This document shows positions 1 to 64,000 of a stretch of DNA of 64,000 bases, piece after piece; position 1 is the stretch's first letter; every line of letters begins with the position of its first letter. The stretch is taken from positions 81,154 to 145,153 of the forward strand of contig JAEKKN010000028.1 in assembly GCA_019510305.1 (NCBI GenBank), in the 5' to 3' direction. Origin of the DNA: Microbacterium sp. (GTDB lineage Bacteria > Actinomycetota > Actinomycetes > Actinomycetales > Microbacteriaceae). The notes under the pieces were generated by a model that was not told the origin of the DNA, did not search any database, and worked only from the letters and a program-made list of their open reading frames with translations. Made by a program: the position numbers and the translations under genes.

Positions 1-852
1 CACGAGTACATCGGCGTGGTCGAGTCGGTCGGCGACGCGGTCGTTCTCGTGAAGCCCGGCGACCACGTCGTCGGATCGTTCGTCGCCTCCGACAACACCT
101 GCGAGATCTGCCGCGCCGGCTACCAGTCGCGCTGCGTGCACCAGGTGATGATGGGCGCGGTCGGCACACAGGCGCAGTACGCCCGCATCCCGCTCGCCGA
201 CGGCACCCTGGTCGTCACCCCGGGCGAACCTCCCGCAGACCTCGTGCCCTCGCTGCTCGCGGCGTCCGACGTACTCGGCACCGGCTGGTTCGCCGCGGTC
301 GCCGCAGAAGCCGGCCCTGGGAAGACCGTGGCCGTGGTCGGCGATGGCGCGGTCGGACTGCTGGGTGCGCTCGCCGCAGCCCAGCTCGGCGCGGAGCGCA
401 TCATCGTGATGTCGCGTCACGCTGACCGGCAGGCGCTCGCACGCCGCTTCGGTGCGACCGACATCGTCGAGGAACGCGGAGACGCGGGCGTCGCGAAGAT
501 CAAGGAGCTCACAGACGGGCTCGGCGCCCACTCGACGATCGAGGCCGTCGGAACTCAGGAGTCGATGGACCAGGCGATCCGCGCCACTCGCGCCGGCGGA
601 CACGTCGGCTTCGTCGGCGTCTCGCACGACGTCTCGATCGACGGGCTCGAGCTGTTCTTCTCGAGCGTGCACCTGCACGGCGGCCCCGCCCCCGTGCGGC
701 GTTTCCTGCCCGAGCTCATCCGCCTGATCTGGGATCGCGAGATCGACCCGGGCGCGGTCTTCGATCTGACGCTGCCGATCGACGAGGCCGCCGAGGGCTA
801 CCGCGCGATGGACGAGCGCCGCGCCACGAAGGTGCTGCTCACGACCGATTGA
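1..852 (+). CDS. Zinc-dependent alcohol dehydrogenase, 5' end outside window
   Basis: Medium-chain dehydrogenase/reductase, presumably oxidising an alcohol with NAD(P)+. The reading frame is open from base 1. The first residues (HEYIGVVESVG) match the conserved GHE zinc-binding segment, so about 60 N-terminal residues with the first catalytic Cys lie outside the window. CEICRAGYQSRC follows, which keeps only part of the usual four-Cys structural zinc lobe. The Rossmann fold is clear: VVGDGAVGLLGALAAAQLGA, then an acidic/basic cofactor-specificity stretch (SRHADR). The C-terminal EAAEGYRAMDERRATKVLL is typical of the family. Substrate cannot be deduced. A hairpin follows the stop. Confidence 0.85.
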   Translation, partial: HEYIGVVESVGDAVVLVKPGDHVVGSFVASDNTCEICRAGYQSRCVHQVMMGAVGTQAQYARIPLADGTLVVTPGEPPADLVPSLLAASDVLGTGWFAAVAAEAGPGKTVAVVGDGAVGLLGALAAAQLGAERIIVMSRHADRQALARRFGATDIVEERGDAGVAKIKELTDGLGAHSTIEAVGTQESMDQAIRATRAGGHVGFVGVSHDVSIDGLELFFSSVHLHGGPAPVRRFLPELIRLIWDREIDPGAVFDLTLPIDEAAEGYRAMDERRATKVLLTTD

Positions 853-863
853 CTCACGACGAC

Positions 864-914
864 GCCCCACCTCAGCGTCCGCGCCCCATCTGGGTGACGG
901 CGCCCAGGTGGGGC
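864..914. terminator. Long inverted repeat after the alcohol dehydrogenase gene
   Basis: GCCCCACCT (864-872) pairs with AGGTGGGGC (906-914). Between them GCGCCCC and GGCGCCC segments can pair further. It begins 11 nt after the dehydrogenase stop, before the convergent ECF gene. There is no T-run, so it may be a terminator or an intergenic palindromic repeat. Confidence 0.4.
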
Positions 915-974
915 CTCGGCGGGGTAGGGAACGGGGAGTCTGCGGCTCAGGGAAGGAGCGGTCGGATGCCGACG

Positions 975-1520
975 CTATCGCCGTGCGACTCCCGCGCGGT
1001 TCAGCGCCGACCCGATGCCGAGCCCGACGGCCGTCCAGGCCACGGGACCGAGCACGGAGATCACGAGGTAGGCGATCTGCTCCCACGCGGGCCTGACCGA
1101 CAGATCGACCGCGAAGTACACCACGACGGCGACGATCACACCGATCAGGGCGGCCGAGACCAAAAACCGCCAGGCGCCCCACGCGCGGTAGCGGGTGAGG
1201 GCGGCAACGCCCTCCTGGATCGCGCCGAACAGCAGCGCGGTGCCGAGGAAGCGCATGGTCCACGCGGGGTTGAACGCGCTCGCGATGAGCGCTGCGATCA
1301 CATGAGTGATCAGGGCGACGAGCGGGCGGCGCAGCACCTCCTGCGCGATGATGCCGGGCAGCACGTGCGACCCGAGGACCAGGCCGTAGAGGAAGGCCGG
1401 CCCCGCGATCACCGGAACCGTGACCCAGCCGGCGATGCCTCCCAGCATCCCTGTCGCCACGCCGATCGCGGCGCACACGAGGAGCACGCGGGTCGAGAGC
1501 GCGGAGGAGGGGGATGACAC
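975..1520 (-). CDS. ECF transporter S component, YkoE-like
   Basis: A 181-aa very hydrophobic protein with about five or six membrane segments. The central block (FLYGLVLGSHVLPGIIAQEV, then a Phe/Asn-rich loop, GAIQEGVAALTRYRAWG) resembles YkoE-family substrate-binding subunits of energy-coupling-factor transporters, where a similar glycine-rich helix precedes the segment ending in FxxxRYRxWG. YkoE proteins usually bring in thiamine-related compounds. No ATPase or T-component is adjacent and no TPP riboswitch is visible upstream, so the substrate is open. The start is GTG (complement of 1518-1520) with GGAGG four nt upstream. Divergent from the protease. Confidence 0.6.
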   Translation of the reverse strand: MSSPSSALSTRVLLVCAAIGVATGMLGGIAGWVTVPVIAGPAFLYGLVLGSHVLPGIIAQEVLRRPLVALITHVIAALIASAFNPAWTMRFLGTALLFGAIQEGVAALTRYRAWGAWRFLVSAALIGVIVAVVVYFAVDLSVRPAWEQIAYLVISVLGPVAWTAVGLGIGSALNRAGVARR

Positions 1521-1554
1521 GCCTCCAGCCTACTGTCGACCATCGGATGCAGAG

Positions 1555-1572
1555 CCTGGCCGATCGGCCAGG
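1555..1572. promoter_or_regulatory. Perfect 18-bp palindrome between divergent genes
   Basis: CCTGGCCGATCGGCCAGG is its own reverse complement. It sits in the 146-bp spacer between the ECF S-component gene and the subtilisin gene, 35 nt upstream of the GTG start of the former. A dimeric repressor site is the simplest reading. No regulator can be named. Confidence 0.35.
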
Positions 1573-1666
1573 AAGCGCCTATGGATCTGGTGTGAGTCCG
1601 GGGGCGAGGCTACGTTGAGCGATGGTGCGGCAACCCCGCCGCATCGTGATCATCTGGGAGCAGCAC

Positions 1667-4600
1667 ATGGGTCGAACCCCCCTCCGGATGGCAGCAGCCA
1701 CCACCCTGGCAACGCTGTTCATCGCGTCGACGGCCACCGCAGGCTACGCAGGCGTGGAGGAGGTGACACATCCCACTCCCGTCGAGGGCACCCCCGGGCA
1801 CTACATCGTCGTGATGAAGTCCGACCCCCTCGCCAGCTACACCGGCGACGTGAAGGGTCTCCAGGCGACGAAGCCCGCCGAAGGCGAACAGCTCGAGACC
1901 GACTCGGCCGAGTCGCAGCGCTACGTGCAGCACCTCGAGACCGAGCAGCAGAGTCTGGCTCAGCAGATCGGCGTGACTCCGGACACCAGCTACCAGGTCG
2001 TCCTCAACGGCTTCAGCGCCCAGCTGACCGGTGAGCAGGTCGACAAGCTGCGCGCGTCGAAGGACGTGTACGACGTGTATCCCGATGAGATCCGCCACCC
2101 CGACGCGCAGACCTCGACGTCGTTCCTCGGGCTCGGCGACGACAAGAAGGGCCGCGGCGGCATCTGGCAGGCGACCGGCGGCGTCGACCGGGCAGGCGAA
2201 GGCATCGTGGTCGGCGTGATCGACACGGGCATCGCGCCCGAGCATCCCTCCTTTGCGGGCAAGAAGCTCAAGAAGCAGAAGAAGCAGCAGAACCGTCACA
2301 AGGGTGCGGAGCCCTACACCGACGGCACGTACATCTACTTCGACAAGTCCGACGGCGGTCAGTTCAAGTCGCTGATGGTCGAAGGCCAGGAATGGGACAA
2401 GAGCGACTACTCGTCGAAGATCATCGGCGCGCAGTACTTCTACACGGGTGCCGAGGCCGACGGCTTCGACTTCCAGTACGACTTCCTGTCGCCGCGCGAC
2501 GGCGCAGGCCACGGCTCGCACACCGCGAGCACGGCGGCCGGGAACTTCGGCGTGAAGGCGTCGATCGAGAACGTCGACTTCGGCAAGATCTCGGGCGTCG
2601 CGCCCGGGGCGAAGATCTCGGCGTACAAAGCCTGCTACGAGGGCCCAGACCCCGCAGTGACCACCGATGACATCTGCGCGCTCAGCGACCTCGTCGCGGC
2701 GATCGACCAGGCCGTCGCCGACGGCGTCGACGTCATCAACTACTCGATCGGCGGAGGCGCGGCCAAGACCGTGCTCGCACCGGAGGACATCGCGTTCTTC
2801 AACGCCGCAGCCGCCGGAGTCTTCGTGTCGGCCAGCGCCGGCAACGACGGCCCCGACGCCTCGACCGCCGACCACGCATCGCCCTGGTACACGACCGTCG
2901 CGGCATCCACGATCCCGACGTGGGAGGGAACCGTCACGTTCGACGGGTTCGCGCAGGCAGGCGCCTCGGTGAGCGTGCCCTTCGGCAGCGAGGTGACCGG
3001 TCCGTCGATCTACGCAGGAGACGCGGCCGCCGCCGGCGCCGTGAACGCTCAGCAGTGCCTGCCGGGGACCCTGGATCCTGCGAAGGTGACCGGACATATC
3101 GTGGTCTGCGATCGTGGCAACAACGCGCGCGCCGAGAAGTCACAGGTCGTGAAGGATGCCGGAGGCACGGGCATGATCCTCGTGAACGTGCCCGGTGGCG
3201 CCGACTCGCTCGACAACGACTTCCACGCCGTGCCGACCGTGCACCTCGCCTCCGCCCACCGCGCTGCGGTGCTCGCCTACGTGCAGGGCGGCGTCGACCG
3301 CCCCGTCACGCTGATCGGCGAGAACACCACCGGAGTCACGACGCCGGTTCCGCAGATCGCCGGATTCTCGAGCCGTGGCCCGATGCTGGCCGACGGCAGC
3401 GACATCATGAAGCCCGATGTCGCGGCACCCGGTGTCGCGATCCTCGCGGCGACGAACAACGCCGCCGACGAGGCGCCGACCTTCGGCATCCTCTCGGGCA
3501 CCTCGATGGCCGCTCCTCACGTCGCGGGCCTCGCCGCCCTGTACCTCGGCGAGCGTCCGAATGCGACGCCGGCCGAGATCAAGTCGGCCATGATGACCAC
3601 CGCCTACGACACCGTGAACGCCGACGGCTCGAAGAACACGAACCCCTTCGAACAGGGTGCGGGTCAGGTCGATCCGAAGAGATACTTCTCGCCGGGTCTG
3701 CTGTATCTGAACGGCGTCAAGGACTGGACGGCGTACCTCGAAGGCAAGGGGCTGGCCGACTTCCCCGGAGACCCGATCGACGGCAGCGATCTCAACATCG
3801 CCTCGTTCTCGATCGGCTCGCTCGCCAGCGCGCAGACGGTCACCCGCACGGTCACCTCGACCGAGAAGGGCACGTTCACGGCATCCGTCGACCTCCCGGG
3901 CATCGACGTCACGGTCGAACCCTCGACGCTGAAGTTCGATCGTGCGGGGCAGACCGCCAGCTTCACGGTGACGTTCGACAACGCCAGCGCTCCGGTCGAG
4001 CAGTGGGCGACCGGCTCCCTCACCTGGTCGAGTGCGAAGAACTCGGTGCGCTCGCCGATCGCGGTGTTCCCGGTGACGGCGGATGCTCCGGCAGAGGTGT
4101 CGGGCACAGGCGTCGACGGAACCACGACGGTCGAGGTCACCCCCGGTCTGAGCGGAGACCTCGCGCTCGACCTGTCGGGCCTCACCCCGTTCGAGCTGCT
4201 CGCCGACCCGGATGGCCGGGTTCAGGGCCACTCGGGCGACGAGGCCTCGGGCGACGAGAACAAGGACGTGTCGTGGATCGTCGACGTGCCTGCCGGCACG
4301 ACGCTGTCGCGCTTCGATCTCGACTCGTCCGACGACACGGGCAGCGACCTCGACCTCTCGGTCTACCACGTGGTGAGCCCTGACGATCTGCGCTATTACA
4401 CCAAGTGGCAGTCGGCGACAGGATCGGCCGACGAGCAGGTCACGCTCACCGCTCCGGAGGCGGGGACCTACCTGGTCGTCGCGAACGTGTACTCGACCTC
4501 GGCGCCGATGACGTGGGACATGACCTACGCCAATGTGCAGCCGGGCGGCGAGGGCGCGTTCACGGCGAACCCGAACCCGATCGCCGCGGTGCGCGGCGAG

Positions 4601-4714
4601 AAGACGAGCTACGAGCTCAGCTGGACCGGCCTGACCTCCGGCGCCCGCTACCTCGGACTCGTGCGGTACGCCGATTCGGCCGTGTCGACCATCGTGACGG
4701 TCGACGCGCGCTAG
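1667..4714 (+). CDS. Secreted subtilisin-like serine protease (S8) with PA domain
   Basis: A 1015-aa exported peptidase. The ATG at 1667 is chosen over an in-frame start 45 nt earlier because it has CTGGGAG seven nt upstream and gives a clean signal peptide ending TATAGYAG. An I9-type propeptide follows (GHYIVVMKSDPL to about residue 145). The catalytic triad is visible: Asp186 (VVGVIDTGIAPEHPSF), His282 (GHGSHTASTAAG) and Ser613 (SGTSMAAPHVAGLAALYL). A protease-associated domain is inserted between His and Ser (VTGHIVVCDRGNNARAEKS). A lysine-rich loop (KKLKKQKKQQNRHK) follows Asp186. The last 350 residues are beta-sandwich Fn3-like and PPC-like. No LPXTG motif or C-terminal TM, so probably released. 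Likely role: extracellular protein degradation. Confidence 0.93.
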   Translation: MGRTPLRMAAATTLATLFIASTATAGYAGVEEVTHPTPVEGTPGHYIVVMKSDPLASYTGDVKGLQATKPAEGEQLETDSAESQRYVQHLETEQQSLAQQIGVTPDTSYQVVLNGFSAQLTGEQVDKLRASKDVYDVYPDEIRHPDAQTSTSFLGLGDDKKGRGGIWQATGGVDRAGEGIVVGVIDTGIAPEHPSFAGKKLKKQKKQQNRHKGAEPYTDGTYIYFDKSDGGQFKSLMVEGQEWDKSDYSSKIIGAQYFYTGAEADGFDFQYDFLSPRDGAGHGSHTASTAAGNFGVKASIENVDFGKISGVAPGAKISAYKACYEGPDPAVTTDDICALSDLVAAIDQAVADGVDVINYSIGGGAAKTVLAPEDIAFFNAAAAGVFVSASAGNDGPDASTADHASPWYTTVAASTIPTWEGTVTFDGFAQAGASVSVPFGSEVTGPSIYAGDAAAAGAVNAQQCLPGTLDPAKVTGHIVVCDRGNNARAEKSQVVKDAGGTGMILVNVPGGADSLDNDFHAVPTVHLASAHRAAVLAYVQGGVDRPVTLIGENTTGVTTPVPQIAGFSSRGPMLADGSDIMKPDVAAPGVAILAATNNAADEAPTFGILSGTSMAAPHVAGLAALYLGERPNATPAEIKSAMMTTAYDTVNADGSKNTNPFEQGAGQVDPKRYFSPGLLYLNGVKDWTAYLEGKGLADFPGDPIDGSDLNIASFSIGSLASAQTVTRTVTSTEKGTFTASVDLPGIDVTVEPSTLKFDRAGQTASFTVTFDNASAPVEQWATGSLTWSSAKNSVRSPIAVFPVTADAPAEVSGTGVDGTTTVEVTPGLSGDLALDLSGLTPFELLADPDGRVQGHSGDEASGDENKDVSWIVDVPAGTTLSRFDLDSSDDTGSDLDLSVYHVVSPDDLRYYTKWQSATGSADEQVTLTAPEAGTYLVVANVYSTSAPMTWDMTYANVQPGGEGAFTANPNPIAAVRGEKTSYELSWTGLTSGARYLGLVRYADSAVSTIVTVDAR

Positions 4715-4724
4715 CGCTCAGCGA

Positions 4725-4760
4725 TCGACGCCCCGTGCTCTTCGGAGTGCGGGGCGTCGA
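4725..4760. terminator. Bidirectional hairpin between subtilisin and pirin genes
   Basis: TCGACGCCCCG (4725-4735) pairs perfectly with CGGGGCGTCGA (4750-4760). Inside, CTC-TTCG-GAG can form a stable tetraloop. It lies between two convergent stops (4714 and 4775) and probably serves both. Confidence 0.65.
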
Positions 4761-4774
4761 GCTGTGCGGATCCG

Positions 4775-5713
4775 TCAGATCTTCCGTCCCCGGGGCATCA
4801 GTCGCACATCGGGAAGCGGAGGCGCGGGGATGCGTACGTCGTGGCCGTCGACGACGCCGAAGCGATCTGTCGGCGCCCCGGCGGACTCGGCCTCCCACTC
4901 GGCCCTCGCCTGAGCGATCTCGTCGTGGCTGCGGCCGGCGAAGTTCCACCACATCACGATCTCGTCCTCGAAGGGCTCGCCGCCGAGCAGGAACAGCAGC
5001 GCGCCGCCACCGCTCGACACCTCGACATGATCACGGGAGTCGCCGAGATACAGCAGATCGTTCAGAGCGAGCGGATGCTGAGCCACGGCGACGTCGCCCT
5101 CGACGAGCATCACGGCGTGCTCCCACCCGGAGTCGAGCGGCAGCCGCACCGTCGCACCCGCCGGCACGACGATCTCGGCGCCGACGATCGGGGCGTGCAC
5201 GGTGGCGGGGGAGCGCACGCCGGCGAAGTCCCCCAGCACGACCGTGGCCGCAGCATCCGCTCCCTGCACAGCGGGAAGAGCGATCCGCGGCAGATCGATG
5301 TGGCGCTCGAAACCGGGAGAGCCGTGCCGGGCCGAGTCCGGCAGCACCACCCAGAGCTGCAGAGCGTCGAGCGGGATCGGGTCGTCGCCGATCGAGTACT
5401 CGGAGTGCGAGATGCCGTCGCCTGCGGTCATGAGGTTCAGCTGTCCGCGGCGCAGATCCGCGTCGCTGCCGATCGAATCGCGGTGGCGGATCTCTCCGAC
5501 CAGAGGCCATGTCACCGTCTGCAGTCCGATGTGCGGGTGCGGCTCGACGCGCATGCGCGTGTCGGCAGGGCCGAACCTGTCGAGGAAGCACCAGGCGCCG
5601 ATCGTCGGAAGGTTGCGGTGCGGCAGCGCCCGCAGCACGTTCATGCCGCGCACTCCGCCGAGCGGCACCTCGCGCGGCTCGAGGACGATGCGTCGTTCAC
5701 CGACAGGTGTCAT
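4775..5713 (-). CDS. Pirin family protein
   Basis: A 312-aa bicupin. The start is the ATG read from 5713 (MTPVGERRIVLEPREV), which has GAGGGAG upstream; the frame stays open further upstream but that part has no family resemblance. The N-terminal cupin carries the four expected iron ligands: HPH in EPHPHIGLQTVTWPL, and H and E in TAGDGISHSEYS. The C-terminal cupin (VPAGATVRLPLDSGWEHAVM, then LLGGEPFEDEIVMWWNF) is typical of bacterial pirins. Members have been reported as quercetin-2,3-dioxygenases or redox-sensitive modulators; the role here is unknown. Monocistronic, convergent with the subtilisin gene. Confidence 0.9.
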   Translation of the reverse strand: MTPVGERRIVLEPREVPLGGVRGMNVLRALPHRNLPTIGAWCFLDRFGPADTRMRVEPHPHIGLQTVTWPLVGEIRHRDSIGSDADLRRGQLNLMTAGDGISHSEYSIGDDPIPLDALQLWVVLPDSARHGSPGFERHIDLPRIALPAVQGADAAATVVLGDFAGVRSPATVHAPIVGAEIVVPAGATVRLPLDSGWEHAVMLVEGDVAVAQHPLALNDLLYLGDSRDHVEVSSGGGALLFLLGGEPFEDEIVMWWNFAGRSHDEIAQARAEWEAESAGAPTDRFGVVDGHDVRIPAPPLPDVRLMPRGRKI

Positions 5714-5784
5714 CGGGGCTCCCTCTTCTGGGTGTGTTTCGTGGTGCGGTGCGCCGGTGGGCGATGGCCGTGAACTGCCGCTGG

Positions 5785-5801
5785 CTAGACTCGACGCCAT
5801 G
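5785..5801 (+). promoter_or_regulatory. TAGACT -10 box for a leaderless lipoprotein gene
   Basis: TAGACT at 5785-5790 lies eight nt before the ATG at 5799. There is no Shine-Dalgarno sequence, so transcription would start on or next to the ATG, as is common in Actinobacteria. The same hexamer precedes the three giant genes at the other end of the window. Confidence 0.5.
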
Positions 5802-6179
5802 CGCGCCGCCACCTCATCGTCCCTCTTGGTCGTCCTCGGCGCTTCACTCATTCTGAGCGGCTGCGCCTCCGGCGGCAACGCGGGGTTCTGCGGGCCGCTC
5901 CATGACGACAGCGAGATGGCGGCCGTCGTGTTCACTCCGTTGATCCCCGAGATGAACAACGGAGACGAGGCTGAGGAGCGGCTCGAACTCGCCGAGAAGC
6001 TCGAGCCGACAGCCGAGCTGGCGGACGATCTCGAGACCTGGCGCACCTATCTCGAGGCCGTGGTCGACACCATAGACGACGACCCGGCAGCGGCGCTCGC
6101 CGCCTATCACGATGATGCCGCAGTGGAGAAGGCGGGCACGGCGCTCGCCGACTACTACGGCGACGTCTGCCTGATGTAG
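5799..6179 (+). CDS. Small lipoprotein of unknown function
   Basis: A 126-aa protein with a lipoprotein signal: hydrophobic segment SSLLVVLGASLIL followed by the lipobox LSGC at about residues 20-23. The mature part is acidic and mostly helical, with Cys in GFCGPL and in DVCLM at the very C-terminus, which may pair. I recognise no family; similar small helical lipoproteins are common in Microbacteriaceae. The ATG at 5799 is preferred over longer in-frame starts because the upstream part overlaps the pirin gene antisense and because of the adjacent -10 box. Convergent with the acetyltransferase gene, one nt apart. Confidence 0.75.
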   Translation: MRAATSSSLLVVLGASLILSGCASGGNAGFCGPLHDDSEMAAVVFTPLIPEMNNGDEAEERLELAEKLEPTAELADDLETWRTYLEAVVDTIDDDPAAALAAYHDDAAVEKAGTALADYYGDVCLM

Positions 6180-6180
6180 C

Positions 6181-6486
6181 TCAGTCGGATCCGGGGGCCT
6201 TCGGCCAGCGGATCTCCGCTCCGGGGATGTCGTGCGTCTCGAGGTACTTGGCGATGTAGGGGCAGAGGGGCACGATCGCATCGCCGGATGACGCGGCGTC
6301 GGTCAGCGCAGCCTTCGCGAGGACGCCGGCCAGCCCCCGGCCCTGGAAGGCGGGGTCGATCTCGGTGTGCGTGAAGCGGATCGCTCCGGGGCGCAGGTCG
6401 AACTCGGCGAATCCGGCGAGCACGTCGCCGACCGTGATCTCGTAGCGGGAGGCGTCGTCGTTGCGGGTGACGGTGGTGTCTGTCAT
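6181..6486 (-). CDS. GNAT family N-acetyltransferase, short YjdJ-like type
   Basis: A 101-aa single-domain GCN5-related acetyltransferase of the minimal COG2388 type. It has the acetyl-CoA loop as FQGRGLAGVLAKAALTDA, preceded by the beta strand IRFTHTEIDP and followed by VPLCPYIAKYLETH, a Cys-containing strand characteristic of this small subfamily. The acceptor is unknown. It probably stands alone. The ATG start is divergent from recQ, about 90 nt away. Confidence 0.85.
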   Translation of the reverse strand: MTDTTVTRNDDASRYEITVGDVLAGFAEFDLRPGAIRFTHTEIDPAFQGRGLAGVLAKAALTDAASSGDAIVPLCPYIAKYLETHDIPGAEIRWPKAPGSD

Positions 6487-6567
6487 GCGACCAACCTACG
6501 CCCCGTGCAGACCGTGGGCGCGGGCGGATGCTGTGGAGAACGCGGGCCCGGTGTCGGCGCGGGTCGT

Positions 6568-6579
6568 TACGCTGGAGGG

Positions 6580-6582
<3 letters not shown>
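6568..6582 (+). promoter_or_regulatory. -10 box for a probably leaderless recQ
   Basis: TACGCT (6568-6573) lies six nt before the ATG at 6580. The GGAGG at 6574-6578 is only one nt from the ATG, too near to act as a ribosome site, so a leaderless transcript is the better reading. Confidence 0.35.
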
Positions 6583-8613
<2,031 letters not shown>

Positions 8614-8623
8614 GCGCCCGCGT

Positions 8624-9859
8624 TCAGCGCTCTGCGGCCCACTCGGGGTCCACGGCGATCGCTGTGACGTGGAGGTCCTTCCGCGGGAAGTCGATGCCGT
8701 CGACCTCGATCTCGATCCTGCGCTCGCCCGTTCCCACGTCGGCGCTGAAGATCGCGAGTCCCAGGAGCTTGTCGTAGGACTCGCCGCGGCTGGGGTTGAT
8801 GAAGTCCGTGTCGTCGGCGACCCCGAACACGCGACCACCGGCCTCCACGAGCACACCTTCGTCGGTGCGGACGACGGGCCAGTAGTCGCCGATGAAACCG
8901 CTCAGGTCCGCCGCGGCCTCAGCCTCGACGGTGTCGGTCTTGGAGACGAGCGGAACCGACCACAGAGTCGACTGTGCAGTCCAGTACAGCCGCCCTTCCC
9001 AGACGAAGGGAGCGCCGTACGTCCAGGCGCTCACGGCCTCCGGATAACGGATCTCGACCGAGCTCGACGCGCCGGTCGCACGATCCCACACGCGCAGCGT
9101 CTGATGCGAGGTGCTCTCGTCGGAGACGATCTCGTCGAGGCCGTACAGACGATCCTGTTCGCACACCAGGGCCTGCACGCCGTCGAAGACTCCGAGACCG
9201 TCGAAGTCGGTCGTCTCGGCTGAAACCGTGCGCACGCCGGTCTCGCCCACGAGGACGAGCTCCTCGCCGCAGGCCGCGAGCGCCGTGCTGGTGTAGCCGG
9301 CGTCGACCGCCGTCAGCTCGTCGGCTGCAGCGTCAACGAACGCCAGCTGCTGGCCTTCGGCCGAGCCGGTGTAGACGGCGAATCCGTCGCCGAGGGCGAA
9401 CCGGGCCCGCTCTGAGGGCGCCTCGCCTGCAGCGGGCAGGGGCAGGCGGGTGAGTCCGTCGTCACGCAGAAGGTACTCGTCCGTCGGTCCGCCGGTGCTC
9501 AGACCTGCCTCCGACCACGCGAGCCCTGATTCTTCGAATCCGCGTTCGTCGAGCTGGACCGAGCGGGTCTCGCCGGCTTCGTTCACGAGCACCAGGTACG
9601 ACACCTCGTCAGCATCGAGGCGCAGCGCGACGACGGCGTCTTCGATCCCGAAATCCTCCGAGATCGGCGGTGCGTTGACGTTCCTCATCAATGCCGGAAT
9701 GCCGAAGAAGACCGCCCAGATCCCGAACGCGACCAGGACGATGATGCCCCAGTTCCGCAGGAGCCCGGGTTTTGAGACCTTCTTCCCGCCGTCGGGGGTG
9801 GCCCGCTTGGCAGACGTCGTCTTCGCAGGCGTCGTCGATCTGCCCCCCGCTGAGCTCAT
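8624..9859 (-). CDS. Single-pass membrane protein with large extracellular beta domain
   Basis: A 411-aa protein of unknown function. A basic, Thr/Ser-rich cytoplasmic tail of about 33 residues precedes one membrane helix (NWGIIVLVAFGIWAVFFGIP). The rest is outside and is made of short beta-strand units with repeated W, G and D turns, suggesting a seven-bladed propeller. Two Cys (ALAACGEELV and ALVCEQDRLYG) could pair. The layout, N-terminal anchor then propeller, echoes the heads of the giant proteins further right, but there is no stalk. It lies 34 nt downstream of the tandem TetR gene on the same strand and may share its transcript. Confidence 0.75.
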   Translation of the reverse strand: MSSAGGRSTTPAKTTSAKRATPDGGKKVSKPGLLRNWGIIVLVAFGIWAVFFGIPALMRNVNAPPISEDFGIEDAVVALRLDADEVSYLVLVNEAGETRSVQLDERGFEESGLAWSEAGLSTGGPTDEYLLRDDGLTRLPLPAAGEAPSERARFALGDGFAVYTGSAEGQQLAFVDAAADELTAVDAGYTSTALAACGEELVLVGETGVRTVSAETTDFDGLGVFDGVQALVCEQDRLYGLDEIVSDESTSHQTLRVWDRATGASSSVEIRYPEAVSAWTYGAPFVWEGRLYWTAQSTLWSVPLVSKTDTVEAEAAADLSGFIGDYWPVVRTDEGVLVEAGGRVFGVADDTDFINPSRGESYDKLLGLAIFSADVGTGERRIEIEVDGIDFPRKDLHVTAIAVDPEWAAER

Positions 9860-9893
9860 GCCTCGATCATCTCAGAACCTCAGTGCGCGCTGA

Positions 9894-11159
9894 TCACCGC
9901 CGAGGCAGCACGTCCTCGAGGTGCGCACGAAGCTGAGCGGCGACGTCGACGGCGTTCCGATCGTAGAGCCACTGGTACTGCAGGCCGTCCCACAGCGCGA
10001 TGAGCCAGACCGCCTCGCGCTCCGGGCCGCGGTGTGCGGGGAGATCGCCGTCGAGCTGCGCGAGCCGGAACACCTCGGTGAAGTACTCCACGCTGCGGGC
10101 GAAGCGGCTCTGGAAGTAGGCGTGCGCCGGGTGCGAAGCCGGCACGGCCTCGCATGACAGCACGGCGTACACCTCGATCAGGCCCGGTTCGTCGACCGCG
10201 TTGTGCACCGCCCCCGACGGCATCCCGCGCAGCAGGTCGGCAGCCCGACGGGCGTCGGCCGTCTCACCCTGCACGCGGATCGCCTTGTCACGCTCTGTGA
10301 GCACGGCTCCCAGCAGCGCCTCCTTCGTCGGGTAGTGGTGAAGCAGCGTCGACTTCGAGACCCCGACCGCCTGAGCGATGTCACGAAGGCTCGTGTCGCC
10401 GTAGCCCCGACGGGCGAACAGCTGCATGGCGTCGGCGAGGATCTGCGAGCGACGCCGCCGACCAGCGGCGTAACCCGATTCGTCGTCGTGGTCGTCCGGT
10501 CCGCCGATGACGAGCTCGGGCAACGGACCGGCGCTCTCCGCAGACGTCTCCTGCTCGCCGGGATCCCGCCAGCCGACGGGCGTGGCCCACAGGGACTCCC
10601 GCTCTTCGAGCATGTCGACGACGTCGACGCGATCGGGGAGGTACTGGGCCATGAGCTGCAGGCCGTCCCACCCCGCGATCGCTCGAGTGGTCTCCGCCTC
10701 GACGTCGCGATCGGGGGCGATGACACCGTGGTCGACCGCGTCCTGCAGCGCATCGATCGTGAGAGCGCGCATGTCGGCGTATCGTTCGCGCATGCGCTCG
10801 TGGCTCGGGTGGCCGGGAGCGGATGCTTCGCCGGTGAGCGCCGCGAACAGTTCGAGATAGCCCGGGGTGGTGGCGTTGCGCGCCGCGAGCTCAGAGAACA
10901 TGAGCGCGCCGGGTTCAGCCGCTGCGACGACCACGGTGAAGACGTCGGCGTTGTCCTGCTCGAACTGCGCCACGACCTCGGCCAGCAGGTCGTCTTTCGA
11001 CGCGAAATGTCCGAGGAGCCCCGGGTGGCTGACGGATGCCGCCGCCGCGATGTCGCGCAGCGACGTGGCGCGGTAGCCCTGGGAGACGAACAGCTCGTGC
11101 GCGGCGTCGAGGATGCGCTGCCGTGTGGCAGCGGCGCGAGCGCTCCGGGTGCTGGTCAT
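9894..11159 (-). CDS. Tandem TetR-TetR transcriptional regulator
   Basis: A 421-aa protein with two complete TetR repressors in one chain. The first HTH is at about residues 12-60 (RQRILDAAHELFVSQGYRAT to SHPGLLGHFASKDDLL) and the second at about 230-280 (RRSQILADAMQLFARRGYGD to SKSTLLHHYPTKEALL). Each is followed by a helical ligand domain with the same WDGLQ signature (IAGWDGLQLMAQY; IALWDGLQYQWLY), which points to an internal duplication. The chosen ATG at 11159 has GGAGG five to six nt upstream; an earlier in-frame start would run into the operator. It is divergent from the MFS-GH3 operon and two operators lie between, so it probably represses that operon until a sugar or aglycone binds. 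Confidence 0.88.
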   Translation of the reverse strand: MTSTRSARAAATRQRILDAAHELFVSQGYRATSLRDIAAAASVSHPGLLGHFASKDDLLAEVVAQFEQDNADVFTVVVAAAEPGALMFSELAARNATTPGYLELFAALTGEASAPGHPSHERMRERYADMRALTIDALQDAVDHGVIAPDRDVEAETTRAIAGWDGLQLMAQYLPDRVDVVDMLEERESLWATPVGWRDPGEQETSAESAGPLPELVIGGPDDHDDESGYAAGRRRRSQILADAMQLFARRGYGDTSLRDIAQAVGVSKSTLLHHYPTKEALLGAVLTERDKAIRVQGETADARRAADLLRGMPSGAVHNAVDEPGLIEVYAVLSCEAVPASHPAHAYFQSRFARSVEYFTEVFRLAQLDGDLPAHRGPEREAVWLIALWDGLQYQWLYDRNAVDVAAQLRAHLEDVLPRR

Positions 11160-11175
11160 CGCATCCTCCAAGGTC

Positions 11176-11242
11176 ACTCTATCCTCGCGCATTACCAATC
11201 GGTCGACATTCACTTACCAAACGGTCGAATTTGAGGTATCGT
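11176..11242. promoter_or_regulatory. Divergent promoter pair with two TetR operators
   Basis: Two copies of TTACCA-A-(T/A)CGGTCGA-like sequence: TTACCAATCGGTCGA (11192-11206) and TTACCAAACGGTCGA (11214-11228), 22 bp apart, which puts them on one face of the helix. The right copy supplies a -35 (TTACCA, 11214-11219) spaced 17 nt from TATCGT (11237-11242) for the transporter. The left copy overlaps a possible -35 (TCGACC on the minus strand) for the regulator, with TAGAGT as its -10 (complement of 11176-11181). Confidence 0.6.
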
Positions 11243-11297
11243 CGATTGCGCGCCGCGTCGTGGACGACCGGCGGAACCTTGCCCGAAAGGATCTCCC

Positions 11298-12596
11298 ATG
11301 ACAGAGCTGTCATCGGCGGCGAGCGCCGCCGCTGCCGGAACGACCGGTTTCAAGCTCCCCGGAACCACGCCGGAGAAGACCCCGCGCGGATACACGCCCG
11401 GCCTCGCCGCCGTGAACTTCGGCGTCTACCTCGCACTGCTCACGCCGGTCATGGTCTCGATGGCCTTCAAGGTGCAGCACCTCGACCCCGTGAACACCGA
11501 GGGCAGCCTCGGGCTCGTGATGGGTGTCGGCGCGGCGTTCGCGCTCATCGCCAATCCTCTCGTCGGGCGGCTCTCCGACCGCACCACTTCGCGCTGGGGC
11601 ATGCGTCGTCCCTGGATCCTCGGCGGAGCGATCGTGGGCCTCGGCGCCTTCGCGCTGATCGGCGCGGCATCCTCGGTCTGGGTCGTGCTGCTCGCCTGGT
11701 GCCTCGTGCAGACATCGATGAACGCCGTGCTGGCCGCGGCCAACGCGACCCTTCCCGACCAGGTGTCCGTGTCGAGCCGTGGCAAGGTCTCGGGCCTCGT
11801 CGGCATCACCACGCCCATCGGCATCCTCGCCGGCAGCTTCATCGTGAACTTCCTCCCCGGCGACTTCGAGCGCTTCGTCGTGCCCGGCGTGATCAGCCTC
11901 ATCCTCGCGGTCGTCTTCGTGGCGATTCTCAAAGACCGTGTGCTCACCGAGAAGCCGGCCGAGAAGTTCACGATCGGCATGTTCTTCGGCTCGTTCGTCT
12001 TCAACCCGCGCAAGCATCCCGATTTCGGCTGGACCTGGCTCACGAAGTTCCTGGTGATGTTCGGCTACGCCGGCATCGCGACCTTCCTCCCGCTCTACCT
12101 CGTCACGAAGTTCGGCCTCGACGAGCAGGGCGCCGTCGGCGTCATCCTCGCCGCCAACCTCGCGTCGATGGCCGCCATGGCCGTCTCCTCGCCGCTCGGC
12201 GGGTTCCTCTCCGACAAGGTCGGCAAGCGGCGTCCGTTCGTCGCGATCGCCGGCGTCATCATGGTGGTCGGCCTCGTCATCCTCGCGGTCGCGCCGAGCA
12301 TCGCCGTCGTCATCATCGGGCAGGCGATCATCGGCCTCGGGGCCGGGTCGTTCCTCTCCGTCGACCTGGCGCTCGCCACCGAGGTGCTGCCCAACGCGGA
12401 TGACGTCGCGAAAGACCTCGGCGTGCTGAACATCGCCAACGCCCTGCCTCAGTCGATCGCTCCGGCGATCGCGCCCGGAGTCATCGCCCTGGGTGCAGCC
12501 ACGCCGCTCGGCGGCTACCCGACCTGGTACCTGTTCGGCGCGGTCGTCGCGCTCGCCGGCGCCGTTCTCGTCTACCGCATCAAGGGAGTCAAGTGA
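11298..12596 (+). CDS. MFS transporter, probable sugar or glycoside importer
   Basis: A 432-aa, 12-helix major facilitator. The motif A loop between helices 2 and 3 is clear (GRLSDRTTSRWGMRRPWILGG), with a related loop in the second half (GGFLSDKVGKRRPF). The Arg-rich motif A and overall layout fit the MFS/GPH-like permeases often found beside GH3 enzymes in Actinobacteria. The start is ATG with AAAGGA eight nt upstream. Its stop overlaps the start of the downstream GH3 gene, so the two are co-transcribed. The substrate is inferred only from that neighbour: an oligosaccharide or beta-glycoside. Confidence 0.85.
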   Translation: MTELSSAASAAAAGTTGFKLPGTTPEKTPRGYTPGLAAVNFGVYLALLTPVMVSMAFKVQHLDPVNTEGSLGLVMGVGAAFALIANPLVGRLSDRTTSRWGMRRPWILGGAIVGLGAFALIGAASSVWVVLLAWCLVQTSMNAVLAAANATLPDQVSVSSRGKVSGLVGITTPIGILAGSFIVNFLPGDFERFVVPGVISLILAVVFVAILKDRVLTEKPAEKFTIGMFFGSFVFNPRKHPDFGWTWLTKFLVMFGYAGIATFLPLYLVTKFGLDEQGAVGVILAANLASMAAMAVSSPLGGFLSDKVGKRRPFVAIAGVIMVVGLVILAVAPSIAVVIIGQAIIGLGAGSFLSVDLALATEVLPNADDVAKDLGVLNIANALPQSIAPAIAPGVIALGAATPLGGYPTWYLFGAVVALAGAVLVYRIKGVK

Positions 12597-14359
12597 CCAT
12601 GACCGAACAGAGCGGACGTCCCTGGCTCGATGCCGGGTTGCCGACCGAGGAGCGGGTCGAACTGCTGCTCGCCGAGATGACTCTGGCGGAGAAAGCGGGT
12701 CTCTTCTTCCAGACGATGATCGTGATGGGCGAGGGTGGCGAGCTCTCCGAGGGCGATGCGAACTTCGGCATCCCCTCGAACCGCGAGTACGTCGTCGGCC
12801 GGCACATGAACCACTTCAACCTGCTCGGCGTCGCGCCGAAGGCGAGCGACATCGCCGCCTGGCATAACAGGCTGCAGGAGCTCGCGGCATCCACCCGCCT
12901 CGGCATCCCGGTGTCGATCTCGACAGATCCGCGTCATTCATTCAGCGACAACCCGGGCGCCACGATGTTCGCCGGCCCGTTCTCGCAGTGGCCCGAGCCT
13001 CTCGGCCTCGCCGCCACGCGCGACGCCGAGCTGGTTCAGCGCTTCGGCGACATCGCCCGTCAGGAGTACACGGCGGTCGGCATCCGCGTCGCGCTGCACC
13101 CGCAGGTCGACCTCGCCACCGAGTCGCGCTGGGCGCGCCAGCTGCAGACCTTCGGAGAGGATGCCGCGCTCGCCGGCCGGCTGGGAGCCGCCTACGTTCG
13201 CGGGTTCCAGGGTGCGTCGTTCGGACCGGGCTCAGTCTCGACCATGACCAAGCACTTCCCCGGAGGCGGCCCGCAGAAGGACGGCGAGGACCCGCATTTC
13301 GACTACGGACGCGAGCAGGTGTATCCCGGAGACAACTTCGAGCACCATCTCACGCCCTTCGAGGACATCTTCGCCGCGGGCGGACGGCAGATCATGCCCT
13401 ATTACGGCATGCCGGTCGGTACGCAGTATGAAGAGGTCGGCTTCGGATTCAACAAGGGCGTGCTCACCGGCCTGCTCCGCGAGCGCTTCGGCTTCGACGG
13501 CATCGTGTGCACCGACTGGGGGCTGGTGACCGACCAGCCGATCATGGGCGCCGACTTCTCGGCCCGCGCGTGGGGCGTCGAGCACCTGACCCCCGCCGAG
13601 CGGATGGTGAAGATCCTCGACGCCGGGGCCGACCAGTTCGGCGGCGAGAGCGAGACCGGTCTGCTGATCGACCTGGTGCGCTCGGGCGAGGTCTCCGAAG
13701 AGCGCCTCGACGTCTCGGCACGCCGTCTGCTGCGTGAGAAGTTCGAGCTCGGCCTCTTCGAGGATCCGTACGTCGATGTGTCCGCGGCGGACGCGATCGT
13801 GGGGTCGGCGGAGTTCCGTGCGGCCGGCGAGCAGGCGCAGCGCGCGTCGATCGCGGTGCTCTCTAACGATGGCGTGCTCCCGCTGCGCCGCGGGCTGAAG
13901 CTGTACGTCGAAGGGATCTCCCCGGAGGTCGCCGCACGGTTCGGAGAGGTGGTCGGCTCTCCTCAGGAAGCGGATGCGGCGGTTCTGCGCATCCAGGCTC
14001 CGTACGAGCAGCGTGCCACGATGTTCGAGAACTTCTTCCATGCCGGTTCCCTCGACTTCCCCGAGGAGGTCATCGCCCACGTCGCGGAGATCGCGGCATC
14101 CGTCCCGACGGTCGTGGACGTGTTCCTCGATCGGCCGGCGATCCTCGGTCCGATCGTCGACGCCGCGAACGCGGTCGTCGCGAACTGGGGAGCGAACTCG
14201 GAGGCGCTGCTCGACGTGCTGACGGGTGCAGTGACGGCGACCGGAAAACTGCCGTTCGACGTACCGAGCTCTATGGCCGCAGCCGAGGCGTCGCGGCCGG
14301 ACGTGCCCTTCGACACGGCCGACCCGCTGTTCCGATTCGGACACGGTCTGTCGCTGTAA
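12593..14359 (+). CDS. Glycoside hydrolase family 3 protein
   Basis: A 588-aa GH3 enzyme, cytoplasmic as no signal peptide is present. The TIM barrel shows the family landmarks: ATRDAELVQRFGDIARQEY, KHFPGGG where relatives have KHFPGHG, and the nucleophile Asp308 in GIVCTDWG. The alpha/beta sandwich domain follows and ends at DPLFRFGHGLSL, the usual end of short GH3 proteins. The start is either the GTG at 12593, overlapping the transporter stop as GTGA, or the ATG at 12599; GGGAG lies four or ten nt away respectively. Expected to release terminal beta-sugars from what the MFS protein imports. Specificity is not readable from sequence. Confidence 0.9.
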   Translation: MTMTEQSGRPWLDAGLPTEERVELLLAEMTLAEKAGLFFQTMIVMGEGGELSEGDANFGIPSNREYVVGRHMNHFNLLGVAPKASDIAAWHNRLQELAASTRLGIPVSISTDPRHSFSDNPGATMFAGPFSQWPEPLGLAATRDAELVQRFGDIARQEYTAVGIRVALHPQVDLATESRWARQLQTFGEDAALAGRLGAAYVRGFQGASFGPGSVSTMTKHFPGGGPQKDGEDPHFDYGREQVYPGDNFEHHLTPFEDIFAAGGRQIMPYYGMPVGTQYEEVGFGFNKGVLTGLLRERFGFDGIVCTDWGLVTDQPIMGADFSARAWGVEHLTPAERMVKILDAGADQFGGESETGLLIDLVRSGEVSEERLDVSARRLLREKFELGLFEDPYVDVSAADAIVGSAEFRAAGEQAQRASIAVLSNDGVLPLRRGLKLYVEGISPEVAARFGEVVGSPQEADAAVLRIQAPYEQRATMFENFFHAGSLDFPEEVIAHVAEIAASVPTVVDVFLDRPAILGPIVDAANAVVANWGANSEALLDVLTGAVTATGKLPFDVPSSMAAAEASRPDVPFDTADPLFRFGHGLSL

Positions 14360-14375
14360 GCATCCCCCGTTCCTC

Positions 14376-14409
14376 GAAACGCCCCCGCAGCCGTTTGCGG
14401 GGGCGTTTC
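14376..14409 (+). terminator. Strong intrinsic terminator after the GH3 gene
   Basis: GAAACGCCCCCGCA (14376-14389) pairs perfectly with TGCGGGGGCGTTTC (14396-14409) around a six-base loop, 17 nt after the GH3 stop. Confidence 0.85.
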
Positions 14410-14610
14410 TCGTTGGCGGCGCGGGGCTGGCGGCCCGAGGGCGAGGCGATTGTCACGATTCGCTCGCGGTGTGACGGAAGTCTGTGCATTTGCTGGACAT
14501 ACCCTAGGGATACCGAGATACTGGCATGGCATGCGCTCTGCCGACTTGTCGTCGGCGCCTGGGGAGGGCCGCGTGACGCGAACACAGTCCGCATCACACG
14601 GGAGAGGCAA
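14410..14610 (+). promoter_or_regulatory. Intergenic leader of the LAATG surface protein gene
   Basis: About 200 nt without a gene. It contains an AT-richer patch (TTGCTG at 14490-14495; TACCCT and TACCGA at 14500-14516) that may hold the promoter, but no spacing is convincing. The ribosome site GGGAGAG lies at 14600-14606, five nt before the ATG. Confidence 0.3.
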
Positions 14611-17600
14611 ATGAGAATATTTGAGGGGAAGTCTCTGCGGCAACGCAGAGCAATCGGTGGGAGCATCGCCGCGGCAACCGCGGGCGCTGTGATTCTCACC
14701 AGCGCGCTGGTGCCCATGGCAGCCAGCGCCGCACCGGGTGATCACTCGGAGGCGCGATCGCAGTTCCTGAGCGGATCGATCCTGACCGGCATCGATCTCG
14801 ACTCGATCGTCGGTCTGGCCGGCACGGAAGCGATCAACACCGGGGCGGGAACCGTCACGGACACGACCGACCTCGATGTGACGGCACTGAGTGCACTGAA
14901 CGTCACGATCCCGAGCGGAGCATCGATCCCGCTGGGCGACCTGCTCGCCCTGGGTGCGGTGAACCAGTTCTCGCAGGCGCAGGACGCCGGCGTCTCTCGC
15001 GCGGCTTCTGGAGCCGTCAGCGACGCGGGCATCGTCGACACCTCGGGCACCGGCACTTTCCCGGCGAGCGCGAGCCTTGACCTGATGGCGCTGCTGCCGT
15101 CGACGCCTCTGCTGACCGAGGCCAACCTCACCCTCAGCGGTGTGACCGGCGTCGCAGCACTCGACGCGGCACAGACCCCGCCGGCCGTCGCTTGTGCCGA
15201 CATCTCGGCCCCAGTGGACTGCCGCGGGTACAACATCGCGGGCGCCACGACCAACCTCGAGCTCCCGGCCGTCGGTGCGATCGCCACGACGACGCAGAGC
15301 ACGCTCGGCACGTTGTCGACCACGCTCAACGGTCTGTCGGATGAACTCCTCGACGGACTGCTCGGCGGCGTCACCGGTGCGCTCAGCGCGATCAACGCGC
15401 TGCTGCCCGGTGTGTCCTTGGTCTCGAACGACCTCGACGTGACGATCACCGCGAACCTCGCAAGCGCTCTCGACCCGATCCTCTCTCAGGACATCACGGT
15501 CTCGGGCGTCACGCTCAACGCAGCTGCAGGCACCGTGACGGTCGACTGGGAGAACATTGCAGGCCTCAACGGCCTTCCGCCGAACACTCCGCTGATCAGC
15601 AACGCGACGCTCTCGACCGTGGCGACCAACGCCGCAGCCGCGCTCACCCAGCTGCAGACTGAGCTCAACACGGCGCTGGCCGCAGTCACCGACAGCGTGA
15701 ACGTTCAGATCAGCGGCGGCGTCTGCCTCCTGGAGGTTGTCCTCGTGGGCTGCACGGCGGGTCTCGACCTGTCGTTCAACGGCTCGCTGGCCGACCTGCT
15801 CGACGGCTCCGCACCTCTCGGGGTCAGCGGCACCGGCCTCGCCTCTGTGCTGTCGCCGATCCTCGGCACACTGACGACGACGATCCAGGGCGCGACCTCC
15901 ACGGTTCTGCTCCCCCTGGTGAACGGCGCTCTCAGCACCGCAGGCACGGCCATCTCCAACGTCGTCGCCGCCGCGGCACCGGCGCTGAGCGGCGTCTTCG
16001 ACCTTCTCGGCGACGTCGTCAGCGTGGACGTCAACGTTCAGGAAGATGACGTCGACGGCCCGGGCACCTTCACCGAGGTTGCTGCTCGAGTGACTCTGCT
16101 CGGCGGCAGCGCGTTGACGGTCGACCTCGGCAAGGCCATCGTCGGCGCGAACGAGGTGGCCGCAGTCGCGCCCACCGTCGACGCGCTCGACCCGGTCCAG
16201 GCAGGCACCAGCCTCCCGGTGACCGGCGCGAACTGGGTTCCCGGTTCGCAGGTGACCCTGACGCTGCGCGACGCCTCGAACAACACGATCGGCACCCCGG
16301 TCGTCGTCACGGTCGAGCCCGACGGAACGCTCCCCGCGGGCACCGTCTACGCGGTCCCGACCGTCACCCCGGCCGGCACCGACTACGTGCTGACCGCGAC
16401 CGACAACGAGGATCCGCAGAACACGGCAACCGACACGGTCGCGATCACGGCTGCTGGGACCGGCGACGTCAACACCAACGCGGCGGCTTCGGCATCCGCA
16501 TCGGCTGACGCCACGGCCGACGGCGATCCGTCTGCTCAGGCGGCGGCTGAGGCTGCGGCCTTCTCCGACGCGACCGCGATCGCCTCTGCTGCGGCCACGG
16601 CCGACGCTGAGGCGGCAGCCGAGGCTGCGGCCACGGTGACCGCTTCTTCGGAGGCCTCGACCACGGCTGACGCCGATGTCAACGCTTCGGCAGCTGTCGC
16701 TGCTCAGGCTGCGGCACAGGCTGACGCGTCGGATGACGTGAACGCCGCGGCTTCGACCGCTGCGGAGGCGAACTCCTCCACTTCGTCTGAGGCCGCCGCT
16801 ACGACAACCTCGTCGGCGGATGCTTCCAACGAGGCATCGGCGAACACCAACGCGACGGCTTCGGCCACCGCATCGGCGAACGCCGACGCATCGACCGCGG
16901 CAGTCGCCGAGGCCGCTGCTCAGGCGGCTGCTTACGCTGAAGCCGAATCGGACGCCTCCGCGGCAGCCGACATCGACGCGAGCGCAGCGGCGGAGACCGC
17001 GGCAACAGCGACCTCGTCGACTGCGGCCACCGCCGACGCCACTTCGGCGGCCAACGCCGGTGCGGCCATCGCCGCTCAGGCTGCGGCTCTCGCCGACGCC
17101 ACGTCGAACACGGCGGCCGACACCTCGGCGACGTCCGATGCGAGCACGTCCGCTGCGTCGAACGCCTCTGCCGCGGCGATCGCCACGGCGTCGACCACTG
17201 CGTCGGCTGACGCGGTGGCTGAGGCCACCTCGACGGCTACCGCTGCGGCTGACCCGGATGCCACGGCAACCGCTTCGGCTGAGGTGAGCACCAACGCCTC
17301 GGCGTCGGCGGCAGCTTCGGCTCAGGCGGATGACGACAGCAACGCTTCCGTCGAGGTTGCGGCTCAGGCTGCGGCACTTGCCGACGCGACGAACGACACG
17401 AATGCAGCAGCCGATGTCACGGCGAACTCCGCAGCTCAGGCGGCGGCGACCACGGCAGCTTCGGCTGATGCGGCGACCACGGCCACATCCGAGGCGAACG
17501 CTGCAGCTGCGGCATCCGCTCAGGCGGCGGCGCAGACGGACGCGACGTCCACGAGCGCGGCTGACACGTCGGCATCGGCTGACGCCGACCCGAACGCGGC

Positions 17601-18138
17601 AGCTTCGATCGCGGCAAACGCCACGTCGTCGAACACCGCCTCGGCCACTGCTGCGGCTGACGCCACGGCAACGGCCACCTCCACCGCCACGGCATCCGCC
17701 ACCACGTCGGCCACCGCGTCCGCCTCGGCGAATGCGAACCCGACGGGCAAGCTCGGCATCACGGTGAAGGTTCCGGTCCTGGAGCGCGGCCAGCAGCAGA
17801 CCACTGTCGGCACGGGCTTCAAGCCGGGCGAGGTCGTCACCGGTGTGATGACCTCCGACCCGCTGGCTCTGGGCACCCAGGTCGCCAACGCGCAGGGAAC
17901 CGTCACCTTCACGTGGGCGATCCCGGCCGGCACCGACCTGGGCACGCACACCGTCACCCTGACCGGCGCAGAGTCGGGCAGTGTCGCGGGTACGTTCCAG
18001 GTCGTGGCCAAGGGCCTCGCCGCAACGGGTGGCACCGCGCCGAACGGCTGGATCGTCCTCGGAGCACTGCTCCTGATGTTCGGTCTCGGCACGGCGCTGG
18101 TCGCACGCTCCAAGCGTGAGACCGTCACCGCAGAGTAA
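14611..18138 (+). CDS. Choice-of-anchor G surface protein with Ala-rich region and LAATG sortase motif
   Basis: A 1175-aa wall protein. Its signal peptide ends PMAASA-APGDHS. The N-terminal 480 residues (DHSEARSQFLSGSILTG onward) match my recollection of the actinobacterial choice-of-anchor G family, with one Cys-Cys loop (CADISAPVDC) and a second (VCLLEVVLVGC). A beta-sandwich follows (VDALDPVQAGTSLPVTG). From about residue 623 to 1042 the chain is almost only Ala, Ser, Thr, Asp and Glu, with recurring AAQAAA and ADA units. A last beta domain (GKLGITVKVPVLERG) leads to LAATGG at 1136-1141, a membrane helix and a basic tail, as expected for a class E sortase substrate. No sortase gene is nearby. 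The ATG has GGGAGAG five nt upstream. Confidence 0.88.
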   Translation: MRIFEGKSLRQRRAIGGSIAAATAGAVILTSALVPMAASAAPGDHSEARSQFLSGSILTGIDLDSIVGLAGTEAINTGAGTVTDTTDLDVTALSALNVTIPSGASIPLGDLLALGAVNQFSQAQDAGVSRAASGAVSDAGIVDTSGTGTFPASASLDLMALLPSTPLLTEANLTLSGVTGVAALDAAQTPPAVACADISAPVDCRGYNIAGATTNLELPAVGAIATTTQSTLGTLSTTLNGLSDELLDGLLGGVTGALSAINALLPGVSLVSNDLDVTITANLASALDPILSQDITVSGVTLNAAAGTVTVDWENIAGLNGLPPNTPLISNATLSTVATNAAAALTQLQTELNTALAAVTDSVNVQISGGVCLLEVVLVGCTAGLDLSFNGSLADLLDGSAPLGVSGTGLASVLSPILGTLTTTIQGATSTVLLPLVNGALSTAGTAISNVVAAAAPALSGVFDLLGDVVSVDVNVQEDDVDGPGTFTEVAARVTLLGGSALTVDLGKAIVGANEVAAVAPTVDALDPVQAGTSLPVTGANWVPGSQVTLTLRDASNNTIGTPVVVTVEPDGTLPAGTVYAVPTVTPAGTDYVLTATDNEDPQNTATDTVAITAAGTGDVNTNAAASASASADATADGDPSAQAAAEAAAFSDATAIASAAATADAEAAAEAAATVTASSEASTTADADVNASAAVAAQAAAQADASDDVNAAASTAAEANSSTSSEAAATTTSSADASNEASANTNATASATASANADASTAAVAEAAAQAAAYAEAESDASAAADIDASAAAETAATATSSTAATADATSAANAGAAIAAQAAALADATSNTAADTSATSDASTSAASNASAAAIATASTTASADAVAEATSTATAAADPDATATASAEVSTNASASAAASAQADDDSNASVEVAAQAAALADATNDTNAAADVTANSAAQAAATTAASADAATTATSEANAAAAASAQAAAQTDATSTSAADTSASADADPNAAASIAANATSSNTASATAAADATATATSTATASATTSATASASANANPTGKLGITVKVPVLERGQQQTTVGTGFKPGEVVTGVMTSDPLALGTQVANAQGTVTFTWAIPAGTDLGTHTVTLTGAESGSVAGTFQVVAKGLAATGGTAPNGWIVLGALLLMFGLGTALVARSKRETVTAE
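16480..17738 (+). repeat. Degenerate Ala-rich coding repeat
   Basis: About 1.26 kb of imperfect short repeats built on GCT/GCG/GAC/TCG codons (recurring GCTCAGGCGGCGGC and TCGGCTGACGC units) inside the surface protein. It codes for a roughly 420-residue low-complexity spacer, probably a wall-spanning stalk, and could change length by slippage. Confidence 0.75.
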
Positions 18139-18154
18139 GTGAGACGCTGACAGA

Positions 18155-18187
18155 GGTCGGGGTCGCCCGTTCAGGGCGGCCCCGGCC
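18155..18187 (+). terminator. Hairpin after the surface protein gene
   Basis: GGTCGGGGTCGCCC (18155-18168) pairs with GGGCGGCCCCGGCC (18174-18187), with two G-U pairs and a five-base loop, 16 nt after the stop. Confidence 0.65.
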
Positions 18188-18212
18188 TTCAGTGATGAGA
18201 AGGACCTTTTCG

Positions 18213-19016
18213 ATGAGCACGAACACTGAACCGGTGCAGAGCGACGCGACCGTCGCCTCCCGACCGCGGCCGACCTGGTGGGTGAAGCTCATCGCCTTCG
18301 CCGCGTGCCTATTGACGCTCTGGCATGTCGGGGCGTCGTTCCTGTGGATCGCGCCGTACTCGGCGCTGCGTGAGATCCCCACCCAGAACGTGCTCGCGAG
18401 CTACATGCTGCCCATGTTCGGCCAGTCTTGGAGCGTCTTCGCCCCAGAGCCGATCAACGGCGACTACCACTTCAACGTCCGCGCCCTCATCGAGAAGGAC
18501 GGCGAGGAGACCGAGACCGGCTGGGTCAGCGCGACCGATGTCGAACTCTCGATGATCCGCTACAACCTGTTCCCCCCTCGCGCCGGCATCCAGTCCAGCG
18601 AGGTCGCGAGCAACCAGATGAACGCCTATAACGACCTCAGCGGCGAACAGCAGGCTGTTGCCGCGCTCGACTTTGACGAGGATGACTGGGAGGACTGGAT
18701 GGTCCGCTCCTTCGACAAGCTCGAGGGCGACGACAACCCCGACACGACCGAGTACATGGCGGCGGAGCATCTGGCCACCGCGTACGCCACCCAGGGCGCC
18801 TACGCGATCTGGGGAGCGGATGCCGTCGTCAAGGTGCAGTACCGAGTGAGCCGGCAGAACGTGGTCCCGTTCGCCCAGCGCAACAATCCCAATGCGCAGC
18901 GCCCCGACCCTACTTTCGCGACGACAGGCTGGCGCCTGCCGATCGAAGAGAAGGGGCAGAGCCGCGAGGACTTCGCCGACGTCTTCCGCGCCCAGTTCGA
19001 GAGGACCCAGCAGTGA
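18213..19016 (+). CDS. DUF5819 family membrane-anchored protein
   Basis: A 267-aa protein with one N-terminal membrane helix (WWVKLIAFAACLLTLWHVG) and an extracellular domain beginning SFLWIAPYSALREIPTQNVL. The block YMLPMFGQSWSVFAPEP, with two aromatic residues before APxP, is the feature I associate with DUF5819. The function of that family is unknown. The start is taken as MSTNTEP, with AGGAC seven nt upstream; two starts 18 and 21 nt earlier remain possible. Its stop overlaps the GTG of the HTTM gene, so the two proteins are translationally coupled and probably work together in the membrane. Confidence 0.8.
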   Translation: MSTNTEPVQSDATVASRPRPTWWVKLIAFAACLLTLWHVGASFLWIAPYSALREIPTQNVLASYMLPMFGQSWSVFAPEPINGDYHFNVRALIEKDGEETETGWVSATDVELSMIRYNLFPPRAGIQSSEVASNQMNAYNDLSGEQQAVAALDFDEDDWEDWMVRSFDKLEGDDNPDTTEYMAAEHLATAYATQGAYAIWGADAVVKVQYRVSRQNVVPFAQRNNPNAQRPDPTFATTGWRLPIEEKGQSREDFADVFRAQFERTQQ

Positions 19017-20182
19017 CCGTCGCGCCCGACACCAAGAAGAAGGCGGATGCTGCGCCCAAGAAGTCTGCGTCGAAGGCATCCGCTCCGCAGAAGAAGAATG
19101 CGCCGGAGCCCGAGGCTCCGCAGGCGTCGCTGCCCGCGCGTCTGCTGACCTTCGCCGCCTCGATGATCGCCGGCTTCTGGAACATGGTGCTGTCGGCGGT
19201 CGACCGCATCTCGGCGTTCGTGTTCGATTGGCTGTTCGGCGGCAAGAAGGCGCTGTACGGCCTCGCCGTGACGCGCATCCTGTTCGGCGTCACCGCGCTC
19301 GGGCTGCTGGCGTCGAACTTCGGCACGCGGCTCTACACGTTCGGTGCGGGTTCCGCCTGGAACGGCGAGATGGTCGAGCCGGTCAGCGATTTCCCGAAGA
19401 TCTGGGTGTTCAGCGCGTTCCACGCCGCGATGGGCAACGACGCCGTCTACACCGCGCTGTACGTGCTGCTGGCCGTGCTCGCCGTGCTGTTCGTGCTCGG
19501 CTGGCGTTTCCGCATCGTGCTTCCGATCTTCTTCTGCATGTGGGTGGGCTTCATCGAGGCCAACGACATGGTCGGCGATCAGGGCGACAACATGTTCCGC
19601 ATCGCGCTGCTCCTGCTGTTCTTCGCAGACCCCGCTGCTCGCTGGTCGCTCGACGCCCGTCGTCGTGCGAAGAGCGGGGAGTGGTTCGCTCCAGGCAGCC
19701 AGCCGGCTCTGCTCGGCACCGTGTTCCACAACCTCGCACTGGTCGCGCTCACCGCGCAGGTCTGCTTCGTCTATGCGTCCGGCGCGCTGTTCAAGGCCGG
19801 CGGCGCTCCGTGGGAGCAGGGATACGCGGTCTACAACCCGCTGCACACCATGCGGTTCGGCACCTGGCCGGTGCTCAGCGACCTCGTCACGACCTGGGGA
19901 CCCATGGTCGTGCTCTTCAGCTGGGGATCGATCCTGCTGCAGGTGGCGTTCCCGCTCGCGCTGCTCACGCGGCCGACCCGGCTCATCGCACTCGTCGGCA
20001 TCCTGTCCTTCCACGTCGGCATCGCGGTGCTGATGGGCCTGCCCTGGTTCTCGCTCACGATGATCGCGATCGACTCGATCTTCATCCGCGACCGCACCTG
20101 GCAGCGTCTGAGCGTGGGGGTCGTGAAGCGCTGGAACGAGGCGAAGACCGCACCGCCGCCCCGCGCGTCCTCGCTCGCGTAA
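19013..20182 (+). CDS. HTTM domain (vitamin-K gamma-carboxylase-like) membrane protein
   Basis: A 389-aa polytopic protein. After a Lys/Ala/Pro-rich cytoplasmic tail of about 45 residues come a run of membrane helices typical of HTTM proteins, the bacterial relatives of vitamin K-dependent gamma-glutamyl carboxylase: YGLAVTRILFGVTALGLLAS, the loop FGAGSAWNG, EANDMVGDQGDNMFRIALLLLFF, and a late HVGIAVLMGLPWFSLTMIAID. The region NDMVGDQGDN matches the family's conserved luminal loop. Bacterial HTTM proteins have no settled reaction. GTG start with GAGAGGA seven nt upstream. Paired with DUF5819, and possibly acting on it or on exported proteins. Confidence 0.82.
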   Translation: MTVAPDTKKKADAAPKKSASKASAPQKKNAPEPEAPQASLPARLLTFAASMIAGFWNMVLSAVDRISAFVFDWLFGGKKALYGLAVTRILFGVTALGLLASNFGTRLYTFGAGSAWNGEMVEPVSDFPKIWVFSAFHAAMGNDAVYTALYVLLAVLAVLFVLGWRFRIVLPIFFCMWVGFIEANDMVGDQGDNMFRIALLLLFFADPAARWSLDARRRAKSGEWFAPGSQPALLGTVFHNLALVALTAQVCFVYASGALFKAGGAPWEQGYAVYNPLHTMRFGTWPVLSDLVTTWGPMVVLFSWGSILLQVAFPLALLTRPTRLIALVGILSFHVGIAVLMGLPWFSLTMIAIDSIFIRDRTWQRLSVGVVKRWNEAKTAPPPRASSLA

Positions 20183-20190
20183 CTCGTCGA

Positions 20191-20213
20191 GCGGCGGAAC
20201 TAGCTTCCGTCGC
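20191..20213 (+). terminator. Hairpin after the HTTM gene
   Basis: GCGGCGGAA (20191-20199) pairs with TTCCGTCGC (20205-20213), one G-U pair, loop CTAGC, nine nt after the stop. Confidence 0.55.
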
Positions 20214-20306
20214 GGCACGGGCTCCCGGTGTTGACGCGACTGTGCGCAGGTGACAACGGGACCCGGCGACGTCGCGGCATCCGCTTGTGTGAACCCCACA
20301 CGCGAG

Positions 20307-20335
20307 TTCGTTCGATGTTGTCGCAGACCTACCAT
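20307..20335 (+). promoter_or_regulatory. Possible promoter of the acyl-CoA oxidase gene
   Basis: TTCGTT (20307-20312) and TACCAT (20330-20335) are 17 nt apart and lie 33 nt before the ATG, which has GAGAGGA as ribosome site. The match is moderate only. Confidence 0.35.
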
Positions 20336-20368
20336 TGACGTATCCCTGAGTCCTTTGAGAGGAACGCC

Positions 20369-22408
20369 ATGGTCGACGTCGCCACCGTGTCCGAAGTGAA
20401 GAATCCGCAGCTCGATGTGGAGCAGATCAACGAGCTCCTGATGGGCACCTGGGCGCAGACCCGCCGTCAGGCCCGAGAGATGATCAAGGACCCGGCGTTC
20501 TGGCGCAAGGACGACCTCGGCAAGGACGAGCACCGCGAGCGCGTGCTCAGCCAGCTGCATCTGCTCGTCGAGAACAAGGCCGTGCATCGCGCGTTCCCGA
20601 AGCGCCTCGGCGGCGAGGAGAACAACGGCGGCAACATCGCCGGGTTCGAAGAGCTCGTGGTCGCCGACCCCAGCCTGCAGATCAAGTCGGGCGTGCAGTG
20701 GGGCCTGTTCGGCTCGGCAGTGTTGCAGCTCGGCACCGCCGAGCATCACGACAAGTGGCTTCCGGGCATCATGAGCCTCGAGATCCCTGGCGCCTTCGCG
20801 ATGACCGAGATCGGCCACGGCTCCGATGTCGCCTCGGTGGGCACCACCGCGACCTACGATCCCGCGACCGAGGAGTTCGTGATCCACACGCCGTTCCGCG
20901 CGGCGACCAAGGAGTATCTCGGCAACGCCGCCCTGCACGGCATCGCCGCAACGGTCTTCGCTCAACTGATCACGAACGGGGTCAATCACGGCGTGCACTG
21001 CTTCTACGTGCCGCTGCGCGGTGACGACGGCTCCGACCTCCCCGGCATCGGCCGTGAGGACGACGGGCTCAAGGGCGGCCTGAACGGCATCGACAACGGC
21101 CGGCTCAGCTTCGACCACGTGCGCATCCCCCGCACGAACCTGCTGAACCGCTACGGTGACGTCGCCGCCGACGGCACCTATTCGAGCGCGATCGACAGCC
21201 CTGGCCGCCGATTCTTCACGATGCTCGGCACCCTCGTGCAGGGCCGCGTGTCGCTCGACGGCGCGGCCTCATGGGCCTCGGCCCTCGGTCTGAAGATCGC
21301 GATCACGTACGCCACCGAGCGCCGCCAGTTCGGCGGCGCCGACGGCCAGGAGGTCGTTCTCCTCGACTACGGCAAGCACCAGCGCCGTCTGCTGCCGCGG
21401 CTCGCGACGACCTACGCGCAGATCTTCGCGCACGACGAGTTCCTGCAGAAGTTCGACGGCGTCTTCTCGGGTCGCACCGACACCCCGGACGATCGCGAAG
21501 ACCTCGAGACTCTGGCCGCCGCTCTCAAGCCGCTGTCGACGTGGCATGCGCTCGACACGCTGCAGGAGGCCCGGGAGGCCTGCGGCGGCGCCGGGTTCAT
21601 GTTCGAGAACCGTCTGGTGGGCCTGCGCGCAGATCTCGACATCTACGTCACCTTCGAAGGCGACAACAACGTGCTGCTGCAGCTGGTCGGCAAGCGTCTG
21701 CTCACCGACTACGCCGCGCAGTTCAAGGGAAAGGATGCTGCCGCACTCGCCAAGTTCGCGGTCGGTCAGACCGCGGGCAAGGTCTTCCACGGCGCCGGCC
21801 TCCGACAGCTCGGCCAGGCCGTCGCCGACCTCGGCTCGACCGCCCGCTCTGTCGAGAACGGACTTCGCGAGGAACAGCAGCACGAGCTCCTCACCGGCCG
21901 CGTGCAGCAGATGATCGCGGACATCGCGGGACGGCTGCGTGCCGCCGGCAAGGACAAGGAGCTCGGCGCGCGCCTGTTCAACGAAAACCAGGCAGAGCTC
22001 ATCGAAGCCGCGCGCGCCCACGGCGAGCTGCTGCAGTGGGAGGCGTTCACCGACGGCGTGAACCGTGCGACGGATGCCGACACCAAGAAGGTTCTGACCT
22101 GGCTGCGCGATCTGTTCGGTCTGCAGCTGGTCGAGAAGCACCTGGCCTGGTACCTCATCAACGGGCGGCTGTCGACGCAGCGCGCCGCAGCCGTGTCGAG
22201 CTACATCGACCGCCTGTGCGCGCGCCTGCGCCCGTACGCGCTCGATCTCGTCGACGCGTTCGGATATGAGCAGGAGCACCTGCGCGCCCCGATCGCGAGC
22301 GGTGCGGAGAAGATCAGGCAGGACGAGGCCCGGGCGTACTACGCCGAGCTCGCAGCATCCGGCAACGCCCCCGTGCAGGAGAAGGCGCTCAAGGCCAAGA
22401 AGCGCTGA
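20369..22408 (+). CDS. Acyl-CoA oxidase / dehydrogenase family protein
   Basis: A 679-aa flavoprotein of the acyl-CoA oxidase branch, longer than a 380-aa acyl-CoA dehydrogenase because of an extra C-terminal helical domain. The flavin-binding middle domain has GAFAMTEIGHGSDVASVGT, the family CxxTE-like block with Ala in place of Cys. The helical domain carries RRQFGG and EACGGAGFMFENR. The segment IYVTFEGDNNVLLQ contains the Glu that abstracts the alpha proton in this family. It would introduce the trans-2 double bond in fatty acyl-CoA, passing electrons to oxygen or ETF. Single gene, followed by a palindromic intergenic repeat. Confidence 0.9.
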   Translation: MVDVATVSEVKNPQLDVEQINELLMGTWAQTRRQAREMIKDPAFWRKDDLGKDEHRERVLSQLHLLVENKAVHRAFPKRLGGEENNGGNIAGFEELVVADPSLQIKSGVQWGLFGSAVLQLGTAEHHDKWLPGIMSLEIPGAFAMTEIGHGSDVASVGTTATYDPATEEFVIHTPFRAATKEYLGNAALHGIAATVFAQLITNGVNHGVHCFYVPLRGDDGSDLPGIGREDDGLKGGLNGIDNGRLSFDHVRIPRTNLLNRYGDVAADGTYSSAIDSPGRRFFTMLGTLVQGRVSLDGAASWASALGLKIAITYATERRQFGGADGQEVVLLDYGKHQRRLLPRLATTYAQIFAHDEFLQKFDGVFSGRTDTPDDREDLETLAAALKPLSTWHALDTLQEAREACGGAGFMFENRLVGLRADLDIYVTFEGDNNVLLQLVGKRLLTDYAAQFKGKDAAALAKFAVGQTAGKVFHGAGLRQLGQAVADLGSTARSVENGLREEQQHELLTGRVQQMIADIAGRLRAAGKDKELGARLFNENQAELIEAARAHGELLQWEAFTDGVNRATDADTKKVLTWLRDLFGLQLVEKHLAWYLINGRLSTQRAAAVSSYIDRLCARLRPYALDLVDAFGYEQEHLRAPIASGAEKIRQDEARAYYAELAASGNAPVQEKALKAKKR

Positions 22409-22422
22409 CGCTGCTCACTCGA

Positions 22423-22555
22423 TGACGTGGCGCCTGCCGTCGGATTCCTGCGCGGATTCCGACGACGGGCGCCACATCAGTTGCTGCGCATGGGCGTGAG
22501 GTGGCACCTGCTGTCGCATCCCCGCGCGGATTCCGACGACGGGCGCCACATCAGT
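22423..22555. repeat. Two tandem palindromic intergenic repeats
   Basis: Two imperfect hairpins in the 180-nt gap after the acyl-CoA oxidase gene. The first pairs 22423-22447 with 22455-22479; the second pairs 22498-22521 with 22529-22553. The right arm is duplicated exactly over 32 bp (22450-22481 and 22524-22555) while the left arms have diverged (GTGGCGCCTGCCGTCGG versus GTGGCACCTGCTGTCGC). It looks like a REP-type element, possibly also terminating both convergent genes. Confidence 0.7.
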
Positions 22556-22589
22556 CATCCCCGAGCAGGCAGGTGGGGCTGACCGGTGG

Positions 22590-23570
22590 TTACGGTTGCG
22601 CGTGGGGCTGACCGGGATATGCCGGCGGCTGCGCGGGCGGATAGGTCTGCGCCGGCTGAGCTGCTGGGTAGGGCTGAGCCGGCGGGTAAGGGTAGGTCTG
22701 CGCATACGGGCCGATCGGTGCACCTCCGACTCTGGCCCGGCGTCGGGCCCGCAGCAGCACGACCGTGAACAGCACGTAACTCAGCGCGGCAGCGACGCCG
22801 GCGCCCGTCAGCAGCAGCGGAAGGAGCGCGCGGCTCAGATCCATGGACGCGCGGAAGATCAGATCGTAGAACCCGCTCACCGGCGTCAGCGACATCGGCG
22901 TGATGATCAGCAGCACGAGTGCCGGCAGGAGCAGGGCGAACGGCGACCATCGGGTGGTCATGATGCCCGCGACGATCAGGATGACGCCGGCGAGGACCGA
23001 GGCGGCCGCGTCGATCGCGAAGTCGAACCGGAACTGCTGGAGGGCGACGAGCGTGCCCCTGGCGAGTCCCAAGGTGAGCAACCAGGCACCAGCGATGAGC
23101 AGAACAGGTGCGACGAAGAGCCCGACGACGCTCAGAGCGGTGTTCGGCCGTGCGGGGTACCTCTTCGAGAGCAGCAGCACGAGCCCCATGGCCCCGAAGG
23201 CGGGGAACAGGGCGAGCGGGATGCCGTACATGATGCCGTCCACCCACTCCATCGGCAGCGGGCTCTGATATATGTCCAGGAGCAGCACGGGGAACAGCGC
23301 GAGCACGATCGGCACCACGGAGAGGACGCCGACTGCGAGCAACCCGGCGGAGCTCCAGAACCCGGTCGCGACGACGGCGAGCAGAAGGAGGATGCCGAGC
23401 GCCTGCAGCAGGACGGGACCTGCGAACTCGGCGGCGTCGACGCCCCCGTATGCGCCGAAGGCGTACTGCCAGGTCCTCCCGCCGGCGTTGAGCACGCCGA
23501 CGCCGACGGGTGCGACGATGACGGAGAACACCGCGGTGATGATCCGCGCGGGCACGGTCGATGGACGCAT
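22590..23570 (-). CDS. Multi-pass membrane protein with Pro/Tyr/Gln-rich C-terminal tail
   Basis: A 326-aa protein of unknown function. About eight membrane helices fill residues 10-275; a basic stretch ([10 protein letters not shown]) then leads to a cytoplasmic tail of repeated YPPAQPYP-type units ending in PGQPHAQP. The start is the ATG read from 23570 ([15 protein letters not shown]) with GGAGGGA upstream; an earlier in-frame start lies inside the facing gene's leader. No catalytic residues stand out. The tail composition resembles the N-terminal tail of the DUF4870 protein at 42,758, but the membrane parts differ. Divergent from the alcohol dehydrogenase gene at 23,686. Confidence 0.72.
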
Positions 23571-23685
23571 GGGACTTCCCTCCAGAGTCGTACCGCCACG
23601 GTACCGCCCGCCCGGCTGCGGCGGAAGGCGACCGAGCGGGCGCGGAACAGGAAGAATGGAGAGCATCCCACCGAAAGAGGACCCG

Positions 23686-24729
23686 ATGACCCGTGTCACC
23701 GCCTACGCCGCACCCCGCGAAGCAGCCCCGCTCGAGAAGACCCTCATCGAACGCCGCGAGCTGGGCCCGAACGACATCCTGATCGACGTCGCCTTCGCAG
23801 GCATCTGCCACTCCGACATCCACACCGTGCGGGGCGACTGGGGCCCGCAGCGCTACCCCCTCGCTCCCGGACATGAGATCGCCGGCACGGTGGCCGCGAT
23901 CGGCGATGCCGTCACAGCGCACGCCGTCGGAGACCGGGTCGGCGTCGGCTGCCTGGTGAACTCGTGCGGAGAGTGCCGCAGCTGCCTGCGCGGCCAGGAG
24001 CAGTTCTGCATCGAGGGCGCCGTCTTCACCTACGGCAGCGTCGACCGCGACGGCGCCGTGACGCAGGGCGGCTACTCGCAGCAGGTGGTCGTGACCGAGC
24101 GCTTCGCGGTGCGCATCCCCGACGCCCTCCCGCTCGACAAGGCCGCGCCTCTGCTCTGCGCCGGCATCACCACGTACTCGCCGCTGCGCAACTGGAATGT
24201 GGGACCCGGCACCCGCGTCGCGGTCGTCGGAATGGGCGGACTGGGCCACATGGGCGTGCAGATCGCACACGCTCTCGGCGCCGAGGTCACCGTGCTCTCG
24301 CAGACGCTGAGCAAGAAGGACGACGGCATCCGTCTCGGCGCCGATCACTACTTCGCCACGAGCGACCCCGGCACGTTCAAGCAGCTGCGCGGATCGTTCG
24401 ACGTCATCCTCAACACGGTGAGCGCCGTGGTCGACCTCCGCTCGTACCTCGGTCTGCTCGATGTGGGCGGCGCGATGGTCTGCGTCGGCGCCCCCGGCGA
24501 GCCGCTCGAGGTCGGCGTGATGTCTTTGATCGGCGGCAACCGGATCCTCGCCGGTTCCAACATCGGCGGCATCGCGCAGACCCAGGAGATGCTCGACTTC
24601 TGCGCAGAGCACGGCATCGCGGCCGAGATCGAGGTGATCCCGGCATCCGAGATCAACGCCGCCTACGAGCGGGTCCTCGCCTCCGACGTGCGATACCGGT
24701 TCGTGATCGACGCGGCGACCTTCGCATGA
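23686..24729 (+). CDS. NAD(P)-dependent alcohol dehydrogenase, cinnamyl-alcohol type
   Basis: A 347-aa complete zinc alcohol dehydrogenase of the YahK/cinnamyl-alcohol group, a broad-range aldehyde reductase in its characterised members. Catalytic zinc ligands are in [17 protein letters not shown] and APGHEIAG. All four structural-zinc Cys are in [15 protein letters not shown]. The next segment, [18 protein letters not shown], is diagnostic for the group. The Rossmann motif is [18 protein letters not shown]. The ATG at 23686 is used; the frame upstream is open but noncoding. Its stop overlaps the tag start as ATGA, so the two are translated together, although their roles are unrelated. Confidence 0.92.
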
Positions 24730-25295
24730 CGTCCCTCCGCACCGGGCCTGACGCGCGAGACAGATGCGCCTGGGTCGGCGACGACGCGGAGTACCGGCGC
24801 TACCACGATGAGGAGTGGGGAACCCCGTTGCACGGCAACAGGGCGCTGTTCGAGAAGATGGCGCTCGAGGGCTTCCAGGCGGGGCTCAGCTGGATCACGA
24901 TCCTGCGCAAGCGCCCGCGGTTCCGAGCGGTGTTCGCGGGCTTCGACCCCGAGATCGTCGCGGAGTTCGGAGAGGGCGACGTCGAGCGCCTGATGGCGGA
25001 TGCCGGCATCATCCGCAACCGCGCCAAGATCGAGGCCACGATCGGCAATGCGCGCCTCGTGCGCGAGATGGCCGAGGGCGAGCTCGACGAGCTGATGTGG
25101 TCGTTCGCGCCGCCCGCATCCGGCATCCGCCCTCGCAGCATGGCCGACGTGCCGGCCGTCACGCCGGAGTCGACCGCGATGAGCAAGGAGCTGCGCCGAC
25201 GGGGGTTCCGATTCGTCGGCGCGACCACGATGTACGCGCTCATGCAGTCGGCAGGCATGGTCGACGACCACATCGAGGGATGCTGGCGAACCTGA
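24726..25295 (+). CDS. tag: DNA-3-methyladenine glycosylase I
   Basis: A 189-aa base-excision repair enzyme that removes 3-methyladenine from alkylated DNA. It has the full Tag signature: zinc ligands RCAWVG and [10 protein letters not shown] near the N-terminus and DHIEGC near the C-terminus, plus [22 protein letters not shown], which frames the base-binding pocket (Glu and Trp). [13 protein letters not shown] is the helical DNA-contact region. The ATG overlaps the preceding alcohol dehydrogenase stop. The C-terminus is short (CWRT) but complete for actinobacterial members. Confidence 0.96.
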
Positions 25296-25323
25296 GCGCC
25301 GAAAGGCGACCCCTGACCACAGA

Positions 25324-25341
25324 TATAATCCCCGTTGGGGG
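25324..25341 (+). promoter_or_regulatory. Perfect TATAAT box of the kinase-giant protein operon
   Basis: TATAAT at 25324-25329 is an exact consensus and striking in DNA of this GC content. No good -35 is found 16-18 nt upstream. The short inverted repeat CCCC-GTT-GGGG follows at 25330-25340, at about the expected transcription start. The leader to the GTG is about 60 nt. This would drive the eight genes from 25,399 to 41,020. Confidence 0.55.
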
Positions 25342-25398
25342 AACTGCGCTATCGGGTCGATGCGCCTCTCGCCGTGAACGAACTCGAGGGGAATCGCA

Positions 25399-26526
25399 GT
25401 GGCCAAGCGCACCATGTCGGCACCACCGGTGCTCGCCGGGTACAGCTATGTGCGCCCGCTGGGCTCCGGCGGCTTCGCCGACGTCTTCCTGTACGAGCAG
25501 GACCTGCCTCGCCGCGTAGCCGCCGTCAAGGTGCTGCTGGCGGATGCCGTCAACCCCGAGGTGCTGCGCAACTTCAACGTCGAGGCCGACATCTCGGCCC
25601 GGCTCAGCGCGCATCCGGCGATCGTGACGATCTACCAGGCCTCGATCTCGTCCGACGGCCGGCCGTACATCGCCATGGAGTACTGCCCCGACAACATGGG
25701 CACCCGGTACAAGAAAGGCCCGCTGCCCGTCGCCGAGGTGCTCGACGCAGGCGTGCGCATCGCGGGCGCCCTCGAGACCGTGCACCGCGCCGGACTCCTG
25801 CACCGCGACATCAAGCCGTCGAACGTCCTGATGAGCTCGCTGGGCTCGCCCGTGCTCGCGGACTTCGGCATCGCCGCCGCGGTCGTCGACGAAGGCGACC
25901 CCGAGATCATCGCCATGTCGGTTCCGTGGAGCGCACCCGAAGTGCTGCAGGAGCGGGTCTCCGGCTCGGTGGCCAGCGAGGTGTGGAGCCTCGCCGCCAC
26001 GTTGTACACGCTGTTCGCGGGTCGCACGCCCTTCGAGAGCGACGACCGCTCCGCGAACTCGCGCGCACAGCTCACCAAGCGCATCGTCAAAGCGCACTAC
26101 ACCCCGGTGCCGGTTCCCGGCTTCCCGCGCGCGATCGACGACGTGCTGTCGACGGCCATGCAGCGCGACCCGTCTCGCCGTTTCTCGTCCATGGCCGAGT
26201 TCGCCGAGCGGCTGCGCTGGGCGCAGTACGACCTGGGCGCCGCCCCCACGGCCTTCGAAGCGGCCTCTGCCGAGTGGGCCGCCGCCGCGCCGGTCAACTT
26301 CTCGGACGCCGCACCCCGCGGCCCGGTCGTGACCACCGTCGACGAAGGCGGGCGCCGAGCGGTGCGCGCCGCCCGTCAAGACCGCGGGCCACGTGAACGC
26401 GACGAGCTGCCGGCGCCGTCCAGGCAGCGCTCGCCGCTCGCCGCGGGCCTCATCGGCGCCGGAGTCGGCATGGCGGTGCTCGCCGTCGTGGGGGTCGCCG
26501 TGCTCATGATGACGGGGGTGATCTGA
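25399..26526 (+). CDS. Membrane-anchored Ser/Thr protein kinase
   Basis: A 375-aa Hanks-type kinase, first gene of the operon. The glycine loop is PLGSGGFADVF, the ATP-lysine is Lys44 (VAAVKVLL), the catalytic loop is HRDIKPSNV with Asp137, and DFG is at Asp155. The region after residue 275 is a flexible basic linker, then one membrane helix (LAAGLIGAGVGMAVLAVVG) five or so residues from the end. It has no extracellular PASTA or other sensor, unlike PknB. The sensing part may therefore be the giant protein encoded next, whose ATG overlaps the kinase stop by one nt. GTG start with GAGGGGA six nt upstream. Confidence 0.93.
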   Translation: MAKRTMSAPPVLAGYSYVRPLGSGGFADVFLYEQDLPRRVAAVKVLLADAVNPEVLRNFNVEADISARLSAHPAIVTIYQASISSDGRPYIAMEYCPDNMGTRYKKGPLPVAEVLDAGVRIAGALETVHRAGLLHRDIKPSNVLMSSLGSPVLADFGIAAAVVDEGDPEIIAMSVPWSAPEVLQERVSGSVASEVWSLAATLYTLFAGRTPFESDDRSANSRAQLTKRIVKAHYTPVPVPGFPRAIDDVLSTAMQRDPSRRFSSMAEFAERLRWAQYDLGAAPTAFEAASAEWAAAAPVNFSDAAPRGPVVTTVDEGGRRAVRAARQDRGPRERDELPAPSRQRSPLAAGLIGAGVGMAVLAVVGVAVLMMTGVI

Positions 26527-29500
26527 TGCCGATCGGCGATCGTGCAGTCACCGAGACGCGGCCCCGTTCGCGCAGCCGCGTCATCGCGGCCGTCGCCGGA
26601 CTCGCGTCGCTCGCGGCCGTCGTCACGTTCGCGGTCACCGCCCAGGGATACCAGGCGCAGGAGGTTCCGCGCCTGGAGTCGTCGGTATGGGTCATGCGCG
26701 ACTCCGGTCAGTACGCACGCGTGAACACCGATCTCGCCGAGATCGACACGGTGCGCGATGTCGATTCCCCCGAGCACGTGTGGCAGAGCGGGGCGGATGC
26801 CGTGCTCTTCAGCCAGGGCTCCCGCCAGCGCTGGGATCTCGATCCTGCCGATCCGCAGGACCTCCTCTCCGACTCTGGCGAGGAGGGCGCGCCGCTCGCC
26901 TCGCAGCCCACTCCGGTCGGCACCCGCGAGATCGTCTCGGCCGGCTCCTACGTCGCCTATCGCACCGACACGGGTCAGGTCTCGGTGACGACTCTCGAGG
27001 CGAAGGCCGCCACCGCCCTCGTCGACCCGTTCGCCGAGGTCGAGGTGAAGAAGGGCGAAGAGAAGCCCACCTACACGGCCGACGCGATCGGGCTCTCGCC
27101 CGACGGCATCCTGGCGCTGTACTCGTCCGAGGAGTCGGCCGTCCGCCGCTTCGACGTCACCGAGCATCGTTTCATCGGCGACGGCGACAAGATCTCCTCC
27201 GCACCCAAGAGCACCGCAGGCCTCGCCATGACCGTGGTCGGCGATACCTGGGCCCTTCTGCAGCTCGACAAGAGCAGGCTCTGGCTCTCCGGCCGCGGCG
27301 ATCCCGTCAGCGTCGACCTCGGCGAGGGCGCGCTGCTGCAGAGCGGCGCCTCGTCCGGCGACGAGATCCTGATCGCCGATGCCGACGGGCTCGTCTCCGT
27401 TCCGCTGTCGGGCGGCAAGGCGACGCGCATCGCCGAGGCGAACGGCGTTCCCGCAGCTCCCGTCGTGATGAACGGGTACGCCTTCGCCGCCTGGATCGAC
27501 ACCGGCTCCGGAACCCTGTGGGCCGACGGCGACACGGTCCCGCTGACGGTGCCGGACGCCGCACTCGAGTCCTCAGCCATTCGGCCGGTGCTGCAGACCA
27601 ACGGCGACCGCACCGTGCTCGTCGAAGCGGGAACCGGCCTGATCTGGACCGCGCCCGAGGGCCGTCTCATCCCGCTCGAGCAGTGGGCCATCGAGGACGA
27701 GACCGAACAGCAGGAGGGCACGGTCGTCGTCGAGGACGTCGCCGAGGAGCTCCCGCCAGTGGCGGTCGACGACTCCTTCGGAGTGCGCAGCGGCCAGCAG
27801 GTGATCCTTCCCGTGCTGTTCAACGACCACGACCCGAACAAGAAGGACGTGCTCACGATCGACCCGGCGTCGGTCGGGGCGGTGGCGGATGCCGGCTTCG
27901 GCGACCTGTCGCTCGTCGGCAACGGGCAGTCGCTCGTCGTGAACGTGCGTGCGGCGTCAGGGCAGACGAGCTTCACCTACACGGTGACCGACGGAGCGGC
28001 GGTCTCCGAGCCGGCGACCGTGACCCTCACCGTGGTGAGCCCCGACGTGAACTCCGCCCCGGTGTGGTGCGGAATCGAAGCGTGCCAGCAGGAGTGGCCA
28101 GCGCCTCAGCTGCTTCCCGGTGGCAGCACGATCGTCTCGGCGCTCGCGGGCTGGGTCGATCCCGAGGGCGACCCGTTCGTCCTCAGCGACGCCTACGAGA
28201 CCGACTCCGCGGCACCCGTGATGGTCGTGCCGATGGCTGACGGGCGCGTGGCGATCCGCCACACCGATCCGAACGCCTCCGACGCCGCGATCGCGATCAC
28301 GATCATCGTGCAGGACTCGCACGGCGCCACAGCCGAGAAGACCATCGAAGTGCGCGTCACCGGCAGCCCGACGATGGTGGCGGCTCCCGTCGCCCTCACC
28401 GTGCGCATCGATGAGCCCCAGTCGATCGACATCGCCGACCACCTCTCCGGCGGATCCGGCACGTACCGTCTGCTCGACGCCGTGCAGACCGCTGCGGCCG
28501 CCGAGGGACTCGAGGTGTCGCCGAACACCGCTGCGGGCACGGTCGACGTCACGGTCGCCGTACCGGGCCAGTACATCGTCACCTACACCGCGCAGGACGT
28601 CACGACGCAGGCCGAGAAATCGGCCGTGATCCGCATCACGGCGGTGGACGGCTCGTCGGCTCTGGCCATGGCGCCGCTCACGGCGTTCGTGCGCGAGGGC
28701 GAGGACACCACGGTCGACGTGCTGCGAGCCGTGCAGAACACCAGCGGACGCGTGCTGATCATCTCGGAGGCGTCGAGCTCGACGTCGCGCCTCAACGTCG
28801 GCATCGTCGGCAACGAGAGCATCCGCGTGAGCGGCACGACCGAGAACGGCGAGTCGGGAGTGATCGGCACGGCCGGTGTCACGGTCGCCGACGGCGCAGG
28901 CGCCGCGGTGAAGGGCACAGTGACGGTCTTCCTCGCGCCGCCGTCATCCGTCACACGTCCGATCATCTTCCCCGATGCGATCACCGTGCGGGCCGGCTCC
29001 CTCGCGCGCATCGACGTCGCTGCGAACGACGTCGCCCCGCGCGGCGAGGCGCTCATCGTGCAGCCCGAGGTCATCGGTTCGGGCCAGCCCGATGAGCTGG
29101 TCTTCGCCGACGGCAACAGCCTGCGCTATCTCGCCCCCAGCACGCCTGGCACCTACCGCCTCACCTACGCCGTGTCGCTCGAGCGCAATCCCTCGCTCTC
29201 CGACAACGGAACGGTCACCGTGACGGTCGTTCCGCCCGGGACCAACCGCGCACCCACGCCCACCGGTCTCACCGGTCGCGTGCTCAGCGGGCAGACCGTC
29301 ACGCTCACGGTGCCGACGACCGGGATGGATGCAGATGGCGACAGCGTCGTGCTGTCGGACGTCGCCCAGCCGGGCAAGGGACAGGGAACCGCCACCGTCA
29401 CCGCCGCCGGCGACGCGATCGTGTACCGCGCGCCCGCTGCGGGCGTCGAGGGCGGCCAGGTGGCGTTCAGCTACACGGTTCGCGACCCCGGGGGCGAAGA

Positions 29501-32438
29501 GGGCACGGGGCAGGTGCGCATCGGCGTGCTCGACGGCAAGGTCGACGACGCGGCTCCCGTGACCTACAGCGACTACGTACGGGTGCAGGCCGGTTCGTCG
29601 ACGCCCGTCATCCTCGACCCGCGTGCCAACGACCTCGACCCGGCCCAGGGCGACCTCGAGCTGATCGAGCTCGTGCCGAACGCGCCGCAGGTCGAAGGCA
29701 ACCCCGACTTCGAGCGGCTGAAGGCGCTCATCGACGACAGCACCTCGCTCGACGACGGCAGGGTCGTGCTGCGGGCGGGTGAGACCGAAGGCACGAACTC
29801 GTACATCTACACCGTGCGCTCGACCCGCACGCAGAGCACCTCGCAGGGCCTCGTCGTGGTCACGGTCACCGAAGACGCCGTGACCGACCAGCCCACTGTC
29901 GCCGACACCGTTCTCACCGCCCGCACCAGGGGAGAGCTGAGCGACGGCGGTCTCGACGTCGTCACCGATCGGGTGCAGTGGACCTCGGGCGACACCGGGT
30001 CGCTCCGGCTCAGCCTGTGGGGCGAGCAGCCGGGCTTCACCGTGAACGGCAGCCGTATCGTCGGTGAAGCGCCCGCGGAGGGCGCTCTGATCCCGTTCCA
30101 GCTGACCGGCACGGCCGAAGGCGGTCGAGACGTGGTCGCCTACGGCTTCCTGCGCATCCCGCCGTTCGACGATCTGCGCGTGCAGCTGAAGCCGGGGGTC
30201 ACTCCCGTCGTGGTCGACGAGGAGAAGTCCAAGGCGTTCGACGTGATCGACTACCTCGACCTCCCCTCGTCCGACCGGGTTGAGCTCGCGACCGGGGAGT
30301 TCACCGTGCAGCGCGCCGCCGCAGGCTGCACCGCGGAGGGAAAGCTGTCGGTCGAGTACTCGGCGGGCGCCGACGCGCCCTGGTCCGACACCTGTCTCGT
30401 GCAGGTGCGGCTGCAGGGCCAGCAGCGCTGGTCGTACGTCGAGGTGCCGATCGGCATCCGCCCAGCCGCCCCGCAGGTCGTGCTCACCTCGATCTCGCAC
30501 ACCGTGGCGCCGGGTGAGACCGAGACCGTCGACCTGTACTCGACCATGACCTCCTGGGAGGGCGGTCGCGAAGGCGACCCGAAATCCCTCGACTTCGGCG
30601 TCGTCTACACCGGCTCCTCCTTCACGGTCACGCAGAACGGCTCGTCGGTGTCGATCCTCGCGAACGCCGATGCGAAGCCGGGCACGCGTGAAGACGTGGA
30701 TGTGACCCTGACCGCCTTCGGCGGAGCCTCTGCATCCCTGCGCGTCGTCGTCGGGATCGCACCGCCCGACGCTCCCCGCGGCGCGACGCTGACGCGTCAG
30801 TGCGTCGTGACGAGCGCGAACTGCTCGATCGAGGTCGTCGGCGTGGCCGGCGAGTACGACCCGTTCCAGGGCAAGCCGGGGGCCGGCCTCACTCTGGTCT
30901 CGCTCGGCGAGGGCTCGCGCTGCGACGTCGCGACCGCCTCCGCATCGGGAGAGAGCGCGATCTCGGTGAGCTGGCCCGGTGGCGGCAAGGCGCCCGGCGG
31001 TCAGTGCATCTTCCCGTTCGTCGTCGCGGATGCGCAGGATCGCACAGGCGCCGGGTCCCTCACGCTCGATCTGCAGGGTTATCCGCAGGCGCCAGCCAGC
31101 GTGACGACTGTCGGCTACACGCGGACCACGGTCGTTCTGGAGGTGCCGCTCGGTGAAGCCGCGAACGCGCACCCCGCCGTCACCTCGGTGACGATCATGC
31201 AGGACGGCGCCCCCGCGAACGCCTCGTGCTCGGCGTCCGGCGCCGTGTACCAGTGCACCGTGAGCGGACTCGTCACCGGCGCGCCGCACAGCTTCACCGC
31301 GGTCGCCGTGAACTCCGTGGGTGCCTCGGCGCCCACCTCGGCGCACACGAGCTGGGCATATGCGCCCCCCGAGGTGACGAACGTCACCGCGACTCCCGTC
31401 TATCGCCCCGGCGTCACCGATACCACGCGGGGCGTCGCGGCCCTGTCGATCACGTCGTCGAACGACGCGGCGTCGTTCCGCGTGCAGGAGACCGGCGAGA
31501 TCATCCAGCGTCAGGGGCCGACGACCACGGCAGACATCGTGCTGAGCCCCGGCGGCCAGTCGGTCACGATCGTGCCGATCAGCCAGTTCCAGCCGCCCGC
31601 GGGCAACATCGGCAACGAGGGCGGCGCCTTCCCCGTCTCCGTGCAGGTCGCTGGCGCTCCCTACTTCGACCCGCGGTCGCCGAGCGCGCAACCCGTGTCG
31701 AACACGTCGGTCAACGTCTCGGGGATCGCCGCACAGAGCAACGGCAGCACGCAGCCGCTCAACGTGGTCTACGTCGCATGGCGATCGGGGAACGTGACCT
31801 GCTCGGACAACGGCAGCGGCGGACTGACTGTCAGCGGCGGCGTGACGTCGAACTCTCCGTCGATCGGCGGTCTCGAGCAGTACAAGCGCTACAACGTGAA
31901 GGCCTGCGTGTCGAACGGCTTCGGCGTCGGCGAGTCGAACACGACCACCGTGTTCACCTTCACCTCGGTCAGCGGCCCCGGCGGCAACACCACGTACTCC
32001 GTGGCGACCTCTCCGCAGCAGAACGGCAGCACGTACACCTACGGGCTGGCCTCGGCGCCCTCGCCGACGGTCGAGGCGGAATTCACGCCGTGGTACCTGC
32101 TGTACGGCACCTGGCGCACCGATTTCACCCTCTCGTCGGACTCGGCACCGGGGCAGATCAGCGTTAAGGCGTGCAACAACTCCGAACCCGACAAATGCTC
32201 GGGGACGGCGCCGATCACGGCGGCCACCGCCCCCACCACCGTGAAGGTGACATTCGACGCCTGCCTGCCGCTGGTGGACCAGCAGAGCGCGGTGAACGTC
32301 TCGGCGGCCGCGAGCGGCTCGTACAGCTTCTCAAGGACCGCCGTTCCCGACACGATCGGCGTCTACGACGTGAAGATCGACTTCACCGGCGCCTACAACA
32401 CCCTGTCGACCATCACACATCGGATGAACCTGTGCTGA
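26526..32438 (+). CDS. Giant membrane-anchored surface protein 1 (propeller-like head, Ig/cadherin-like and Fn3 repeats)
   Basis: A 1970-aa protein. A short basic cytoplasmic tail and one helix (VIAAVAGLASLAAVVTFAV) anchor it in the membrane. Residues about 50-390 form short W/G/D-rich beta units, probably a propeller. An acidic linker (EDETEQQEG) leads to PPVAVDDSFGVRSGQ, the first of many cadherin/Ig-like domains marked by LFNDHDP or similar Asp-rich, possibly calcium-binding turns. Fn3-like domains follow near the C-terminus. The tip (ISVKACNNSEPDKC, FDACLPLV, MNLC) holds four Cys. No sortase motif. Its place between the kinase and MoxR genes suggests a regulated surface filament. The architecture matches three paralogues further right, but sequence identity to them is visibly low. 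Confidence 0.85.
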   Translation: MPIGDRAVTETRPRSRSRVIAAVAGLASLAAVVTFAVTAQGYQAQEVPRLESSVWVMRDSGQYARVNTDLAEIDTVRDVDSPEHVWQSGADAVLFSQGSRQRWDLDPADPQDLLSDSGEEGAPLASQPTPVGTREIVSAGSYVAYRTDTGQVSVTTLEAKAATALVDPFAEVEVKKGEEKPTYTADAIGLSPDGILALYSSEESAVRRFDVTEHRFIGDGDKISSAPKSTAGLAMTVVGDTWALLQLDKSRLWLSGRGDPVSVDLGEGALLQSGASSGDEILIADADGLVSVPLSGGKATRIAEANGVPAAPVVMNGYAFAAWIDTGSGTLWADGDTVPLTVPDAALESSAIRPVLQTNGDRTVLVEAGTGLIWTAPEGRLIPLEQWAIEDETEQQEGTVVVEDVAEELPPVAVDDSFGVRSGQQVILPVLFNDHDPNKKDVLTIDPASVGAVADAGFGDLSLVGNGQSLVVNVRAASGQTSFTYTVTDGAAVSEPATVTLTVVSPDVNSAPVWCGIEACQQEWPAPQLLPGGSTIVSALAGWVDPEGDPFVLSDAYETDSAAPVMVVPMADGRVAIRHTDPNASDAAIAITIIVQDSHGATAEKTIEVRVTGSPTMVAAPVALTVRIDEPQSIDIADHLSGGSGTYRLLDAVQTAAAAEGLEVSPNTAAGTVDVTVAVPGQYIVTYTAQDVTTQAEKSAVIRITAVDGSSALAMAPLTAFVREGEDTTVDVLRAVQNTSGRVLIISEASSSTSRLNVGIVGNESIRVSGTTENGESGVIGTAGVTVADGAGAAVKGTVTVFLAPPSSVTRPIIFPDAITVRAGSLARIDVAANDVAPRGEALIVQPEVIGSGQPDELVFADGNSLRYLAPSTPGTYRLTYAVSLERNPSLSDNGTVTVTVVPPGTNRAPTPTGLTGRVLSGQTVTLTVPTTGMDADGDSVVLSDVAQPGKGQGTATVTAAGDAIVYRAPAAGVEGGQVAFSYTVRDPGGEEGTGQVRIGVLDGKVDDAAPVTYSDYVRVQAGSSTPVILDPRANDLDPAQGDLELIELVPNAPQVEGNPDFERLKALIDDSTSLDDGRVVLRAGETEGTNSYIYTVRSTRTQSTSQGLVVVTVTEDAVTDQPTVADTVLTARTRGELSDGGLDVVTDRVQWTSGDTGSLRLSLWGEQPGFTVNGSRIVGEAPAEGALIPFQLTGTAEGGRDVVAYGFLRIPPFDDLRVQLKPGVTPVVVDEEKSKAFDVIDYLDLPSSDRVELATGEFTVQRAAAGCTAEGKLSVEYSAGADAPWSDTCLVQVRLQGQQRWSYVEVPIGIRPAAPQVVLTSISHTVAPGETETVDLYSTMTSWEGGREGDPKSLDFGVVYTGSSFTVTQNGSSVSILANADAKPGTREDVDVTLTAFGGASASLRVVVGIAPPDAPRGATLTRQCVVTSANCSIEVVGVAGEYDPFQGKPGAGLTLVSLGEGSRCDVATASASGESAISVSWPGGGKAPGGQCIFPFVVADAQDRTGAGSLTLDLQGYPQAPASVTTVGYTRTTVVLEVPLGEAANAHPAVTSVTIMQDGAPANASCSASGAVYQCTVSGLVTGAPHSFTAVAVNSVGASAPTSAHTSWAYAPPEVTNVTATPVYRPGVTDTTRGVAALSITSSNDAASFRVQETGEIIQRQGPTTTADIVLSPGGQSVTIVPISQFQPPAGNIGNEGGAFPVSVQVAGAPYFDPRSPSAQPVSNTSVNVSGIAAQSNGSTQPLNVVYVAWRSGNVTCSDNGSGGLTVSGGVTSNSPSIGGLEQYKRYNVKACVSNGFGVGESNTTTVFTFTSVSGPGGNTTYSVATSPQQNGSTYTYGLASAPSPTVEAEFTPWYLLYGTWRTDFTLSSDSAPGQISVKACNNSEPDKCSGTAPITAATAPTTVKVTFDACLPLVDQQSAVNVSAAASGSYSFSRTAVPDTIGVYDVKIDFTGAYNTLSTITHRMNLC

Positions 32439-32475
32439 GCGCGCAGCATCCGATCCGAAAGGAAGCCCGGATCTC

Positions 32476-33441
32476 ATGACCATCGCGAAAGAGCAGGCGG
32501 CCTGGTTCGCCGAGACGTTCTCGATCCTCGCCGGCAACGTCGAGCAGGCCATCCTCGGCAAGCGCCACGTCGTCGAGCTGGTGCTCGCCGCGGCGGTGAC
32601 GGGCGGCCACGTGCTGCTCGAGGACTTCCCCGGCACCGGCAAGACCGCGCTCGCGCGGTCGATCGGGCAGACGATCGACGGCGTCAGCTCGCGCATCCAG
32701 TTCACGCCCGACCTGCTTCCCGGAGACGTCACCGGCATCACGGTGTACGACCAGAAGGAGGGCACCTTCGAGTTCCACGCGGGGCCGATCTTCGCCAACA
32801 TCGTGCTCGCCGACGAGATCAACCGCGCATCGCCGAAGACGCAGTCGGCGCTGCTGGAGGTCATGGAAGAGGGCACGGTCACGGTCGACGGCGTCTCGCG
32901 CCCCGTCGGATCGCCGTTCCTCGTGATGGCCACCCAGAACCCGATCGAGCAGGGCGGCACCTACCGCCTGCCCGAGGCGCAGCTCGACCGCTTCATGATC
33001 AAGACCTCGATCGGCTACCCCGACGACGCCGCGACCATGCGCATCCTGCAGGGGGCGGCGACCGTGAAGCCGCCGCTCAAGGGCATCGCCGGCACCGACA
33101 CGATCCTCACGATGGCCGAGATGGCCCGTGACGTGTACGTGAACCCGCTGATCTCCGACTACATCATGCGCATCGTCGACGCCACCCGTCGCGCCTCCGA
33201 GGTGCGCCTGGGCGTGAGCGTGCGCGGAGCCCTGGCGCTCTCGCGTCTCGTGATGACCTGGGCCGCGAAATCGGGTCGCACCTTCGTGACGCCCGACGAC
33301 GTGCGCGACCTCGCGGTCACAGCCCTCGCGCACCGCCTCGTCCTCGAGCCGGAGGCCGAGTTCGACGGCGTCACGGCCGTGGCCGTCGTGGGGCAGATCC
33401 TGCTCGACGTCGAACCGCCCCGTGAGAACGGGACTGCGTGA
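32476..33441 (+). CDS. MoxR family AAA+ ATPase (copy 1)
   Basis: A 321-aa AAA+ chaperone-like ATPase. Walker A is EDFPGTGKTALARS with Lys56, Walker B is [14 protein letters not shown] with Asp113, and sensor 1 is [20 protein letters not shown], all diagnostic for MoxR. RGALALSRLVMTWA is the C-terminal lid. MoxR proteins remodel or activate partner proteins, usually those encoded with DUF58/VWA genes. The downstream DUF58 gene overlaps by 4 nt (GTGA). It begins 37 nt after giant protein 1, with AAGGA as ribosome site. Confidence 0.95.
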   Translation: MTIAKEQAAWFAETFSILAGNVEQAILGKRHVVELVLAAAVTGGHVLLEDFPGTGKTALARSIGQTIDGVSSRIQFTPDLLPGDVTGITVYDQKEGTFEFHAGPIFANIVLADEINRASPKTQSALLEVMEEGTVTVDGVSRPVGSPFLVMATQNPIEQGGTYRLPEAQLDRFMIKTSIGYPDDAATMRILQGAATVKPPLKGIAGTDTILTMAEMARDVYVNPLISDYIMRIVDATRRASEVRLGVSVRGALALSRLVMTWAAKSGRTFVTPDDVRDLAVTALAHRLVLEPEAEFDGVTAVAVVGQILLDVEPPRENGTA

Positions 33442-34808
33442 GCTACAGCACCGAATCGCGTATCACGCGCACCGCCGCCGGGACGAGCACCTCGACCCGG
33501 ACGTCGACGGTGACGCGATACGACCGCACGCGCCGCGGACCGGTCCGCGGCGCGGTGTTCGGCACGCGCAGGATGCTGCGCCGTACCGGACGGATGCTTC
33601 GTCGCGTGTACGCCTGGATCGGCGAGACCGTCACCGCCGCAGGCGTCCTGGTCTCTGCGGCGCTGGTGCTGGGCCTGGTCTGCGGTCTGCTGTTCGGCTG
33701 GGTCGAGGCATGGGCGGTGGCGGCGATCGCCTTCGTGCTGCTCGTGGTCTGCATCCCGTTCATCCTCGGTGAGCACGACTACCGCATCGAACTCGCACTC
33801 GGCCGCGACCGCGTGGTCGCCGGCACCGACATCGGGGCCGTGCTCGACGTGCGCAACAACGGCTCGCGCCTCGCGCTGCCGGGCGTCGTCGACGTGCCGG
33901 TGGGCGAGGGGCTGGTCGAGGCGCACGTCCCGCTGCTGCGACCCGAAGGGCACCACCGCGAGGAGCTCACGATCGCGGCGCATCGCCGCGGCATCATCGA
34001 CGTGGGCCCTATGACCATCACGCGCGGCGACCCCATCGGCATCCTCCGCCGCGAGTTGAGCTGGCCCGAGGTGCAGCGCATCCACGTGCATCCGGTGACC
34101 GTCCGCATCCCCAGCACGAGCGCGGGGCTCATCCGCGATCTCGAAGGAACCCCGAGCTCGGTGCTCGTCGACGCCGACCTCTCGTTCCACGCCGTGCGGG
34201 AGTACGTGGTGGGCGACTCGCAGCGCCACGTGCACTGGAAGTCGACCGCCAAGACCGGCAAGCTCATGGTGCGGCAGTACGAGGAGTCGCGCCATGCGCG
34301 GATCGCGATCATCCTCGATCTCGCCGCGTCGTCGTACGACAGTGATGACGAGTTCGAGACGACCGTGAGCGCCGCGGCGTCTCTCGCCCTGCAGGGCGTC
34401 ACCGAGGGTCGCGACGTGCTGTTCGTCGTGAGCAACGAGATCCCCGAGCACGCACGAGCCGAGGTGCTGTCGATCAGCACGCTGCCGACCGTGACCCCGA
34501 AGGCGCTCCTGGACGCGACGAGCGGCGTCGACGCCGCCGACAACGTGATGCGCCTCGAATCCGTGACGAAGCTCACGGTCCAGTCCTACCCCGACCTGTC
34601 GATCGCGTTCCTGATGACGGGTTCGCTCATGCCTCTGGATCGCCTGAGGATGGCGGCGATCTCGCTGCCGGCCGCCGTGGAGGCGGTCGCCGTGCGCTCC
34701 GAGCTCGGCCAGGAGCCGACCCTGCGCAGCGCGCGGGAGCTCGTGGTGATGACGCTCGGCGCTCTCGGAGACCTGCCGCAGATGCTCGCTCGCGGAGTCC
34801 TGAAATGA
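33438..34808 (+). CDS. DUF58 membrane protein (copy 1)
   Basis: A 456-aa MoxR partner. The first 36 residues are an unusual Ser/Thr/Arg-rich cytoplasmic stretch (STSTRTSTVTRYDRTRRG), absent from the second copy and a possible phosphorylation target of the operon kinase. Two membrane helices follow (AAGVLVSAALVLGLVCGLLF; AVAAIAFVLLVVCIPFIL). The DUF58 core has the signature YVVGDSQRHVHWKSTAKTGKLMVRQYEES, followed by a von Willebrand A-like fold (IAIILDLAAS). The family is thought to form a membrane complex with MoxR and TgpA-type transglutaminases. The start GTG overlaps the MoxR stop; the ATG of the next gene overlaps this stop. Confidence 0.93.
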   Translation: MSYSTESRITRTAAGTSTSTRTSTVTRYDRTRRGPVRGAVFGTRRMLRRTGRMLRRVYAWIGETVTAAGVLVSAALVLGLVCGLLFGWVEAWAVAAIAFVLLVVCIPFILGEHDYRIELALGRDRVVAGTDIGAVLDVRNNGSRLALPGVVDVPVGEGLVEAHVPLLRPEGHHREELTIAAHRRGIIDVGPMTITRGDPIGILRRELSWPEVQRIHVHPVTVRIPSTSAGLIRDLEGTPSSVLVDADLSFHAVREYVVGDSQRHVHWKSTAKTGKLMVRQYEESRHARIAIILDLAASSYDSDDEFETTVSAAASLALQGVTEGRDVLFVVSNEIPEHARAEVLSISTLPTVTPKALLDATSGVDAADNVMRLESVTKLTVQSYPDLSIAFLMTGSLMPLDRLRMAAISLPAAVEAVAVRSELGQEPTLRSARELVVMTLGALGDLPQMLARGVLK

Positions 34809-37339
34809 GCGGCACGGCGGCTCGACGCGAGCAGGATTCTCTGTTCAGCGTGCTGAATCTGTGGGGCCTCGGTTACGTCTTCGCCGGCGTCGTGCTCGCG
34901 ACGCTCGCGGCCTGGCCCGTGTACGACGCGCCGCGCGCGATCGTCGTCGGCATCGTGGGAGGGCTCGTCGGCATCGCCGCGGCCGTCGTCGCCCGGGTGC
35001 TGCGCTGGGGCACGCTGCTCGCCGCGCTGCTCGCCGCGGTCGCCTATGTCGTCGTCGCCGTGCCGCTTGCCATCCCCTCCGCGCTGTCGTCGCCGGGCGC
35101 GTTCTTCGGCGGGCTGCGCGACGCCGTACTGGGCATCGTGCTGGGCTGGAAGCAGATCCTGACGCTGAATCCGCCGCTGGGCGAGTATCAGGCGGTGCTC
35201 ATCCCGTTCCTCGTCGTCGTGCTGTTCGGCGCCTTCATCGCGAGCCTTCTCGTGCTCGGCCGCAGCAGCAGGCGCTCCACGTTCGCCGTGATCGTGGTGT
35301 CGGCCATGAGCGTGTTCGGCATCGCGTTCGGCGCCACCGGCACCAGCGCCCCTGTGGTGCTGCTCGGGTTCACGCTTCCGTCTCCGCGCGAGTGGGTCAT
35401 CGGCGTCGCGGTCTTCGTCATCGCCCTGGTCTTCCTGGTCGGGGCGTCCCGCCTCCGGCGCGCGCGGGCGCTGCGCGCCGTCGCCGCGCACAACATCACG
35501 CGGCGGGCGGCGCCGGTGTGGCTCAGCATCCGCCGCCATCTGCTGTCGGGTGCGCTCATCGTCGTCGCGCTGGTGGCCGGTCTCGCGATCGCCCCCGCGG
35601 CAGCGGGCTGGCACGATCGCTCGGTGCTGCGCGACGAGGTCGAGCCGATGATCGTCGTGCAGCAGCAGTCGAGTCCTCTCAGCGAGTACCGGTCGTGGTT
35701 CACGGCCGAGCGCGCCGACGAGACCGTCGTGAAGATCGACGGCGACCCCGGTTCCATCGAACGCATCAGGATCGCGACCCTCGACGCCTACGACGGCCAG
35801 GACTTCCACATCGCCGCAGACGACCGATTCACCCGACTGCCGCGTGCCGCGGCCCCCGGCGATGGCCGAGTGCAGCTCGGCATCACGGTGGGCGACGCGT
35901 ACAGCGGGATCTGGGTGCCGACCCCATCGGGGCTCGCGCAGGCGCCCACGTTCTCGGGCTCGCGTGCCGACGAACTGGCCGACGGCTTCCACGTGGATGC
36001 CGACGGAGACACCGCGATCACGATCGCCGAGACCTCAGGCGCGGGAGCAGGCCTCGTGCCGGGCGACCGCTACAGCGTGCTCGTCGACGCCCCGGGCAAG
36101 CCCGTTTCTCTGACCGACGTGCAGGGAGGGGAGTCGCTGCTCGACGCCGATGATCATCCCGCCCTCGCGGAGTGGGCGGACATGCAGGAGCTTCCGCGCA
36201 CCGGAGCCGGTTTCCTGGAGCTGATCGAGAGGCTGCGCGCCCGCGGCTATCTCTCGCACGCGCTGCTCGACGACGAGGCGGCGGCGACGTGGATCGCCGC
36301 GCTGAAGTCGTCGGAGGGCTACTCGTTCGCCCCCAGCTACGCCGGACACTCCACGGCGCGGATCGAAGAGCTCTTCACATCGTTGGTCGAACAGCAGCGC
36401 AGGGCCGGCGCCGATGCGACGCCCGAGATGCTCGTGGCGGCCGTCGGCGACGACGAGCAGTTCGCCACCGCGGCCGCCCTGCTCGCACAGCTGTGGGGTC
36501 TCGAATCGCGCGTCGTCCTGGGCGCGCGCCTTCCCGCGGCTGATGAGGTGCCGGGTGTGCCCGCCTGCGACACCGAATGCACAGGGGCGAACATGACCGC
36601 CTGGGTCGAGGTGCGCGCGTCAGGCGGAGAATGGGCCGCGGTCGACGTCACCCCGCAGTACTCGCAGCTTCCGAGTCTGATCACGGAGGGCGAGCAGCTG
36701 CCCGAGCACCCGACGGTGCCCGAGCAGCCGCATTCGGAGGCTCTCGACCCGCCGCAGGCGCAGAGCGACTCGCATGACGGAGAGGTGCCGCCCGAGCCGG
36801 TCGCCTCCGACGCGCTCGCGGTCGTGCTGTTCATCGCGCGCATCGTCGGCCTCAGCCTGCTCGCGCTCGCTCTGCTGCTGCTTCCGCTGATCGTGGTGCT
36901 CGTGGTCAAGGGTCTGCGCAGCAAAGCTCGTCGCACCGCGACGGACCCGGAAGTGCGTCTGGTGGGAGCGTGGGAAGAGCTCACCGACGTGTATCTCGAC
37001 CACGAGATCCCGATCTCGACCGACGGCACCAGGGTGCAGAGCGCCCGCACCGTCGAGCGTCCCGCCGCAGAGCGTCTCGCACGAGCCGTCGACCAGGCCG
37101 TCTTCGCCGCGCATCCGCCCGGTGAGGATGACGCCGATCACGCCTGGAGCGTCGTCGACGAGGAACGCGAGGCGCTGCGCGCCGAGCAGAGCCGATGGGC
37201 CGCTCTGCGGTCACGGCTGCGCCTGAGGTCGTTCGTGGCCAGGATCGCGCCGACACGGAGGATCGCGTTCGGGAGCCGCCACCTGGCACTCGGTACGCTC
37301 GCATTGGCCGGTGCCCGCCGGCAGGAGGAGGACGCATGA
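34805..37339 (+). CDS. TgpA-like membrane protein with degenerate transglutaminase domain
   Basis: An 844-aa protein. Five to six N-terminal membrane helices (residues about 15-270), an extracellular transglutaminase-like domain (about 480-625), one more helix (AVVLFIARIVGLSLLALALL) and a cytoplasmic tail. The domain matches its family in order, but active enzymes have GDCEQFA and HAW: here the sequence is GDDEQFATAAALLAQLWGLE with Asp550 in place of Cys, and NMTAWVEV with Thr598 in place of His. Only the third position (Asp614 in AAVDVTPQ) remains. It is therefore probably non-catalytic, perhaps a binding or structural partner. Two nearby Cys (PACDTECTG) could form a disulfide. ATGA overlaps at both ends tie it into the operon. 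Confidence 0.88.
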   Translation: MSGTAARREQDSLFSVLNLWGLGYVFAGVVLATLAAWPVYDAPRAIVVGIVGGLVGIAAAVVARVLRWGTLLAALLAAVAYVVVAVPLAIPSALSSPGAFFGGLRDAVLGIVLGWKQILTLNPPLGEYQAVLIPFLVVVLFGAFIASLLVLGRSSRRSTFAVIVVSAMSVFGIAFGATGTSAPVVLLGFTLPSPREWVIGVAVFVIALVFLVGASRLRRARALRAVAAHNITRRAAPVWLSIRRHLLSGALIVVALVAGLAIAPAAAGWHDRSVLRDEVEPMIVVQQQSSPLSEYRSWFTAERADETVVKIDGDPGSIERIRIATLDAYDGQDFHIAADDRFTRLPRAAAPGDGRVQLGITVGDAYSGIWVPTPSGLAQAPTFSGSRADELADGFHVDADGDTAITIAETSGAGAGLVPGDRYSVLVDAPGKPVSLTDVQGGESLLDADDHPALAEWADMQELPRTGAGFLELIERLRARGYLSHALLDDEAAATWIAALKSSEGYSFAPSYAGHSTARIEELFTSLVEQQRRAGADATPEMLVAAVGDDEQFATAAALLAQLWGLESRVVLGARLPAADEVPGVPACDTECTGANMTAWVEVRASGGEWAAVDVTPQYSQLPSLITEGEQLPEHPTVPEQPHSEALDPPQAQSDSHDGEVPPEPVASDALAVVLFIARIVGLSLLALALLLLPLIVVLVVKGLRSKARRTATDPEVRLVGAWEELTDVYLDHEIPISTDGTRVQSARTVERPAAERLARAVDQAVFAAHPPGEDDADHAWSVVDEEREALRAEQSRWAALRSRLRLRSFVARIAPTRRIAFGSRHLALGTLALAGARRQEEDA

Positions 37340-39369
37340 TCGCGGTCGCAGACCCCAGGTTCCTGGCAGAGGTCACTGCCCCCGACCTCGTCGCGGCATC
37401 GGCCGTCGTCACTGGCGTGACCGCACTCATCGGGCTCGGCGTGTACGTCTGGTACGCGTTCGCCCTGTCGAAGCTCTTCCCGAAGCTCGAGCAGGACGCC
37501 TGGAAGGGTTGGGTTCCCGTTCTCAACGAGGCGACCATCCTGCAGATCGGCGGTCGGCCCGCCTGGAACGTCGTGTTCTATTTCATTCCGATCGTTCAGC
37601 TGTACGGTCTGTACCTCAAGGTTCTCGCGACCCACGACATCAACAAGCGGTTCGGCCGCGGTGCGGGATTCACCGTGCTCGCGGTGCTGCTGCCGCCGGT
37701 GTGGGCGACGCTGCTCGCGTGGGGCGCCCCGCCGTATCCCGAGGGCGACCGGCTCGCAGGCCTGCACGGTCCTCGTCGGGTGGGAACGGATGCTGCGCGC
37801 GCCGCCGGTGCGCCCTCAGGCCAGGGCTTCCTCGCCGCGCCGATCCCGCATGCGGGCGCCGCTCCTGGTCCCGCATCCTTCGCACCCGCTCCGGGCTCTT
37901 TCGCACCGGCGCAGCCCGCGGCGCCGGGCGCATTCGCCCCGCAGGGCTTCGTTCCGCAGCCACCGGCACCGGGATCCGGTCCGGCGGCCTACGTCGATCC
38001 GAGGTATTCGGATGCCGCTGCGCCTGATGTGACCATCCCGGCGCTGAACCGCACGAGCGCCTCGACGGTCGATGCGGCCACCGGGCTTCCGTCTCCCGCC
38101 TTCGAGCAGCCGGCTCCCCCGCAGCCGGCGCCTCTGCCCATTTCGCAGGGCCTGATCGACTCCGTGCCCGGCGTCGCCCCCCACGAGCCGTCCGCAACGG
38201 TCGAGGCCGAGCCGCAGAAGCCCGTCGTGCCGGTGGAGCCTGCTGCTCCGGCGGCGCCGGTGGGGCCTGTGCAGCCCGTCGAGCCCAGCGTGCCGTATCA
38301 GCCGGTGGAACCGTCTCAGCCGGCCCCGCCTCCTGCGCCGGTTCAGCCCGCCGAGCCGACGCCGCCCGTCTCGCCCGTGCAGCCGGTCGCTCCGCATGAT
38401 CCGTACTTCCCGGTTCCTGCTGAGCCTGCTCCTGCTGAGCCTGCTCCTGCCGAGCCGACCTGGCCGGCCTCGCCCGCGGCTCCGGCCCACCCGGCTCCCG
38501 CCGATCCGGCTCCGGCCCAGCCCGCCTGGCCTGCCCCGTTCGAGACTCCGGCGCCGCCCGCAGAGTCCGTCGCACCCGCTCAGCCGGTCGCGTCCGCCCA
38601 GCCGATCGCGCCGGCACAGCCGGTCGCACCCGCTGAGCCGGCTGGCGTCGCTCAGCCTGCCGATCCCGGCGCGACGCCGCCTCCCCCCGCGGCGCCGCAG
38701 CAGGAGCCGCTGGTATCCGCACCCATCCCGCCCGAATCACCGGCGGCCCCCGACGCGTCAGCTCCCTCGGCCGCTCTCGGGCCGGTCCCCTCCGCAGCCG
38801 AGGCGCCGGCATCCGCCGCTGAGGGCGCTCCCGAAGCCCCGGCATCCGATCCCTTCGCCGAGCCGCAGCGTCTTCGCGGCTCGGGCCTGGGAACCCGCGC
38901 CGACCGTGCGGCGTCGATCAAGCCCGTCCCGGTGGTGCTGCCGGTTCCCGAGCCCCAGGTTCCCGTCGCCGCGGCGGCGCCCGACCCCGCGACCGCTGAT
39001 GACGACATCGAGGCGACGGTCGTCGTGCATCGCAGCCGCGGTCCTCGTCGGGTGCTCGTTCTCGACGACGGGCGCACCTTCGCCCTCTCGGCGACGAGCA
39101 TCGTGATCGGCCGCAACCCCGAGGGCGAGCCGGGCGAGCAGCGTCTGTCGATCCCCGACAAGACGCGCACTCTGTCGAAGACTCACGCGCGTCTCGTCGT
39201 GCAGGGCGAAGAGTGGCGTCTCACCGACCTGCACTCGACCAACGGCGTCGTGGTCGTCGCCGATGACGGCGCCGAGACTCTGCTCGACGCCGGTGAGAGC
39301 GTGACCGGAGCCGGGCGGTTCGTGCTCGGTGAAGTCGGCATGCACGTCGCGGTGGAGTCCGGTTCGTGA
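37336..39369 (+). CDS. Membrane protein with DUF5684-like N-terminus, Pro-rich linker and FHA domain
   Basis: A 677-aa reader of phosphothreonine. The N-terminal 140 residues hold about three helices and the block DAWKGWVPVLNEATILQIGG, as in DUF5684. A very long Pro/Ala/Glu linker (about residues 150-550) follows. Before the FHA domain stands DDDIEATVVVHRSRGPRR with Thr561, the type of N-terminal TxV site that kinases modify in FHA proteins such as GarA. The FHA domain (about 575-677) has the conserved phospho-peptide residues: SIVIGRNPE, LSKTHARL and HSTNG. The ATG overlaps the previous stop. It should link the kinase, the PP2C phosphatase and the Thr-repeat protein encoded beside it. Confidence 0.92.
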   Translation: MIAVADPRFLAEVTAPDLVAASAVVTGVTALIGLGVYVWYAFALSKLFPKLEQDAWKGWVPVLNEATILQIGGRPAWNVVFYFIPIVQLYGLYLKVLATHDINKRFGRGAGFTVLAVLLPPVWATLLAWGAPPYPEGDRLAGLHGPRRVGTDAARAAGAPSGQGFLAAPIPHAGAAPGPASFAPAPGSFAPAQPAAPGAFAPQGFVPQPPAPGSGPAAYVDPRYSDAAAPDVTIPALNRTSASTVDAATGLPSPAFEQPAPPQPAPLPISQGLIDSVPGVAPHEPSATVEAEPQKPVVPVEPAAPAAPVGPVQPVEPSVPYQPVEPSQPAPPPAPVQPAEPTPPVSPVQPVAPHDPYFPVPAEPAPAEPAPAEPTWPASPAAPAHPAPADPAPAQPAWPAPFETPAPPAESVAPAQPVASAQPIAPAQPVAPAEPAGVAQPADPGATPPPPAAPQQEPLVSAPIPPESPAAPDASAPSAALGPVPSAAEAPASAAEGAPEAPASDPFAEPQRLRGSGLGTRADRAASIKPVPVVLPVPEPQVPVAAAAPDPATADDDIEATVVVHRSRGPRRVLVLDDGRTFALSATSIVIGRNPEGEPGEQRLSIPDKTRTLSKTHARLVVQGEEWRLTDLHSTNGVVVVADDGAETLLDAGESVTGAGRFVLGEVGMHVAVESGS

Positions 39370-40199
39370 CACTCGCCTCCGTCGTCCTCAACGTCGCAGC
39401 GCTCAGCGATCTCGGCTTGAAGCGCGCCGTCAACGAGGACTCGGTGTTCGCGGAGTCGCCAGTCTTCCTCGTCGCCGACGGCATGGGCGGGCACGCGGCA
39501 GGAGACAAGGCCAGCCAGGCCGTGGTCGCCGCATTCGCGCCGCTGGCAGGCACGCGGGTGTCGACGGCCGAGATCGGCGCCGCACTCGCCCGCGCGAACG
39601 AGGCGGTGTCGACGATCTCGGCCCAGCATTCGCGCGGCGCCGGGAGCACGGTCGCGGCCGTCGCCCTCGTCGAGTACGAGGAGGTGCCGCACTGGCTGGT
39701 GTTCAACGTCGGCGATTCGCGTGTCTATCGTCATCACGGCAACGAGCTCGAGCAGCTCACGATCGACCATTCGCTGGGTCAGGAGCTCGTCGACGCGGGC
39801 GAGCTGCGTGCTGAGGATCTCGCGACCTTCCCGCAGCGCAACGTCATCACACGGGCGATCGGCGCCGACGACAACATGGCCGACAGCTGGCTGGTGCCGG
39901 TCGTGAACGGCGAGCGGCTGCTCATCTGCTCCGACGGGCTGAGCGGCGAGGTCAGCGACGAGGGCATCAGGGCGACTCTGACCATGTGCGGACGTCCCGA
40001 GACCGCGGCTGCCGCCCTCGTGCGCCGGGCCAAGCAGGCGGGCGGGCGCGACAACATCTCGGTCGTCGTGGTCGACGTCGTCTCGGGCGGAATAGCGGGC
40101 GGTCTGCAGGACTCCACCGACAGCCGCCAGTCCTCCTCGGCGGTGCACACGTCGACCATGCTCGAAGGCACTACGGTCCCCGTGAGGAGGCGCGGCTGA
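39366..40199 (+). CDS. PP2C family Ser/Thr protein phosphatase
   Basis: A 277-aa cytoplasmic metal-dependent phosphatase. The metal-binding motifs are complete: NEDSVFAE, VADGMGGHAAG, NVGDSRVYRH, LLICSDGLSGEVSDEG and GGRDNISVVVVDV. After the catalytic domain is a tail ending TMLEGTTVPVRRRG, which repeats the acidic-Thr-Val-Arg pattern of its neighbours. It probably reverses the operon kinase. GTG start overlapping the FHA gene stop; its own stop overlaps the next ATG by one base. Confidence 0.95.
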   Translation: MTLASVVLNVAALSDLGLKRAVNEDSVFAESPVFLVADGMGGHAAGDKASQAVVAAFAPLAGTRVSTAEIGAALARANEAVSTISAQHSRGAGSTVAAVALVEYEEVPHWLVFNVGDSRVYRHHGNELEQLTIDHSLGQELVDAGELRAEDLATFPQRNVITRAIGADDNMADSWLVPVVNGERLLICSDGLSGEVSDEGIRATLTMCGRPETAAAALVRRAKQAGGRDNISVVVVDVVSGGIAGGLQDSTDSRQSSSAVHTSTMLEGTTVPVRRRG

Positions 40200-41020
40200 T
40201 GGACTCCGACGACGACATCCCCGAGGCGACGGTGAGACTCACCCGCCGCGTGCGTCGGCGCAGCCAGGCGGGCGAGGGGCCGATCCCAGCGGATGCCGGC
40301 ACCGAGGCCGTCGCAGGGGACGGCACCGACGAGAACGCGCCGATGGTCGAGGACCGCACCGTCGTGATGGGTCGACGCCGGCGTGCCGTGGATTTCGAGT
40401 CTGACGACGACCTCGACGAGGATTCGCCCCTGGTCGAGGACCGCACGGTGGTGATGGGTCGACGCCGGCGTGCCGTGGATTCCGAGTCGGGCGACGACGT
40501 CGACGAGGATTCGCCCCTGGTCGAGGATCACACCGTCGTGATGGGTCGTCGGCGTCGCGGCGGCGCAGACGATTCCGAGTCCGACGACGACCTCGATGAA
40601 CACACGCACATGATCGACGATCGCACCGTCGCGGTGGAGCGGCGGCGTCGACCAGATCTGACGGCTGACGAGGTTTCCGTCGAGGACCGCACGGTCGCGG
40701 TCGAGAGGCGCCGACGGACGGATGCTCCTCTGGAGCGCGCAGAGGACGACGAAGAGCTCTACGACACGGTGAGCCGTCCTCCGGCTGCCGACGTGGAGAA
40801 GCCCCCAGCCATCTACAAGCCTCGTGCAGCGCCGCGCACACCGCACCGTCCTCCTGCGTCTCCTGGAGACATCGCTCCGACCCGCGTGATCGACGCCGAC
40901 AGGGTCTCGGTGGCGAAGGCCGCACGCCGGCGCAGCCTGTATGCCGTCGCTGCCGTGTCGGGGGCCTGCGTCGTGTCGGTCGTCGGCCTGGTGCTCCTCG
41001 GATTCACCGTCCTCCTCTGA
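40199..41020 (+). CDS. Tail-anchored protein with five Thr-Val-Arg repeats
   Basis: A 273-aa protein with no family I recognise. The cytoplasmic part carries five copies of a 13-residue unit, VEDRTVVMGRRRR or the variant DRTVAVERRRR, with Thr at positions 54, 83, 112, 143 and 165. The units are separated by acidic Ser/Asp stretches that could take up further phosphates. EATVRLTRRVRRR near the N-terminus is a sixth, looser copy. A single helix at the extreme C-terminus (VSGACVVSVVGLVLLGF) makes it tail-anchored. Encoded after a kinase, an FHA protein and a phosphatase, it looks like a multivalent phospho-scaffold. This role is inferred. Last gene of the operon. Confidence 0.78.
   Translation: MDSDDDIPEATVRLTRRVRRRSQAGEGPIPADAGTEAVAGDGTDENAPMVEDRTVVMGRRRRAVDFESDDDLDEDSPLVEDRTVVMGRRRRAVDSESGDDVDEDSPLVEDHTVVMGRRRRGGADDSESDDDLDEHTHMIDDRTVAVERRRRPDLTADEVSVEDRTVAVERRRRTDAPLERAEDDEELYDTVSRPPAADVEKPPAIYKPRAAPRTPHRPPASPGDIAPTRVIDADRVSVAKAARRRSLYAVAAVSGACVVSVVGLVLLGFTVLL
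40346..40717 (+). repeat. Coding tandem repeat, five units
   Basis: Units of 39 nt start at 40346, 40433, 40520, 40613 and 40679. The first three are spaced exactly 87 nt and are almost identical in the motif; the last two are diverged. Loss or gain of 87-bp steps would keep the frame and change the number of Thr sites. Confidence 0.85.
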
Positions 41021-41120
41021 ATCGCGCTTCCTCTGAATCGCGGTCGGCGCGCGGGCCGAGGGAGGGTGCCCCGCGCCATAGCGTGAACGCTGAACCCGGT
41101 GCGTGAACGCTGAACCCGGT
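41014..41120. repeat. Short direct repeats at the operon end
   Basis: CCTCTGAATCGCG occurs at 41014-41026 and 41030-41042, and a 20-bp unit GCGTGAACGCTGAACCCGGT occurs at 41081-41100 and 41101-41120. They fill the 110-nt gap between the operon and the convergent HNH gene. No clear terminator hairpin was seen. Confidence 0.7.
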
Positions 41121-41130
41121 GCGTGATCGG

Positions 41131-42564
41131 TCAGACGAACATCACTCGCCGGGGCGGCGGGTCGACGTACGCGCGACCGAGAGGGCTGGTCCACTGCACT
41201 TCTCCGCCGGGGAGCTGCCGCGCTGTCCATCGGTGCCGCTCATCGAGGTCGGGATGCTTCAGCGTGTGATGGCCGACGCAGAACGCCGAGAGGTTGTCGA
41301 GCCGGGTTCTGCCGCCGAGGGCGTGGTCGTGATTGTGGTCGATCTGACAGCGGTGCACCGGCATCCGGCATCCGGGGAATCGGCAATGCGGGTCGCGGGC
41401 ACGCAGGAACCGTTTCATCGCCGCGGTCGGTGTGTACGCGTCGGTCTCGACGAGCATCCCGGTCGGGGAGAGGAACAGTCGCGACCAGGTGTCGGCGTGC
41501 CCGGCGAGGTCGCGGGCGGTGTCGGGGTGCAGGGGCCCATGCCCGTCGAGCTCCGCGGGGCGGTCGTCGTGGCCGGCGAGGGTCGTCGCAGACAGGGTGA
41601 TCTGCACCCGCCCGCGAATGTTCTCGATCGCCGTGCCGGTCACGGTGGTCGGGGCGGCGCCGAGGAGGAGGTCGGTGGCGAGATCGGCGCGCACCGCGTC
41701 GATTCCGCGGTCATCGATCCGAGGATGCACACAGTCGGGTGACGCGTCGTCGGTGAGGGGGTCGACGAGCGGGTCGGTGGTGAACGTGTCGGACTCGCCG
41801 AAGATGGCCATGTCGTCCCAGCCAGGGTCGGCGGCGTCGAGGTTCTCTGGGCGCACAGGGTCGTCACCGCGGTCGAGGACGTCGAGGTCGAGCACCGGGT
41901 CGGAGTCGTCACGGGTGCTCATCAGATGCTGAGCGACCTGAGTCAGTCGGTCGAGGATCGCGACTGCGAGGTGCTCGGGCAGCACGAGCTGCAGCAGCGC
42001 GAGACCGTCGCCCACGCTCGTCATCGTCACGGTCCGCTCGCTCCGCGCGCGCCGATGCCGCTCGGTGACGCCGACGCCGGCAAGGGCGGCCGCGATCTGA
42101 CGCACCTGTGCCTTCGTTCGCGCCGGGGTCGCGGTTTCGGCGACGACGAGAGCGGCCGCCTCGTACATGTGATGCAGGCCCGCATCCGCTCGCCCGTCGT
42201 CGATCGCGTCGCGCACAGCGAACCCGGCCGAGATGATCTCGTGCACGTGCGCCGCCGTCACCTGTCCGCGCGTGAAGGATGCCACGACCTCGGGGTAGTC
42301 CCGCTGAAGGAAGAACGCGTCGACGAACGCCCGCTCGACTGTGCCCTGCGCGATGCGGCCGGAGGCGGAGTACTCCGCGATCATCGACCGGTGCATCGCG
42401 TCACGGTGGAACCCGTCACCCTGCACGTCCGCGTCGTACACCCGCAACCGGGCGGCGAGAAGATCGGACGCCCGCGCCTCCAAGACCGCGATCTGGCGGC
42501 GCGCCTCGAGCCAGTCGTCGAGCAGCGTCTGCCGCAACGCGAACTCGTCATCCAGGGAGGTCAT
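41131..42564 (-). CDS. DUF222 / HNH endonuclease domain protein
   Basis: A 477-aa protein of the DUF222-HNH (13E12-like) family, which is multi-copy in many Actinobacteria. The helical DUF222 part covers residues about 20-330. The HNH nuclease at the C-terminus is intact: DPHCRFPGCRMPVHRCQIDHNHDHALGG, then NLSAFCVGHHTLKH, giving paired Cys and the HH-N-H residues. The biological target is unknown; some are thought to be linked to mobile DNA. Here it lies alone between the two giant-protein gene groups. The ATG read from 42564 has GGGAGG directly upstream. Confidence 0.92.
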   Translation of the reverse strand: MTSLDDEFALRQTLLDDWLEARRQIAVLEARASDLLAARLRVYDADVQGDGFHRDAMHRSMIAEYSASGRIAQGTVERAFVDAFFLQRDYPEVVASFTRGQVTAAHVHEIISAGFAVRDAIDDGRADAGLHHMYEAAALVVAETATPARTKAQVRQIAAALAGVGVTERHRRARSERTVTMTSVGDGLALLQLVLPEHLAVAILDRLTQVAQHLMSTRDDSDPVLDLDVLDRGDDPVRPENLDAADPGWDDMAIFGESDTFTTDPLVDPLTDDASPDCVHPRIDDRGIDAVRADLATDLLLGAAPTTVTGTAIENIRGRVQITLSATTLAGHDDRPAELDGHGPLHPDTARDLAGHADTWSRLFLSPTGMLVETDAYTPTAAMKRFLRARDPHCRFPGCRMPVHRCQIDHNHDHALGGRTRLDNLSAFCVGHHTLKHPDLDERHRWTARQLPGGEVQWTSPLGRAYVDPPPRRVMFV

Positions 42565-42757
42565 GCCTCAAGTTTAGAACATAAGTGCGAATAAAGGAAG
42601 GGGGTAGTCGCCTGTGTCCCCTCATCCATCAGCAGTTCGGACCGGAGCTCGAGCGCCTCTGCGGCTGCCTTCCCACGCGACGGAATCGCGCGCCCTCGAT
42701 CGTGCGAGGATGGGAGCGTCGGGACTCAGGGGGAGCCCGACTGGCCGGGGGAGAGTC
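42565..42757 (+). promoter_or_regulatory. Divergent spacer before the DUF4870 gene
   Basis: About 190 nt between the HNH start and the DUF4870 start. It has one AT-richer segment (TTTAGAACATAAG, 42574-42586) that may carry the promoter of one or both genes, and GGGGGAGAG (42746-42754) as ribosome site of the DUF4870 gene. Nothing else is recognised. Confidence 0.3.
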
Positions 42758-43513
42758 ATGTCCGACGCGCAGTATCCGCAGCAGCCGAGATCGGCATCCG
42801 CCTACGAGCCGACGGCTCCTCCCGCGGTGCCACCGGGGCAGAGCCTGCCGCTCGCTCCTCTGAACCCCGGCCACTCCGCCGGCCCCGCACCTCTGCATCC
42901 GGCGCCCGCACCGGGCTACCCGACGGCGCAGGGCGGCTACCCCGCGCCGAGCTACCCCAACGCGCAGGGCGGCTACCCGGCGCCGGGTTACCCGAACGCA
43001 CAGGGCGGATACCCCGCTCAGGGCTACCCGGCGCCGCAGGGCTACCCGATGGCGCAAGGCGGATACCCGATCTCGCCCGGCTATCCCGCATACGGCTACG
43101 TCGTGCCCAGCGGTCGAAAGTTCTGGGGCCTGCAGTTCCTCGTCTTCGTGCCCTACGTCGGCGCCCTCGTGACCGTGATCGTCTCGCTCGTGCAGCGCTC
43201 GAGCGCGCGTCGATCACCCCTCCCGATCGTCCGCGAGAACGCGCGCTGGGCGGCGAACTGGGCCCTCAGCTTCCTGCTGTACGTGATCGTCTCGTATGCG
43301 CTGATCGTGATCGTCGGCATCGCGACGTCGATCTCTTCATATGAGGAGTCGTACGGCGCCTATCGGAGTGCGCCGTCGGGCTGGATCGGCATCCCGGTGC
43401 TCCTTCTGCTCGGCATCGGGGTCTACTGCCTGGTCACCATGATCCGCGGGTGCGTGGTCTCCGACCGTGCTGTGCACCGCCCGGTGCTCGCGCTCCCGTT
43501 CCTCCGCGACTGA
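42758..43513 (+). CDS. DUF4870-like membrane protein with Gly-Tyr-Pro repeats
   Basis: A 251-aa protein. Residues about 45-115 are tandem units close to [12 protein letters not shown], encoded by 36-bp repeats. A DUF4870-type membrane domain follows: [20 protein letters not shown], then the amphipathic segment [17 protein letters not shown], then two helices and [11 protein letters not shown] at the end. The function of DUF4870 is unknown. The chosen ATG has a strong GGGGGAGAG upstream; the frame stays open 144 nt further but that part is not protein-like. Just after its stop begins the palindrome of the first giant-gene promoter. Confidence 0.8.
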
Positions 43514-43520
43514 GGGCGGG

Positions 43521-43566
43521 ATGGGCAGGTCTGCCCATCGTCGGTTCAGTCCGCGACAACTAGACT
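43521..43566 (+). promoter_or_regulatory. Palindrome plus TAGACT promoter of giant gene 2
   Basis: ATGGGCAG-GT-CTGCCCAT (43521-43538) is a perfect 8+8 palindrome. The -10 box TAGACT is at 43561-43566, 22 nt downstream. The palindrome thus covers or borders the -35 position, where no TTGACA-like hexamer is found. The ATG is 64 nt after the -10. The same layout stands before giants 3 and 4. Confidence 0.7.
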
Positions 43567-43630
43567 CGCCGGGTGCGTCGTCGGCTCGGAGCCGGCGCGG
43601 CGAGCAACAACCCCGGGGGAGTATCACCAG

Positions 43631-46600
43631 ATGAAGGTCTTTTCGCGAATGCGCGCGCGGCCGAAGACGCTGGCGTCGGCGGCGGGCGTCGTCGCAGGCG
43701 TCGTCGCGATCACCACGTTGGCCTTCTCCTACCAGGGCAATCCCACCACCAAGGTCGATCTGAACGACGGCGGCGTGTGGATCACGAAGACCTCGAGCCT
43801 GCTCGTCGGGCATTTCAACTACGAGTCCGCACTTCTCGACGGCGGGCTGCGCAACGGCACCGACAGCTTCGACATCCTTCAGGATGCCGCGAACGTCGTC
43901 GTCGTCGACACCGACGCCGCCACCGCGACGGTCGTCGACCCCGCGCACGTCACACTGGCGGATTCGACCGCGATCCCCGGCTCGGCGAAGGTCGCGCTCG
44001 GGAATCAGACCGCTGCCGTCCTGGACCGCAAATCCGGCGATCTGTGGGTCGTGCCGATCAAGGGGCTCTCGTCGTTCGAGATCAAGGCCGCCGATCCCAC
44101 TGCCGAGCTCGGCGCGGATGCCGACGTCACGGTGGCGAAGGACGGCACCGTGTTCGGGCTCTCCTCGGCGCGCGGCGAGGTCGTCACGGTTCCCGTCGAC
44201 AACGAAGGCGAGGGGCTGGAGCCCTCCACGTCCTCCGTCGGAGAGATCGACGATTCCGAGACGGCGTCGATCACCGCGGTCGGCAGCACTCCTGTGGTGC
44301 TGGATTCCGCGGCGGGAGTCGTCCTCACGCCCGGCGGCATCCGCACCGAGATCCCCGACGCCGATGGCGCGGTGCTGCAGCAGCCGTCGGCGCAGACGGG
44401 CTCGGTGTCCGTGGCCACGGCATCCTCGCTTCTGAGCATCCCGCTCGACGGCCGCGAGCCGACGACGACGGATGTCGGCGGCACGGGGGCGCCGGCGGCG
44501 CCGGTGTGGCTCCGCGGCTGCGCCTACGGGGCCTGGGCCGGATCGGCGACCTTCGTGCGGGAGTGCGAGGGCGACACGAACGACGTGAACCAGCAGATCC
44601 CGGATGCTGAGGGCTCGAAGCGCCTGGTCTTCCGTGTGAACCGTGACGTGATCGTGCTGAACGACACCGTCGGCGGAGCGGCATGGCTGCCCAACCAGAG
44701 TCTGCAGCGGGTCGACAACTGGGACGACATCGTCCCTCCGGAGGGCGAGTCGGAGAACCAGGAGGACACCACCGAGGAGACGGTGGAGACCACACTCCCC
44801 GAGCGCAGTGAGCAGAACACGGTCCCCGTCGCCGAGGACGACGACTTCGGTGTCCGTCCTGGACGCACGACGATGCTCCCGGTGCTCGACAACGACACCG
44901 ACGCCGACGGCGACGTGCTCGTCGCCGCGCTCGCGCAGAGCCAGCCCGCGCTCGGCGACGTGCAGCCCGTGAACAACGGCGGCGCCCTGCAGATCGCAGT
45001 CGACGAAGACACCACGGGCGGCGGATCGTTCGAGTACGACATCGACGACGGGCGAGGAGGCAAAGCGTCGGCGACGGTGCAGCTCTCGGTGCACGGGTGG
45101 GATGTCAACGGCGCGCCCGGGCAGCAGCGCACGACCGCGCTCGCCGTCGAAGAAGGGGGCGCCGTCTCGTACAACGTGCTGCCCGACTGGCTCGACCCCG
45201 ACGGCGACGACATGTATCTGCAGGACGTGATCGCCGCCCCAGGAGACGAGGTCGACTTCACGACCGACGGTCAGGTCACCTATCGCGCGGTCGCCAGCCT
45301 GCAGGGGCGCAAGGACATCCAGATCGTGGTGTCCGACGGACTCGGCGAGACCACCACGGGCACGCTGCGGCTCGACGTCCGACCGGCGGGGTCCACGCTC
45401 CCGAAGACGAACGCCGATCACGTCGTGACCCGCGTCGGTGAGACCATCGCGGTCGCGCCCCTTGTCAACGACACGAGCTCAGGGCGAGAGCCGCTGCGTC
45501 TCGTCAGGGTCGACGAGGTGGCGGGAGCGACCATCGTCTCCGACTTCCAGAACGATTCCTTCACGTTCCGCTCGGATGCCGCAGGCGTCTACTACGCCCA
45601 GTACCTCGTCAGCGCGGGTCCCAACGCGGTGCCGGGCCTGGTCAGGGTCGATGTGATGCCGCCCTCCGAGACCGCGCTGCCGCCGATCGCGGTGCGCGAC
45701 GTCGCGCTGCTGCCGTCGGGCGGCGAGGTCCTCGTCGGCGTCCTCGGCAACGACACGGAGCCCTCGGGCGGCATCCTCGTGGTCCAGTCGGTCACGGTGC
45801 CGCCGCACAGCGGCATCTCGGTCTCCGTGCTGAATCACGAGACTCTGCGCATCGGCGACCAGGGCGCCCTCGATGAGCAGGTGCGCATCAGCTACCGCAT
45901 CTCCAACGGCACGCAGACCGCCGAGGGAGACGTGATCGTGATCCCGATCCCTCGGCCGGCGCAGCTGATGCCGCCCGTCGCCAACGACGATGAGGTCGTG
46001 GTCCGCGCCGGCGACGTGGTCACGATTCCGGTGCTCGACAACGACACGCATCCCAACGGCGATGTGCTCCACGTCGATCCCGAACTGGTCGAGCCGCTGG
46101 TCGATCCGAAGGACGGCGAGGCCTTCGTCTCGCAGGACTTCGTGCGGTTCCGTGCGTCCGACACACCCGGAACCGTCTACGTGACCTATCAGGCGGTGGA
46201 CTCGGCGGGCCAGAAGGATCGGATACATCACGATCCAGGTCCGCGCGATCGACGAGGAGGCGAACTCCGCCCCGAAGCCGAGGGACCTCACCGTGCGCGC
46301 GCTCAGCGGGTCGACCGTGCGCATCGCGGTTCCGCTCGACGGCATCGACGCGGACGGTGACTCCGTGGAGCTCATCGGTCAGGAGAGCGCACCGGGGAAG
46401 GGCCAGGTCGCCGAGGTGGGCAGCAACTACCTCGTGTACGAGGCCTTCGAGGATGCGACCGGAGTCGATTCGTTCACCTATCGCGTGCGCGATCGCCTCG
46501 GCAAGGAGGGCGTGGCGACGATCAGGGTCGGCATCGCGCCGGGAGACGCGGCGAACCAGGCGCCCTACGCGGTCAAGGACACGGTGGTCGTGCGGCCGGG

Positions 46601-49600
46601 CCGGACGATCGCCGTTCCCGTGCTCGCGAACGACTCCGACCCCGAAGGCGATGCGATCTCGCTGGTCAAGAAGGGGCTGGAGATCGCTCCCGATGCCGGT
46701 GTCGAGGCCAGCGTGTCGGGCGACCGTGTCGTGGTGAAGGCGCCGAACACGTCGATGGACACGTCGATCCAGTACACGATCCGCGATGCCAGGGGAGCCA
46801 CGGCGACGGCCGTGCTGCAGATCACCGTCGACGAGGACGTGCCGCTGAAGGTGCCGACGGCGCGCGACGATCGCGTGGTCGCGGCCGACGCGAAGGAGAG
46901 CCTGCGCGTCGACGTCGACGTGCTCAAGAACGACGAGGACCCGGACGGCACCGTCGACGCGCTCGATCTGTCGGTCGAATCCGGCGGCGTCGTGCAGGAC
47001 GACCGCTCCATCAGGGTGACCGTCGGCGCGGAGCGTCAGCTCATCCGCTACACGATCACCGATCAGGACGACCAGGCGGCTTCCGCCTTCCTCTTCGTCC
47101 CGGCGCTGAGCGAACTGCGCCCGACGCCGACGTCCACGAAGCCGGTCGTGGTCAAGAGCGGCGAGACGATCGAGCTTCCGCTGTCGAAGTACGTCACGGT
47201 CGCCGGCGGTGGCGACGTCGTGATCACCGAGGCGGCGAAGGTGAGCGCGGTGAACGCCGACGGAGCACCGCTCATCAAGGACCAGTCGACCCTCGTCTAC
47301 ACGTCGAAGCCGGGGTACTTCGGCAAGGACGCGCTGACATTCGAAGTCACCGACGGCACCGGTCCGGACGATCCCGAGGGTCGGAAGGCGACCATCACGA
47401 TCCCCATCACGGTGCTGCCGCCGGAGAACCAGCAGCCGGTGTTCGTGAACGGCCAGGTCGAGGTGGCCCCCGGAGAGCCGGCCACGACTCTGGATCTCGC
47501 CGCCCTCACGACCGACCCCGATCCGGAGGACGCGGACAACATCAGCTTCACCGTCAGCGGTCAGCCGAGCGGCGGCGTGAAGGCGCGCATCGACGGCACG
47601 AAGCTGCTCGTCGAAGCCGATTCGAGCACGCCCAAGGGGACGAGCGCGACCGTGCAGCTGCGCATCGACGACGGAACGACCGAGCCTGTCGAGGGCTCGG
47701 TGGCGGTGCTGGTCGCCGCGTCCACCAGATCGCTGCCGACGGCGAACACCGACACCGTCCCCGAAGCCGATCAGGGCAAGTCCATCACGGTGCCCGTGCT
47801 CGACAACGACGTGAATCCGTTCCCCGAGACGCCGCTGAAGGTCGTCTCCGCCGTGTCCGAGACGGGATCGGGCGCGGTGTCGTTCACCGCGAGCGAGGTG
47901 AAGATCACACCCGATGCCAGCTTCGTCGGGACCATGGTGGTGCGCTACCGCATCCAGGATGCGACGAAGGATGCCGACCGCGAGGTCGACGGTCGCATCG
48001 TCGTGACCGTGCAGGGTGTGCCGGAGGCCCCCGGCACCCCGACGGTGTCGAGCGTGCAGGACCGCACCGTGGTGCTCTCCTGGTCGCCGCCGGCGAACAA
48101 CGGCGCCGAGATCACCTCGTACACCGTGACCTCCGTCGCGGGCAACTACACGAAGAAGTGCACCTCGACGACGTGCACGCTCGACGGGCTCACGAACAAC
48201 GTCGAGTACGTGTTCCAGGTCGTGGCGACCAACCGCGTCGGCGATGGCAAGCCCTCGGCGACCTCGGCCGTGGCCCGCCCCGATGCGCGCCCCGACACCC
48301 CGCAGCCGCCCAAGCTCGTGTTCGGCGACAAGAGCCTCAAGGTCTCCTGGGTGACGCCGACCACGCCTGGTTCGCCGGTGGAGTCGTACACGCTCGAGAT
48401 CTCGCCGGCCCCGCCATCGGGAATCGCTCAGAAGACCGGCGTGACCGGCAACTCGCTCACCTGGGACGGACTGGAGAACGGCGCGAACTACCAGGTTCGC
48501 GTGCAGGCCGTCAACCGAGCGCCTGAGCCGTCCAGCTGGAGCGGGTGGTCGGCCGCAGAGATCCCGGCCGGAGTGCCCGGCACGGTGCCCGCGCCCGCGG
48601 CGCACAGCGCGCCGTCGGTCGGCAACCAGGCGCAGATGACCGTGACCTGGGGCGCCGCGCCTCAGAACGGCGACGCGATCGCGGAGTACCAGCTCATCGT
48701 GATGCGCGGCGGAAGCGTCGTGAACCGCGTCACCGGCATCCCCGGAACCCAGCTCAGCCAGACCGTGACCGTGGCGACGTCGACGGCCGACTACACATAC
48801 GCCGTGCTCGCCCGCAACAAAGCCGGCTGGAGCGCGCAGAGTCCCGCGTCGGCACCGCAGCGCGCGTTCGGCAGCCCGGGTGCGCCGACCATCACCGGGG
48901 CGCAGGAGCACGACGGCTACGTCACCGTGACATACAGCGTCGCAGACACCAACGGGGCGAACGCGGCAAGCGGAGAAGTGCGTTACGAGTACTCCCTCAA
49001 CGGCGCCGCGTGGAGCCGCAGCTGGGACGGGACGCGCATCAACGCGGCCAACGGCGCCAGTTACACGGTCCGGGTCAGGGCGTACTCGGTCGTGAACGGA
49101 CAGGAATCGCAACCGGGGGCGTCGTCCGCGTCCTCGGCCCCGCTTCGGCCGTACGGGCCGGTGCGGAACCCGGGTGTCTCGGCCGCGAACCAGGGCACGT
49201 CGGTCAAGGTCGCCTGGTCCCCGCCGAACCCGAACGGCCGAAACATCGTGCAGGTGCTGGTCAGCCTCGACAACGGCGGCTGGCAGGACCTCGGTCTGAG
49301 CGGCAGCCGCAACCTCGGCAACGGGTACAGCGAGACGCACAGCATCCAGGTCAAGGCCAAGGACGAGGCCGGCCAGTGGTCGAACGTGGTGTCCGCATCG
49401 GCGGTGACCGACTCGAAGCCGGTACCCGAGGCGTGGGTCACCAGAGGTGAAGCGAAGACGAACGGCTGCACCAGCGTGAACGGCGGACCCTGCTACAACC
49501 TCAAGCTGAACACCAAGAACTTCGCGGGCGGCTCGTACCGCGTCGAGTGCACCGCCGACGGGAAGGTCTTCTCGACCAACGCGGGGTTCCCCGTCGACAT

Positions 49601-49709
49601 CCCCTCGAACGGATCGGTGATCATCGACTGCTGGAACGGCTACGTCACCCGGAAGGGCGTGAACATCATCGGCGGCAACCCGTCGAGCGCGCAGGAGGGC
49701 AACTTCTAG
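43631..49709 (+). pseudogene. Giant surface protein 2, frameshifted
   Basis: Frame one runs from the ATG at 43631 (MKVFSRMRARPKTLASAAG) to a stop at 46360 (909 aa). The homologous continuation is in another frame, from about 46221 to 49709. The total of 6079 nt is one base more than 2026 codons. The layout matches the paralogues: membrane helix, head starting [20 protein letters not shown], acidic linker, Asp-rich Ig/cadherin-like domains (LDNDTDADGD), Fn3 domains ([16 protein letters not shown]), and a Cys-containing tip (NGCTSVNGGPCYN, FPVDIPSNGSVIIDCW). As written it would give a secreted head without Fn3 part and tip. It may be a true pseudogene, a phase-variable gene or a sequencing error. 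Confidence 0.8.
46214..46223 (+). other. Frameshift site in giant gene 2
   Basis: After CAG AAG (46211-46216) four bases GATC precede GGA TAC ATC. The paralogues have QQKAAGYVTV here, so the expected spacing is a multiple of three. One base is extra, or two are missing. Downstream the protein resumes as GYITIQVRAIDEE. No slippery heptamer or homopolymer is present. Confidence 0.8.
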
Positions 49710-49723
49710 ACGCCGTCACGAGC

Positions 49724-49776
49724 ATGCACCCATGGGCAGAACTGCCCATGGGTGCATGACCGCCGACGGCTAGACT
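49724..49776 (+). promoter_or_regulatory. Long palindrome plus TAGACT promoter of giant gene 3
   Basis: ATGCACCCATGGGCAG (49724-49739) pairs perfectly with CTGCCCATGGGTGCAT (49742-49757) around AA: a 16-bp stem 14 nt after the stop of giant 2. Its core (49732-49749) is the shared ATGGGCAG-NN-CTGCCCAT element. TAGACT is at 49771-49776, 21 nt beyond the core. It can be both a terminator for giant 2 and an operator for giant 3. Confidence 0.7.
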
Positions 49777-52775
49777 CGGCACGGGCGTGGAGTGCCTCAG
49801 CGCGCACGCGCGGGCACCCGAGAGCGTGGCCCTGGGGGGAACCGGGTATGAGGGTGCTGTCGTGGATGCGCGCGCGTCCGAAGGTGCTGGCGTCGACGGC
49901 CGGAGTCGCTATCGCGGCCGTGGCCATCACCACGATGGCGATCACGTACCAGGGCAATCCCACCACCAAGGTCGATCTGAACGACGGCGGCGTATGGATC
50001 ACGAAGACCTCGAGCGTGCTCGTGGGGCACTTCAATCACGAGTCGACCCTGCTCGACGGAGGTCTTCGGACCACCGGCGAGAACTACGACATCCTGCAGG
50101 ACAAGAGCAACATCCTGCTCGTCGACCGCGGCTCGTCCTCGGTCACGGCAATCGACGCCGCACGCGTCGCGCTCGGTGACAACAGCCGCATCCCGGCGTC
50201 GGCGAAGGTCGCGCTCGGCGACAAGACGGCCGCGATCCTCGACCAGAAGTCGGGAAAGCTCTGGGTCGTGCCCGTGAAGGGCATCGCGGCCTTCGAGATC
50301 GAATCCGCGAAACCCGCCGCTGACCTCGGCGCCGGGGCCGATGCGACAGTCGCCTCCGACGGCACCGTGTTCGGCCTGTCCGCGGAGCGCGGCGAGGTCG
50401 TCACCATCCCGGTCGACCGCGAGGGCCAGGAGCTCGCGTCCTCGACGGCCTCCCTCGGCGACATCGACGACTCCATCGCCCCGAAGATCACGGCCGTCGG
50501 GCGAGTGCCCGTCGTCCTCGACGCGGCAGCAGGAGTGGTCACCACCCCCGGCGGGTTCCGGACGAAGATCGCGGATGCTGCGGACGCGGTGCTGCAGCGG
50601 GCGTCCGCAGCATCCGGCGAGGTCGTGCTGGCCACCGCCGACGCACTGGTGAGCGTGCCGCTCGACGGCAGCGAGCCGACCACGACCAAAGCAGGGGGCG
50701 CCGGCATCCCCGCCGAACCTGTCTCATTGCGCGGCTGCACGTACGGCGCCTGGGCGGGGTCCGCCCGTTTCGTGCGCGAATGCGCCGGATCCGAGGACGA
50801 CGTCTCCGCCCGGATCAGCGGAGCCGAGGCATCGACCTCGCTCACCTTCCGCGTCAACCGCGACGTCATCGTGCTGAACGACGCGGTGGGAGGCGAAGCG
50901 TGGCTCGCGAACGAGAGCCTGCAGCAGGTCGACAACTGGAACGACATCACTCCGCCCGAGGGTGAGACCGAGAACGAAGAGGACTCCACCCAGGAGACGG
51001 TGGAGACGACGCTCCCCGATCGCAAGGCGGATAACACCCCTCCGGAAGCAGGAGACGACGCCTTCGGCGTGCGCCCAGGGGCGACCGCGCTGCTGCCGGT
51101 CCTCGACAACGACAACGACCCGGACGGCGACGTTCTGGTCGCCGAGCTGATCGAGCAGCAGCCCTCCATTGGAACCGTGCAGTCGATCCAGAACGGCGGC
51201 TCGCTGCAGATCGCCGTCGACGCCAAGGCGTCGGGCACGGCGTCGTTCACATACGAGGTGAACGATGGCCGCTGCGGCAAGGACACGGCCGTGGTCACCC
51301 TCGCGGTCCACGACGGCGATGTGAACGCGGCGCCGACGGCCAAACGCAAGACCAGCCTGACGGTCGAGAGCGGCGGCACGATCTCCTACAACATCCTCCC
51401 CGACTACATCGACCCCGACGGCGACGACATCTATCTCCAGAACGTCGAGCCGGCGCCGGGCGACGAGGTCGACTTCACCACCGACGGCCAGATCACCTAC
51501 AAGGCGACGGCGAGCCTGCAGGGACGCAAGGACGTTCAGGTCACGATCGCGGACGCCCTGGGGGAGGTCTACACGGGTTCGATCTCGCTCGATGTGCGTC
51601 CGCAGGGGTCGACCGCGCCGAAGACGAACGCCGACCACGTCGTGACCCGCGTCGGCGAGCAGGTCACGGTCTCCCCGCTGGCCAACGACACCAGCTCCGG
51701 TCGCGAGCGCCTGCGGCTCGGGCGTGCCGACGAGGTCGCCGGCGCCACGGTTCTGCCCGACTTCACGAACGACACCTTCACCTTCGAGTCCGACGTCCCG
51801 AACACGTACTACGTTCAGTACCTCGCCACGGCCGGACCCGAGAACGGCGAGGGACTGGTCCGCGTCGACGTGCTCGACGCGGCCGCGAGCGAGCTGCCGC
51901 CCGTCGCCGTGCGCGACGTCGCCCTGCTCCCCACCGGCGGAGACGTCCTCGTCGGCGTACTGGCCAACGACATCGATCCCTCGGGCGGCGTCCTGGTCAT
52001 CCAGTCCGTGTCGATCGAAGACCGCACCGGCGTCTCGGTCTCCGTGCTCAATCACGAGACGCTGCGGATCACCGATCAGGGTGCGCTCAAGGATCAGGTC
52101 CGCATCAGCTACACGATCTCGAACGGCACCGGTTCGGCCGACGGCGAGGTCGTCGTGATCCCGATCCCCGCCCCCGACAAGATCCTCCAGCCCGTCGCGA
52201 ATCCCGACATCGTGTACGTGCGCGCCGACGACGTCGTGACGATCCCGGTGCTCGACAACGACACGCATCCGAGCGGCGATGCCCTGCACGTCGCGCCCGA
52301 GCTGATCGAACCCTTCGTCGACCCCGCCGACGGCGAGGCGTTCGTGTCGCAGGACACGGTGCGTTTCAAGGCCGGGTCCGAGGCGAAGACCGTGTACCTC
52401 ACGTACGAGGCCGTCGACTCCCGCCAGCAGAAGGCCGCGGGCTACGTGACCGTGCAGATCCTGCCGGTCGACGCCGAGACGAACGCTGCGCCCAGCCCGA
52501 AGGACATCACCGCGCGAGCGCTGAGCGGCACCGAGATCGACATCGCGGTGCCGCTCGACGGCATCGACGCGGACGGCGACTCCGTCGAGCTTCTGAACAT
52601 CTCATCGAGCCCGACGAAGGGGCGCATCACCGCCACCGGCGCCAACTACTTCACCTATGAGGCTCTCGACGGGTCGACCGGCGTCGACACCTTCACCTAT
52701 CTGGTGCGTGACCATCTCGGCAAGGAGAGCACCGCGACGATCCGGGTCGGCATCGCGCCACCGGAGGACGTCAAC

Positions 52776-53034
52776 CAGGAGCCGTACGCGGTGAAGGATG
52801 CGGTGGTGGTGCGTCCTGGGCGTGAGATCGCGGTGCCGGTGATGGCGAACGACTCCGATCCCGAGGGTGACAAGATCACTCTGGTCGATGAGGAAAACGA
52901 TGGACTCGAAATCCCGGAGATCGACGGGCTGTCGGCGCGTTGGAGACGTCGTTGCAGTACACGATCCGCGACGCGCGGGGTGCGACGGCGTCGGCGGTGC
53001 TGCAGATCACGGTCGACGAGGACGTGCCCTTGCT
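52776..53034 (+). repeat. Near-identical tract shared by giant genes 3 and 4
   Basis: From 52776 the sequence matches 58973 onward with six base differences that I can count before the deletion junction and none in the next 90 nt. Synonymous positions are conserved too, including unusual CGT, GTG and GGG codons, while giant 2 differs widely here. This is what recent gene conversion or unequal crossing-over would leave. Confidence 0.7.
52931..52948 (+). other. 43-nt deletion junction in giant gene 3
   Basis: GTCGGCGCG (52931-52939) is joined directly to TTGGAGACG. In giant gene 4 the same two stretches (59131-59139 and 59183-59191) are separated by 43 nt. The triplet GCG borders both ends in the intact copy, so slippage or microhomology joining would explain it. 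Confidence 0.85.
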
Positions 53035-55930
53035 GGCGCCCGTCGCGCGCGACGACCGCGTCCGTCCTGAAGACCTCACGGGCACAGGGCTGACCGCTGA
53101 CATCGACATCCTGAAGAACGACGAGGACCCGGACGGCACGACCGAAGGGCTCGCACTCGACCTCGGCACGGGCGCCAGGGAACTCGACGACGGCATGGTG
53201 CGCGTCACCGTCACAGACGAGATGCAGCTGATCCGTTACACGCTGACCGACCGTGACGGACTGGAGGCCTCGGCGTTCATCTTCGTCCCCGCGATCTCCG
53301 GTCTGCGTCCGACCCTGAAAGACGGCACGAAGCCCGTGCAAGTGGTCAGCGGCGAGACCAAGTCGCTGCCGCTGTCGGAGTATGTGACGATCGCCGGCGG
53401 AGGCACCGCCCGCATCACCGAGCATGCGAAGGTCAGCGCCATCCACGCGAACGGCGCCGACCTCGTGCAAGACGAGACGACGCTGGTCTACACGTCGGCG
53501 GCCGGGTTCTTCGGCCAGGACGCGGTGACGTTCGAAGTCACCGACGGCACCGGCCCGGATGATCCGGAGGGGCGCAAGGCGACGCTCACCATCCCGATCG
53601 ATGTGCTGCCGCCGGAGAACCAGCAGCCCTCGTTCACGGGCGCGCAGATGGAGGTCGCCCCGGGTGAGGACGCGATCGGGCTGGACCTCGCCGCGCTCAC
53701 CGACGACCCCGATCCTGACGACGCGGACTCGCACACGTTCACGTACGTCAGCGGGGCAGGCTCCGGGATCAAGGCAGAGGTCGACGGAGCGACGCTGCGC
53801 GTCTCGGCCTCTTCCGATGTCGAGAAGGGCACCGTCGCCTCGCTCACGCTGAGGATCACCGACGGCGTCACCGAACCCGTCGAGGGGACCGTGCAGGTGA
53901 TGGTGACGGCATCCACGCGTCCCCTCCCTGCGGCGAACACCGACACGGTGTCCGAGGCCGACCAGGGCAAGAGCATCACCGTGCCAGTGCTCGCCAACGA
54001 CTTCAACCCCTTCCCCGAGACGCCGCTCACGCTCGTGTCCGCGGTGACCGAGTCGGGCAGCGGCGGCGCGACCGTGAAGGGCGACTCGGTCGTCGTGACT
54101 CCGTCAGCGAACTTCGTCGGGACGATGGTGGTGCGATACCGGATCCAGGATGCGACGAAGGATGCCGAGCGCGAGGCGAACGGGCAGGTCGTCGTCACGG
54201 TGCAGGGCGTCCCCGATGCGCCGGGCACCCCGACCATCACGAGTGTGCAGGATCGCACGGTCGTGATCTCCTACGGCGCTCCGTCGAACAACGGGGCCGA
54301 GATCACGAGGTACACCGTGAAGTCGGTCAAGGGCGGGTCGTACAGCAAGGAGTGCACCTCGACGACCTGCACGCTCGACGGGCTGACCAACAACGTCGAG
54401 TACACGTTCCAGGTGACCGCGACCAACAGGGTCGGCGAGGGCAAGCCCTCCGCGGCGTCCGAGGTGGCCCGCCCCGATGCCCGACCGGACACTCCGCTTC
54501 CGCCGACGCTCGTGTTCGGCGACCGGTCGCTTTCGGTGAGCTGGAAGACCCCGTCGACGCCGGGATCTCCCGTCGAGAGCTACACGCTCGAGATCTCGCC
54601 GGCGCCCCCGTCGGGGATCACCCAGAAGCAGGTGACGGGCAACTCCCTCGTGTGGGAGGGCCTCGAGAACGGATCGAACTACCAGGTTCGTGTGCAGGCG
54701 CACAACAAAGCTCCGGAGCCGTCGGCCTGGAGCACCTGGTCGGCGAAGGAGGTCCCTGCGGGTCCTCCGCTGAAGCCTGCGGCTCCGACCACCGCCGAGA
54801 TCCAGGGCGTCGGCACGCAGGCGCAGATGCAGGTCAGCTGGGTGCCGCCGGGGATCAACGGCGACAAGCTCGACGCGCTCGAGCTGCAGGTGTGGGAGGG
54901 CGGCACCCTGGTGCGCACGATCACGCCCGCCGCAGATGCCAAGACGCAGGCCGTGACGGTCCCGACCTCGGAGACGCCGTACACGTACCGGATCCGTGCG
55001 CACAACAAGGCCGGCTGGGGTGACTACAGCGACGCCTCGGCGCCGCGCCGCGGCGTGAACCGGCCGGGCAAGCCCACCGGGGTCACCGCGAAGCCGACCG
55101 GCGCCGACGGCCAGCTGCAGGTGGCGTACACACCGGGCGCTCGCAACGGCGCCGCGGCGAGCGAGATCGCCTACCAGTACTCGCTCAACGGCGGCGGCTC
55201 GTGGGCGAACCTGCCGGGCAACGGCGTCATCGGCGGCCTCGCCAACGGCACCGACTACAACGTGACCGTCCGCGCTCTCGCCACCGTGGCAGGAACCGCC
55301 TACCCCGGCGACTCTTCGGACGTGGCGAGAGGCAACCCGTACGGCCCGCTGAAGCAGCCGCGAGCGACGGCAGCAGGCAACAGCACCAGCGTGACGCTGG
55401 GGTGGGACGGCAACGTCTCGGCGAACGGACGTGCGATCACGAAGGTCGAGATCAGCATCGACGGGGGCGGCTACCAGACGGTCGCCAACAGCGGAGCGCA
55501 GACGGTGGGGAATGGCCACAGCCAGACCCACAGCATCCGCGTGAGAGCGACGGATGCAGTCGGCCAGACCGTCGAGAGCGCGACGGCGAGCGCCGCTTCT
55601 GATCCGCCGCCCCCGCCCACCGCCTACATCACCTCGGACGGTGACGCCAACGGCCAGGACAACTGCGGCGACGGCACCTGCGCCTGGTACTACGTGCACA
55701 TGGACAACTTCGCGGCCAACACCTCGTACTCGGTGCAGTGCGCCGACTACCGTCCTGCCGACGGCTATTGGGGTTCATGGGGCGGTCCGTACTCCGTGAC
55801 CACGGACGGCAACGGGCACTACGAGGGCCGGCTCGGCTGCTACCACGGCTCACGCGGCTACGGCACCTATCAGGCGTCCGTCGTCATCAACGGCACGGAG
55901 TACGAGCGACGAGCATGGAACTGACCGCCC

Positions 55931-55980
55931 GCCCGTGGGCAGCTCTGCCCATGGGCGCTCGAGGCCTCGGCGGTTAGACT
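55931..55980 (+). promoter_or_regulatory. Palindrome plus TAGACT promoter of giant gene 4
   Basis: GCCCGTGGGCAG (55931-55942) pairs with CTGCCCATGGGC (55945-55956) with one G-U pair. The core GTGGGCAG-CT-CTGCCCAT is at 55935-55952. TAGACT is at 55975-55980, 22 nt beyond the core, and the ATG is 67 nt after the -10. It begins six nt after the stop of giant 3. Confidence 0.7.
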
Positions 55981-56047
55981 CGACGGGTGCGTCGCCGCTC
56001 GCGGGGCGCGGAGAGTGCGAGTGACTGACCCAGGGGGGAGTCCGGGG

Positions 56048-59000
56048 ATGAAGGCGTTGACGTGGATGCGTGCGCGCCCGCGACGGCTCGCGTCCGCCGC
56101 AGGCGTCGCCGCCGGTGCGGTCGCCCTCACCACACTCGCGTTCGCGTACCAGGGCAACCCGACGACCAAGGTCGATCTGAACGACGGCGGCGTCTGGATC
56201 ACGAAGACGTCGAGTCTGCTCGTCGGGCACTTCAACCACGAGTCGACGCTCCTCGACGGCGGGCTGCGGACCGCGGCCGAGAACTACGACATCCTCCAGG
56301 ACGAGACGAACGTCCTCGTGGTCGATGAGGCGGCGTCGACCGTCACCGCGGTCGACCCCGCCAGAGTCACGCTCGGCGACTCCGCCAAGATCCCGGCATC
56401 CGCGAAGGTGGCGCTCGGCGATCGCACCGCAGCCGTCCTCGATCGCGACTCCGGTGATCTCTGGGTCGTTCCGGTGCGCGGCATCGCCGCCTTCGAACCC
56501 GAGACCGCCGAGCCCGTCGCCGAACTGGGCGAGGGCGCCGAGGTCGCGGTCGCCCAGGACGGCACCGTGTTCGGGCTGTCCGCCTCGCGCGGCGAAATCG
56601 TCACGATCCCGGTCGACCGCGAAGGGCAGCCGCTCGACTCCTCTACCGCGTCGGTCGGCGATCTCGACACCTCGGAGGCCCCGCAGATCACGGTCGTCGG
56701 CCGGACTCCCGTCGTCTTCGACGCCGCTGCAGGCGTGCTGACGACGCCCGGCGGGTTCCGCACGAGCATCGGGGACGCGGCGGATGCCGTGCTCCAGCAG
56801 TCGTCTGCGGCGGCATCCGCCGTGCTGGTCGCGACGAGAGACGAGCTCGTCTCGGTGCCGCTCGACGGCGGTGAGCCGACGACGACGAAGGCCGGCGGCG
56901 ATGGCGAGCCGGCGGCGCCGGTCTCGCTGCTCGGCTGCGCCTACGCCGCCTGGGCCGGAAGCGCGCGATTCGTCCGTGACTGCACGGGTGATGCGAGTGA
57001 CGTCGAGGCGCAGATACCGGGCGCTCGGAACTCGACCGCTCTGACCTTCCGGGTCAACCGCGATGTGATCGTGCTGAACGACGCGGTCGGCGGAGAAGCG
57101 TGGCTCGCCGACGAGAGTCTGTCGCAGGTCGACAACTGGGAGGATCTGGTCCCGCCGGAAGGCGAATCGGACGACCAGGAGGACACCACGGAGGAGACGG
57201 TCCAGACGACGCTCCCCGAGCGCTCGGATCAGAACACCCCGCCGGTCGCCGAAGACGACTCCTTCGGCGTCCGCCCTGGTGCGTCGACGATGCTGCCGGT
57301 GCTCGACAACGACAACGATCCCGATGGCGACGTGCTGGTCGCCGCGCTCGCCGAGCAGCAGCCGGCGCTCGGCACCGTGCAGCCGATCCAGGACGGCGGA
57401 TCGCTGCAGATCGCCGTCGATGAGAAGGCGTCGGGGACGGGCAGCTTCACCTACGAGGCCGACGACGGACGTGGGGGCAAGGACACCGCGGTCGTCACGC
57501 TCTCGGTGCACGGATGGGACGTGAACTCGGCCCCCGGCCCCAAGCGCAAGACGAGTCTCACAGTCGAGACCGGCGGCACGATCTCGTACAACATCCTCCC
57601 CGACTGGATCGACCCCGACGGCGACGACATCTACCTGAAGTCGGTCGTCGCGGCACCCGGCGACGAGGTCGAGTTCACGACCGACGGGCAGATCAGCTAC
57701 AAGGCCACGGCGAGCCTGCAGGGTCGCAAGGACGTCGAGGTGACCGTCGCTGACGGCTTCGGCGAGGTGGGCACGGCGACGATCACGCTCGATGTGCGAG
57801 CCGAGGGCAGCACCGATCCGAAGACGAACGCCGACCACGTCGTGACGAGGGTCGGCGAGCAGGTGACCGTGTCTCCGCTGAGCAACGACACCAGCTCGGG
57901 GGCCGAGCCGCTGCGGCTGGGGCGCGTGGGCGATGCGCCCGGCGCGGCCGTGGCGCCCGACTTCACGAACCAGCAGTTCAGCTTCACCGCGCAGGCCGCC
58001 GGGACCTACTACGTGCAGTATCTGGCGACCGCGGGTCCGAAGAACGCCGAGGGTCTGGTCAGAGTCGACGTGCTCGACGCGAGCGCCTCCGAACTCCCGC
58101 CGATCGCGGTCCGCGACGTCGCGCTGCTGCCCGCAGGCGGCGACGTGCTGGTCGGAGTGCTGGCCAACGACACCGACCCCGGCGGCGGGATCCTCGTCGT
58201 GCAGTCGGTCTCGATCGACCCGAGCAGCGGGGTCTCGGTCTCGGTGCTCGACCACGAGACGCTGCGGATCACCGACCAGGGATCGCTCGATGGGCAGATC
58301 CGCATCGAGTACACGATCTCGAACGGCTCCGCATCCGCCGACGGCGAAGTGATCGTGATCCCGATCCCCGCCCCCGACAGCATCCTGCCGCCGGTCGCCA
58401 CCCCCGACACCGCCTATGTGCGTGCGGGCGATGTGGTCACGATCCCGGTGCTCGACAACGACGTGCAGCCGAGCGGCGGTGCCCTGCACGTCGCGCCCGA
58501 GCTGATCGAGCCGCTCGTCGACCCCGCCGACGGCGAGGCGTTCGTGTCGCAGGACACGGTGCGGTTCAAGGCCGGCTCCGAGGCGAAGACCGTGTACCTC
58601 ACGTACGAGGCCGTCGACTCCCATCAGCAGAAGGCCGCCGGACTCGTCACGATCCAGGTGCTTCCCGTCGACGAGGCCACCAACTCGGCACCGCGCCCGC
58701 AGGACCTCGTCTCGAGAGCGCTCGCCGGATCCGAGACCAACATCGCGGTGCCGCTCGACGGCATCGACGCCGACGGCGACTCCGTCGAGCTTCTCGACAT
58801 CGCCTCGAGCCCGACCAAGGGCCGCATCACCGCCACCGGGCCGAACTTCTTCACCTACGAGGCGTTCCGAGGTTCTTCCGGCGTCGACTCCTTCACCTAC
58901 CGCGTGCGCGATCATCTCGGCAAGGAGAGCACTGCGAGCATCCGCGTGGGCATCGCTCCGGTGCAGTTGGTCAACCAGGAGCCGTATGCGGTGAAGGATG

Positions 59001-62000
59001 CGGTGGTGGTGCGTCCTGGGCGTGAGATCGCGGTGCCGGTGATGGCGAACGACTCCGACCCCGAGGGCGACAAGATCACTCTGGTCGATGAGGAGAACGG
59101 CGGACTCGAAATCCCGGAGATCGACGGGCTGTCGGCGCGGGTGTCGGGGGACCGGGTTCTCGTGGATGCGCCCGGCCGTGCGTTGGAGACGTCGTTGCAG
59201 TACACGATCCGCGACGCGCGGGGTGCGACGGCGTCGGCGGTGCTGCAGATCACGGTCGACGAGGACGTGCCCCTGGTGGCGCCGATCGCCCGCGACGACC
59301 GCATCCGCTCCGAGGATGTGGCCGAGGGCGGCCTCACGGCCGACATCGACATCCTGAAGAACGACGAGGACCCCGACGGCACGACCGAGGGGCTCGCACT
59401 CGACCTCGGCTCCGGCGCGACCCTGCTCAAGAACGGCGAGGTGCGCGTCACCGTCACCGAAGAGCAGCAGCTCATCCGCTACACGCTCACCGACCAGGAC
59501 GGTCTGGAGGCCTCGGCGTTCATCTTCGTCCCCGCGGTCTCGGGTCTGCGCCCGGCGCTCGACTCGACCAAGCCGGTCGAAGTGGTCAGCGGCGAGACGA
59601 TCGAGCTGCCGCTGTCGAAGTATGTCGTCGTGGCGGGTGGCGGGACGACGCGGATCACCGAGCACGCCAAGGTGAGCGCAGTGCACGCCGACGGTTCCGA
59701 CCTGGTGAAGGACGAGACCACGCTCGTCTACACCTCGGCCCCGGACTACTTCGGTCAGGACGCCCTCACCTTCGAAGTCACGGACGGCACCGGACCCGAC
59801 GACCCCGATGGCCGGACGTCCACCCTGACGATCCCGATCGACGTGCTGCCGTCCGAGAACCAGCCGCCGGTGTTCATCAGCGGCGAGGTGCAGGTCGCAC
59901 CGGGCGAGGAAGCGACGACGCTCGACCTGGAAGCGCTCACGGTCGATCCCGACGTCGATGACGAGCACGAGTTCGAATACGTGAGCGGAGCAGGCAAGGG
60001 CGTCACGGCGAAGGTCGACGGCGATGAGCTGAAGGTCGAGGCCTCGTCTGGCGCGAAGAAGGGCACCGCGCTGACGCTGACGCTGCGCATCTCCGACGGC
60101 GAGACCGAACCCGTCGAGGGAACCATCACCGTCATCGTCGCGGCGTCGACCCGAGCGCTGCCCGCGGCCAACACCGACACCATCGCCGAGGCCGATCAGG
60201 GGCGCGCGGTGAACGTGCCCGTTCTCGCCAACGACTTCAACCCGTTCCCCGAGACGCCGCTGAAGATCGTGTCGTACGTCGTCGAGTCGGGCTCTGGCGA
60301 GGTCGACAAGAAGGGCGATGAGTTGATCGTCACCCCGGCGAAGGACTTCGTCGGGACGATGGTCGTGCGCTACCGGATCCAGGATGCGACGAAGGATGCT
60401 GATCGCGAGGCCGACGGCCAGGTCGTCGTCACCGTGCAGGGCGTGCCCGACGCGCCGGGTGCACCGACGGTCGTGAGCGTGCAGGACCGCACCGTCGTGG
60501 TCTCGTACTCGGCTCCGTCGAACAACGGCGCCGCGATCACGAAGTACACCGTGAAGGCGGCCGGCGGCGGCGCGTACTCGAAGGACTGCCAGTCGACGAC
60601 CTGCACGCTCGACGGGCTCACCAACAACGTCGAGTACACGTTCCAGGTGACGGCGACGAACAGGGTCGGCGAGAGCGAGCCCTCCGCGGTCTCCGCGGTC
60701 GCGCGTCCCGATGCGCGACCCGACACCCCGAACCCGCCCGCACTCGTCTTCGGCGACAAGTCTCTCGCCGTGAGCTGGTCGACGCCGTCGACCCCTGGTT
60801 CCCCCGTCGAGCGCTACACGCTCGAGATCTCTCCCGCCCCGCCCTCCGGGATCGCCCAGAAGGAGGTCACCGGCAACTCGTTGACCTGGGAGGGGCTCGA
60901 GAACGGCACGAACTACCAGGTGCGCATCCAGGCGCACAACAAGGCGCCGGAGCCGTCGAGCTGGAGCGGCTGGTCGGCATCCGAGATCCCCGCCGGGCCT
61001 CCGCTCGCCGCCGCCGCGCCGACGACGCAGGAGCTCTCTCCTGTCGGTTCGCAGGCCCAGATGCAGGTGAACTGGGCGACTCCCGACAACAACGGCGACG
61101 CGATCGACAGCTATCAGCTCGAGGTCTACGAGGGGTCGGCGCTCGTGCGCACCCTGACGCCGGGCGCCGGCGCCACGAGCCAGGCCGTGACGCTGCCCAC
61201 CAGCGAGACCGAGTACACCTTCCGCATCAGGGGCCACAACAAGGCCGGATGGGGTGACTACAGCGCCCCGTCGGCTCCGCGCCGCGGAGTGACGGCTCCC
61301 GGTGCTCCCACCGGTCTCGTCGCGCAGCCGGGCGACCGGTTCATCGACATTCAGTACACGCCCGGCGCGCGCAACGGTGCGCGAACCGGCGAGGTCTCGT
61401 ACCAGTACAGACTGAACGGCGGCGGCTGGCAGGGACTGTCAGGCACCCACATCTCGGGCCTCACCAACGGCGCGAGCTACACCGTCGAGGTCAGGGGCGT
61501 GGCGTCCGTGAACGGCTCGACCTACTCGGGCGCCCCGTCGAACGCGGCGACCGCTGTGCCCTTCGGCGTGCCCTTCGCGCCGACGGCGAAGGCGCAGAAC
61601 CTCGGCACCCAGGTGAAGCTCTCGTGGGACGCCTCCGGATCTGACAACGGCCGTCCCATCTCGGTCGTGCAGATCAGCGTCGACGACGGCGCCTGGACGA
61701 ACGTCGGAATGAGCGGCTCGCGCACGGTGGGCGACGGCTACAAGCAGACCCACAGCATCAAGGTGCGCGCGCAGGACTCCGAGGGGCAGTGGTCGCCGGT
61801 CGCCTCCGATTCGGCACGGACCAACGACCCGCCGGCTGAGGTGCTGAGGACCGAGAAGGGCGCGTCCGGATCATGGCCCGACTGCGGATCGTCGTCCTGC
61901 GCCAGGGTGCGTCTCACGGTCTCGAACTTCGCGAACCCCGGAAGCTATCACCTGGCCTGCGACGACGGCGGTCGATGGGGAGGCTCGCAGGCTCAGCATG

Positions 62001-62113
62001 TGCCCGCCAACGGCAGCGTCGATCTGAACTGCTACTACGGCTATCCCGGCAACACGGTCCGCGTCTACATCAAAGAGCTCGACAGATACGCCACGGCGCT
62101 GGTCTGGTACTGA
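56048..62113 (+). CDS. Giant membrane-anchored surface protein 4 (intact)
   Basis: A 2021-aa intact member of the family. The ATG at 56048 has GGGGGGAG seven nt upstream. Residues 1-36 are a basic tail and helix ([14 protein letters not shown], then [19 protein letters not shown]). A head of about 340 residues starts [15 protein letters not shown] and contains a Cys pair ([19 protein letters not shown]). An acidic linker ([11 protein letters not shown]) leads to about ten Ig/cadherin-like domains with [10 protein letters not shown] or ANDSDPEGD turns, likely calcium sites. Fn3 domains follow ([20 protein letters not shown] and others). The tip holds four Cys ([29 protein letters not shown]). 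No sortase signal. MoxR copy 2 begins 40 nt downstream, without an intervening palindrome, so they are co-transcribed. Confidence 0.88.
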
Positions 62114-62153
62114 CGCTCACCGACTCCCACACGAGAACAGGAACACGATCCCC

Positions 62154-63125
62154 ATGACAATGACCCCTGAGCAGGCGACCTGGTTCCAGGGAACCTTCAC
62201 CCGTCTCGTCGACAACGTCGACAAGGCCGTGCAGGGCAAGCGCGAGGTCGTCGCGCTCGTGCTCTCCGCGATGCTCGCAGAGGGGCACGTGCTGCTGGAG
62301 GACGCTCCCGGCACCGGCAAGACGAGCCTCGCCAAGGCGCTCGCCTCCACCGTGCAGGGCACCAGCGCCCGCATCCAGTTCACGCCCGACCTGCTGCCGT
62401 CCGACGTCACCGGCGTGACCATCTACGACCAGCAGCAGCATCGCTTCGAGTTCCACAAGGGACCGATCTTCGCGTCGATCGTGCTCGCCGACGAGATCAA
62501 CCGCGCCTCGCCGAAGACCCAGTCGGCGCTCCTCGAGGTCATGGAGGAGTCACGCGTCACGGTCGACGGCGTGACTCACGAGACCGGTCGCCCCTTCCTG
62601 GTGATCGCCACCCAGAACCCCATCGAGCAGGCGGGCACGTACAAGCTCCCCGAGGCGCAGCTCGACCGCTTCCTCATCAAGACCTCGATCGGCTACCCCG
62701 ATCTGGCGATCACCGAGAGCATCCTCGCCGGAGCATCCGATCGCAACCCCTCCGCCGGCCTGACCGCCGTGATCACGACCAACGCGGTCGCCGACATGGC
62801 CGACCTGGGCGCGACCGTGCACGTCGAGCCCGCTGTGCTGCGCTACGTGGCCGAGCTCGCCGAGGCGACTCGCAAGGACTCGGGCGTGCGCCTGGGCGTC
62901 TCGGTGCGAGGTGCGATCGCGATGGTCCGCCTGGCGAAGGTCTGGGCGGCCACGCACGGCCGTCACTTCGTCCTCCCCGACGACATCAAGACGCTCGCGC
63001 GCCCGGTGTGGCAGCATCGCCTGCTGCTCGACGCCGAGGCCGAGTTCGCCGGAACCACCGGCGAGGTCGTCATCGCCCGCGTGCTCGACTCCGTTCCGGC
63101 ACCCCAGGCGCGAACGGCGGCATGA
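62154..63125 (+). CDS. MoxR family AAA+ ATPase (copy 2)
   Basis: A 323-aa paralogue of the MoxR at 32,476, with the same layout: Walker [15 protein letters not shown] (Lys56), Walker [15 protein letters not shown], sensor 1 [20 protein letters not shown]. Differences are spread along the chain, so it is an older duplicate and not a recent copy. Two in-frame ATGs (62154 and 62160) are possible starts; AGGA lies 12 or 18 nt away, so the first is preferred. It stands after giant 4 as copy 1 stands after giant 1, and its stop overlaps the next start. Confidence 0.95.
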
Positions 63126-64000
63126 TGACCACGGAGGCACTCGAGGCGTCGCCTGCGCCGACCACCCGCGACGCCGGCTGGCGCGACATCGCGGCGGTCA
63201 TCGGCGCGCGGCTCCTCGCGCGCCTTCGCAGGATCACGGCGGCGATCCGTCCACTCGCCTGGGTGCTGATGGCCCTCGCCGTGGGCTTCTGGATCATCGG
63301 GCAGATCGGCGGCTGGGCGGAGTTCACGTTCGCGGCCGTGGTGATCGCGATCACCGTCGTGCTGTGCGCGCTGTTCCTGATCGGACGCACTGCCTACGAC
63401 GTGTCGCTCGATCTGGCGCGCACGCGTGTCGTGGTCGGAGAACGCGCGATCGGAGCCCTGAAGCTCGCGAACCGCGGGACCAGGGCCATCCTGCCCTCGC
63501 GCGTGGTGCTGCCCGTCGGCGCCGGCCGTGGCGAGTTCGGCATCCAGCGCCTCGCCCCGGGGGAGGAGGCCGAAGAGCTGTTCACGATCCCGACGCAGAA
63601 GCGGGGCGTCGTGAAGGTCGGCCCGGTGAGCGTCGTCCGCGGCGACCCGCTGGGCCTGTTCGAGCGGGCCCACCACCGGGACGATCCGGTGGATCTGTTC
63701 GTGCACCCGCGGACCATCCTGTTCGACGGTCAGTCGCTCGGATACCTGCGGGATCTCGAAGGGCTTCCTGCCACCGACCTCTCGCGCGACGACGTCTCCT
63801 TCCACGCTCTGCTCGAGTACCAGCCCGGCGACGACCTGCGCCACGTGCACTGGAAGTCCACGGCGCGCACCGGCACCCTGATGATGCGCCAGTACGAGGA
63901 GACGCGCCGTTCGCACTTCGTGATCGGCCTGTCGCGCGCGGCCTCGGAGTACGCGACGCCCGAGGACTTCGAACTCGCGATCTCGGCGGCAGGGTCGATC
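63122..64000 (+). CDS. DUF58 membrane protein (copy 2), 3' end outside window
   Basis: The open frame runs off the right edge after about 293 codons. The ATG at 63122 overlaps the MoxR stop; a second ATG follows at once. After a 40-residue cytoplasmic start come two helices (LAWVLMALAVGFWIIGQIGG; FAAVVIAITVVLCALFLIG). The DUF58 signature is present: LEYQPGDDLRHVHWKSTARTGTLMMRQYEET. It lacks the Ser/Thr/Arg-rich N-terminal extension of copy 1. A TgpA-like gene is expected next if the duplicated order continues; that lies beyond this window. Confidence 0.9.
   Translation, partial: MMTTEALEASPAPTTRDAGWRDIAAVIGARLLARLRRITAAIRPLAWVLMALAVGFWIIGQIGGWAEFTFAAVVIAITVVLCALFLIGRTAYDVSLDLARTRVVVGERAIGALKLANRGTRAILPSRVVLPVGAGRGEFGIQRLAPGEEAEELFTIPTQKRGVVKVGPVSVVRGDPLGLFERAHHRDDPVDLFVHPRTILFDGQSLGYLRDLEGLPATDLSRDDVSFHALLEYQPGDDLRHVHWKSTARTGTLMMRQYEETRRSHFVIGLSRAASEYATPEDFELAISAAGSI

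Follow-up and report, generated by a model that had tools for sequence, protein, structure and literature searches.

Eight ORFs, all on the forward (+) strand, occupy positions 25399-41020 of the window, the 64,000-nucleotide stretch of Microbacterium sp. DNA analysed here, and raise the question of whether a kinase, a giant protein, a MoxR ATPase, a DUF58 protein, a TgpA-like protein, an FHA protein, a PP2C phosphatase and a Thr-repeat protein act together. The initial annotation had read them as one tightly packed operon, in which a phospho-Thr circuit would control a giant surface fibre. The tight packing is confirmed by the ORF coordinates and junctions. The kinase and giant genes overlap by 1 nt, the 37 nt between the giant and MoxR genes are the sole gap in the operon, and the four junctions from MoxR/DUF58 to FHA/PP2C each overlap by 4 nt. 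The start of the FHA gene was set at the ATG at 37336, rather than at the longer-ORF start at 37195, because of the overlap with the preceding gene. The eighth gene starts with the ATG at 40199, 1 nt within the PP2C stop; an in-frame CTG at 40196 is also present. The hexamer TATAAT proposed as the promoter is present at 25324, but a consensus scan of 25100-41200 found 0 promoter-like sites (0.5 expected by shuffling) and a promoter role is therefore unsupported. Domains were called with Pfam and transmembrane segments (TM) by hydropathy.

Comparison with related loci supports a single conserved unit. Of 80 named loci outside the bifidobacteria, 70 extend far enough upstream (TgpA-like ORF starting beyond the first 8 kb of the locus), and 69 of these keep the order kinase-giant-MoxR-DUF58-TgpA; loci with the giant split over several ORFs (L081, L101, L110) were scored as having it. 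All eight families are present in 45/57 named loci with enough sequence on both sides. The order recurs in Microbacterium, Leifsonia, Agromyces, Leucobacter, Demequina, Cryobacterium, and others. When loci from the taxonomic order were counted by eye, the giant, MoxR, DUF58, and TgpA-like genes were together in 34 of 40; the exceptions are three contig ends (L008, L009, L033), L025 with no MoxR match, L040 with no giant match, and L046 with neither a giant nor a TgpA-like match. The core of giant-MoxR-DUF58-TgpA was also found in four genomes placed outside the class. Co-occurrence, which had been set as the test that could refute a single system, thus extends beyond close relatives, and the order is conserved by more than chance. 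In 11/62 loci there is no FHA or PP2C gene detected within 7.5 kb or, in L123, no repeat protein, therefore not every part is indispensable.

The eight-gene set is the form taken in Microbacterium by the PFNA operon (pkb2-fn3-aaa-atp-duf58-tgm with accessory genes), which has been published from Bifidobacterium of the gut (PMC8430577, PMC6803598, PMC10688814). It is not a new kind of system, and the novelty first attached to it does not stand. Against the Bifidobacterium layout pkb2-fn3-aaa-atp-duf58-tgm-prpC-hyp-fha, the window shares the five core genes and their succession along a single strand, and the second gene likewise encodes a giant of about 2,000 aa (1,994 aa for FN3 of B. longum). 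Phosphatase and FHA genes lie downstream in both, although as prpC-hyp-fha in B. longum and as fha-prpC-repeat in the window (PMC8430577). The hypothetical gene is described as an accessory confined to certain bifidobacteria (PMC8430577); its slot holds an LRV_2 protein in the bifidobacterium-like locus L043 (assigned by layout), as opposed to the Thr-repeat tail-anchored protein of the window. One of the papers gives the operon as occurring in bifidobacteria only, whereas the window-type operon is found outside them. Four points look unreported in the literature searched: the missing catalytic Cys, the repeat protein, the common motif before the FHA domain, and the kinase without an extracellular part.

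Alternatively, the transcription unit could combine two functionally independent modules: a core of MoxR, DUF58, TgpA, and giant for envelope homeostasis, and an unrelated kinase/FHA/PP2C circuit. The position of the kinase and the accessory genes do vary, and in 2/6 further loci (L133 and L134; about 5 kb downstream and little upstream covered) the core has no adjacent kinase, FHA, or PP2C match. The accessory genes nevertheless remain together across many genera, in three arrangements or more, and in B. longum, where the genes are co-transcribed, Pkb2 is reported to phosphorylate the MoxR of its own operon (PMC8430577), which makes this explanation rather unlikely.

The TgpA-like protein (844 aa, polytopic; 34805..37339, +; Transglut_core 1e-7) had been taken as an active transglutaminase partner. 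Searching its soluble domain against PDB by sequence gave weak matches only, taken as unrelated (the best in one run a DEP-domain protein, E 0.0016), and therefore a fold search was used. The best PDB matches of the domain model (pLDDT 81.4) in Foldseek are to TgpA (6g4h, E 1.1e-9; 6g49, E 1.3e-8), pointing to a TgpA fold. By alignment, the positions of the Cys-His-Asp triad are D550-T598-D614, with Asp for the catalytic Cys (codon 36452..36454, +; GDDEQF instead of GxCxxF) and Thr for the catalytic His (codon 36596..36598, +; TAWVEV instead of HAWVEV). The Cys is absent in 120/120 aligned rows with a residue at this position (139 rows, 19 without such a residue dropped); Asp, Glu, Gly, Ala, or Ser is found instead, Ser in the three bifidobacterium-like members. 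Likewise, the His is absent in 80/80 named loci. Two other transglutaminase-like proteins in the same genome keep both Cys and His. With the Cys replaced in all 120 rows, an active isopeptide cross-linker is ruled out for the annotated enzyme, and 'transglutaminase' is a misleading name in every member examined, including the three bifidobacterium-like ones, because the catalytic Cys is missing. The MoxR-proper (MRP)-DUF58-TgpA/transglutaminase neighbourhood (cited in PMC6803598) has the same three families adjacent and an alike TgpA fold; the window differs from it in the replaced Cys and His, the surrounding kinase/FHA/PP2C operon, and the giant.

The giant (1970 aa; 26526..32438, +) had been described as an Ig/Fn3 protein. 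The Ig part holds (Big_9, 3.5e-25), but no Pfam fn3 match was found at E<=1e-3, whereas two scanned paralogous giants within the window carry fn3 and the PFNA giant has two fn3 near the C-terminus. There is one TM (residues 19-37) and none at the C-terminus. A model of the N-terminal 425 aa (pLDDT 74.7, pTM 0.73) has propellers, such as BamB, as its best Foldseek matches, and the predicted layout is an N-terminal TM anchor, a beta-propeller, and a Big_9 stalk. Among relatives, neither a C-terminal TM nor an LPXTG in the last 60 residues was found in any of 68 giants examined (>5.5 kb and scoring above 1500, out of 80 loci); lacking LPXTG in 68/68, a sortase-type anchored fibre is ruled out.

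MoxR AAA+ proteins with partners, and with propellers in the neighbourhood, also form the MoxR-vWA ternary conflict systems (PMC7159879). There the propeller is on the vWA protein, rather than predicted on the giant as here, the propeller systems are reported mostly from other phyla, and the term DUF58 occurs 0 times in that paper. The MoxR of the window (321 aa; 32476..33441, +; AAA_3 2e-60, AAA_lid_2) scores 203 bits as AAA_3 against 40 bits (3e-10) as bpMoxR, and a Pfam scan of the DUF58 protein (456 aa; 33438..34808, +; DUF58 2e-11), which has an N-terminal membrane segment (TM 93-111), revealed no propeller. The operon does not match a ternary conflict system of the Kaur type.

Paralogous giants stand in tandem, with three in the window; elsewhere in the genus, genomes have two to four, spaced by about 6.2 kb. 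Episodic positive selection has been reported on bifidobacterial PFNA genes (PMC6803598). Both would fit a giant that is a variable recognition or phage-exposed surface structure for kin or phage interactions, the rest of the operon being its assembly and quality-control apparatus. The focal giant is, however, the sole giant inside its own operon, and this explanation is unlikely.

The kinase (Pkb2-like, 375 aa; 25399..26526, +; Pkinase 4e-40) has the AVK, HRD, and DFG motifs, and its catalytic domain is followed by one C-terminal TM (351-369) with 6 residues past it. At most 12 residues follow the TM in 68/68 named kinases examined (those scoring above 400, out of 80 loci), compared with 122-142 extracellular residues in three bifidobacterium-like kinases; the PFNA kinase is described with a C-terminal signal region past the TM. 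The window-type kinase is therefore without an extracellular sensor. Between DFG and APE the focal kinase has no Thr, and its activation may therefore differ from that of PknB. The operon is common in genera known chiefly from soil, water, and plants. These habitats, the missing extracellular region, and the lack of Pfam fn3 in the focal giant make a host-signal receptor of the kind proposed for bifidobacteria, with a kinase that detects extracellular host ligands and a cytokine-binding giant, very improbable. In its favour, an FN3 fragment of B. longum can bind TNF-alpha in vitro, and expression of the operon increases with TNF-alpha (PMC8430577, PMC10688814). The presence of the operon across other actinobacteria suggests an older, cell-intrinsic role.

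The case for a phospho-Thr circuit gains support from a motif common to the FHA protein and the Thr-repeat protein. The FHA protein (677 aa; 37336..39369, +) has DUF5684 (1.5e-14), a long Pro/Ala linker, a C-terminal FHA domain (1e-6), and three hydrophobic segments, and just before the FHA domain is the motif DIEATVVVHRSR, with T561 at 39016..39018 (+). The eighth protein (273 aa; 40199..41020, +) has no Pfam or NCBIfam family; it has a C-terminal TM and five copies of [VI]-[ED]-D-[RH]-T-V-[VA]-[MV]-[GE]-R-R-R (T54, T83, T112, T143, and T165; codons of T54 to T165 at 40358..40693, +). Across the family the repeat reads [DE]-x-T-V-V-x-x-R, the same as the motif preceding the FHA domain; it is a probable phosphorylation site, and the repeat tail is presumed to be cytoplasmic. 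Between these two genes lies that of the PP2C-type phosphatase (277 aa; 39366..40199, +; PP2C_2 5e-10), which matches Stp1_PP2C_phos at 1e-55 with 188 bits, under the cut-off of 230.

A search for eighth-type proteins, requiring two or more matches to a looser form of the motif and a hydrophobic stretch near the C-terminus, found one in 61 of the 62 named loci whose downstream sequence reaches 4.5 kb or more; control ORFs of this type were found in 6/62 on the opposite strand, 0/62 upstream, and 0/25 in operons of other layout. A first list, picked by position and TM, has 51 proteins from 80 loci, with a mean of 3.94 motifs per protein against 0.45 when shuffled; 47 have at least two, three have none, and Arg is at +5 in 172 out of 201 motifs. 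The pre-FHA motif is in 60/62 FHA proteins, against 9.1 expected from shuffling the same segment, a figure obtained after a first result was known, by shifting the segment and also admitting Gln (+1) and Ser (+2); the first segment had ended too near the FHA domain and cut motifs (49/62 against 6.6 expected, a basic residue being present in 15). Arg is at +5 in 58 of the 60, although +5 is outside the search pattern. The two without the motif (L075 and L083) have G-A-T-I-V-V, with no acidic residue in reach. Counting against a dedicated pairing, the similarity between FHA and repeat motifs of the same genome is, among 31 genomes and with relatedness not removed, only weakly above that of permuted genomes (21.10 against 20.12, sd 0.54), the observed value being reached in 167/5000 permutations.

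In M. tuberculosis, Thr sites lost on PknA depletion are described with acidic residues at -1 and -3 to -6, Leu/Val at +3, and a basic residue at +4 (PMC7164672). The motif here is alike in its preceding acidic residues, hydrophobic +3, and following basic residue, but is without the Pro at +2 that mycobacterial motifs also favour. GarA / Rv1827, reportedly described by Nott in 2009, is said to be an intramolecular FHA switch. Its Thr motif is just N-terminal to the FHA domain, as in the 60/62 FHA proteins; here, in contrast, the domain is on a membrane protein with DUF5684 and a long linker, and several motif copies are on a second protein.

A somewhat favoured reading is a phospho-Thr switch at the cytoplasmic face that clusters the FHA membrane protein and controls a giant-directed machine of MoxR, DUF58, and pseudo-TgpA. 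It builds on what the sequences show: the order of the genes, the shared motif, the lost catalytic residues, and the TM positions by hydropathy. The kinase and PP2C of the operon would determine whether one short Thr motif at the inner membrane face is phosphorylated. The single motif before the FHA domain could act as a GarA-like self-ligand, and the approximately four motifs of the eighth protein (five in the window) as a multivalent docking platform. Once phosphorylated, this platform would be read by the FHA domain and, competing with self-binding, would recruit the FHA membrane protein into a cluster that PP2C would dissolve. The cluster would adjoin, and presumably regulate, the MoxR-DUF58 AAA+ machine coupled to the TgpA-fold membrane protein, which, because its catalytic Cys is lost, may be a non-enzymatic binding or scaffold subunit. 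The machine may in turn affect how the propeller/Ig giant, anchored by its N-terminus, is matured, placed, or turned over. No sequence feature links the phospho-circuit physically to the giant, and kinase control of its display or assembly is conjecture. Of what was originally proposed, one conserved unit is supported and the phospho-Thr circuit has gained support, while novelty and an active transglutaminase do not stand. If the FHA domain binds the phosphorylated repeat and the kinase writes the motif, an uncharacterised operon would become a defined signalling route.

More tentatively, the eighth gene might be the founder of a family of tail-anchored multivalent phospho-Thr scaffolds. With the motif-bearing FHA membrane protein and a kinase without an outside domain, it would form a phosphorylation-driven cluster at the inner face, switching a MoxR-DUF58 machine whose TgpA-fold pseudoenzyme handles, rather than cross-links, the propeller-Ig giant; two paralogous operons in one genome would be insulated by motif flavour (T-V-V with Arg at +5 versus T-R-I).

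Eight ORFs on the forward strand fill positions 25399–41020 end to end, with successive genes overlapping by 1 or 4 nt and a single 37-nt gap 5′ of the MoxR gene, confirming from the ORFs and their junctions the same-strand arrangement given in the initial annotation. Based on domain matches, these encode a Ser/Thr kinase, a giant protein of 1970 aa with Big_9 repeats, a MoxR AAA+ protein, a DUF58 protein, a TgpA-like protein with a Transglut_core match, a DUF5684 and FHA protein, and a PP2C phosphatase. No family was matched by the product of the last gene (start ATG 40199, forward strand), a tail-anchored protein with a repeated Thr motif, here called the repeat protein. The upstream neighbour, on the same strand, has a methyladenine glycosylase domain and ends at 25295, 103 nt before the operon; downstream is an ORF with a DUF222 match on the opposite strand. 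A consensus scan identified no promoter-like site and no forward-strand terminator-like site. The window lies on contig C7 and ends where the contig does; among named relatives, Microbacterium hydrocarbonoxydans SA35 is the nearest, with TgpA-like proteins 89 % identical.

This is a version of a known operon, the PFNA operon of Bifidobacterium, reported there as pkb2-fn3-aaa-atp-duf58-tgm, to which certain species add prpC, a hypothetical gene, and fha; in B. longum GT15 the genes are co-transcribed and the operon's MoxR is a phosphorylation target of Pkb2 (PMC8430577, PMC6803598, PMC10688814). The initial observation stands; its novelty is reduced, the operon being already published. A 2025 review sets the mycobacterial moxR1 operon beside it (PMC12067865), and within the open-access text covered no other operon description was found beyond these, the bifidobacterial PMC12607495, and the ternary-system papers. 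Compared with published PFNA, the layout described here brings in a putative adaptor new to it, a predicted pseudoenzyme, and a far broader distribution. In two bifidobacterium-like loci, L043 (3349–3951) and L044 (14548–15327), the gene 3′ of the phosphatase resembles an LRV repeat protein, by an LRV_2 match of 5e-40 in L043 and by eye in L044. The L043 gene stands where type A loci have the repeat protein, and an LRV repeat protein may be the identity of the 'hypothetical' gene in the published operon.

The operon is said to occur in bifidobacteria only (PMC10688814); the PFNA-type operon extends beyond them. Matches to the TgpA-like protein occur in 62 of 119 genomes and 28 of 56 genera of the order. 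Within the genus, 113 of 119 genomes have the N-terminal region of the giant, as do 18 of 246 sampled phylum-wide, several of the latter matches being weak; in four stronger-matching genomes outside the class, giant, MoxR, DUF58, and TgpA genes are adjacent. Gene order was compared in the best 80 of 281 relatives in the genome collection which, because they were chosen by similarity to the focal TgpA-like protein, represent the type A layout rather than the whole family. The search of actinobacterial genomes proposed in the initial annotation bore out a conserved order: kinase, giant, MoxR, DUF58, and TgpA follow one another in 69 of the 70 loci with enough upstream sequence, the exception (L087) missing a kinase match, and all eight families are present in 45 of the 57 with enough sequence on both sides. 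Where at least 4.5 kb lies downstream (62 loci), FHA is present in 57, PP2C in 55, and the tail-anchored repeat protein in 61. Also common within the order is a type B layout, in which the run giant-MoxR-DUF58-TgpA-FHA-PP2C is followed by the kinase.

Catalysis in the transglutaminase family relies on GxC and HAW motifs. In the focal TgpA-like protein these are GDD (D550) and TAW (T598), and its soluble domain, modelled with pLDDT 81.4, best matches TgpA structures 6g4h and 6g49 (E 1.1e-9 and 1.3e-8; next E 0.02). None of 120 aligned relatives with a residue in the Cys column has Cys; all 80 named loci have Asp there, and the remaining 40 have Asp, Glu, Gly, Ala, or Ser. In the His column, His is retained in none of the 80 and in 9 of the 40. 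The same genome has four Transglut_core matches, and the two encoded elsewhere than in these operons, which serve as controls, retain both Cys and His (L128: GYC, LHSW, Glu replacing Asp; L130: GVC, SHAW, YDPT); the two operon-encoded proteins both have no Cys, the type B one retaining His. From these residues the protein is a predicted pseudo-transglutaminase; by sequence, it might still perform some unrelated chemistry.

The focal giant has one N-terminal transmembrane segment (TM), then an all-beta region and the Big_9 repeats. The all-beta region, modelled at moderate confidence (pLDDT 74.7, pTM 0.73), has propellers such as BamB as top structural matches, with TM-scores to the query of about 0.4–0.5. 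Neither LPXTG nor a C-terminal TM was found in any of the 68 giants examined, and the protein looks like a membrane-anchored rod, predicted to be extracytoplasmic, not a sortase-anchored fibre. In L081, L101, and L110 the giant gene is apparently fragmented into several ORFs, through sequencing errors or decay.

Type A kinases have a single TM at the extreme C-terminus, followed by at most 12 residues (median 6) in all 68 named examples examined, and therefore have no domain of their own for an outside ligand. In contrast, 122–142 residues follow the TM in all three bifidobacterium-like kinases (L043–L045, genus inferred from layout).

A Thr motif is shared by the FHA and repeat proteins. Among 95 loci inspected, 62 of the type A and bifidobacterium-like ones have an FHA signature preceded by at least 130 residues; acidic-x-Thr-hydrophobic-hydrophobic occurs within 50 residues before the FHA core in 60 of these, against 9.1 expected from shuffled segments, a figure obtained after segment and pattern were reset following a first run. 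The consensus is [LDF]-D-[RA]-T-V-V-V-x-R-[RK]. In 51 last-gene proteins, chosen by position and TM, the mean is 3.94 motifs compared with 0.45 when shuffled (none in three), with D-[DE]-[ARE]-T-V-V-V-x-R as consensus. Arg at +5, outside the search pattern, is present in 58 of 60 pre-FHA and 172 of 201 last-gene motifs. In the window, the FHA protein carries a single copy, at T561, and the repeat protein carries five (T54, T83, T112, T143, and T165). Control ORFs passed a looser test (C-terminal hydrophobic stretch and at least two motifs of a wider pattern) in 6 of 62 opposite-strand cases, in none of 62 upstream, and in none of 25 other-layout loci. Same-genome motif similarity is weakly above permuted (167 of 5000 permutations reach it), by a statistic that ignores relatedness.

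Of 17 FHA proteins from type B and other loci, 5 carry the type A pattern, two of them bifidobacterium-like. Bifidobacterium-like FHA proteins read WDSTVLSS in L043 and WDGTVLSS in L044, where fha is on the strand opposite to the operon. By reading, in 13 of the 16 FHA proteins of type B and other loci that are not bifidobacterium-like, FHA is preceded by an acidic residue followed by T-[RQ]-hydrophobic, as in EIEATRIS of the second operon of the same genome; the pre-FHA Thr is therefore probably ancestral. The V-V...R flavour and the repeat protein accompany the type A layout. PknA-dependent sites of M. tuberculosis are similarly acidic before the Thr and hydrophobic at +3, but are basic at +4 rather than +5 and favour Pro at +2, absent here (PMC7164672).

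Membrane segments are present in the kinase, giant, DUF58, TgpA-like, FHA, and repeat proteins, and we infer that the signalling parts are on the cytoplasmic side. In the simplest reading, the operon kinase would write the Thr motif, PP2C would erase it, and FHA would read it, with the multi-copy repeat protein as scaffold in this phospho-Thr circuit. The scaffold might then affect MoxR-DUF58-pseudo-TgpA and the giant, as suggested by linkage and by phosphorylation of MoxR by Pkb2 in B. longum.

The window also contains the start of a second operon, of type B (56015–64000), with a giant of 2032 aa (56015–62113), a MoxR 60 % identical to the first (62154–63125), and a DUF58 gene truncated by the contig end. 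It probably continues at the end of contig C13 (locus L008), where a DUF58 tail is followed by TgpA-like, FHA, and PP2C genes. From L008 1699–3330 it is seen that the type A and type B FHA proteins of the genome both have E-A-T before FHA; the +1 residue is V in type A and R in type B, as if the two circuits were held separate. Two further tandem giants lie ahead of the second operon (43631–55924), with 73–77 % DNA identity to the intact giant. Each is split in two ORFs, with a gap at the break, relative to the intact paralogue, of 2 nt in one and 43 nt in the other, and the splits may be assembly error. By eye, at least 12 of the 119 genus genomes, including this one, have arrays of two to four giants spaced at about 6.2 kb, mostly as full-length frames and possibly a reserve of surface variants (for example in genomes G399, G460, G379, G469, G380, and G429).
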